DNA of 33,695 nucleotides, from the NCBI GenBank assembly GCA_030066735.1, contig JASJBB010000065.1, positions 1 to 33,695 of the forward strand. Reading direction: 5' to 3'. Both the position numbers and the translations under genes were made by a program. Positions 1 through 33,695 of the stretch are shown piece by piece. This stretch comes from Woeseiaceae bacterium (GTDB lineage: Bacteria; Pseudomonadota; Gammaproteobacteria; Steroidobacterales; Woeseiaceae). Below the pieces are notes generated by a model. That model was not told where the DNA came from. It searched no databases and saw only the letters and a list, made by a program, of their open reading frames with translations. The first letter of the stretch is position 1. Every line of letters starts with the position of its first letter.

Positions 1-1
1 G

Positions 2-1849
2 CTCGAGCTGTCGAGCAGCTTCCATCCGGCCCGGCTGCGGGAGCTGCTGCGCGAGCCGTTGTTCACCTACGCCAACGTTCCGTACCGCATTCGGCCCTTC
101 GAGGCCCTGCTCAAGGACCCGAAGAACACGGTCGACTATGACGAGGACTCCGCGGCACGTATCGAGCAACGCGTCGCCCAGATCGGCTCGGACGGCAAGC
201 TGATCCTGGATGCCGAAGGCAACGTATACCAGGTCAACCTGCTCGAGAAACTTCTCGTGCCGCTGCTGGCCAAGCTCGGCAACCTCGTCGTTGACGGCGG
301 CATCTGGATGAACACCCAGCGCCCCGAATGGAACGACGCCAACAACGCCCTGGTCGGCCAGGGCCTGTCAATGGTGACGCTTTACTACATGCGCCGTTAC
401 GTGCGTTTCCTGCAGCAGTTGCTGGAGCAGGAATCGGGTACGTTTGCCCTGTCGGGCGAAGTCGGCGACTGGCTGGCAGACACGGCCGCCGCCCTGAGCC
501 GGGTGCGCGGTGAACTCGGCGGAGCGCCGCTCGAGGCGTCGCAGACCTACGAACTGCTCGGCGAACTCGGCGCCGCGGCATGCCGCCACCGGAAAGCCAT
601 CTACGAGAGTGAGTCGTTCTCGGGAACAGTCGAGCAGCCGCTGGCGGCCGTTAACGGGATGCTCGACGACGCCCTTGCCGCGATCGATCACAGCATCGGC
701 AACAATGTCCGTGACGACGGCATGTACCACGCCTACAACACGCTGCACGTTCGCGACGAAATCCTCGATACCGGCACGCTGTACACGATGCTCGAGGGCC
801 AGGTCGCGGCCCTGAGCGCCGGCGCGATCTCCGCGGACGAGGCCGTCAGCGTGCTCGACGCACTGTTCGCCAGCAACGTCTACAGGGACGACCAGAAGTC
901 GTTCATGCTGTACCCGGACCGGGAACTCCCGGGATTCCTGGCCAAGAACCGCATCCCGGAAGACGAGGTCGCACAGATCCCGCTGCTGCGGAGCATGCTC
1001 GAAGCGAACGACAGCAGCATTGTGCTGCAGGATGGAGACGGCCATTACCGGTTCAATGCCAACTTCGCCAACGTCGGCGACCTGCACGAACAGCTGGATG
1101 CACTGTCGGCGACCTACGGCGAGTCAGTGGATGCAGCGCGCCGCCCGCTGCACGCACTGTTCGAGCGCGTCTTCAATCACCAGGACTTCACGGGCCGCTC
1201 CGGCACGATGTTCGGATTCGAGGGACTGGGCTGCATTTACTGGCACATGGTCTCCAAGCTGCTGCTGGCCATCGAGGAGAATTTCTTCGCCGCCATCGAC
1301 AACGGTGCCGACGAGGCGGCCCTGCAGCGCCTGGGCGAGCTCTACTACCGGGTGCGCGGCGGTATCGGCTTCAACAAGACTCCTGCCGAATACGGGGCGT
1401 TCCCGACCGACCCCTACTCACATACGCCGAAACACAGCGGCGCCCGTCAGCCCGGCATGACCGGCCAGGTCAAGGAAGAAGTGCTGACGCGATTCGGCGA
1501 GCTCGGCATTCGCGTCGACGACGGCATCGTCAGGATCCGGCCCGCACTCCTCCGGGCGAGGGAATTCATCAACGAGCCCAGGGAGTTCTGCTATCTCGAC
1601 GTCGACGGGAACTGGCAGAACATGACCGTTCCCGCGGGCGGGCTCGCGTTCACCTGGTGCCAGGTACCCGTGGTTTATACGCTCGGCAATTCCGATTCCC
1701 CGTCGCTGACGATCACGGGCGAAGACGGCGTGCGCACGTCGGACCAGCTGGCGCTTTCGGCGGAAGACAGCGCCGCCCTGTTCGGCCGCACGGGAACCAT
1801 CCGGGCGCTCCATGTAACTATCAACCGCGACGACTTGTTCGCAGACTGA
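2..1849 (+). CDS. C-terminal part of a large (alpha/alpha)6-barrel-like protein, possibly a beta-1,3-glucan phosphorylase (5' truncated)
   Basis: The frame is open to the left edge, so this is the 3' portion (about 615 residues) of a larger protein. The visible part begins inside an alpha-helical region. It contains an EWNDANNAL motif at bases 326-352, which resembles the DWND segment that carries the general acid Asp in GH94-type phosphorylases. Further on are a helix-rich stretch with FGFEGLGCIYWHMVSK (near base 1210), a PGMTGQVKEE motif (near 1453) and a beta-rich tail like a jelly-roll cap. These are seen directly; assignment to a GH94/GH149/GH161-like phosphorylase is inference from this pattern and from the two signal-less GH17 genes directly downstream. 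The next gene starts 10 bases after the stop with its own AAGGA ribosome site, so the three probably form one operon. It could instead be a glucan-active (alpha/alpha)6 protein of another family. Confidence 0.55.
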   Translation, partial: LELSSSFHPARLRELLREPLFTYANVPYRIRPFEALLKDPKNTVDYDEDSAARIEQRVAQIGSDGKLILDAEGNVYQVNLLEKLLVPLLAKLGNLVVDGGIWMNTQRPEWNDANNALVGQGLSMVTLYYMRRYVRFLQQLLEQESGTFALSGEVGDWLADTAAALSRVRGELGGAPLEASQTYELLGELGAAACRHRKAIYESESFSGTVEQPLAAVNGMLDDALAAIDHSIGNNVRDDGMYHAYNTLHVRDEILDTGTLYTMLEGQVAALSAGAISADEAVSVLDALFASNVYRDDQKSFMLYPDRELPGFLAKNRIPEDEVAQIPLLRSMLEANDSSIVLQDGDGHYRFNANFANVGDLHEQLDALSATYGESVDAARRPLHALFERVFNHQDFTGRSGTMFGFEGLGCIYWHMVSKLLLAIEENFFAAIDNGADEAALQRLGELYYRVRGGIGFNKTPAEYGAFPTDPYSHTPKHSGARQPGMTGQVKEEVLTRFGELGIRVDDGIVRIRPALLRAREFINEPREFCYLDVDGNWQNMTVPAGGLAFTWCQVPVVYTLGNSDSPSLTITGEDGVRTSDQLALSAEDSAALFGRTGTIRALHVTINRDDLFAD

Positions 1850-1859
1850 AGGACTTTTC

Positions 1860-2750
1860 ATGTCGTATCTCTACCAAAGAAAGTTGTCTTTGGCCGGCAT
1901 CGATATCGCCGGCATGTCGGAAATCGACCTGCGCAAACTGGTGCGCGAGATCCTGGAAAACGGTATTCACGGCATCTCGTTCAGCCCCTACGTGGAGGGA
2001 CAGGGCCCGGGTACACAGATTGGCGCCGACCAGATTCGCGAGCGGCTGGCTTTCATCCAGCCCTACGTTAACTGGATACGCACCTTCTCCTGCAGCGAAG
2101 GCAACGAACTGATTCCCGCCATCGCGAAAGAGAACGGCCTCAAGACGATGGTTGGAGTCTGGCTCGACGACAACAAGAAGCAAAACGAAATCGAACTGGC
2201 CAACGCGATCGAGATCGCGAAGGCCGGACATGCCGACATCCTTGGCGTGGGCAACGAGGTATTGCTGCGCGGGGATCTCAGCGAGGACGAATTGATCGAC
2301 TACATCGAACGGGCGCGCACCGGCGTCTCCGGCAGCATCCCGGTGGGTTACGTCGACGCCTATTTCGAATTCGAAGTGCACCCGCGAATTACCGCAGCCT
2401 GCGACGTCATTCTCGCCAACTGCTACCCGTTCTGGGAAGGATGCCCTGCGGAACACGCCCTGCTGTACATGAAGGAGATGTACCGCCGGGCGCAGCGTGC
2501 GGGGGGCGGCAAGCCCGTGATCGTTTCCGAGACCGGCTGGCCCAACATCGGGACGCCGACCGACGGCGCAGTGCCGTCGCTGGAGAACGCGATCAAGTAC
2601 TTCGTCGACACCTGCCAGTGGGCCGAGGAAGACGGCATCGAGGTGTTCTATTTCTCCTCGTTCGACGAAACCTGGAAAGTGGATGCCGAAGGCGACGTCG
2701 GCGCGTACTGGGGTCTGTGGGACAAGGACGGAAATCTCAAGTATGTCTGA
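1860..2750 (+). CDS. Cytoplasmic GH17-family beta-1,3-glucanase-like enzyme
   Basis: This is a 296-residue TIM-barrel protein of glycoside hydrolase family 17. The acid/base motif VGNE places the glutamate at residue 133, and the nucleophile motif SETGWP places it at residue 224; both are intact. Family GH17 cleaves (or transglycosylates) beta-1,3-glucans with retention. There is no signal peptide, so it should act in the cytoplasm on imported laminari-oligosaccharides. The ATG is preceded by AAGGA at good spacing, 10 bases after the upstream gene. It overlaps the next GH17 gene by 8 bases, which indicates translational coupling. Bacterial GH17 proteins can also be transglycosylases, and the sequence does not settle this. 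Confidence 0.85.
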   Translation: MSYLYQRKLSLAGIDIAGMSEIDLRKLVREILENGIHGISFSPYVEGQGPGTQIGADQIRERLAFIQPYVNWIRTFSCSEGNELIPAIAKENGLKTMVGVWLDDNKKQNEIELANAIEIAKAGHADILGVGNEVLLRGDLSEDELIDYIERARTGVSGSIPVGYVDAYFEFEVHPRITAACDVILANCYPFWEGCPAEHALLYMKEMYRRAQRAGGGKPVIVSETGWPNIGTPTDGAVPSLENAIKYFVDTCQWAEEDGIEVFYFSSFDETWKVDAEGDVGAYWGLWDKDGNLKYV

Positions 2751-3711
2751 GAAGATCAATGGGCGGGTCTGCGCGATGAGCGCGCTGGGCCTCGACCACG
2801 GCAATGCGATCTGCTATTCCGGCTACCGCGACGGCCAGAGCCCGCAAAGCCGGACCTACCCGTCGTACGACCAGGTTCGCGAGGATCTGCTGATTCTCGC
2901 GAAGAACTGGGAGTACCTGCGCCTGTACGACTGCAGCCCGCATGCCGAGACCGTGCTCAAGGTCATCCGCAACGAGGGGCTGAAGTTCAAGATCATGCTG
3001 GGCCTGGACATGGCGGCCGAGATGAGCAACCCGCACTGCCCGTGGGGGGCCGAGTACAGCGACGAGGTCCTCGACGCCAACCGGCGCGCGAACAACGAGG
3101 AAGTGCACCGCCTGATCGACCTCTCCAATGCCTTCGACGACATCGTGTTCATGGTGTCGGTGGGCAACGAAGCCAGCGTCGAGTGGACCGATCACATGGT
3201 TCCGGTCGACAACCTGGTCGAGTACGTGCGGGAGGTCAAGAAGTCCATCAAGCAACCCGTGACGTTCTGCGAAAACTACGTGCCTTGGACGTACAAGCTG
3301 GAACCGCTGGCCGAGGAGCTAGACTTCATCGCCGTCCACACCTACCCGGCCTGGGAGTACCGGTCGATCCATGATGCCCTGGAGTTCACCAAGCAGAACT
3401 ACCACTCGGTCGTCGACCACTACCCCGGTAAACCGGTGATCATCACCGAGGCCGGCTGGACGACCGCGGCCAACGGCCGTGGCATCGATCCCCACAATGC
3501 CTCCGAGGAACTCCAGGACAGCTACTACAAACAGCTACTCGAGTGGACAACCGAAGAAAAGATCCTGACGTTCGTGTTCGAGGCCTTCGACGAGCCGTGG
3601 AAGGGATCCCCAGATCCCATGGAACCCGAGAAACACTGGGGCCTGTTTAACGTCGAGCGCAAACCGAAGCTGGTCATGCGCGAGCTTTACCCGGAGCTCG
3701 AGACGGACTGA
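2743..3711 (+). CDS. Second cytoplasmic GH17-family enzyme
   Basis: A 322-residue GH17 protein starting at the ATG (MSEKING) inside the last codons of the preceding gene; a longer start at 2683 would overlap that gene by 68 bases and is unlikely. The acid/base motif VGNEAS puts Glu at residue 143 and ITEAGW puts the nucleophile Glu at residue 236. It lacks a signal peptide. It is clearly more like the secreted GH17 at 15218-16231 than like its immediate neighbour: both share HTYPAWE, FEAFDEPWKG and EKHWGL blocks. The likely role is intracellular breakdown or remodelling of beta-1,3-gluco-oligosaccharides. It ends 1 base short of the convergent gene on the other strand. Confidence 0.85.
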   Translation: MSEKINGRVCAMSALGLDHGNAICYSGYRDGQSPQSRTYPSYDQVREDLLILAKNWEYLRLYDCSPHAETVLKVIRNEGLKFKIMLGLDMAAEMSNPHCPWGAEYSDEVLDANRRANNEEVHRLIDLSNAFDDIVFMVSVGNEASVEWTDHMVPVDNLVEYVREVKKSIKQPVTFCENYVPWTYKLEPLAEELDFIAVHTYPAWEYRSIHDALEFTKQNYHSVVDHYPGKPVIITEAGWTTAANGRGIDPHNASEELQDSYYKQLLEWTTEEKILTFVFEAFDEPWKGSPDPMEPEKHWGLFNVERKPKLVMRELYPELETD

Positions 3712-3712
3712 T

Positions 3713-5452
3713 TCAGTCGCCGCTGATGAAGCGAATCGTGTCGAGATAGAGCGTCACGGGCTTCCTGTCACCGGTGATGCTGATGAAGAACCCGGTCTTG
3801 ATACTCGACAGGTCCTTGCCCTGCAAAGGAACGACGTAGCGCTGCCACTGGTCGGTCAGCACGACATCCTTGATCTCGGTCTTCGAGGAATCCGGAAAAT
3901 CCTTACCCTTCCCTGTCAGGCCGACACCGAAGCTGACCGTCTCGCCGCCCTCCGCGCCGCGCATCAGGAACTCCAGCGCCGTCGCACCCTCCACGTTGAA
4001 GCCGCCGTCCTGATCGCCCCAGTTGTTCGGGGGATGCTGCCAGGCAATCCCGGCCCAGCCGTACCGCCCCGCGTATCGAATCTTGATGGACGCATCGCCC
4101 ATGGCCGGATTCTCGGCATTGGCGCCGTCCAGTGACAGGGCGTCGGTATTGCCCATGAAGCCGGAGGGCACCCAGGGCATGTTGTCGAAGCTGTCTGTGT
4201 ATACCGGAAACGGCATTGGGGGACGGACCTCGCCCTTGACGAGTAGCGGCACGTTGGCCGTGGCCGCTTTGCCGCCCTGGTCCCAGGCATAGACGAACAG
4301 CCGGTAGGCGCCGGGGTCGTCCGGCATGCGCACCCGCGCGCCGTCTGCACGGCCCTCGACAATGGCGCCATCGATGTCAGGCATGGGCGGACGATAGTCA
4401 CCGCCGGTCAGGTAGTCGCCGGAATCGGCACGCAGGGTCCATCTGACCCGCAGGTCTCCGCCTTCGGGGTCCCCGAGGGCCGTGGAAACATCCACGAGCT
4501 GGCCGGGCTCGAGCTGGGCGGGGCCGGCAATCTCGATAGGCTCGACGGTCGGCGCAAGGTCTTTTGGCGGACTGCCCGACCAGATCTCGGTCATCGCATC
4601 GACAGCGCCCGTCTGCGAACCGTCGGCGAGCAGCATTCCGAACCAGGTCTCGGTAGCTTCTACCTTGTCGCCCCACAGGAATGCGTAGGCGCCCAGCGCC
4701 ATGCCGGGCGCCGCCTCGATGCTCTTCTCATAGCTCTCGCGGTAGAAGTCGGCCTTCGCGGTGCTGGTCTGCTCGTACGGCGCGCCCCAGTCGGTCTTGG
4801 GCATTTCCCAGGGGCCCAAGGGACCGAACTCGGTCAGCACGAAGGGCTTGCTGGCGCCGCCGTCGCGCAAGAACTGCGGCACGGCCTGGGCGCCGCCATA
4901 GGCGTTGACGCCGTGAATGTCGATGGCCGGGCTCTTGTTATGCAGAAAATCGATGCGCTCACCGTGCACGAATGCCGTCACGGTCATCGTTGGGTGATGC
5001 GGGTCCAGTTCCTTGACCATTGCCGCCACGTCGTTGATCGCTTTCCAGACGGCAGGGTTATCGGCGTTGCCGAAGCCCTCCGCCTCGTTGCCCACGCCCC
5101 ACATGAGCAACGCCGGATGATCTTTGTACTTGAGCACCGTTTCGCGGGCCTGCTCGAGCTGCGCGGCCACCTGCGCATTGTCGCTGTAGTCGAAGCCGTG
5201 GCGCTCGTGGCCGAGCCAGATGCCCACCGTAACCGTCATGCCGAGCGCGTGTGCATCGTCGAGCAAGGCGCCAGCGTCACCACCCCAGGTGCGGATCGAA
5301 TTGGCGCCAGCGGCGGCCAGCTCGCCGAGCGGGCCGTCGCCGCCCGCACCACGAATGAAAAACGGCTCGCCGCCGCGCAGCAGCTGCCAGCCCGATTCGG
5401 ACTGGCGAACCTCGACGGGGATCGCCTCCGCGGCAGCGGCAGCAGGCATCAT
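3713..5452 (-). CDS. Clan GH-A (GH2-like) glycoside hydrolase with C-terminal carbohydrate-binding-like domain
   Basis: From the ATG at 5452 the protein has 579 residues. Residues 15-295 form a TIM barrel of the kind seen in GH2 and related clan GH-A families, with GNE (Glu 123, acid/base) and LTEFG (Glu 208, nucleophile). A linker and Ig-like segment (about 300-400) follow, then a beta-sandwich of about 170 residues (about 410-579) resembling CIA30/CBM-type domains. The N-terminal GH2 sandwich domains are absent. The annotated ATG has an AGGA ribosome site 6 bases upstream, but the frame stays open for 15 more codons and these encode most of a signal peptide without an ATG, GTG or TTG (see findings). 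It is probably exported and is last in the GH16-led operon. The substrate is inferred from context to be beta-glucan. Confidence 0.7.
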   Translation of the reverse strand: MMPAAAAAEAIPVEVRQSESGWQLLRGGEPFFIRGAGGDGPLGELAAAGANSIRTWGGDAGALLDDAHALGMTVTVGIWLGHERHGFDYSDNAQVAAQLEQARETVLKYKDHPALLMWGVGNEAEGFGNADNPAVWKAINDVAAMVKELDPHHPTMTVTAFVHGERIDFLHNKSPAIDIHGVNAYGGAQAVPQFLRDGGASKPFVLTEFGPLGPWEMPKTDWGAPYEQTSTAKADFYRESYEKSIEAAPGMALGAYAFLWGDKVEATETWFGMLLADGSQTGAVDAMTEIWSGSPPKDLAPTVEPIEIAGPAQLEPGQLVDVSTALGDPEGGDLRVRWTLRADSGDYLTGGDYRPPMPDIDGAIVEGRADGARVRMPDDPGAYRLFVYAWDQGGKAATANVPLLVKGEVRPPMPFPVYTDSFDNMPWVPSGFMGNTDALSLDGANAENPAMGDASIKIRYAGRYGWAGIAWQHPPNNWGDQDGGFNVEGATALEFLMRGAEGGETVSFGVGLTGKGKDFPDSSKTEIKDVVLTDQWQRYVVPLQGKDLSSIKTGFFISITGDRKPVTLYLDTIRFISGD

Positions 5453-5500
5453 CGCCAGTCCTGCAAGCAGATTCGCTATGTATCGACGCGTGGCGATGGC

Positions 5501-6187
5501 TTACTGGTTCTTGGAAAGCGTGTCGTTCTGCTCGTTGTAGGTGTAACCCCACTCGCCGATCAGGGCAAGGCCTTCCAGCACCGAACTCACGAGCGGACGG
5601 AAGCCCTCCGGAGGTCCATAGATGACGTCCCGCGCAGTCTGCTCGTTCAGCTGGACCGGAATCACCTCGCCAAAGACATTGAAGAACGTCACCTGTCCGA
5701 AGAAATTGTCGAGCACGGATCGATACGCCCGCTTGGCGTGCTCCTTGATCAACTCGTCTTCGAAGATCAGGTTGCTGTTGGCGTCGTACAGCTCATGCAG
5801 CGCCCGGGCCGTGTACCACTGATTCTCGCCCGTCTGGCGCCGTGCAAGCGCCGTTGCCCAGAGATAGAAGCGCGCTTTCGCGCCAGTTGGCCCCTGCGGC
5901 AGGGCGGCGGCAAGGGCGAACTTGTCGTCAAGCAGCGGATTCCCGTCGTCATCTTCGGGCACCTGGTCGGGTTCCGGTATGGCCGTAACGGAAAACGGGT
6001 TCTCCGGGTCAGCCAGGACACATGTCTCGTCGTTGATGCCAACGTCCGGGCAGAACAGATTCAGGACGACGTCGGTCGGCAACAGGATGTTGTCGATGAC
6101 TTCCCCGTCATTGGAATCCCGTTCGCTACAGCCAGTAACAACAAGAGCCGCGAAGGCCAGCAACACTAATTGATATGCAGTTTTCAT
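5501..6187 (-). CDS. Small lipoprotein of unknown function in the glucan operon
   Basis: A 228-residue protein with a type II signal peptide: a hydrophobic segment ending in VVTGC, so Cys 20 should be lipidated. The mature part is acidic at first and then mainly alpha-helical; I recognise no domain. The ATG at 6187 has GAGGA upstream at about 9 bases. It lies 33 bases after the stop of the glycosidase/beta-barrel fusion, and its stop codon is directly followed by the coding frame of the next glycosidase. This placement suggests an accessory role at the envelope, perhaps helping the barrel fusion or binding glucan. No function is assigned. Confidence 0.75.
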   Translation of the reverse strand: MKTAYQLVLLAFAALVVTGCSERDSNDGEVIDNILLPTDVVLNLFCPDVGINDETCVLADPENPFSVTAIPEPDQVPEDDDGNPLLDDKFALAAALPQGPTGAKARFYLWATALARRQTGENQWYTARALHELYDANSNLIFEDELIKEHAKRAYRSVLDNFFGQVTFFNVFGEVIPVQLNEQTARDVIYGPPEGFRPLVSSVLEGLALIGEWGYTYNEQNDTLSKNQ

Positions 6188-6220
6188 AATTCTGATTCCT
6201 CTGGCGCGCGTCGCTGCGAC

Positions 6221-9200
6221 CTAGAACACGTACTCAACGTAAAAGACCGTCATGAACTGGTAGTCGCTCAGGCCCTCCTGGGACTCGCCGAACGTCATTT
6301 CATCTTCCGGATCATATCCCCGGTAGAGTGTTCGTATGCCGACCCTTGTTCCGGTGCCGCGCGTCTCCCTTGGCTGGAAACCGCTGCCGTCCAGGATGAC
6401 CGAGTAGTCGAGTTTGAACTGCTCCGGGAAAACGACGTTGAACTGCCGGTGGAAATCATAGGGTCCCCACGCGTCTTTCTTGAAGTAGCCCTCGATGACG
6501 TGCTTGTTGCGCAATATCACCTTGCCGTGCAGCTCGTAGAACTCCCGCGATCCGCCTTCTGCGTTACCGGACGACTGCTGGAAGCCGCCCTTGAGTTGCA
6601 CGATGTACTTGTTGCGTTGCGTGGGATTGAAAACCATCCGGCTGCTGGCCGACCAGACGTTCTCCGACGGCAACCCCGTGCCAAAAGCAGCGTTGCTGTT
6701 ACTCAGCAGCGAGAAGAACTGGAACGAGTCAGTCGCGGTCGGATATTCCGTGTAGTTGCCGCCCAGGTTGAACGCGAATTTTGCGTCTTCCTTGTAGTCG
6801 TTGTCCCATTCGTAGAAGAACGTCTCTCCGGTGGGATCGTAGGTCAGGAATATCTCGGCGGATCGCGCCTCGCGATTGTCGAGAACGGCAAACGGGTCGT
6901 CGTCGCGGTTACGCGGTCCGATACCCGGGAACAGCTCGCCGAGGTTCGGATTCGGATTGATCTCGGCCGGAATGGACGGGTTTGCATCGACCAGGTTCTC
7001 GCGATACATGACCCGCGGCGTGAGCATGATATTGCCGAACGTAATGTTCATGCCGGCATCAAACTCCATCTTGTTGCCCCACTGCGAGTACGGGATCATG
7101 GTCGGATCCATTATCCCGAACTCCCTCAGCACGTCACCTCCGTCGGCAACCAGGCCGGCGTAATGACCGCCAATCCACGTCCGGTGGCCGAACACCGGGA
7201 ACGTCAGCTTGACGCGCGCTCCGAGCGTGTCTTCGTCCTTGATCTGGTCGAGGTAGATCGTGCCGTCCTCATAACGTGTAAACGTATCGTCGATCTTCTC
7301 GTTACTGGCAAAGATACCGCCGACTTCGAGAGTCCAGCCAGCCGCAAAATCTCGTTTGGCGTACAGCGTTGTGCGACGGGTCTGAATCTCCGTCGCCTGC
7401 GTTGCCGACGCCGAGTCTCCGCGGCGCGCAATGTCCTCGTCGTGCATGAACGTGAACTGGGTCCTGCCCCAGTTCCAGCTGTACTTGAGTATGACTTTCG
7501 GGTTGGCGCCCCAGAACACCTCGTCGCCCGCAAGGACCTTCAGGCCGTCGCCCCAGCCTTCCTTGCCCGCGAATTCAACGCCCGAAGGCGCCTTGGCGTT
7601 CCAGATGTCCTGGCCAGCCATGTCGGTCGTCTCGCGAACCAGCCCGAAGAAATCACCTTCGTTCATCCAGTGATAGCGCGGCGTGTGATAGAAAGCCTCG
7701 ATATCCCACTCATCGCCCTCGTACTTGGCGTTGAAATCGTAGATTTCGATACGCTCGCGATCGTCAAAAGAGACCACGTCCGTGACTCTGGCGTCCGGGG
7801 GCAGAAATTCTGCTTCTTCCGGAAGAGGATCCCGCTCGACGACGAGGTCGACCGGTAGCGCGCGACGCCCGTAAGCGATCTCGAGCGGCTCCTTGTTGGC
7901 GACGTTGCCGAGGATGTTGATCGACATCTGGCCTTCGATCTTCTGGTTCGGGTTGAAGCCGATGTCGAGGAACACCATCTGTCCGTTCTCAAACTCGAGG
8001 GCATTTTCGCCGTCTATCCGGATGCTCTCCTCTTCGCCCTTGACGACGAGTTCACCGATCAGGCTGCCGCCCTCGAAGCGCAGACGCGACTTCTGTTCCT
8101 TGCTCTCGGCCTTCAGCTGCCGGACCTCGCCCTTCAGGGCGTATAGATCCATGTCGAGATCGTTGATCTCCTGGTTGAAGGCGGCTTTCTTGTACGTGTA
8201 GGGATCCATATGCCAGATCTCTGCCAGCACGTCGTAGGCCATTCTCTGGCGAGCCGTGTATACGCCATCAGCGTTCTTCGTGCCGAGGGCGGTAATGCCA
8301 AACCACTCCTCGTTCATGTTGTTCTCGCCTTCAGCCCAGTCGAACAGGTAGGCCTGGTTGGACCACGAGGCATTGGTGTCCTGGACATCCAGGTTCTCGG
8401 TCTGCAGGTATTTCCACCACTCGTCGCGCCATTCGAACACGAAACCGCCGATCGCGTTGCCTTCCTCGCCGTTACCGGCGGCCTTGTTGTACATCTCCTG
8501 CCATTGCGCTTTCAGGATCTCGGCCTGCGCCACCTGGTCTTCTTCCATTTCGCGCGCATTGAATGCGTCGCTGCCAAACTCGAAGAACACGATGGGCATG
8601 TCGAGTTTCTCGTCAACGTCGCGCCACAGGCTGGTAAAACTCTTGCCGCGGTAAACGTTGGTGCCGAGGATCGGCATGTCGGCCAGGTATTCCGCAATCA
8701 GGTCGATGTACTGGATATCGCCGTTGACGATCGTGAACGGGTGATTCGGTGCGATTTTCTGCCCGGCCTCGATAACCTCCGCGAACAGGCTGTAGAGATA
8801 CCGTGCCTTGGCCGTGTTCTGTTCGCCTTCAGGCAGGTTCTCGATCTCGAAGCTCGACCACGACAGGCCGTAGTTGCTCTCGTTGCCCAGCGCGAACATC
8901 AGCACTCCGGGCGTGTTCTTGTATTTCTCGATAACCTCCAGGACTTCAGTTTTCAGCGTCGCGCGGGTCAACTCGTCGGAATAATCGGTGAACGGTACCC
9001 ACTTGCCGCCGATCGAGGCGCCGTAACGGCCCATGAGCGGGTTGATCACGCTCATGATGCCGTGCTCGCGGTAGATGTACTCGACCCACTCCGGCGGAAT
9101 AACCGTGAAGCTGCGGTTCGCGTTGATGCCCGCAGCCGCCATCATGCCGAACTCGTAGTCGAGCACCTTGCGAATGAAGTCGTCGGACTCGGCCCAGAGG

Positions 9201-9484
9201 TTGTAACTGTAGTTCTTGCCCCGTGGCGAGTAGCTCCAGACGACGCCCTTGATGTAGAAGTCCTCGCCGTTGACCTGCAGCTTCCAGCCGCTGTCGTCCT
9301 TGACAGTGGTCACAAAGTCGGCCGCATGCACCTGGCCGGCAAATGGAGCGCTGAGGACGACGACAGCCGCCGCGAGGCCGATGACTTTTCTGATGCTCTT
9401 AAAGAAGCTTATACCCGCCATAGCGATCACTCTGGTTTGTAAATTATTGTCTTTGGATACGTCGGTAAATTGCATTGTCTTCAT
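6221..9484 (-). CDS. Clan GH-A glycosidase fused to a putative outer-membrane beta-barrel
   Basis: A 1087-residue exported protein. A signal peptide ends near VHA-ADF (about residue 54). Residues 60-430 form a GH2-like TIM barrel with LGNE (Glu 202, acid/base) and FFEFG (Glu 302, nucleophile). Residues about 432-468 are charged and heptad-like, probably a coiled coil. A short beta-rich segment (470-560) follows, and residues about 570-1087 alternate polar and hydrophobic/aromatic residues in repeated strands separated by Asp/Asn/Gly-rich loops. The chain ends in YVEYVF, a terminal aromatic typical of Bam-assembled outer-membrane barrels. The barrel and its topology are inferred from this pattern. 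The ATG at 9484 has GGGAG just upstream; an ATG at 9421 would give a more ordinary signal peptide. It sits between the CBM-repeat lipoprotein and a small lipoprotein. Confidence 0.75.
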   Translation of the reverse strand: MKTMQFTDVSKDNNLQTRVIAMAGISFFKSIRKVIGLAAAVVVLSAPFAGQVHAADFVTTVKDDSGWKLQVNGEDFYIKGVVWSYSPRGKNYSYNLWAESDDFIRKVLDYEFGMMAAAGINANRSFTVIPPEWVEYIYREHGIMSVINPLMGRYGASIGGKWVPFTDYSDELTRATLKTEVLEVIEKYKNTPGVLMFALGNESNYGLSWSSFEIENLPEGEQNTAKARYLYSLFAEVIEAGQKIAPNHPFTIVNGDIQYIDLIAEYLADMPILGTNVYRGKSFTSLWRDVDEKLDMPIVFFEFGSDAFNAREMEEDQVAQAEILKAQWQEMYNKAAGNGEEGNAIGGFVFEWRDEWWKYLQTENLDVQDTNASWSNQAYLFDWAEGENNMNEEWFGITALGTKNADGVYTARQRMAYDVLAEIWHMDPYTYKKAAFNQEINDLDMDLYALKGEVRQLKAESKEQKSRLRFEGGSLIGELVVKGEEESIRIDGENALEFENGQMVFLDIGFNPNQKIEGQMSINILGNVANKEPLEIAYGRRALPVDLVVERDPLPEEAEFLPPDARVTDVVSFDDRERIEIYDFNAKYEGDEWDIEAFYHTPRYHWMNEGDFFGLVRETTDMAGQDIWNAKAPSGVEFAGKEGWGDGLKVLAGDEVFWGANPKVILKYSWNWGRTQFTFMHDEDIARRGDSASATQATEIQTRRTTLYAKRDFAAGWTLEVGGIFASNEKIDDTFTRYEDGTIYLDQIKDEDTLGARVKLTFPVFGHRTWIGGHYAGLVADGGDVLREFGIMDPTMIPYSQWGNKMEFDAGMNITFGNIMLTPRVMYRENLVDANPSIPAEINPNPNLGELFPGIGPRNRDDDPFAVLDNREARSAEIFLTYDPTGETFFYEWDNDYKEDAKFAFNLGGNYTEYPTATDSFQFFSLLSNSNAAFGTGLPSENVWSASSRMVFNPTQRNKYIVQLKGGFQQSSGNAEGGSREFYELHGKVILRNKHVIEGYFKKDAWGPYDFHRQFNVVFPEQFKLDYSVILDGSGFQPRETRGTGTRVGIRTLYRGYDPEDEMTFGESQEGLSDYQFMTVFYVEYVF

Positions 9485-9496
9485 CCGCTCCCGACG

Positions 9497-12400
9497 CTAG
9501 TTGATCGTGAAAGTGACGTTGTCGAAGGAGACGTCCTGCGCGCAGCCGTCGACCGGGCCGCAGGAGACTTTCAATGACAGAACTACACCACCGCTAACGT
9601 CGAAGCTGCCACCGCCGAAGGCTGTTCCCGCGGTAACCGTGCCCGAATACGGAGTCCAGGTCGTTGTCGCCGTATACGGGGTTGGATCCGAGTTGAGGAA
9701 ATCCCGGCCTCCGACATCCTGGCCATTGGCATCCAGGAATATCACTTCGACAAACGTAGCAGCGCCAGGCTGGGTCACGGTTCCGTACAGATCGAAAGTG
9801 ACGGTAATCGTATCGCCAGCCATTACCGTACCCTGCGCCAGGCCTTCCTGGCTTATGACGGCGTCATTGAACGATGCCACGGATCCGCTTACAACCAGCC
9901 TCGCAACAGTGCCGGCCCGACCACCCTGGCCGCTGTTGTCAGCGTTTATGGATCCGAGACCGCCGCCGACATCATCCACCAGGGTTTGCGTCCAGCCGTC
10001 CAGGCCGGCTTCGAAATCGCCGTTGACGAGGCTGCTGCTGCCGCCTCCGCCACCGCCGCCACCCGGGCCGAAGGCGATGTCGTCGAAGTAATACGTCTGC
10101 GCACCGGCAGTCGCACCGTCGACCCCGAAGTTGAAGAAGATCACGATCTTGTCGTAGGTCGCCGCCGGGTCAAAGACCGGTGTGCCCGCTGCCTCGTTGG
10201 CGAAGTCGAACGTCAGCGTCTCCCAGGCGCCGGACGTGGTCGTCGTCGCCTCGGTCTCCACGGACACGGCCGGGTCGGCCGAGTTTTCGATCTTCAGTCG
10301 AACCTGGACACCGGTGGCCGCCGAGTACACCCGCACGTTCATCTCGGTGTTCATCGCATCGAGCGGAATCACCTCGATCGTCTCGTTCGGGCCGGTCGAC
10401 ACCACGGTGCCGGCGAAAGTCTCCGCCGCGCCCGACCGGTCAACCTGCACGACCATGTTCGTGCCGCCGGCCGGATCGTTGGTCACGAAAGAGCCCTCCG
10501 CACCGCCGAACCCGCGCAAAGTGTAGGTTACGGCCGGGTCGTCGAACGTGATCGTTGAGAACGACGGACCGGGTCCGCCACCGCCGCCGTTACCGGGCAC
10601 GAACATGATGTCGTCGAAGTAGAACGTCTGTGCACCCGCGGTCGCACCGTCGACACCGAAGTTGAAGAAGATCACGATCTTGTCGTACGTCGCTGCCGGG
10701 TCGAACGCCGGCGTTCCCGGTACTTCGTTCAGGAAGTTGAAGGTCAGCGTTTCCCAGGCGCCAGCAACGGTCGTAACCGCCTCGGTCTCCACCGATACAG
10801 CCGGATCTGCCGAGTTCTCGATCTTCAGGCGAACGGTTATCCCGGCCGCCGGCGACCAGACCCGCACCGACATCTGCGTATTCATCGCATCGAGCGGAAT
10901 GACCGTCACGGTCTCGTTCGGCCCCGTCGACACGACGGTGCCGGCAAATGTCTCCGCGGCGTCCGAACGATTGACCTGCACGACCATGTTCGACGCATCG
11001 GTGGGATCGACCACAACCGTCGAGTCCTCGGCTCCGCCGAAGCCACGCAATGCGTAGGTGATGGCCGGATCGTTAAAATCGATCGTGGGGAACGCGGATC
11101 CACCGCCACCGCCGCCGACGTCAATGTCATCGAAATAGAACGTCTGTGCGCCGGCAGTCGCGCCGTCGACGCCGAAGTTGAAGAAGATCACAACCTTGTC
11201 GTAGCTCGCCGCCGGATCGAAGGCCGGCGTGCCCGCCGCCTCGTTGGCGAAGTCGAAGGTCAGCGTTTCCCAGCCATCGGCAACCGTCGTCACGGCCTCG
11301 GTTTCGACCGAGATCGTGTCATTGGCCGAATTCTCGATCTTCAGGCGGACCGTGATTCCGGCCGCCGGCGATCTCACGCGCACGCTCATCGTCGTGTTCA
11401 TCGCGTCGAGCGGGATGACGCCGACAGACTCGTTGGCCCCGGTCGACACCACGGTGCCCGCGAAGGTCTCCGCGGCATCCGAGCGGTTGACCTGGACGAC
11501 GGTGTTGCCGGCGTCGTCCGGATCGGCCTGCAAGGTCGAGTCCTCGGCGCCGCCGAAGCCGCGCAGCGCATAGGTGATCGCCGGGTCGTTGAATGTGATT
11601 CTCGAGAATGGCGGTGGGGCTGGTGGCCCGCTACCACCTGCGACGTCGATGTCGTCGAAGAAATAGGTCTGCGCGCCTGCGGTAGCGCCGTCCGCACCGA
11701 AATTGTAGAAGAACACGACCCTGTCATAGGTCGCCGCCGGGTCGAAGGCCGGCGTGAATTCGACGTTGTTGGCAAAGTCGAACGTCAGCGTTTCCCAGCC
11801 ATCGACGACCGTGGTCGTCGCCTCGGTCTCGACGGATATGGTCGGGTCAGCGGAGTTCTCGATCTTCAGCCGAACCTGCACGCCTGCCGCTGGCCCGCGC
11901 ACGCGCGCGGTCATCGTCGTGTTTGCCGCGTCGAGCGGTATGATGCCCACGGTTTCGCCGGCCCTGGTCGATACGATGGTGCCCGCGAAGGCCTCCGCAG
12001 CGTCGGACCGATTAACCTGCACGACGTTATTGCCCGCATCGTCCGGGTCCGCAACGATCGTCGAGTCTTCGGCCCCACCGAAACCGTTCAGACCATAGGG
12101 AACCGTGGGGTCGTCAAACGTGATCGTCGAGAACGGATCCGACGGTCCGGGTCCGCCACCGCCATCCGGCGGCACGAGGGTTATGTCATCAAAATAGAAA
12201 GTCCAGTTGTCCGGGTCTCCCGCACTATCGCCGAGCACACCGTTGTCGAAGATCAACGTCATGCCGCTGACAGTGCCCTGCAATGTCGGCATCGGGAACG
12301 TCAGCGTCTCCCAGCCCGTGCCGCCATGCGTCACTTCGGTACCGGATCCGGGACCGGCCGGTTCGGGCTGCAGCAACACCCGGACCTCGCGCGTCGCATA

Positions 12401-12796
12401 GACTCTCATCGTCCAGGAGCTGCCAGGCTGCACACCTGTAAACGTTACGGTCAGGTTGATCGTGCTGCCGCCGAACGTTGCCCCGGACTCGGCCCGGAAC
12501 TTGAGCATGCGGCCCACGGCCAGGCTGTTATTGCCCATAGCTACTTCTTCGGGCAGGTCCGCGACATTCACGACCGTTATTACGCCGCCTTCGAAGTTCG
12601 TGAACGTATCCGCCGGGCACTGCGGCTCGAAATTGATCGGATCGCAGAAGCCTGGCGGAATAGGCGGCTCGGGCGGCGCCGGGCTGTTGAAGGTGCGATC
12701 CTGCCCGTCGCCTTCACCGAAGCAACCTGCCAGGAAAATGGCGGGAATAATGAACGTAAGAATGCGTGACAGGCGCCTGGAAGCTGATGCATGCAT
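9497..12796 (-). CDS. Surface lipoprotein with four tandem carbohydrate-binding-like repeats
   Basis: About 1099 residues from the ATG at 12796; an in-frame ATG at 12835 with an AGAAG ribosome site is an alternative. The signal peptide ends in FLAGC, so the protein is lipidated at Cys 25. An N-terminal beta-sandwich (about 45-210) ends in a YFDDITL motif. Four repeats of about 163 residues follow (about 221-383, 396-561, 567-732, 745-908), each starting with an ITFDDP-like strand, containing GFGGAE and VRLKIENSA, ending in FDDI, and joined by Gly/Pro-rich linkers. The last domain (about 921-1098) starts NGDFEAGLDGW and ends SFDNVTF, like CBM4/9-type sandwiches. There is no catalytic motif. 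It is probably a glucan-binding protein, functionally comparable to a surface glycan-binding protein. It lies between GH16 and the barrel fusion in one operon. Confidence 0.8.
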   Translation of the reverse strand: MHASASRRLSRILTFIIPAIFLAGCFGEGDGQDRTFNSPAPPEPPIPPGFCDPINFEPQCPADTFTNFEGGVITVVNVADLPEEVAMGNNSLAVGRMLKFRAESGATFGGSTINLTVTFTGVQPGSSWTMRVYATREVRVLLQPEPAGPGSGTEVTHGGTGWETLTFPMPTLQGTVSGMTLIFDNGVLGDSAGDPDNWTFYFDDITLVPPDGGGGPGPSDPFSTITFDDPTVPYGLNGFGGAEDSTIVADPDDAGNNVVQVNRSDAAEAFAGTIVSTRAGETVGIIPLDAANTTMTARVRGPAAGVQVRLKIENSADPTISVETEATTTVVDGWETLTFDFANNVEFTPAFDPAATYDRVVFFYNFGADGATAGAQTYFFDDIDVAGGSGPPAPPPFSRITFNDPAITYALRGFGGAEDSTLQADPDDAGNTVVQVNRSDAAETFAGTVVSTGANESVGVIPLDAMNTTMSVRVRSPAAGITVRLKIENSANDTISVETEAVTTVADGWETLTFDFANEAAGTPAFDPAASYDKVVIFFNFGVDGATAGAQTFYFDDIDVGGGGGGSAFPTIDFNDPAITYALRGFGGAEDSTVVVDPTDASNMVVQVNRSDAAETFAGTVVSTGPNETVTVIPLDAMNTQMSVRVWSPAAGITVRLKIENSADPAVSVETEAVTTVAGAWETLTFNFLNEVPGTPAFDPAATYDKIVIFFNFGVDGATAGAQTFYFDDIMFVPGNGGGGGPGPSFSTITFDDPAVTYTLRGFGGAEGSFVTNDPAGGTNMVVQVDRSGAAETFAGTVVSTGPNETIEVIPLDAMNTEMNVRVYSAATGVQVRLKIENSADPAVSVETEATTTTSGAWETLTFDFANEAAGTPVFDPAATYDKIVIFFNFGVDGATAGAQTYYFDDIAFGPGGGGGGGGSSSLVNGDFEAGLDGWTQTLVDDVGGGLGSINADNSGQGGRAGTVARLVVSGSVASFNDAVISQEGLAQGTVMAGDTITVTFDLYGTVTQPGAATFVEVIFLDANGQDVGGRDFLNSDPTPYTATTTWTPYSGTVTAGTAFGGGSFDVSGGVVLSLKVSCGPVDGCAQDVSFDNVTFTIN
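10072..12133 (-). repeat. Four direct repeats of about 490 bp inside the lipoprotein gene
   Basis: Approximate units are 11647-12133, 11113-11608, 10601-11096 and 10072-10560. They are alike at DNA level, for example in the segment encoding GVDGATAGAQTFYFDDI and in that encoding RSDAAETFAGTVVST. Units are separated by short Gly/Pro-coding linkers. High nucleotide similarity suggests recent tandem duplication or continuing gene conversion, and the number of units could vary between strains. Confidence 0.85.
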
Positions 12797-12907
12797 GAGT
12801 TCGGTCTCTGTATAACTGTTTAAATTAACTAGCATTTTTTCTTCTAGTTCTGAAGTCGGTCGGCACGGTGGACGGCCCCCGCGCGAGGTCGCTGGTCGAA
12901 AGGCCGG

Positions 12908-13846
12908 TTACCCGCCCGAATAAACCCGGACGTAGTCCACTTCCATCGTCACAGGAAACACGGTGTTGGCGTCCGGCGCACCGGGCAGATTGCCGCCGAC
13001 AGCGACGTTAAGCAGGATGTGGAAGGCCTGGTCGAATGGCGCCGGATACGGAGCATTGGTGGAGAACCAGCTGTTCTCCATCCGGTACATGACACCGTCG
13101 ATGTACCAGCGCATCTCGGCGGGATCCCACTCGAACGCGTATTCATGGAACTCGGCCTGCGCATCGCCGGGCACTTCCTGCTTCACGCCGGTGAAGGTGT
13201 TTTCCGGGAACACGCCACCAAAGTGAATGGTGCCGAAGATCTTGTTCTCGCCATTGACGCCGAGGTTGGTCGCCTCCATGACGTCGATCTCGCCGGTCGC
13301 CGCCCAGGAGCCATAGGGGCTGTCCTGGGACAGCAGCCAGAATGCGGGCCAGATGCCCTGGCCTCCGGGCAACCGGATGCTCGCTTCGATGCGGCCATAA
13401 CGGAATGCCATGCGGTCCTGGGTCGTGATACGCGCAGACGTGTAGTTGAAACCATTGACGAACTCTTCCCTGGCTTCGATGACGAGCTTGCCGTCGACCA
13501 GCTGCGCGTTGTCTGCCTGGTAATACTGCAGCTCGTTGTTGCCCCAGCCCGGAATGCCTTCGGCGGTGCCGTCACCGATCTGGAAGAGCCAGACGTCGGG
13601 GTCCAGCGCCGCGCCGTCGAACTCGTCGCTCCAGACGAGGGTCATCGGACCCCCGGGCCGCACGGGCTCGTTATCAAACAGCGTGAGGCCCGGCATGGGC
13701 ATTAGAGGCGGACGGTCAAAGACCCGTGGCCCGGGATCTACTTCGGAGAGTCTTGCGGGACGGTCACTGTCGGAGCAGGCCGCGGCGAACAGTAAGGCAA
13801 CTATGGGCAGCGCGAAGCGAAAGGCTCCCTGCGAACGAAGCTTCAT
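12908..13846 (-). CDS. GH16-family lipoprotein, laminarinase-like endo-beta-1,3-glucanase
   Basis: From the ATG at 13846 (AGGGGG ribosome site about 10 bases upstream) the protein has 312 residues; the longer open frame to 13915 runs into the predicted promoter. The signal peptide ends in LFAAAC, giving a lipidated Cys near residue 24. The mature protein is a GH16 jelly roll with the signature GEIDVMEATN: Glu 186 is the nucleophile, Asp 188 the helper and Glu 191 the acid/base. The form with Met in the signature is typical of laminarinase-type GH16. The Trp-rich WGNNELQYY and WPAFWLL segments are also characteristic. It would cut laminarin at the outer membrane or in the periplasm, and it is first in its operon, behind a LacI-type operator. 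Confidence 0.92.
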   Translation of the reverse strand: MKLRSQGAFRFALPIVALLFAAACSDSDRPARLSEVDPGPRVFDRPPLMPMPGLTLFDNEPVRPGGPMTLVWSDEFDGAALDPDVWLFQIGDGTAEGIPGWGNNELQYYQADNAQLVDGKLVIEAREEFVNGFNYTSARITTQDRMAFRYGRIEASIRLPGGQGIWPAFWLLSQDSPYGSWAATGEIDVMEATNLGVNGENKIFGTIHFGGVFPENTFTGVKQEVPGDAQAEFHEYAFEWDPAEMRWYIDGVMYRMENSWFSTNAPYPAPFDQAFHILLNVAVGGNLPGAPDANTVFPVTMEVDYVRVYSGG

Positions 13847-13875
13847 TCTTGTTATCCCCCTCAGTACGGAGCTGG

Positions 13876-13893
13876 CGGGGGACCATGCCCCCG
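13876..13893 (-). promoter_or_regulatory. GC-rich hairpin in the GH16 5' leader
   Basis: A 6-bp stem CGGGGG/CCCCCG with a 6-base loop lies between the predicted transcription start and the ribosome site of the GH16 gene. Its C-run could also pair with the AGGGGG ribosome site, so it may affect translation. There is no U-tract, so it does not look like a terminator. Confidence 0.3.
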
Positions 13894-13905
13894 TGCCGAA
13901 AGGGA

Positions 13906-13934
13906 TAAGTATCAAACAATGACAGCGCTGTCAA
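13906..13934 (-). promoter_or_regulatory. Predicted sigma-70 promoter of the GH16-led operon
   Basis: On the minus strand a perfect TTGACA (-35, bases 13934-13929) is separated by 17 bases from TACTTA (-10, 13911-13906). This places the start of transcription near 13899, about 50 bases before the GH16 ATG. The -35 lies inside the palindromic operator. Confidence 0.55.
13920..13933. promoter_or_regulatory. LacI-family-type operator upstream of GH16
   Basis: A perfect 14-base palindrome TGACAGCGCTGTCA with the central AGCGCT typical of LacI/PurR/CcpA-type operators. The same sequence occurs between the GH3 and symporter genes. It overlaps the -35 element, which fits repression by steric block. 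Confidence 0.7.
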
Positions 13935-13969
13935 TTTCGGATATTGCGTATTGTTACAAGTCCTTACAA

Positions 13970-14194
13970 TTAGCCCGTTGTTCTTGACCAGGATTGGCCG
14001 AGCGGCGCTGGCGGAATGTCTTGATCCGTAACGGATTCCTCCGTGCCGGGCTCGGCGCGGCCCAGTTTTTCGTCCCAGGCCTTGTTAATACGGTCGTCAG
14101 CAATCACCGGCGTTATGAAAAATGACGCCGTTGCGGTCATGCCGCGAAGGCCGAACGTGAACCTGTCGCGAAAAAAGTGTCGTTTGTTACTCAT
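13970..14194 (-). CDS. Small protein of unknown function
   Basis: A 74-residue frame starting at an ATG with a strong GGGAG ribosome site 8 bases upstream, which is the main reason to accept it. The N-terminus is basic (SNKRHFFRDRF) and followed by a moderately hydrophobic stretch ending near FFITPVIADD, which may be a signal peptide or membrane anchor. The rest is polar and Pro/Glu-rich. No family is recognised. It sits between the LysR gene and the GH16 promoter; a possible promoter lies at 14258-14286. Confidence 0.5.
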   Translation of the reverse strand: MSNKRHFFRDRFTFGLRGMTATASFFITPVIADDRINKAWDEKLGRAEPGTEESVTDQDIPPAPLGQSWSRTTG

Positions 14195-14257
14195 GGTCTT
14201 ATCTCCCAAGCGAAGTCGATAAGGCCCAGCAGCCCCCCACGGCTGGTCGATGTGTGC

Positions 14258-14286
14258 AATGTAGGCTCACCGGGTCAGTACCACAA
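14258..14286 (-). promoter_or_regulatory. Possible promoter of the small gene
   Basis: On the minus strand TTGTGG (14286-14281) and TACATT (14263-14258) are 17 bases apart. The fit to the -35 consensus is only moderate. It is the best candidate in the gap between the LysR gene and the small gene. Confidence 0.3.
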
Positions 14287-14319
14287 ACGAAAAAAAGTCA
14301 GCCCTGGGACAAAAATTTC

Positions 14320-15213
14320 TCAGGTGGAATCCGCGAACTTCTGCAATATCCAGTCGCGCAGCAGGCAGACGTCCGGGTCCCCTGCCCGCTCTTTCCTGTA
14401 AACCAGGTAATAGCTCACATCGGCAACGAACTCGTTCCTGAACAGCCGCACGATGCTGCCCTGCTTGAACCACTGGTCGGCCAGCGGCACCGGGACCAGC
14501 GCCGCGCCGATCCCGCGTTCGGCGGCGCGGACGACGGCGATCATGGAATCCAGCCGCGTCACCTTGCTGTCTTTCGGTAACGCAATACCGGAATCCTTCG
14601 ACCAGCGCTTCCAGGCTTTGGGTCGTGTTTCGTGCACGATCAACGGAAACTCGGTGACGATTTTTTTCTTCCTGACCACCATGTTCTTCTTAAAGTCCGG
14701 TGATCCCGTTGGCACCATCCGCAGCGGAAACAGCAGGTGTGACGCGAGGTTTTCGGGCGGCGACTTGAACAACCGAACCGACAGATCGACGTCGGCCGGG
14801 TGCTTTTCCGACGACTCGTCGCTCGTTCCCACCTGGATGTCGATATTGGGGTGCTCGGCCGTGAACTCGCTGAGCCGGGGTACGAAGTACTCACTGGCAA
14901 AAAACGGCTGCACCGAAATGCGGATGGACCGCGACGGGCCGTCCTTGCGATAGCTGCCGGCAATCGCATCGAGTCGCTCGATAAGGGGCTCGACTTCGTC
15001 GAAAAACGCCTTGCCGGTTTCCGTGAGTTTCAGCTCGCGGCTGCCGCGCACGAACAGTTGCACGTCCAGCTCCTGCTCGAGGCCCTTGACCTGGTGACTC
15101 ACCGCGGACGCGGTGATGAAGAGCTCGTCGGCGGCCTGCGTAAAACTCTCGTGGCGCGCGGCCACGCAAAATGTGCGCAGCCCGCGGAGCGACGTTTTGG
15201 GCCTGGCCGGCAT
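14320..15213 (-). CDS. LysR-family transcriptional regulator (GcvA-like)
   Basis: A 297-residue LysR-type regulator. The N-terminal winged helix-turn-helix covers about residues 9-66 (FCVAARHESFTQAADELF...VSHQVKGLE), followed by a linker helix and a two-lobed effector-binding domain (about 95-290). The overall sequence resembles the GcvA/AmpR branch. The ATG starts only 4 bases after the stop of the secreted GH17 gene, so it is probably cotranscribed with GH3-GH17. It may sense a glucan-derived or central metabolite and act on this locus; the target is inferred only from position. Confidence 0.88.
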   Translation of the reverse strand: MPARPKTSLRGLRTFCVAARHESFTQAADELFITASAVSHQVKGLEQELDVQLFVRGSRELKLTETGKAFFDEVEPLIERLDAIAGSYRKDGPSRSIRISVQPFFASEYFVPRLSEFTAEHPNIDIQVGTSDESSEKHPADVDLSVRLFKSPPENLASHLLFPLRMVPTGSPDFKKNMVVRKKKIVTEFPLIVHETRPKAWKRWSKDSGIALPKDSKVTRLDSMIAVVRAAERGIGAALVPVPLADQWFKQGSIVRLFRNEFVADVSYYLVYRKERAGDPDVCLLRDWILQKFADST

Positions 15214-15217
15214 GCGC

Positions 15218-16231
15218 CTATCTCTGCATCACCTGCTTGGGCGACCGGTCTACGAACCACAGGCCCCAGTGTTTCTCGGCACCCATCGGGTTGTCGGGAT
15301 TGCCCTTCCAGGGCTCGTCGAACGCCTCGAAGAAAAACACGGTGGTGTTGGTCCCGGTCGCCCAGGCTGTGATCTCGTTGTAATAACGTTCCTGCGCCGC
15401 TTCGCTGGCGCGGTCACCGAATTCGGACGCCGTCGTCGCCCAACCGGCCTCGAGGATCGCCATGGGCTTGCCCGGCAATGCGGTCTGCACGCGCTCCATG
15501 TTTTCGATCGTGTAATTCAGCGCCTCGTCGATCGTCTTTTGTTCCCACGCCGGGTAAGTGTGAATGCCGAGGAAGTCGACTTCCGCAGCAAGCGGCGCAC
15601 CATCCTCTATCCACCACTCGTAGTTGTCGGCCACGGTCACGGGCTGCTCAATGGCAGCTTTGACATCGCGCACATACCCGATCACCCGATCGAGCGGGAC
15701 CATGTGGTCGTTCCAGATGACCAGGGCCTCGTTGCCGACATTGACGGCTGCAACGATGTCACGGTACTCCTGCGCCAGTTCGATGCCGCGCTCGATCTCG
15801 AGCGCGTTGGCCACCTTGTTGAGCGCCAGCGCCGCCTGCGGGATGGGCTCGTCGAGCCACGGGCAGTTTTCATGGTTACTGACCTCGGCGCGCAGCCAGA
15901 TGCCGAGCAGTACCTTTATCGGCAGGTCGTGTTCGCGAATCAGTTCGAGGGTCATCGCCGAGTTGTCGCCGGCGTCATACAGCCGAACCAGGCCGAAGCC
16001 GTGATCGGCAAGTATGTTCAGGTCCTCGAGAACCTCCTCTGCACTCGGGTTGACGGCTCCGGCGCCGCGGTCAGGGTGCTGCCCCTCGCGAAATCCCGAG
16101 TACGCCAGGGCCATGACCTCGCCGTCGATCAAGGCGTCGGGCGGCTGGGAAAAGCCCGGCCCCGCATCCTGTTCCTGGGCGATGCCGGCGGCGGCCAGCA
16201 ACAGCAGCGCGATGCCAGCCATTGGTTTCAT
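15218..16231 (-). CDS. Secreted GH17-family beta-1,3-glucanase-like enzyme
   Basis: A 337-residue protein from the ATG at 16231, which has GGAGG 5 bases upstream; a GTG at 16237 is too close to that site. A signal peptide of about 19 residues (KPMAGIALLLLAAAGIAQ) directs export, probably to the periplasm. The GH17 barrel carries VGNEAL (Glu 168, acid/base) and LEAGWATT (Glu 261, nucleophile). It shares long blocks with the cytoplasmic GH17 at 2743-3711. It begins 18 bases after the GH3 stop and is followed after 4 bases by the LysR gene. Its likely role is trimming or transglycosylating beta-1,3-gluco-oligosaccharides outside the inner membrane. Confidence 0.9.
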   Translation of the reverse strand: MKPMAGIALLLLAAAGIAQEQDAGPGFSQPPDALIDGEVMALAYSGFREGQHPDRGAGAVNPSAEEVLEDLNILADHGFGLVRLYDAGDNSAMTLELIREHDLPIKVLLGIWLRAEVSNHENCPWLDEPIPQAALALNKVANALEIERGIELAQEYRDIVAAVNVGNEALVIWNDHMVPLDRVIGYVRDVKAAIEQPVTVADNYEWWIEDGAPLAAEVDFLGIHTYPAWEQKTIDEALNYTIENMERVQTALPGKPMAILEAGWATTASEFGDRASEAAQERYYNEITAWATGTNTTVFFFEAFDEPWKGNPDNPMGAEKHWGLWFVDRSPKQVMQR

Positions 16232-16249
16232 GATCACCTCCGCAAAGGG

Positions 16250-18538
16250 CTAATCGGGGCCGACGATCCGGAACCCGGTCATCAGGTCGGTCTCGGAACT
16301 CGAACCGACCCAGACGTGGAACTCGCCGGGCTCGGTGATGAGCCGCATGTCGCGCCCGTAGAAGGCGAGGTCGTCGGTATGCAGTTCGAACTCGACCGTG
16401 ACGCGTTCTTCCGGTTCCAGGTAGATTCTGCGAAAGCCCTTGAGCTCTTTCACGGGCCGCGTGACGTTGCCGACCAGGTCGCGAACGTACAGCTGGACCA
16501 CTTCGTGGGCGGCTATAGGGCTGGTGTTCAACAGCTCCACCGAGACGGTCAGCGACTCGCCCAGGTTCAGCTCCGTTGTGCTCAGCCGCAGGTTCTCGTA
16601 CTCGAACGAAGCGTACGACAGCCCATGACCGAACGGGAACAGCGGCGTGTAGCCCGCGTCGAGATGGAACGCGGTCATGCCGAGCGACAGCTGCGGCGCA
16701 TGCGGATCGATGTCGTCGATATGCGCGATCGTATCCGGCGTGGGCGGCTTGCCCGTGTTCTTCTGGTTGTAGTAGATCGGCACCTGCCCGACCATGCGCG
16801 GGAACGTCGCGGGCAGCTTGCCGGACGGCGACGCGATGCCGAACAGCAGGTCGGCGATCGCAGGGCCGCCCATCGTGCCCGGATGCCAGGCAAACAGGAT
16901 TGCATCGACGTTGTCGACGATGTTGGTCAACGTCAGCGGCCGGCCCGCCTGAATAACGGCAACGACGGGTTTGCCCGTCGCCCGAATTTGCCGCACCAGT
17001 TCCGCCTGGGCGCCGGGCAGGCTGATATCCGCGCGTGAATGCGCCTCGCCGGAGAGAATCGATTCTTCGCCCAGGAACAGGACGACGGCGTCGGCGTCCC
17101 CGGCCGCAGCGACCGCTGCCGCGAATCCGTCGGTCGTCCGCGTACGGGACGTTTTCATGGCGCGCACGTAGCTGACTTCGATGTCGTCTCCGACGAGACT
17201 CTCGATAGCCTGCCGTGGCGTCACGCTCATGCTGGGATCACCGTCGAAGATCCAGGTTCCGAGCTGCTCATAAGGCGCATCGGCAAGCGGACCGATGAGC
17301 GCAATCGACTCGAGGCTGCCCGCATCGAGCGGCAGGACGTGATGCTCGTTCGTGAGCATGACGACGCTTTGCAATGCCGCGCGCCGCGCAGTCGCGAGGG
17401 CATGCTCGCTGCCGATGGGCGGCAGTATCGCGCGGTCCGTGTACGGCCGCTCGAACAGTCCGAGCCGGAATTTGACTCGCAGGATGTTGCCCGCCGCCTG
17501 GTCGACGAAGTCCGCGTCGATCTTGCCGTCCTCTATCAGCGACTCGAGGTGATTGAGGTAGGCGTCGCCATGCATCTCCATGTCGACGCCCGCTCGTATT
17601 GCTTCGACAGCGGATTCGCGATCGTTGGCCGTCAATCCGTGAATCTGCAGTTGCCGAATCGAATCCCAGTCGCTGACCACGAGACCGTCGAAATCCCATT
17701 CATCACGAAGAACCTGCCGCAGCAGAAACTCGTTGGCGGTCGCGGGCACCCCGTCGAGATCGCTGAACGACGTCATCAGCGACGCGACGCCCGCTTCAAT
17801 GGCGGCGCGGAAAGGCGGCAGGTAGACATTGCGCAGCTCGTTCTCGGGGATGTTGGTGGTCGAGTAGTCGCGGCCGCTTTCGGAGGCGCCGTAACCCGCG
17901 AAATGCTTGGCCGTGGCGGCAATGGTCCCGATCGCCGCCAGGTCGTCGCCCTGGTAACCCTGCACCATCGCGGCGCCGAGGACGCTCGCAAGGTGCGGGT
18001 CCTCGCCCAGGCTCTCGGCGATGCGTCCCCAACGCGGATCCCGGGAAATGTCGATCATTGGCGCAAAGGTCCAGTTCACGCCGGTCGTCGCGGCTTCGTA
18101 CGCTGCAACGTGCGCGCCCTCCCGCACCATGTCGGGGTTCCAGGTTGCCGCCTGCCCGAGCGGTATCGGCATGACCGTCTTGAAACCGTGAATCACGTCG
18201 CGTCCCACCAACAGCGGAATGCCCAGCCGGCTCTCCTCGACCGCGATGCGCTGCAACTCGTTGACGATGTCGGGGTCGACGACATTGAGTACGGAGCCAA
18301 CGCGTCCGCCACGGACGCCTTCCGCAAGATAGTCGTGGATGTAACTGTCGCCGACGTTGACCTGGGCCATCTGCCCTATCTTCTCGGCCAGCGTCATCTG
18401 CGCGAGCAAGTCGGAAACGCGCTGCTCGACGTCGGTTTCTGCGCGAGTTGGATTGGCGACGGAAGAATTCATAAAGAGTGTGAATACCAGGGCCAGGCAG
18501 GCAACAATGTTAGTCGTTCCGGAGGTGCCGCTCGTCAA
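16250..18538 (-). CDS. GH3-family beta-glucosidase, exported
   Basis: A 762-residue GH3 enzyme. The chosen start is TTG at 18538, with GGGAG 7 bases upstream; the longer open frame to 18679 runs past the predicted promoter and operator. A hydrophobic stretch (IVACLALVFTLFM) near the N-terminus looks like a signal peptide, although its n-region lacks basic residues. The (beta/alpha)8 domain has KHFAGYG and VVSDWDS with nucleophile Asp 290. The second domain carries FLGEESILSGEAHSR, which contains the acid/base Glu, and a fibronectin-III-like domain closes the protein. Domain order and length match bacterial beta-glucosidases of the BglX type. It would release glucose from laminari-oligosaccharides in the periplasm. 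Confidence 0.92.
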   Translation of the reverse strand: MTSGTSGTTNIVACLALVFTLFMNSSVANPTRAETDVEQRVSDLLAQMTLAEKIGQMAQVNVGDSYIHDYLAEGVRGGRVGSVLNVVDPDIVNELQRIAVEESRLGIPLLVGRDVIHGFKTVMPIPLGQAATWNPDMVREGAHVAAYEAATTGVNWTFAPMIDISRDPRWGRIAESLGEDPHLASVLGAAMVQGYQGDDLAAIGTIAATAKHFAGYGASESGRDYSTTNIPENELRNVYLPPFRAAIEAGVASLMTSFSDLDGVPATANEFLLRQVLRDEWDFDGLVVSDWDSIRQLQIHGLTANDRESAVEAIRAGVDMEMHGDAYLNHLESLIEDGKIDADFVDQAAGNILRVKFRLGLFERPYTDRAILPPIGSEHALATARRAALQSVVMLTNEHHVLPLDAGSLESIALIGPLADAPYEQLGTWIFDGDPSMSVTPRQAIESLVGDDIEVSYVRAMKTSRTRTTDGFAAAVAAAGDADAVVLFLGEESILSGEAHSRADISLPGAQAELVRQIRATGKPVVAVIQAGRPLTLTNIVDNVDAILFAWHPGTMGGPAIADLLFGIASPSGKLPATFPRMVGQVPIYYNQKNTGKPPTPDTIAHIDDIDPHAPQLSLGMTAFHLDAGYTPLFPFGHGLSYASFEYENLRLSTTELNLGESLTVSVELLNTSPIAAHEVVQLYVRDLVGNVTRPVKELKGFRRIYLEPEERVTVEFELHTDDLAFYGRDMRLITEPGEFHVWVGSSSETDLMTGFRIVGPD

Positions 18539-18578
18539 TGTTGTTCTCCCGTCCGGGCGTCGATGCGGGCGACTTTGT

Positions 18579-18607
18579 TTCTTAACAACATTTGACAGCG
18601 CTGTCAA
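18579..18607 (-). promoter_or_regulatory. Predicted sigma-70 promoter of GH3-GH17-LysR
   Basis: On the minus strand TTGACA (18607-18602) is followed after 17 bases by TAAGAA (18584-18579). Transcription would begin near 18572 and leave a leader of about 34 bases before the TTG start. The -35 lies inside the operator, as at the GH16 promoter. Confidence 0.5.
18592..18607. promoter_or_regulatory. LacI-family-type operator between GH3 and the symporter
   Basis: A perfect 16-base palindrome TTGACAGCGCTGTCAA sharing its 14-base core with the site at 13920. It lies between two divergent genes and could control both. Each arm contains TTGACA, a -35 consensus on each strand. Confidence 0.72.
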
Positions 18608-18665
18608 TTTGCGACACGCTTTCGCGTTTCGTGTATCGTGTCGACGAGCAAGGCAGATAACAACA

Positions 18666-20099
18666 ATGACAGAAGCCACTCACCACACTACGGCGCCCGA
18701 AGATCGAATTCCTTTCCTGCTGAAGGTCGTCTACGGCCTCGGTGCATTCGTCAACAACATGCTGGCGGCCGCCATTGGCGGCATGATGATCGTGCTCAAT
18801 CTTGGCCTGGGCATGAGCCCGGCGCTGGTCGGCCTGCTCGGCGCGCTGCCGCGGCTGCTCGACGCGATCACCGACCCGTTGATGGGGTACATCTCCGACA
18901 ACACCCGGTCGCGCTGGGGCCGGCGCCGCCCTTATATGTTCGTCGGCGCTATCGCGGTGGGAATCATTTTCGCCATGCTGTGGCAATTGCCCGAGGGCAA
19001 GAGCGAGAGCTTCTACTTCACCTATTTCCTGGTCGGGTCGCTGATCTTCTTCGTGGCCTACACGATCTACGCCACGCCGTGGGTGGCGCTGGGCTACGAG
19101 CTGACGCCCGACTACCACGAGCGTACCCGGCTCATGGGCGTGCAGAACTTCATCGGCAGCATTGCCTACATGGTCTCGCCCTACTTCCTGGCCATCATGT
19201 ACCTGCCGATATTTGGCGACGTGGTCAGCGGGGCCAGTTACCTGGCCATGATCATCGGCGCAGTGGCGATCGGTCTCGGCGTCCTGCCCGCCATTTTCCT
19301 GAGCGAGCGCTTCAAGGACGTCGCAAGTTCGGAAAATGAGAAGAGCAAGGGCGGCGTTGGCGATGTGATCATGGACTTCCTGCGTGGCTTCGGCACCACG
19401 CTGAAGTTCAAGCCGTTCCTGAAGCTGTGCATCGCGACATTTCTCGTTTTCAACGGCTTCATCCTGATCGCCGCGTTCCAGCCCTACGTAATCATTTACT
19501 ACGTGATGGGGGGCAACCAGGAGATGGGTTCGGTATTCTTCGGTCATGCCGGCCTGCTGCAGGGCATCTCGGCGCTTTTTGCCATCAGCATCGTCACCTA
19601 CATGGCGACCAAAATCGGCAAGCGCCGGGCCTTTTACGTGTCGACCGGCATCTCGATCGTCGGCTATACGCTGAAGTGGTTCGTCTACACACCCGACAAT
19701 CCCTGGATGGTCCTGGTGCCGGCACCCCTGATGGCGTTCGGCCTTGCCGGCCTGTTCACGTTGATGGGGTCGATGGTCTGCGACGTCGTGGACGCCGACG
19801 AGCTCGAGACGCACGAGCGGCGCGAGGGCATGTACGGCTCGATCTTCTGGTGGGTCGTCAAGCTCGGCCAGTCGGTCGCCATTTTCGGCGGCGGACTGCT
19901 GCTCGTCTGGACGGGTTTCGACGTCGAGCTCGGCAGCAACCAGACGCCGGAGGCGATCCGCCTGATGCGCCTGTGCGACGCCTTCATACCGGCCATCGCA
20001 TCGGCCCTTGCGATCTGGGCAGTAGCCACCTACCCGATCTCGGAAGAGAAGGCCCACGAGATTCGCAGGCAACTCGAGGCGCGACGCGGCGCTGTCTAG
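18666..20099 (+). CDS. GPH-family (MelB-like) sugar:cation symporter
   Basis: A 477-residue, 12-helix major facilitator protein. The segment GALPRLLDAITDPLMGYISD followed by a GRRRP motif (about residues 58-96) matches the glycoside-pentoside-hexuronide:cation symporter signature of MelB relatives. The ATG at 18666 is preferred, since the frame upstream runs through the operator. It diverges from GH3 across the LacI-type site and therefore probably imports glucose, laminaribiose or short beta-glucan oligosaccharides across the inner membrane. Its TAG stop shares the bases CTAG with the stop of the convergent ribA-like gene. Confidence 0.88.
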   Translation: MTEATHHTTAPEDRIPFLLKVVYGLGAFVNNMLAAAIGGMMIVLNLGLGMSPALVGLLGALPRLLDAITDPLMGYISDNTRSRWGRRRPYMFVGAIAVGIIFAMLWQLPEGKSESFYFTYFLVGSLIFFVAYTIYATPWVALGYELTPDYHERTRLMGVQNFIGSIAYMVSPYFLAIMYLPIFGDVVSGASYLAMIIGAVAIGLGVLPAIFLSERFKDVASSENEKSKGGVGDVIMDFLRGFGTTLKFKPFLKLCIATFLVFNGFILIAAFQPYVIIYYVMGGNQEMGSVFFGHAGLLQGISALFAISIVTYMATKIGKRRAFYVSTGISIVGYTLKWFVYTPDNPWMVLVPAPLMAFGLAGLFTLMGSMVCDVVDADELETHERREGMYGSIFWWVVKLGQSVAIFGGGLLLVWTGFDVELGSNQTPEAIRLMRLCDAFIPAIASALAIWAVATYPISEEKAHEIRRQLEARRGAV

Positions 20100-20878
20100 C
20101 TGACGATATCCTCGTCGTCGATCCTGTGCCCCCAGCCCTGTTTCGCTGACAGGTAACGGCGATTGGCGTCGGTGACGCCGAATATGTGCTTGACCGGTGT
20201 AATGCCCTCGAGGCCTGCCGCCTCCAGATCGGTGACCTTCTTGGGGTTGTTGGTCAATAGCCGAAACGCGCCCTCACCCCGGAAATGGCGAATCAGGTCC
20301 GCGGCGTCGCTGAAGTCGCGCGAATCGTCGGGCAGACCGAGCGAGCGGTTCGCCTGGTAGGTGTCTTCACCGCCGTCCTGCAACAGGTAGGTCGCGGCCT
20401 TGGCCCAGAGTCCGATGCCACGCCCTTCATGGCCCGCCATGTAGATCAGCAGGCCGCCCTGCTCGTCACTATCGATCAGCTCGATCGCCGAGTGCAGCTG
20501 CGGGCCGCATTCGCAGCGTTCCGATCCGAATACGTCCCCGGTCAGGCAACTCGAATGTACACGCACCAGCGGGTTCGTCCAGGCGTTGCTGTCGCCGATG
20601 ACGAGCACGCTGTTGACGGCCATCGAGGACGCCAGTTCGGCGAAAGAGCGCTCGCCGTGCTTGGCGCGCAGTTCCGCGGCGAGGTCCTCGAGTCGCGTCA
20701 GCTCGGTGTTGCGAACCGTCGCGTACCACTGCACGTCGACGTGCTCCGGCCCCATGTGCAGCGGCATCGGGATCGGGCCAAGCACGCTGATCGTGCCGCC
20801 GCTGGCACGCGGGATTCGGAAAAGCTTGCCCGCCGCTTCGAGGCGCTCGCGGACCGTGGGATCGATGTAGGTGAACAT
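20096..20878 (-). CDS. ribA: GTP cyclohydrolase II-family protein (RibA-like)
   Basis: A 260-residue protein. Residues about 105-260 match GTP cyclohydrolase II, which converts GTP to a diaminopyrimidinone, formate and pyrophosphate at the start of riboflavin synthesis. The zinc-binding cysteines 111, 122 and 124 (CLTGDVFGSERCECG) are conserved, as are EGRGIGL (151-157) and LLTNNPKKV. About 100 extra residues precede the core compared with the E. coli enzyme (about 196 residues). That N-terminal part (LGPIPMPLHMG, VIGDSNAWTNPLV) is found in a distinct branch of stand-alone RibA-like proteins, so the function may differ. It diverges from the tetR gene across two palindromes. No other riboflavin gene is nearby. 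Confidence 0.8.
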   Translation of the reverse strand: MFTYIDPTVRERLEAAGKLFRIPRASGGTISVLGPIPMPLHMGPEHVDVQWYATVRNTELTRLEDLAAELRAKHGERSFAELASSMAVNSVLVIGDSNAWTNPLVRVHSSCLTGDVFGSERCECGPQLHSAIELIDSDEQGGLLIYMAGHEGRGIGLWAKAATYLLQDGGEDTYQANRSLGLPDDSRDFSDAADLIRHFRGEGAFRLLTNNPKKVTDLEAAGLEGITPVKHIFGVTDANRRYLSAKQGWGHRIDDEDIVS

Positions 20879-20917
20879 GGGGGCGCATTATGAACGAATG
20901 TGACGCAATTCACTTGC

Positions 20918-20931
20918 TGACCCATGGGTCA
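20918..20931. promoter_or_regulatory. Palindrome in the ribA/tetR divergent gap
   Basis: A perfect 14-base palindrome TGACCCATGGGTCA that lies 11 bases before the stronger inverted repeat. It may be a second operator for the TetR regulator or for another factor acting on the ribA-like gene. Confidence 0.4.
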
Positions 20932-20941
20932 TTAAAATATA

Positions 20942-20965
20942 CTTACTGACCAGATAGTCAGTAAG
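20942..20965. promoter_or_regulatory. Probable TetR operator
   Basis: Two 9-base arms, CTTACTGAC and GTCAGTAAG, flank 6 bases, 11 bases before the tetR ATG. Arm length and position are typical of autoregulated TetR-family genes. An AT-rich stretch (ATTAAAATATA) just upstream may hold the -10 region. Confidence 0.65.
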
Positions 20966-20976
20966 GTACCCGCGTC

Positions 20977-21594
20977 ATGCCGGAACCGCGCTTTCGCCGC
21001 CGCAAGGAAGACCGGCCCCAGGAAATCACCGCAGCCGCATTGCACGCGTTTGCCGAAAAAGGCTATGCGGCGACGCGCGTCGAAGAGGTCGCAAAGCGGG
21101 CTGGTGTCAGCAAGGGCCTGCTTTACCTGTACTTCAAGACCAAGGAAGAACTGTTCAAGGCCGTTATCCGCAGCTTTGTCGTGCCGAAGATCGACGAGCT
21201 GACCGCCGTAGTCGACAGCAACGAGATGACGAGCGAGGAGTTCCTGCGCGGCCCGCTCCTGGATTTCGCCAGGACGCTGCCCGGGTCGCCGGTAAGCATC
21301 CTCGTCAGGCTGATGATTGCCGAGGGCCCGAAGCACCCCGACCTGCTGCAGTTCTACTGGGACAATGTCATTTCGCGCGGGCTGGGCGCGCTCGGCAAGG
21401 TCGTCGAGCGCGGGGTCGAGAACGGCGAGTTTCGGCCCAGCGTCGTTGACGAATTTCCGCACCTGTTTGTCATGCCGGTCGTGTTCTCTGTCATCTTCCG
21501 GCTGCTGTTCGAGAAACAGTCACCTGACACGGACAAACTGATCGAGGCCCAGGTCGACCTGTTGCTGGGCCACATGAAAGGAGAAATCGCATGA
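20977..21594 (+). CDS. TetR-family transcriptional repressor
   Basis: A 205-residue TetR-type regulator. The helix-turn-helix covers about residues 14-60 (ITAAALHAFAEKGYAATRVEEVAKRAGVSKGLLYLYF). The C-terminal part resembles TetR_C domains of regulators that sit next to YbhG/YbhF-type exporters. Its stop overlaps the ATG of the HlyD-type gene by 4 bases (ATGA), so it heads a four-gene operon. It probably represses that operon and itself through the inverted repeat at 20942-20965; the ligand is unknown. Confidence 0.9.
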   Translation: MPEPRFRRRKEDRPQEITAAALHAFAEKGYAATRVEEVAKRAGVSKGLLYLYFKTKEELFKAVIRSFVVPKIDELTAVVDSNEMTSEEFLRGPLLDFARTLPGSPVSILVRLMIAEGPKHPDLLQFYWDNVISRGLGALGKVVERGVENGEFRPSVVDEFPHLFVMPVVFSVIFRLLFEKQSPDTDKLIEAQVDLLLGHMKGEIA

Positions 21595-22559
21595 AGTCGC
21601 TTTACGCCGTGCTCGCGACCGTAGCGGCCGCCTTCCTGGGTGGTTGCGAATCGGGTGACGATGCCGGCCGCGTGGTCGGGGAACTGGCCTCGGACCGCGT
21701 AGAAATGGTCGCCGAGTTCGCGGAACCGATCGTTGAGCTGCTCGTAGCCGAGGGCGATCGGGTCACTGCCGGCCAGGTGTTGCTGCGCCAGGACCCGACG
21801 CGCGCCCTGGCCAGGCTCGCCGAGGCCGAGGCTGCACTCGGGCAGGCCCAGGCGCGCCTTGACGAACTGGTTCGTGGGCCGCGCAGCGAGCAGATAGATG
21901 CCGCACGCGCGGCGGTAGACGGCGCCCGCGACGACCTGGCGTTCAGGCGCGCCGACTTTGCGCGGGTGAGCGACATTCATGCGAAGGACCTGGCGTCCGA
22001 CGAGCTTCTCGACCGTGCGAGGGCAGCTCTCGACACGGCCGTCGCCAACGACAGGCTGCGCCGCGCGCAGCTGCAGGAACTTTTGACCGGGACAACGGTG
22101 GAGGAACTGGCGCAGGCGGAATACGCCGTCAGGCAAGCCGCCGCCCGGAGGGACCTGCTCGCGGTCGATGTCGAGCGCCACGCTATCAAGGCGCCCGTCG
22201 ATGGTATTGCCGACAGCCGGCTGTTCGAGCTGGGCGAGCGACCGAACCCCGGCCAGGCCGTCATGGTGTTGCTCGGTGGTGAACAGGTTTTCGCTCGCGT
22301 TTATGTGCCCGAGCAGCTGCGCGTTCACGTGACGCCGGGACGATCAGCGACCATCCACGTCGACGGACTCGACGAACCCATCCCGGGGCGCGTGCGCTGG
22401 GTCGCGGCAGAGGCCGCTTTCACGCCTTACTACGCGTTGACCGAGCGCGACCGGGGCCACCTGACCTATCTCGCCAAGATCGACATTGCCGAAGACCGCG
22501 AGCGCCTCCCGGACGGCGTCCCGGTCGAAGTTGATCTCGGCACGGGCGCCGGCGAGTGA
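21591..22559 (+). CDS. HlyD/YbhG-type periplasmic adaptor lipoprotein
   Basis: A 322-residue membrane-fusion protein. The N-terminal signal ends in FLGGC, so it should be lipid-anchored. A split biotinyl-lipoyl-like domain (EPIVELLVAEGDRVTAGQVLL near residues 42-62 and KAPVDGIADSR near 200) surrounds an alpha-helical hairpin (about 65-190), followed by a beta-barrel domain. It would link the ABC pump to an outer-membrane channel. It overlaps tetR upstream by 4 bases and the ATPase gene downstream by 4 bases. Confidence 0.88.
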   Translation: MKSLYAVLATVAAAFLGGCESGDDAGRVVGELASDRVEMVAEFAEPIVELLVAEGDRVTAGQVLLRQDPTRALARLAEAEAALGQAQARLDELVRGPRSEQIDAARAAVDGARDDLAFRRADFARVSDIHAKDLASDELLDRARAALDTAVANDRLRRAQLQELLTGTTVEELAQAEYAVRQAAARRDLLAVDVERHAIKAPVDGIADSRLFELGERPNPGQAVMVLLGGEQVFARVYVPEQLRVHVTPGRSATIHVDGLDEPIPGRVRWVAAEAAFTPYYALTERDRGHLTYLAKIDIAEDRERLPDGVPVEVDLGTGAGE

Positions 22560-23497
22560 ATGCAGAACTGGCGATTCGGGCGCGCGGTCTGAGCAAGGAC
22601 TTCGGCAGCCTGCGCGCGGTCGACCGGCTCGACCTCGATGTGCCGCGCGCATCGATCTACGGCTTTCTCGGTCCGAACGGGTCGGGCAAGTCGACGACCA
22701 TCCGCATGCTCTGTGGCCTGCTGACGCCGTCCGAAGGCAGCGCCAGCGTGCTCGGCGTGGACGTCCCGGGCGACTCCGGCAACCTGAAGCCCCGCATCGG
22801 TTACATGACGCAGAAGTTCTCGCTGTTCGGGGACATGACGGTATTCGAAAATCTGCAGTTCATCGCCGAAATCTATTCCATTCCGGCCAGCCGGCGCGCC
22901 GCGCGGATCGATGAAGTCCTCGAGCATTACGATCTCGTCGAGCAACGCGGCCAGTTTGCGGGAACCATGAGCGGTGGCCAGAAGCAGCGCCTTGCGCTGG
23001 GCTGCGCCGTCATTCACAAGCCCGAGCTGCTCCTGCTCGACGAGCCGACCAGCGCCGTCGACCCGCAGAGCCGCCGCGATTTCTGGGCAAACCTGTTCCG
23101 GCTCGCGCAGGCCGGCACCACGATCCTGGTCTCCACGCATTACATGGACGAGGCCGAGCGCTGCCATCGCCTTGCGATTCTCGACCATGGCGCCAAGGTC
23201 GCCGACGGGGCACCCGGGGATCTGCAGCGCAGCACGGGCATGAACATCATCGAGGTGCTTGCCGACGACCCCTACCATGCGCAGACGGCAATCAGCACCA
23301 TGCCCGCCGTTGCCAGCGTGACGCAGCTCGGCATTCGCCTGCGCGTGCTGATTCCGGAGACCATTCCCGATGCGCTGGACCAGGTGCAGGCGGTCCTCGC
23401 AGACCATGGGATCTCGGCCGACACCCGCCTCTCCGGCGCTTCGCTCGAGGACGTCTTCGTAGCGGTGACGCTGGGCCCCGAGGAGCGTGCCGAATGA
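22556..23497 (+). CDS. ABC transporter ATP-binding protein
   Basis: A 313-residue ATPase with Walker A GPNGSGKST (39-47), signature MSGGQ (138-142) and Walker B LLLLDEP (158-164), plus a C-terminal extension of about 80 residues as in the ABC-2 drug/Na exporter class. It starts at GTG within a GTGA overlap with the adaptor gene and ends in an ATGA overlap with the permease gene. Only one ATPase domain is present, whereas E. coli YbhF has two. It powers the adjacent permease. Confidence 0.93.
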   Translation: MNAELAIRARGLSKDFGSLRAVDRLDLDVPRASIYGFLGPNGSGKSTTIRMLCGLLTPSEGSASVLGVDVPGDSGNLKPRIGYMTQKFSLFGDMTVFENLQFIAEIYSIPASRRAARIDEVLEHYDLVEQRGQFAGTMSGGQKQRLALGCAVIHKPELLLLDEPTSAVDPQSRRDFWANLFRLAQAGTTILVSTHYMDEAERCHRLAILDHGAKVADGAPGDLQRSTGMNIIEVLADDPYHAQTAISTMPAVASVTQLGIRLRVLIPETIPDALDQVQAVLADHGISADTRLSGASLEDVFVAVTLGPEERAE

Positions 23498-24591
23498 AAT
23501 CGCTGTCGCGCCTGATGGCCGTCACCCGCAAGGAGGTCCGCCAGATGCGGCGCGACCGCCTGACGTTCGCGATGATCTTCGGCATTCCGCTGATGCAGAT
23601 CATCCTGTTCGGCTACGCCATCAATACCGATGTGCGCAATTTGCGCACGGCCGTGGCCGACGAGGCGAACACCCACCTGTCGCACGACTTCGTCGCACAG
23701 CTCAACGCGACCCAGGTGACGGACATTCGCGAGCGCGTCAACACTGTGGCGCAGCTCGAGGATCTGCTGCGCAGTGGCGAGGTATCCGTCGGCATCGCCA
23801 TTCCGCCCGACTTCGACCGCCGCGTCGCCGATGAGACGCGGGCCGCGGTCCACATCCTGGTCGATGGCTCCGACCCGACCATCGCCGGCATCGCCGATGC
23901 GCTGCGCAATCTGCCCTTGGGTTTCGATACGGCAGTTCAGCGGCAACCCACAGAGCTCATCGAGGTCCGGGCCTACTACAACCCCGAACGGCGCACGCCG
24001 GTCAACATCATCCCGGGCCTGATCGGTGTCATTCTGATGATGACGATGATGATGTTCACGGCCGTTGCAGTGGTGCGCGAACGTGAACGCGGCAATCTCG
24101 AGTTACTCATCAACACCCCCGTGACCTCTGCCGAGCTCATGGTCGGCAAGGTCCTGCCCTATATTTTCCTCGGTCTCGTGCAGCTCGCCGTGATCCTGAC
24201 CGTGGGCAAGCTGCTCTTCGCCGTGCCGGTCCGCGGCAGCATCGTTGACCTGTACCTGGCGGGGTGTGTCTATATTGCGGCCAATCTCGCGCTGGGGCTG
24301 TTCTTTTCGACCGCGGTAAAATCGCAGTTCCAGGCGATCCAGCTGACGTTCTTCATGATGCTGCCGTCAATCCTGCTTTCCGGCTTCGTATTTCCGTTCG
24401 ACGGGATGCCCGAGGCTGCCCGCTGGATCGGCGAAGTCCTGCCGATTACGCATTTCATCCGCCTGACGCGCGGCATCATGCTGCGCGAAGCGGGCCTCGG
24501 CGAAATGGTGGGCGAACTGGTCTATTTGGGCGCCTTCGCCGTCGTGGCCATGACGGCCGCCGCGCTCAGGTTCTCCAAACGCCTGGACTAG
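23494..24591 (+). CDS. ABC-2 type permease (YbhS/YhhJ-like)
   Basis: A 365-residue ABC-2 permease. One transmembrane helix near residue 25 is followed by a periplasmic domain of about 130 residues, then five helices from about residue 170 onward, including the conserved VVRERERGNLELLINTPV segment. It would form a homodimeric exporter with the ATPase and HlyD-type adaptor. E. coli ybh operons have two permeases and this operon only one. The exported substrate cannot be told. Confidence 0.9.
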   Translation: MKSLSRLMAVTRKEVRQMRRDRLTFAMIFGIPLMQIILFGYAINTDVRNLRTAVADEANTHLSHDFVAQLNATQVTDIRERVNTVAQLEDLLRSGEVSVGIAIPPDFDRRVADETRAAVHILVDGSDPTIAGIADALRNLPLGFDTAVQRQPTELIEVRAYYNPERRTPVNIIPGLIGVILMMTMMMFTAVAVVRERERGNLELLINTPVTSAELMVGKVLPYIFLGLVQLAVILTVGKLLFAVPVRGSIVDLYLAGCVYIAANLALGLFFSTAVKSQFQAIQLTFFMMLPSILLSGFVFPFDGMPEAARWIGEVLPITHFIRLTRGIMLREAGLGEMVGELVYLGAFAVVAMTAAALRFSKRLD

Positions 24592-24690
24592 AAAAATTTC
24601 CCGGTTTTGCACGGTTTCAGGGCCCCGAAACTCGCATTATTGCGGCCATTCTGGTCCAATTTGCTCCAAACTGACTCCAAGCAGGAACTG

Positions 24691-25305
24691 ATGACTCAGA
24701 ATCAGCAGGAACAGCCTACTGTTTTCATCGTGGACGACGATCCGGCCATCCGGTTTGCCATGCAGGCACTGATGGATTCGGTCAATATCGAACACGAAAT
24801 TTACTCCTCGGGCGACGAATTTCTCGAGAGCGTTGACGACCATCGGGCGGGCTGCCTCGTCCTCGACATCCGCATGCCGGGACTCGGCGGGCTCGAATTA
24901 CAGGAAGAACTGATCAAGCGTGAGAGCACGCTGCCGATCATTTTCATCACGGGCCATGGCGACGTGCCGATGGCCGTCGATGCCATGCAGAAAGGCGCGG
25001 TCGATTTCATCCAGAAACCGTTCCGCGACCAGGACCTGCTGGACCGGATTCGCGAAGCCCTGAAGACCGACGCCGAGCGCCGCGAGGAGCAGCAGAAACA
25101 TGCCGAGGTGGCGGAAAGACTCGACCGCCTGACCAATCGCGAACGTGAAGTGTTTGACCTTGTCGTGACGGGCAAGCCCAACAAGGTAATTGCCTACGAG
25201 CTCGGAGTCAGTCAGCGCACGGTCGAGATTCATCGTGCGCGAGTGATGGAGAAGATGCAGGCGAGGTCCCTGGCGGATCTCGTCAAGATGCACATGACCG
25301 CCTAG
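24691..25305 (+). CDS. FixJ/NarL-type two-component response regulator
   Basis: A 204-residue regulator starting at an ATG with AGGA 6 bases upstream. The receiver domain (about 9-125) has acidic residues 15-17, phosphoacceptor Asp 59 (VLDIRMPG) and Lys in IQKPF. The C-terminal LuxR-type helix-turn-helix (about 140-204) has LTNREREVFDLV and SQRTVEIHRARVMEKM. The receiver is of the FixJ/TodT kind, and such regulators often act on respiratory or catabolic genes. No kinase is adjacent; the hybrid PAS kinase at 28599-30161 is a possible partner. It stands alone between the export operon and the convergent DksA/TraR gene. Confidence 0.92.
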   Translation: MTQNQQEQPTVFIVDDDPAIRFAMQALMDSVNIEHEIYSSGDEFLESVDDHRAGCLVLDIRMPGLGGLELQEELIKRESTLPIIFITGHGDVPMAVDAMQKGAVDFIQKPFRDQDLLDRIREALKTDAERREEQQKHAEVAERLDRLTNREREVFDLVVTGKPNKVIAYELGVSQRTVEIHRARVMEKMQARSLADLVKMHMTA

Positions 25306-25343
25306 GAGCCCGCCTCCCGTCGAGAGGTCCGGCTAACCGTATT

Positions 25344-25709
25344 TCAGGAATGCGCCCTGCGGTGCTCGTCAAAGCGTGCGCAGTCTATGCACTTCCTTGC
25401 GTAAGGGTGCGCTTCGAGGCGCCCGGGGTCGATACTGGCGCCACACTCGTCGCAGATGCCGTACTCGTCATTGTCCATGCGCCGCAGCGCCTCGGTAATC
25501 TTGGAGATCTCCACGCGGGCTTCGTTGCCGAGCGCGTCGACCACCTCGCTGTCTTCGAGTTCTTTTGCACGCTCTTTCGAATCGGGATCGTTCCCGCGCC
25601 GCAGGTTTGCGGTAACGCGGTCGAGCCGGGCGCTCAGCTCCGCTTTCTTTGTTTCCAGCCGCTCGCGTTGCGCGGCGTAGATGTCTTCCTGCATAACCGC
25701 ATCTCGCAT
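25344..25709 (-). CDS. DksA/TraR-family C4 zinc-finger protein
   Basis: About 121 residues from the ATG at 25709; an ATG at 25694 is also possible, and neither has a strong ribosome site. An N-terminal coiled coil (about 10-75) precedes a four-cysteine zinc finger, CDECG followed 17 residues later by CIDC. Family members bind the secondary channel of RNA polymerase and modulate transcription under stress. The coiled-coil tip lacks the clear DxxDxA motif of DksA, so it is better called DksA/TraR-like. It diverges from the universal stress protein gene. Confidence 0.85.
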   Translation of the reverse strand: MRDAVMQEDIYAAQRERLETKKAELSARLDRVTANLRRGNDPDSKERAKELEDSEVVDALGNEARVEISKITEALRRMDNDEYGICDECGASIDPGRLEAHPYARKCIDCARFDEHRRAHS

Positions 25710-25764
25710 CAGCACTTGCGTTAAATGTAATCACTCAACGGTTGCGGTTGAAATTAGTAAATCC

Positions 25765-25782
25765 ACTTACCATGCAGTAAGT
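25765..25782. promoter_or_regulatory. Inverted repeat upstream of the universal stress gene
   Basis: Arms ACTTAC and GTAAGT flank 6 bases, in an AT-rich gap of about 170 bases between the DksA/TraR and stress-protein genes. It may be an operator for one or both; no binding protein is identified. Confidence 0.3.
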
Positions 25783-25886
25783 AAATTCCACGACCGGCTA
25801 GGCATCAGGTCTTATGGCACGCCAGATTTGGCAAGTCTAATCTCTCAACTGAAGGGGAGCAGAGCCTAGTCTCTACAGGGTGCATC

Positions 25887-26849
25887 ATGGAAAAGATTTC
25901 CAAGATTCTGTCGGTCATCGATCCGACGGTAGAAGATCAGCCCGGGCTACGTCGTGCGGCCTGGCTGGCAAAGAGTTGCGGAGCGGAACTCGAGCTACTC
26001 GTCTGTTACTACAATGAATACCTGAGCGGCGACCGGCTGTTCGATTCGCCATCACTGGAAAAAGCGCGCAGTGAGGTCATCGCCAACCAGGAGAAACACC
26101 TCGAGGAACTGGCCGAGCCCATTCGCCAGGACGGCGTCGTCGTAACAACGACGGCAACCTGGGACCATCCTCTCTACGAAGGCATCGTGCGCCAGGCCAT
26201 CGCCTCCGGCGCGGATGTCGTCGTCAAGGACACACACCACCATTCAGCCGTGACGCGGGCGCTGCTGACCAACACGGACTGGAACCTGATTCGCACCTGC
26301 CCGGTGCCGCTGTGGCTGGTCAAACCGCACGAGCTGGCTGATCCGCCGGTCATCGTTGCCGCCATCGACCCGATGCACCAGCACGACAAACCCGCGGCGC
26401 TCGACGATGAGATCCTGCAACTCAGCAAGCTGATCGGCGAGCGTGTGTCAGGCGTCGTGCACGCGTTTCATTCCTACGATCCGCGCATCGCTGTCGCAAC
26501 AGCGACCGCCAATGCTTACATTCCGGTCTCGCTGCCGTTTGACGAGATCGAGCAGCAGATGCACGAAGACCACGAGAAGCGATTCAACGAAATCACCACC
26601 TTCCACGGGCTGGATGAGGAACACGCCCACCTTGTCGCCGGCCTGACGCACGAGGAACTGCCGGCCATAGCGGAAAACCTGAAGGCCGACGTCGTTGTCA
26701 TGGGCGCGGTCGCACGCAACCGCTGGAAGCGGCTTTTCATCGGGGCGACGGCAGAACGCACGCTCGAGCATTTGCCCTGCGACCTGCTGATCATCAAGCC
26801 TGACTGGTTCCAGACGCCCGTCGAGTCGAAGACGCACGAAGCCGCCTAG
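25887..26849 (+). CDS. Tandem universal stress protein (UspE-like)
   Basis: A 320-residue protein with two UspA domains (about 1-150 and 155-310). The second ends with MGAVARNR and GATAERTLEHLPCDLLIIKP, which is the usual nucleotide-binding loop and final strand of the family. The ATG has AGGG about 7 bases upstream. Tandem Usp proteins of this size correspond to UspE. Such proteins often lie near cbb3 or other low-oxygen genes, consistent with ccoNOQP nearby. Its TAG stop is embedded in CTAG with the stop of the convergent aminotransferase gene. Confidence 0.9.
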   Translation: MEKISKILSVIDPTVEDQPGLRRAAWLAKSCGAELELLVCYYNEYLSGDRLFDSPSLEKARSEVIANQEKHLEELAEPIRQDGVVVTTTATWDHPLYEGIVRQAIASGADVVVKDTHHHSAVTRALLTNTDWNLIRTCPVPLWLVKPHELADPPVIVAAIDPMHQHDKPAALDDEILQLSKLIGERVSGVVHAFHSYDPRIAVATATANAYIPVSLPFDEIEQQMHEDHEKRFNEITTFHGLDEEHAHLVAGLTHEELPAIAENLKADVVVMGAVARNRWKRLFIGATAERTLEHLPCDLLIIKPDWFQTPVESKTHEAA

Positions 26850-28123
26850 GGCAGCAAGGGCAGCACCTCGCCGAGCGTGTCGAGAAAGTAGTCCGCATCG
26901 TCCTTTGACAGGACGAGTGGACTACGCAACTTCAGGATATTGTCTGCCGGGCCGATAGACCCTGTCAGGACACCGCGGCTGCGCAACCCGTTCACCACCT
27001 TGTCAGCCAGGTCGGTCGCCGGAGTCTTCGTCTCCCGATCCGCGACCAGTTCGACTGCGAGGAACAGGCCCGTACCGCGAACATCGCCAATGCACTCATG
27101 GGAGTCGGCCAGGCGCCACAGGCCGTCGGCCAGGTACGCCCCGACCTCCAGCGCGTTCTGCTGCAGCCCCTCCTCCGCAATGACGTCGAGCACGGCGAGA
27201 CCGGCTGCGCAAGAGACCGGGTTGCCGCCAAAGGTATTGAAGTAACGGCCGTGCCCGGCGAACGCGTCCACGATCTCGCGCCGGGTGACCACGGCCGAGA
27301 GCGGGTGCCCGTTGCCCATCGGCTTGCCCATCGTAACGATATCCGGCTCGAACCGGCCGGCTTCGAACCCCCAGAAGTTTTTGCCCGTCCTGCCAAAGCC
27401 CGGCTGCACCTCGTCGGCGACGAACAGTCCCCCGGCGCGGCGCACGATGTCCGCAACGCGTGCCAGGTAGCCCGGCGGCGGCGCCACGACACCGCTGCTC
27501 GAGACGATCGTGTCGATGACGAACGCGGCAGTCTTGACGCCCCGGCGTTGCAGCTTATCGATGGCTTCGGCGACATGCGCTGCGTAACGTTCGCCGGCAC
27601 TCTCGCCTCGATGAGGACCGCGATAGGTATCCGGAGCCGGAACGGTTGCAACCCAGGGCGGCACCTCCTCGGGCGGAATCGTGTCCGTGGATATCTCGTA
27701 GGTCGCCTGCGTGTTGCCATGATAGGCGTAGTCAACCACGACGATGCCGGTCGCGCCCGTCACGCGCCGCGCTATCCTGAGCGCCAGTTCGTTGGCCTCG
27801 CTGCCGGTGCAGCAGAACATGGCCGTATCGAGCGCCGCGGGCATCTTCGCCGTGAGCCTCTCGGCGAGCCGCACGACATTGTCGTGCAGGTAACGCGTAT
27901 GCGAATTGAGTTGTCGTGCCTGGTCGCAGATAGCCGCCACCACCCGTGGATGGCAATGGCCAACATGCGGCACGTTGTTGTACATGTCGAGGTAACGCCG
28001 GCCGTCGGCGTCGAAGAGCCAGGCGCCTTCTCCGCGCACCAGGTGCACCGGTTCGTCGTAGAACAGCCGGTAGGCGGAACCCATGGACGCCAGGCGGCGT
28101 TCCAGCAGCGATTTCGGGTTCAT
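26846..28123 (-). CDS. Class III PLP-dependent aminotransferase or phospho-lyase (AGXT2-like)
   Basis: A 425-residue class III aminotransferase-fold enzyme. The PLP lysine is Lys 267 in TMGKPMGNG, the ring-nitrogen Asp is Asp 238 in DEVQPGFGR, and CTGSEANELALR binds the phosphate. The sequence is of the type that includes alanine-glyoxylate aminotransferase 2 and ethanolamine-phosphate phospho-lyase; I cannot separate these from the sequence alone. It follows the cytochrome c gene by 24 bases on the same strand. Confidence 0.85.
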   Translation of the reverse strand: MNPKSLLERRLASMGSAYRLFYDEPVHLVRGEGAWLFDADGRRYLDMYNNVPHVGHCHPRVVAAICDQARQLNSHTRYLHDNVVRLAERLTAKMPAALDTAMFCCTGSEANELALRIARRVTGATGIVVVDYAYHGNTQATYEISTDTIPPEEVPPWVATVPAPDTYRGPHRGESAGERYAAHVAEAIDKLQRRGVKTAAFVIDTIVSSSGVVAPPPGYLARVADIVRRAGGLFVADEVQPGFGRTGKNFWGFEAGRFEPDIVTMGKPMGNGHPLSAVVTRREIVDAFAGHGRYFNTFGGNPVSCAAGLAVLDVIAEEGLQQNALEVGAYLADGLWRLADSHECIGDVRGTGLFLAVELVADRETKTPATDLADKVVNGLRSRGVLTGSIGPADNILKLRSPLVLSKDDADYFLDTLGEVLPLLP

Positions 28124-28147
28124 TGCACGAATTCGGGACTCGGCGTG

Positions 28148-28594
28148 CTATTGCGCGGGAGCGCGCACGCCGGCGACATCGGCTGGCTGCACGGCCGGGT
28201 AGTCGTTGCCCCAGGAGCCCAGTATGTAAGTGACAACGGCGGCGACCTCTTCGTCAGTGAGATGGGCGAACCCGGGCATCACGCCGTTGTATTGCACACC
28301 GTTCACCGTGATAGGACCCTCATTGCCATAGAGCACTGTCGCAATGACCCTTTCGGGACCGCCCTCCAGGAAATCCGAACCGGCCAGCGGCGGAAACGCG
28401 CCCTCGAGACCGGTGCCTGCCGGCAAGTGGCAGGCGACGCAGTTCGCGAAGTAGAGGTTCTGCCCACGGGCCGTCGCGGGGTCGACGCCCGCGGCAGACG
28501 GATTCGCGGCGCCCTCGTCAGTTGCCGGTCCCGAACAGCCGGCAACGACCAGCACGAGCAAGGCAATCAGCGGCAATCTCGGTGCGGCCTGCAT
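28148..28594 (-). CDS. c-type cytochrome lipoprotein
   Basis: A 148-residue protein with a lipoprotein signal ending in VVAGC and a single haem c site CVACH (about residues 52-56). A methionine in the segment VMPGF (near residue 109) is the likely sixth ligand. It resembles small cytochromes that pass electrons to nitrite reductase or to cbb3-type oxidases. It starts 4 bases after the stop of the hybrid kinase gene and so appears cotranscribed with it. It may supply electrons to the cbb3 oxidase encoded next door. Confidence 0.88.
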   Translation of the reverse strand: MQAAPRLPLIALLVLVVAGCSGPATDEGAANPSAAGVDPATARGQNLYFANCVACHLPAGTGLEGAFPPLAGSDFLEGGPERVIATVLYGNEGPITVNGVQYNGVMPGFAHLTDEEVAAVVTYILGSWGNDYPAVQPADVAGVRAPAQ

Positions 28595-28598
28595 GACC

Positions 28599-30161
28599 CT
28601 AGTCGGCCGGCACTTCGCCCGTTCGCGTCGCGACCCTCGCCGCCGACAGGAGCCTGCCCGTATTGACCGGCTTGTTGAGCAAGGTGCAGTTTTCGACCGT
28701 CTGCGCCTCCTTGACGATTTTCGACGTGTCGCCCGTGACGATAAAGGCCGGAATATCGAGCGCGTAGTGGTCGCGGATGTGGGTCACGGCCTCGATCCCG
28801 GTCGAACCGTCCAGCAAGTGAAAATCCGAGACGATCAGCGCCGGCGCCTCGTCGAGGTGGTTGATCAGGGCGCGGGCCTCGGTCGCCGACGCCGCGGTCG
28901 CGACCCGGTAGCCCTCGGCCTCGAGCAGCAACCCCCATGCGTTCGCCACGTTGACGTCGTCTTCGATCAGGATGATCAGGCCGCTGGCATCGGTGGCATG
29001 CGCCGGGTGGGCCGGGTCGTCATCGTCCGCATGATCGCCCGGTGATTCGACCATGGGCATACTGACCGTGAAGCGCGAACCCTTGCCGACTTCCGACTCG
29101 ACGCCAATGTCGTGACTCAGCAGGTCGGCAAGGCGTTTGACGATCGCCAGCCCGAGACCGAAACCCTCCTTGCTGCCGCCCTTGGGCTTGACCTGGTGGA
29201 ACTCCCGGAAGATGGCTTCCTGGTGGTCCTGGCCGATACCGATGCCCGTATCCTGCACGTTGATATGGCAAGTCCCGTCGCCATGGGAGCAGAAGAGTTC
29301 GACCTTGCCCGAATCCGTGTAGCGAATCGCATTGCCAACGAGATTCTGGATGATCTCGCCGAGCAGGTTCGGGTCCGAGCGCACGATCGCATCGCAGTTA
29401 CAGGAGTCGAACTCGAGGCCCTTGTGCTGCGCCTGACGCGCGAACTCGGCCGACAAGCGGTCAATCAGCCGCTGGATCGGGAAGTCCTCGAATTCCGGGG
29501 TCACGGCGCCGGCATCGAGCCGACTGATGTCCAGCAACGAGTTCAGCAGGTTGGTCATCGCGGTCAGCGAATGTTCCTGGCTCTGGATCATCTCGAGGGC
29601 GCGCTCGTCCTTGACCGTGCGGCGCAGCGCGCCGTTCAGCAGGCTCAGCGCCTGTACCGGCTGACGCAAGTCGTGGCTGGCGGCTGCGAGGAACGCGCTG
29701 TTCGCCTTGTTCGCCCGCAGCGCCTCCTGCCGCGCCTGGATGATTTCCTCTTCCATCCGCTTGCGCTTGGTCACATCGCGAATCACGCTGGAAACGAACG
29801 ACGCTTTGGCGGTCGACACGGGACTCAGGCTGATCTCGACCGGAAACTCCGACCCGTCCTTGCGCAGCCCGATCAGTTCCATGCCGGTACCCATTGGCCG
29901 CAGCTCGGGCTGCTCGCGGAATTTGCGCCGGTGACCCTTGTGGGTTGTACGGATACGCTCCGGCAGCAACATCTCGATCGTGTTGCCGAGCATCTCCTGG
30001 CGATCGTAGCCGAACATTTTTTCCGCCTGGGCATTGACAATGACGATCTCACCGTCGTCATCGACGATGATCATCGCGTCTGGCGCTGCCTCGATAAGAA
30101 CCCGGAAGTAAGCTTCCGATTCTTCGGCATGCAGTTTGTCTGTGCCCATTAAGCCGGCCAT
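28599..30161 (-). CDS. Hybrid sensor histidine kinase with PAS and receiver domains
   Basis: About 520 residues from the ATG at 30161 (30149 is an alternative; neither has a clear ribosome site). A PAS domain (about 18-135) contains LRKDGSEFPVEISLSP. A dimerisation/phosphoacceptor domain has His 164 in SHDLRQP, followed by an ATPase domain with N-box near Asn 275 (QNLVGNAIRY) and GFGLGLAIV, then a receiver (about 395-515) with phosphoacceptor Asp 448 in VSDFHL. There is no transmembrane segment, so it is a cytoplasmic sensor. It diverges from ccoN and is followed by a cytochrome c gene, which suggests redox or oxygen sensing. Output may go through the FixJ-type regulator at 24691-25305. Confidence 0.9.
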   Translation of the reverse strand: MAGLMGTDKLHAEESEAYFRVLIEAAPDAMIIVDDDGEIVIVNAQAEKMFGYDRQEMLGNTIEMLLPERIRTTHKGHRRKFREQPELRPMGTGMELIGLRKDGSEFPVEISLSPVSTAKASFVSSVIRDVTKRKRMEEEIIQARQEALRANKANSAFLAAASHDLRQPVQALSLLNGALRRTVKDERALEMIQSQEHSLTAMTNLLNSLLDISRLDAGAVTPEFEDFPIQRLIDRLSAEFARQAQHKGLEFDSCNCDAIVRSDPNLLGEIIQNLVGNAIRYTDSGKVELFCSHGDGTCHINVQDTGIGIGQDHQEAIFREFHQVKPKGGSKEGFGLGLAIVKRLADLLSHDIGVESEVGKGSRFTVSMPMVESPGDHADDDDPAHPAHATDASGLIILIEDDVNVANAWGLLLEAEGYRVATAASATEARALINHLDEAPALIVSDFHLLDGSTGIEAVTHIRDHYALDIPAFIVTGDTSKIVKEAQTVENCTLLNKPVNTGRLLSAARVATRTGEVPAD

Positions 30162-30233
30162 GGAAATTGTGGAGTTCGGGAGTATACCGTGGTGAGGACA
30201 AGCTATTGATATCTCAAGCGAGCTGGCAAGCGC

Positions 30234-30257
30234 ATACGTATCCTTACCTATACGTAT
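30234..30257. promoter_or_regulatory. Paired ATACGTAT sites between the kinase and ccoN
   Basis: Two identical 8-base palindromes ATACGTAT at 30234-30241 and 30250-30257, 16 bases centre to centre. The second overlaps a possible -10 (TATATT, 30255-30260) for ccoN, and no good -35 is seen. The arrangement resembles sites for dimeric response regulators of the NarL/FixJ class. Confidence 0.4.
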
Positions 30258-30324
30258 ATTAGGGATTGCTTGATAGCCTCCCAGCAGTCTGCAATACCTC
30301 CAATAACCAACAGGGGTCCTCCCA

Positions 30325-31740
30325 TTGGACACAACAGCTTCTTATAACGATAAGGTGGTGCGCCAGTTTGCGATCATGACCGTGATCTGGGGCATCGTTG
30401 GCATGCTGGTGGGGCTGATCATCGCCGCCCAGCTGATGTGGCCGGCGCTGAATTTCGACCTGCCGTATCTCACGTTCAGCCGGCTGCGGCCGCTGCACAC
30501 CAACGCGGTCATCTTCGCATTCGGCGGCTGCGCGCTGTTCGGAACGTCTTATTACGTCGTCCAGCGCACCTGCCATGCCCGGCTAGCGTTCGGCAAGCTG
30601 GCGGCATTCACGTTCTGGGGGTGGCAGCTGATCATCGTGCTGGCCGCCATCACGCTGCCGCTCGGCATCACCCAGAGCAAGGAATACGCCGAGCTGGAAT
30701 GGCCGATCGACCTGCTGATCGCGGTAGTGTGGGTCGCCTACGCCATCGTCTTCTTCGGGACGATTTACCAGCGCCGTATCAAGCACATCTACGTGGCCAA
30801 CTGGTTCTACGGTGCGTTCATTATCACGGTCGCGGTGTTGCACATATTCAACAACCTGGCGATTCCGGTCACGCTGACCAAGTCCTACCAGATCTACACC
30901 GGCGTCATCGATGCGATGATGCAGTGGTGGTACGGCCACAACGCGGTCGGCTTCTTCCTGACGGCCGGCTTCCTCGGCATGATGTACTACTTCGTGCCGA
31001 AACAGGCGGGCAGGCCCGTGTACTCGTACCGCCTGTCGGTGGTGCATTTCTGGTCGCTGATCGCCGTGTACATGTGGGCCGGGCCCCATCACCTGCACTA
31101 CACGTCGCTGCCCGACTGGGCGCAGACGCTCGGCATGGTGTTCTCGATTATCCTGCTGGCGCCCTCCTGGGGTGGCATGATCAACGGCATCATGACGCTC
31201 TCGGGTGCATGGCATAAGCTGCGTTCGGACCCGATCATCAAGTTCATGATCGTCGGCCTGTCCTTCTACGGCATGTCGACCTTCGAGGGCCCGATGATGT
31301 CGATCAAGACGGTCAACGCCCTGTCGCACTACACGGAATGGACGATCGGCCACGTGCACTCGGGCGCCCTCGGCTGGGTTGGCATGATGACGATCGGCTC
31401 GATCTATTGCCTGCTGCCGCGCCTGTATAACAAGGACAGCATGTACAGCACCAAGCTGATCGACTTCCACTTCTGGACGGCAACCATCGGCGTCGTGCTC
31501 TACGCGGTATCGATGTGGGTTGCCGGCATTGGCGAAGGCCTGATGTCACGCGCAGTGAATGCCGATGGCACGCTGACTTACGCGTTCATCGAAATCCTGG
31601 CGTCGAAGTACCCGTACTACGGCATGCGCCTGCTCGGCGGCCTGGTCTACTTCGTCGGCATGGTCGTGATGGCCTACAACGTCTACAAGACGGTCGCGAA
31701 AGAAAAACCCGTGCCTGTCGCCGTCATGGACCCGGCGTAA
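30325..31740 (+). CDS. ccoN: cbb3-type cytochrome c oxidase subunit I
   Basis: A 471-residue catalytic haem-copper subunit with 12 or more membrane helices. Metal-binding histidines are visible in [11 protein letters not shown] (low-spin haem), [10 protein letters not shown], the [11 protein letters not shown] pair, and [16 protein letters not shown]. The [11 protein letters not shown] segment contains the family Tyr-His region. It reduces oxygen to water in the inner membrane with high affinity. The start is TTG at 30325, since no ATG is available upstream in frame; AGGGG lies about 9 bases before it. It is first in the ccoNOQP operon and diverges from the PAS kinase. Confidence 0.96.
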
Positions 31741-31752
31741 AGGAGCGAGCGA

Positions 31753-32361
31753 ATGCGTCACGAACAAATTGAAAAAAACGTCAACCTGATGATGGTCCTG
31801 ATCGTCATCGTGATCAGTATCGGTGGCCTGGTCGAGATCGTCCCGCTGATGCTCAGCGCCGACGCAACCGAACCGGACGAGGGCATCGCACCCTACTCCG
31901 CGCTGCGGCTTGCCGGACGCGACGTCTATGTCAGCGAGGGATGCTACAACTGTCACTCGCAGATGATCCGGCCGTTCCGTTCGGAAACGGAGCGTTACGG
32001 GCCGTTTACGACGGCGGGCGAGACGGTCTACGACCGGCCGTTCCAGTTCGGCTCGAAGCGCACTGGCCCTGACCTGGCGCGCGTCGGCGGACGCTACTCG
32101 GACGACTGGCATCGCCTGCATCTGATCGACCCGCGGGCGCTGGTGCCGCAGTCCAACATGCCCGGCTACCCGTGGCTGGCGGAACGCCAGGTCGACCCGG
32201 ATCTGATCACGGCCAAGATGAAGGCGCTGAAGACGCTCGGCGACCCGTACACGGACGAGCAGATTGCCGGGGCCGCGGCGGCGGTCGAGGGTAAAACGGA
32301 ACTCGACGCCGTCGTCGCCTATCTCCAGGGCCTGGGCACCAACCGCCGGTTGGCAAGGTAG
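31753..32361 (+). CDS. ccoO: cbb3-type oxidase subunit II, monohaem cytochrome c
   Basis: A 202-residue protein with one N-terminal membrane anchor (about 12-33) and a haem c site CYNCH (residues 64-68) followed by SQMIRPF, the diagnostic CcoO sequence. A methionine ligand lies in the SNMPGYPWL segment. The ATG has AGGAG upstream (AAAGGAGCGAGCG) and lies 12 bases after ccoN. Confidence 0.96.
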
Positions 32362-32366
32362 TTCGC

Positions 32367-32537
32367 ATGGATATCAACGACATTCGCGGACTGCTGACCG
32401 CCCTTTTACTGTTTTCTTTTGTCGGGCTCTGGATCTGGGCCTGGAGCAGCAGGCGCAAGGCCGAATTCGAGGCCAGCGCCGCGCTGCCACTTGAAGAGGA
32501 TCACTACATGACCAACAGCGAACAGGAGAACAACTGA
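32367..32537 (+). CDS. ccoQ: cbb3-type oxidase subunit CcoQ
   Basis: A 56-residue protein (MDINDIRGLLTALLLF...) with a single transmembrane helix and a charged C-terminus (SSRRKAEFEA), which is the usual form of CcoQ, a subunit that stabilises the oxidase. It starts 5 bases after ccoO, and its TGA overlaps the ccoP ATG by one base. Confidence 0.9.
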   Translation: MDINDIRGLLTALLLFSFVGLWIWAWSSRRKAEFEASAALPLEEDHYMTNSEQENN

Positions 32538-33427
32538 TGACTGCATTCTGGTCCTGGTTCGTTGCAGCCGGCACGATCGTTTTCATCATCTGGTGCATCT
32601 GGCTGGTCTCCTGGTCTGCCAAGCAGGGACCGCAGGGTAAGGAGGATGAAGATCTCGTCGGCCACAAGTGGGACGGCGATCTCGAGGAGTGGAATAACCC
32701 GGCGCCCAAATGGTGGCTGTACCTGTATTTCATCACGATTGCATGGGCCGTCGGCTACATGGTCGTCTATCCCGGCATCGGCGCATTTGAGGGCACGGCG
32801 GGCTGGACGTCGGAAGGCCAGTACGAGCAGGAGGTTCAGCGGGCCGAGGAGCGCTACGCGCCCATCTACGAGAAATTCTCGGCCATGGACTTCGATACGC
32901 TGGTGCAGGACGAAGAAGCGCTGGCGCTCGGCGGCAGCCTGTTCGCAAGCTATTGCACGACCTGCCACGGTTCCGACGCGCGTGGCGCGCCCGGATACCC
33001 GAATCTCACCGACGGCGACTGGCAGTGGGGCGACAGCGAGGACGCCATCATCGCTACGCTGACCAGCGGCCGCATGGCCGTCATGACGCCGTGGGCGCAG
33101 ATCCTCGGGTCCGACGAGGCGGTCGACAACATGGTTCGCTACGTGCAGAGCCTGTCGGGCATGGTAGAGGCCGACGCGGGAACGATGAGTGCGCAGGCGC
33201 AGTTCACGACGTTCTGCGCGGCCTGCCACATGCCGGACGGCACGGGCAACCAGGCCGTCGGCGCACCGAACCTGACCGACGACATCTGGCTGTATGGCTC
33301 GGATGCCGACACGATTCGGACTGCAATCGAGCAGGGACGAAACGGCCAGATGCCGGCGCACGGCGAGTTCCTCGGCGAAAACCGCACGCGGATTCTTGCA
33401 GCGTATGTGAAGAGCCTGTCGCAGTAA
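32537..33427 (+). CDS. ccoP: cbb3-type oxidase subunit III, dihaem cytochrome c
   Basis: A 296-residue protein with two N-terminal membrane segments (about 5-25 and 58-78), the conserved HKWDGDLEEWNNPAPKWW region between them, and two haem c sites, CTTCH (140-144) and CAACH (227-231). It receives electrons from soluble or lipid-anchored cytochromes and passes them to CcoO. It overlaps ccoQ by one base. Confidence 0.96.
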   Translation: MTAFWSWFVAAGTIVFIIWCIWLVSWSAKQGPQGKEDEDLVGHKWDGDLEEWNNPAPKWWLYLYFITIAWAVGYMVVYPGIGAFEGTAGWTSEGQYEQEVQRAEERYAPIYEKFSAMDFDTLVQDEEALALGGSLFASYCTTCHGSDARGAPGYPNLTDGDWQWGDSEDAIIATLTSGRMAVMTPWAQILGSDEAVDNMVRYVQSLSGMVEADAGTMSAQAQFTTFCAACHMPDGTGNQAVGAPNLTDDIWLYGSDADTIRTAIEQGRNGQMPAHGEFLGENRTRILAAYVKSLSQ

Positions 33428-33444
33428 GCTTGTGAAACAGCGCG

Positions 33445-33695
33445 GTGGTTGAGGAGCAGTACAGGGGCGCGAGGAAATGGAGTCGTAACGCGCAGGCCGT
33501 TGCGACCGTGGTCTGGATATCCTTCCTCGCCGCCTCGGTCGCAACGATGCTGTTCTTCGCATTGTTCGATCCGGTGGAGCTGTTTGCCGCGGTAGGTTTC
33601 GAAGTCGGCTCGCAAAGTGGCTACGCGCTGGGCTTTTTCTTCTTCTGGTTTATCACCGCTGGCTGCTCCGCCGTCACGGCCTGGCTCGTACGGAC
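33445..33695 (+). CDS. Small membrane protein downstream of ccoP (3' cut by window)
   Basis: An open frame from a GTG at 33445, 17 bases after ccoP, running off the right edge (83 codons visible). Two hydrophobic segments, around VWISFLAASVATMLFFALF and ALGFFFFWFITAG, are likely membrane helices. Small two-helix proteins are often found between ccoP and ccoG/ccoH in gammaproteobacteria; that link is from position. The ribosome site is weak, so the start is uncertain. Confidence 0.6.
   Translation, partial: MVEEQYRGARKWSRNAQAVATVVWISFLAASVATMLFFALFDPVELFAAVGFEVGSQSGYALGFFFFWFITAGCSAVTAWLVR

Follow-up and report, generated by a model that had tools for sequence, protein, structure and literature searches.

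The window, a stretch of 33,695 nucleotides from a Woeseiaceae bacterium (GenBank assembly GCA_030066735.1, contig JASJBB010000065.1), carries genes for glycoside hydrolases, a phosphorylase, lipoproteins, a regulator and a sugar transporter (Table 1). Among them lies a reading frame, intact in this genome, whose product starts with a signal peptide and a clan GH-A TIM barrel and continues, after a linker, into a predicted outer-membrane beta-barrel. The true start is probably Met22, a residue shared by at least 90% of the 33 sequences aligned (the window counted), and the signal peptide that follows was called from the sequence and its hydrophobicity. The union of a glycosidase and an outer-membrane barrel in one chain, as proposed in an earlier note on this DNA, is very probable in view of the barrel-only AlphaFold2 model, the fold matches and the occurrence of a stand-alone barrel behind a signal peptide. 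The note knew of no described family with such a layout, which holds for Pfam, NCBIfam and the literature searched; the layout itself, however, is not rare.

Table 1. Features of the window, with positions counted from its first nucleotide
Feature	Position	Strand	Basis
GH149 beta-1,3-oligosaccharide phosphorylase, C-terminal part, cut by window edge	2..1849	+	E 5e-155 to 6hq6
GH17 without signal peptide (cytoplasmic by reading)	1860..2750	+	
Second GH17-like gene	2683..3711	+	26.7 bits, just below Pfam cut-off 28.2
GH158 enzyme	3713..5452	-	E 1.7e-103 to GH158(Pro) 9oro
Small lipoprotein directly downstream of fusion, often conserved partner	5501..6187	-	no Pfam family
Glycosidase-barrel fusion gene	6221..9484	-	1087 aa ORF; probable real start Met22 at 9421
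Beta-signal-like C-terminal end YVEYVF	6224..6241	-	sequence
Predicted outer-membrane beta-barrel, residues 466-1087, roughly 22-26 strands	6224..8089	-	AlphaFold2, fold matches, strand patterning
Helical linker, residues 431-465	8090..8194	-	model DSSP and periodicity test
Clan GH-A TIM-barrel glycosidase domain, residues 55-430	8195..9322	-	nearest solved sequence GH158
Glu302 codon, predicted nucleophile (motif FEFG)	8579..8581	-	aligns with TEFG of GH158(Pro)
Glu202 codon, predicted acid/base (motif GNE)	8879..8881	-	aligns with GNE of GH158(Pro)
Signal peptide, residues 22-54 (..GQVHA/ADF)	9323..9421	-	read from sequence
Lipoprotein, tandem CBM35-like / Gal-binding repeats, upstream gene	9497..12835	-	
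GH16 beta-glucanase	12908..13915	-	Pfam scan
LysR-type regulator	14320..15213	-	Pfam scan
GH17, signal peptide by reading	15218..16237	-	Pfam scan
GH3 beta-glucosidase (BglX-like)	16250..18679	-	
MFS_2 inner-membrane sugar transporter, start approximate (ORF listed from 18357)	18732..20099	+	

Both catalytic glutamates assigned earlier to the TIM barrel, Glu202 and Glu302, are invariant across the alignment of 77 sequences, and the same holds for Asn201, Tyr278 and Trp356. N201-E202 and E302 correspond to the GH158 active-site pattern, in which a clan GH-A TIM barrel carries an Asn-Glu acid/base and a Glu nucleophile. The domain is probably a distant relative of the GH158/GH157 beta-1,3-glucanases: comparison with GH158 gave E 1.5e-7 with a profile, the best stretch covering only positions 130-272, and E 0.0015 with a single sequence. 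The neighbouring GH158 gene lies much closer to this family, with the E value given in Table 1, than the fused domain does. The Ig-like C-terminal domain of BuGH158 was not seen in the fusion model and may not be a family requirement; between TIM barrel and linker, DSSP of the model gives two strands (344-349 and 355-359) and helices. Precomputed matches to the GH2 family PF02836 are present on some relatives and are probably the source of their 'GH2 TIM barrel' names, and the window protein scores below the cut-off of this family (17 bits versus 21). The neighbouring genes alone point to beta-1,3-glucan as the substrate of the fused enzyme.

The segment after the TIM barrel, described earlier as a coiled coil, proved to be a helical linker with no significant heptad periodicity (p = 0.35, mean of all 77 rows). 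The Myxococcota and Bacteroidota rows inspected were unlike a coiled coil, and a trimeric coiled coil across the whole family, as in ScrY/OmpM, found no support in the same test. Likewise, the supposed small beta domain (about residues 470-560) is not separate but forms the first strands of the barrel, which starts at about residue 466-468. The C-terminal barrel region was upheld by prediction, its length being revised from 520 to about 620 residues.

The barrel was modelled alone because the VIA-align list of the full-length model (pTM 0.68) was filled by TIM barrel matches. AlphaFold2 then gave pLDDT 90.9 and pTM 0.87, and all 50 matches listed by VIA-align, as well as all 50 listed by Foldseek, are membrane beta-barrels by description; AlgE tops the VIA list, level with OprD-type channels, and the Foldseek superpositions are poor (TMq 0.23-0.38). 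These matches to closed barrels suggest that the predicted barrel is itself closed. The amphipathic patterning noticed earlier was confirmed, with a summed alternation over 28 predicted strands of 59.3 versus 35.0 +/- 4.8 in 5000 shuffles, none of which reached the observed sum; individually, only six strands are significant at p < 0.05. The C-terminal YVEYVF had been read correctly, and a final F is found in 118 of the 120 closest relatives and in only 34 of the 77 members of the diverse set, Bacteroidota barrels mostly ending in K, M or N and those of Myxococcota in L. No barrel of solved structure matches the predicted one by sequence, and a Pfam scan of 71 barrel members at E 0.1 returned no family above noise, as which four weak families were taken (the best being DUF6882, with five members and a best E of 0.00079). 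The SusC/TonB receptor families Plug (PF07715) and PF00593 were absent among the matches of these 71 members and were also unmatched by the whole window protein, and a PHROGs search gave one marginal match (E 0.0054). By prediction, the protein has the signal peptide, amphipathic strands and closed barrel generally expected of outer-membrane beta-barrels.

Of 81 loci recovered by the homologue search, 79 have the one-chain layout; they belong to Gammaproteobacteria, Bacteroidota, Myxococcota, Cloacimonadota, Geomonas and other groups. The loci are not a neutral sample, since two peptide patterns located in the GH domain were used to find them. One carrier is a strain of Bacteroides finegoldii. 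A phylum-wide search found matches in three of 398 genomes (the window's own genome and one weak match included), and a family-wide search in 13 of 61 (own genome included, some matches being fragments). Two stretches in viral contigs match a peptide pattern, and neither codes for a relative, which gives no hint of spread by viruses. The filter was passed by 74 rows (matches in the 81 loci); alignment A2 comprised 63 of these, 13 proteins and the window, and alignment A3 comprised 62 loci, L096, seven proteins and the window.

In one gammaproteobacterial clade, the barrel occurs without the enzyme and behind its own signal peptide. A leader is present in 32 of the 42 whole-barrel rows that lack the GH domain, which argues against these being mere fragments; eight of the other ten start inside the linker or the end of the enzyme, and in P0254 and P0271 the leader lies further in, by reading. 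The 42 of 129 rows without a GH domain do not represent a frequency, since the queries were the barrel and the stand-alone protein P0240 itself. With a stand-alone barrel as query, 274 genomes of the class gave four matches: the window's own genome, two copies that are fused, and L096, which was rejected as a stand-alone barrel because its reading frame is cut by the contig end. For the tree, 24 of the 42 stand-alone rows were combined with 21 fused proteins, 32 loci and the window, all hand-picked for spread. The stand-alone clade demonstrates that the barrel can persist without the enzyme.

The neighbours of the fusion are degradative (GH16, GH149 phosphorylase, GH17, GH3, GH30 and MFS_2), with GH16 nearby in 68 of 80 loci and GH149 in 40 of 80, and this gene content suggests that the loci serve the use of beta-1,3-glucan. 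These counts are profile-based, with lineage groups assigned by hand from record titles; one-linkage clustering was dropped together with its 76 loci, as it merged GH16 with unrelated lipoproteins. The small lipoprotein is not a general partner, since it is missing in two intact loci with a barrel (L021 and L022, Thiotrichales/Thiomicrorhabdus, with about 8 kb of downstream sequence covered) and in all 37 Bacteroidota/Ignavibacteriota loci. In Bacteroidota the partner protein has an Ig-like domain of the Big_2 family, and its CBM_11 match stays below the threshold (18.9 of 27 bits), which makes carbohydrate binding by it a guess. A TonB-dependent receptor or SusC was detected in the flanks of only two of 81 loci, L039 and L048, of which only L039 is independent, as the SusC of L048 is itself part of the profile. 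The flanks were scanned with this profile, built from 12 own-genome receptor loci and that SusC, and with single-sequence searches; it may miss some receptors, the frame taken from L088, its longest, probably does not encode the receptor, and 5 kb on both sides were available in only 49 of the 81 loci. TonB-dependent receptors are present elsewhere in these genomes.

From the sequence, the catalytic residues, the predicted fold, the one-chain layout, the gene context and the scarcity of TonB-dependent receptors nearby, we infer a substrate, a periplasmic side, a transport role and a division of labour by which the protein would admit beta-1,3-gluco-oligosaccharides through a TonB-independent pore and hold its enzyme tethered beneath it; the mechanism as a whole has, in our judgement, an even chance of being right. 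Outside the cell, GH16 and surface lipoproteins would cleave and retain a laminarin-like beta-1,3-glucan, and the oligosaccharides would diffuse without TonB through the large barrel formed by the C-terminal part. The GH-A domain, suspended from the barrel by the short linker and most likely periplasmic, would cleave them as they emerge and keep up an inward gradient. Further cleavage by GH3 and GH17 in the periplasm, import of short oligosaccharides by MFS_2 and phosphorolysis by GH149 in the cytoplasm would follow, so that the fusion might fill the place held in other beta-1,3-glucan loci by a SusCD pair or TonB-dependent receptor. The earlier note spoke of a surface enzyme-porin, and a surface position of the enzyme is doubtful since N-terminal domains of large outer-membrane barrels are normally periplasmic; the passage through the barrel that it suggested is plausible, and the barrel could also be plugged or too narrow. 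The clade that keeps the barrel without the enzyme also counts against the enzyme-pore, as does the C-terminus in the Bacteroidota/Myxococcota branch, which is not the classical F.

The barrel might instead display the enzyme as an autotransporter does, with the linker helix running through it, an extracellular glucanase and nothing else transported. Type Va/Vd systems share the order of N-terminal enzyme, helix and C-terminal barrel, and in the model the linker helix leads straight into strand 1. Type V barrels have 12 or 16 strands, however, against the roughly 22-26 predicted here, no autotransporter family is among the four weak Pfam matches of the 71 barrel members, and a clade that retains its barrel without a passenger is unexpected of an autotransporter, all of which renders display unlikely. 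A barrel that merely anchors the enzyme or holds glycan, like the capsule protein Wzi, and offers no entry route is unlikely too: 600 residues would be costly where a lipid anchor would suffice, stand-alone barrels are retained, and in 79 of the 81 loci the search for TonB-dependent receptors found no transporter of this kind.

Export, with the pore releasing a self-made beta-glucan that the enzyme trims, as in PgaA/PgaB or AlgE systems, would agree with the rank of AlgE in the VIA list and with the PNAG system, which in the available text of its description pairs a periplasmic glycosidase with an export porin (PMC9384988). It is very improbable given the degradative neighbours, and no glycosyltransferase came up among the window genes scanned with Pfam. 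Finally, residues 466-1087 might be a soluble beta-rich region, in keeping with the lack of sequence matches to solved barrels and with the Bacteroidota/Myxococcota C-termini; the AlphaFold2 model, fold matches, strand patterning and stand-alone barrels all favour a closed membrane barrel and leave this reading scarcely credible. With somewhat less than even confidence, we propose that the fusion represents an outer-membrane family not described before, whose single polypeptide unites a glycosidase with its own pore, replacing SusCD without TonB in several phyla and driving uptake by hydrolysis beneath the pore.

Laminarin is among the largest marine carbon fluxes, diatoms alone accounting for about 5-15 Gt a year according to one study (PMC6246565). 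Some beta-1,3-glucan loci lack SusCD (PMC5827456, in the portion available; PMC10811738), which leaves the route of oligosaccharides across the outer membrane an open question. The fusion family would, if the proposal is true, be a concrete answer for such loci, and it could serve as their marker across phyla. Its recurrence in many unrelated bacteria hints at a perhaps unrecognised way to cut and import beta-1,3-glucan, a sugar of algae and fungi, and the barrel appears to be a membrane-barrel family for which no Pfam entry or solved sequence relative was found.

Several known proteins resemble the fusion in joining a barrel to a periplasmic attachment: ScrY, a porin with a periplasmic N-terminal part, OmpM1, which is among the VIA matches listed for the barrel, and the export porins AlgE and PgaA. 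To our knowledge, none of these carries an enzyme as its attachment, unlike the fusion. BuGH158 of the Bacteroides 1,3GUL has a related fold, a catalytic Asn-Glu plus Glu and activity towards beta-1,3-glucan, but differs, in the accessible parts of its description, by an Ig-like C-terminal domain and a separate TonB-dependent transporter alongside (PMC7157763). Utilisomes likewise bring an enzyme, a glycan-binding lipoprotein and a barrel to one outer-membrane site, but as separate chains on a SusCD core in the sections available (PMC7618045), whereas the fusion is one chain with no match to a plug family. Type II GH149 clusters combine GH149, GH16, GH17, an MFS (pfam13347) and a TonB-dependent receptor, whose spot the fusion occupies; the accessible text of that study also describes Bacteroidetes 'CAZyme clusters' without susCD and makes no mention of a glycosidase-barrel protein (PMC5827456). 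The Woeseiaceae, the lineage of several of the nearest named relatives of the window, have laminarin loci with GH3, GH16, GH17, GH149 and GH158, seven of them with a single SusC, and the available part of that study mentions no glycosidase-barrel fusion (PMC12175321). The nearest precedent found is FORMB_24740 (FbGH17b) of the laminarin degrader Formosa, an inner-membrane MFS-GH17 fusion that also unites a sugar transporter and a beta-1,3-glucanase in one chain; in the excerpts available, its authors suggest that hydrolysis and uptake are coupled and state that, to their knowledge, this type of fusion was undescribed in other bacteria (PMC6246565). There, a helical inner-membrane MFS carries a C-terminal GH17, whereas the protein described here combines an N-terminal GH-A domain with a predicted outer-membrane beta-barrel and occurs in several phyla; it would, if our reading is true, be the outer-membrane counterpart of this transporter-glycosidase fusion.

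The frame encoding the fusion is real and intact, as the earlier note had read it, and relatives suggest translation from Met22. A search with the whole protein scored 7997 candidates and returned 3905 relatives at E ≤ 1e-3; the 120 listed covered 87–100% of the query. In a pattern search of the genome collection, a relative was encoded in at least 581 of at least 590 stretches; the best 80 of these and the window's own locus form the 81 loci analysed here. The best 80 come from Gammaproteobacteria (including Woeseiaceae and Thiomicrorhabdus), Cloacimonadota, Delongbacteria, Geomonas, Myxococcota, Ignavibacteriota, Balneolota and Bacteroidota. The homologue search proposed earlier thus found the one-chain layout well beyond the window: a single frame matches both enzyme and barrel in 79 of the 81 loci, the window's included and a few truncated by contig ends, the remaining two being L027 and L029. 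The distribution is patchy: relatives occur in 13 of 61 genomes from the family to which the window belongs and in 3 of 398 from its phylum, its own genome and one weak match counted. A Bacteroides finegoldii record names the fusion "glycoside hydrolase family 2 TIM barrel-domain containing protein"; the gene order there is regulator, fusion, hypothetical, GH16, fimbrillin, hypothetical, bglX, and the 22.9 kb covered contain no annotated susCD. NZ_OY725931.1, a PLSDB "plasmid" of this species, includes rpsA and valyl-tRNA ligase and resembles a fragment of a chromosome.

Features of the fusion and its surroundings in the window
Feature	Position	Strand	Remarks
Fusion frame	6221-9484	-	1087 aa
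Signal peptide of fusion	to about residue 54	-	sequence reading
GH-A enzyme domain of fusion	to about residue 430	-	sequence reading
Linker of fusion	to residue 465	-	sequence reading
Beta structure of fusion	after residue 465 to C-terminus	-	sequence reading
Small lipoprotein	5501-6187	-	helical TPR-like motif read from the sequence; no Pfam family
CBM lipoprotein	9497-12835	-	tandem, very similar CBM35-like repeats with Gly-rich linkers between
cbb3-type cytochrome oxidase subunit-like genes	30325-33427	+	reading only

Structure prediction supported the suspected barrel. When residues 466–1087 were modelled on their own with 71 sequences, pLDDT was 90.9 and pTM 0.87, and all 50 VIA-align and 50 Foldseek matches listed were membrane beta-barrels by description, among them AlgE, OprD/Occ channels, TonB-dependent receptors, pilus ushers, LptD, OmpM1, chitoporins and VDAC (in multi-chain entries the barrel chain was picked by chain length). 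Because the Foldseek superpositions are poor (TMq 0.23–0.38), these matches support a fold class and not a family. Pilus ushers aligned across the whole 1–622 span of the model and, together with the strand list, suggest roughly 22–26 strands. Hydrophobic alternation summed across predicted strands was 59.3 against 35.0 ± 4.8 in shuffles (0 of 5000 as high); singly, 6 of 28 strands were significant. The barrel sequence found no relative among solved structures, and Pfam gave only four weak families over 71 members (best DUF6882, E 0.00079). The C-terminal residue differs within the family, being L in Myxococcota and K, M or N in most Bacteroidota, not F.

The two halves also occur apart. A barrel-only search recovered proteins of about 586 residues whose signal peptide runs directly into the barrel; of 129 GH-less matches, 42 have the complete barrel starting at their N-terminus, and 32 of these show a clear hydrophobic leader. 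A tree of 78 barrels groups the 24 stand-alone ones in a single clade (SH-aLRT 99), nested inside the fused ones under the midpoint root; this points to one loss of the enzyme, a reading that a different root would alter. Signal peptides in this clade (P0240, P0233, P0241 and relatives) lead into ..ARG(P/S)D.P. An enzyme-only version ending shortly past the linker lies in two Woeseiaceae loci (L027:8004-9347 and L029:2995-4602); the stretches covered there contain neither a barrel match nor the small lipoprotein. Across 2926 pairs, identity in the enzyme tracks identity in the barrel (r 0.89; 0 of 999 permutations as high), as would be expected if the pair travelled as one chain.

The surroundings point to beta-1,3-glucan loci. 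Profile searches placed GH16 near the fusion in 68 of 80 loci, GH149, a beta-1,3-oligosaccharide phosphorylase (solved match 6hq6), in 40, GH17 in 35, MFS_2 in 26, GH30 in 23, close GH158 in 14 and GH3 in 8. The window's order is GH149 (cut), two GH17, GH158, lipoprotein, fusion, CBM lipoprotein (probably a surface glycan binder), GH16, LysR, GH17, GH3, MFS_2. The small lipoprotein lies directly downstream of the fusion in 23 of 30 gammaproteobacterial, Cloacimonadota and Geomonas loci and in 13 of 13 Myxococcota-like loci; a profile search found it in none of 37 Bacteroidota/Ignavibacteriota-like loci. It starts on the same strand, −86 to +46 nt from the fusion stop, in 33 of 36 cases, the other three being long frames with unclear starts. 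Among the seven of those 30 loci without it, three stop at a contig end and two are barrel-less (L027, L029); the other two (L021, L022) bear the barrel, which argues against a strict partnership. In these two Thiotrichales loci GH149 directly follows the fusion. All 37 Bacteroidota/Ignavibacteriota-like loci carry a different, larger lipoprotein family, and in 31 of them it lies directly downstream (−43 to +75 nt); a Big_2 Ig-like domain is present in two members, and one has a CBM_11 match below threshold.

Over 1017 kb of flank, with 5 kb on both sides in 49 loci, the search detected a TonB-dependent receptor or SusC beside 2 of the 81 loci: L039, and L048, which was itself in the profile training set. 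In 43 loci, 2 receptors were seen against 3.7 expected by chance at each genome's own density, so receptors are not part of the fusion loci. All 43 genomes carry such receptors elsewhere; the window's own has 25 Plug matches above cut-off, none on this contig. L039 and L048, alone in having a SusC-like frame close to the fusion, also have in common another neighbour of about 500 residues.

Our preferred reading is a passive pore for oligosaccharides to which the enzyme is tethered in the periplasm. In an outer-membrane barrel whose strand number is even, the N-terminus is periplasmic and next to the C-terminus. The barrel would pass oligosaccharides passively across the outer membrane, the enzyme would sit on the periplasmic side, and hydrolysis beneath the pore would trap the substrate and draw it inward. 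To display the enzyme at the surface instead, a type V mechanism would be required; the size of the barrel and the existence of an enzyme-less clade both speak against this. As a tethered pore, the fusion would be a likely answer to substrate uptake by SusCD-less beta-1,3-glucan loci.

The earlier note knew of no described family with this layout; the layout is widespread, but no report of a glycosidase–outer-membrane-barrel fusion was recognised in the open-access literature searched, and to that extent it is undescribed. Loci lacking susCD have precedents in Bacteroidetes clusters (Kuhaudomlarp et al., PMC5827456) and in a laminarin locus of Colwellia (PMC10811738). Kuhaudomlarp et al. give type II GH149 clusters as TonB-dependent receptor, GH16, GH17 and MFS pfam13347; compared with that description, the make-up here is similar, with the fusion occupying the receptor's place. 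The nearest precedent found is the MFS–GH17 transporter–glycosidase fusion of Formosa (PMC6246565), of which the present protein is an outer-membrane variant.
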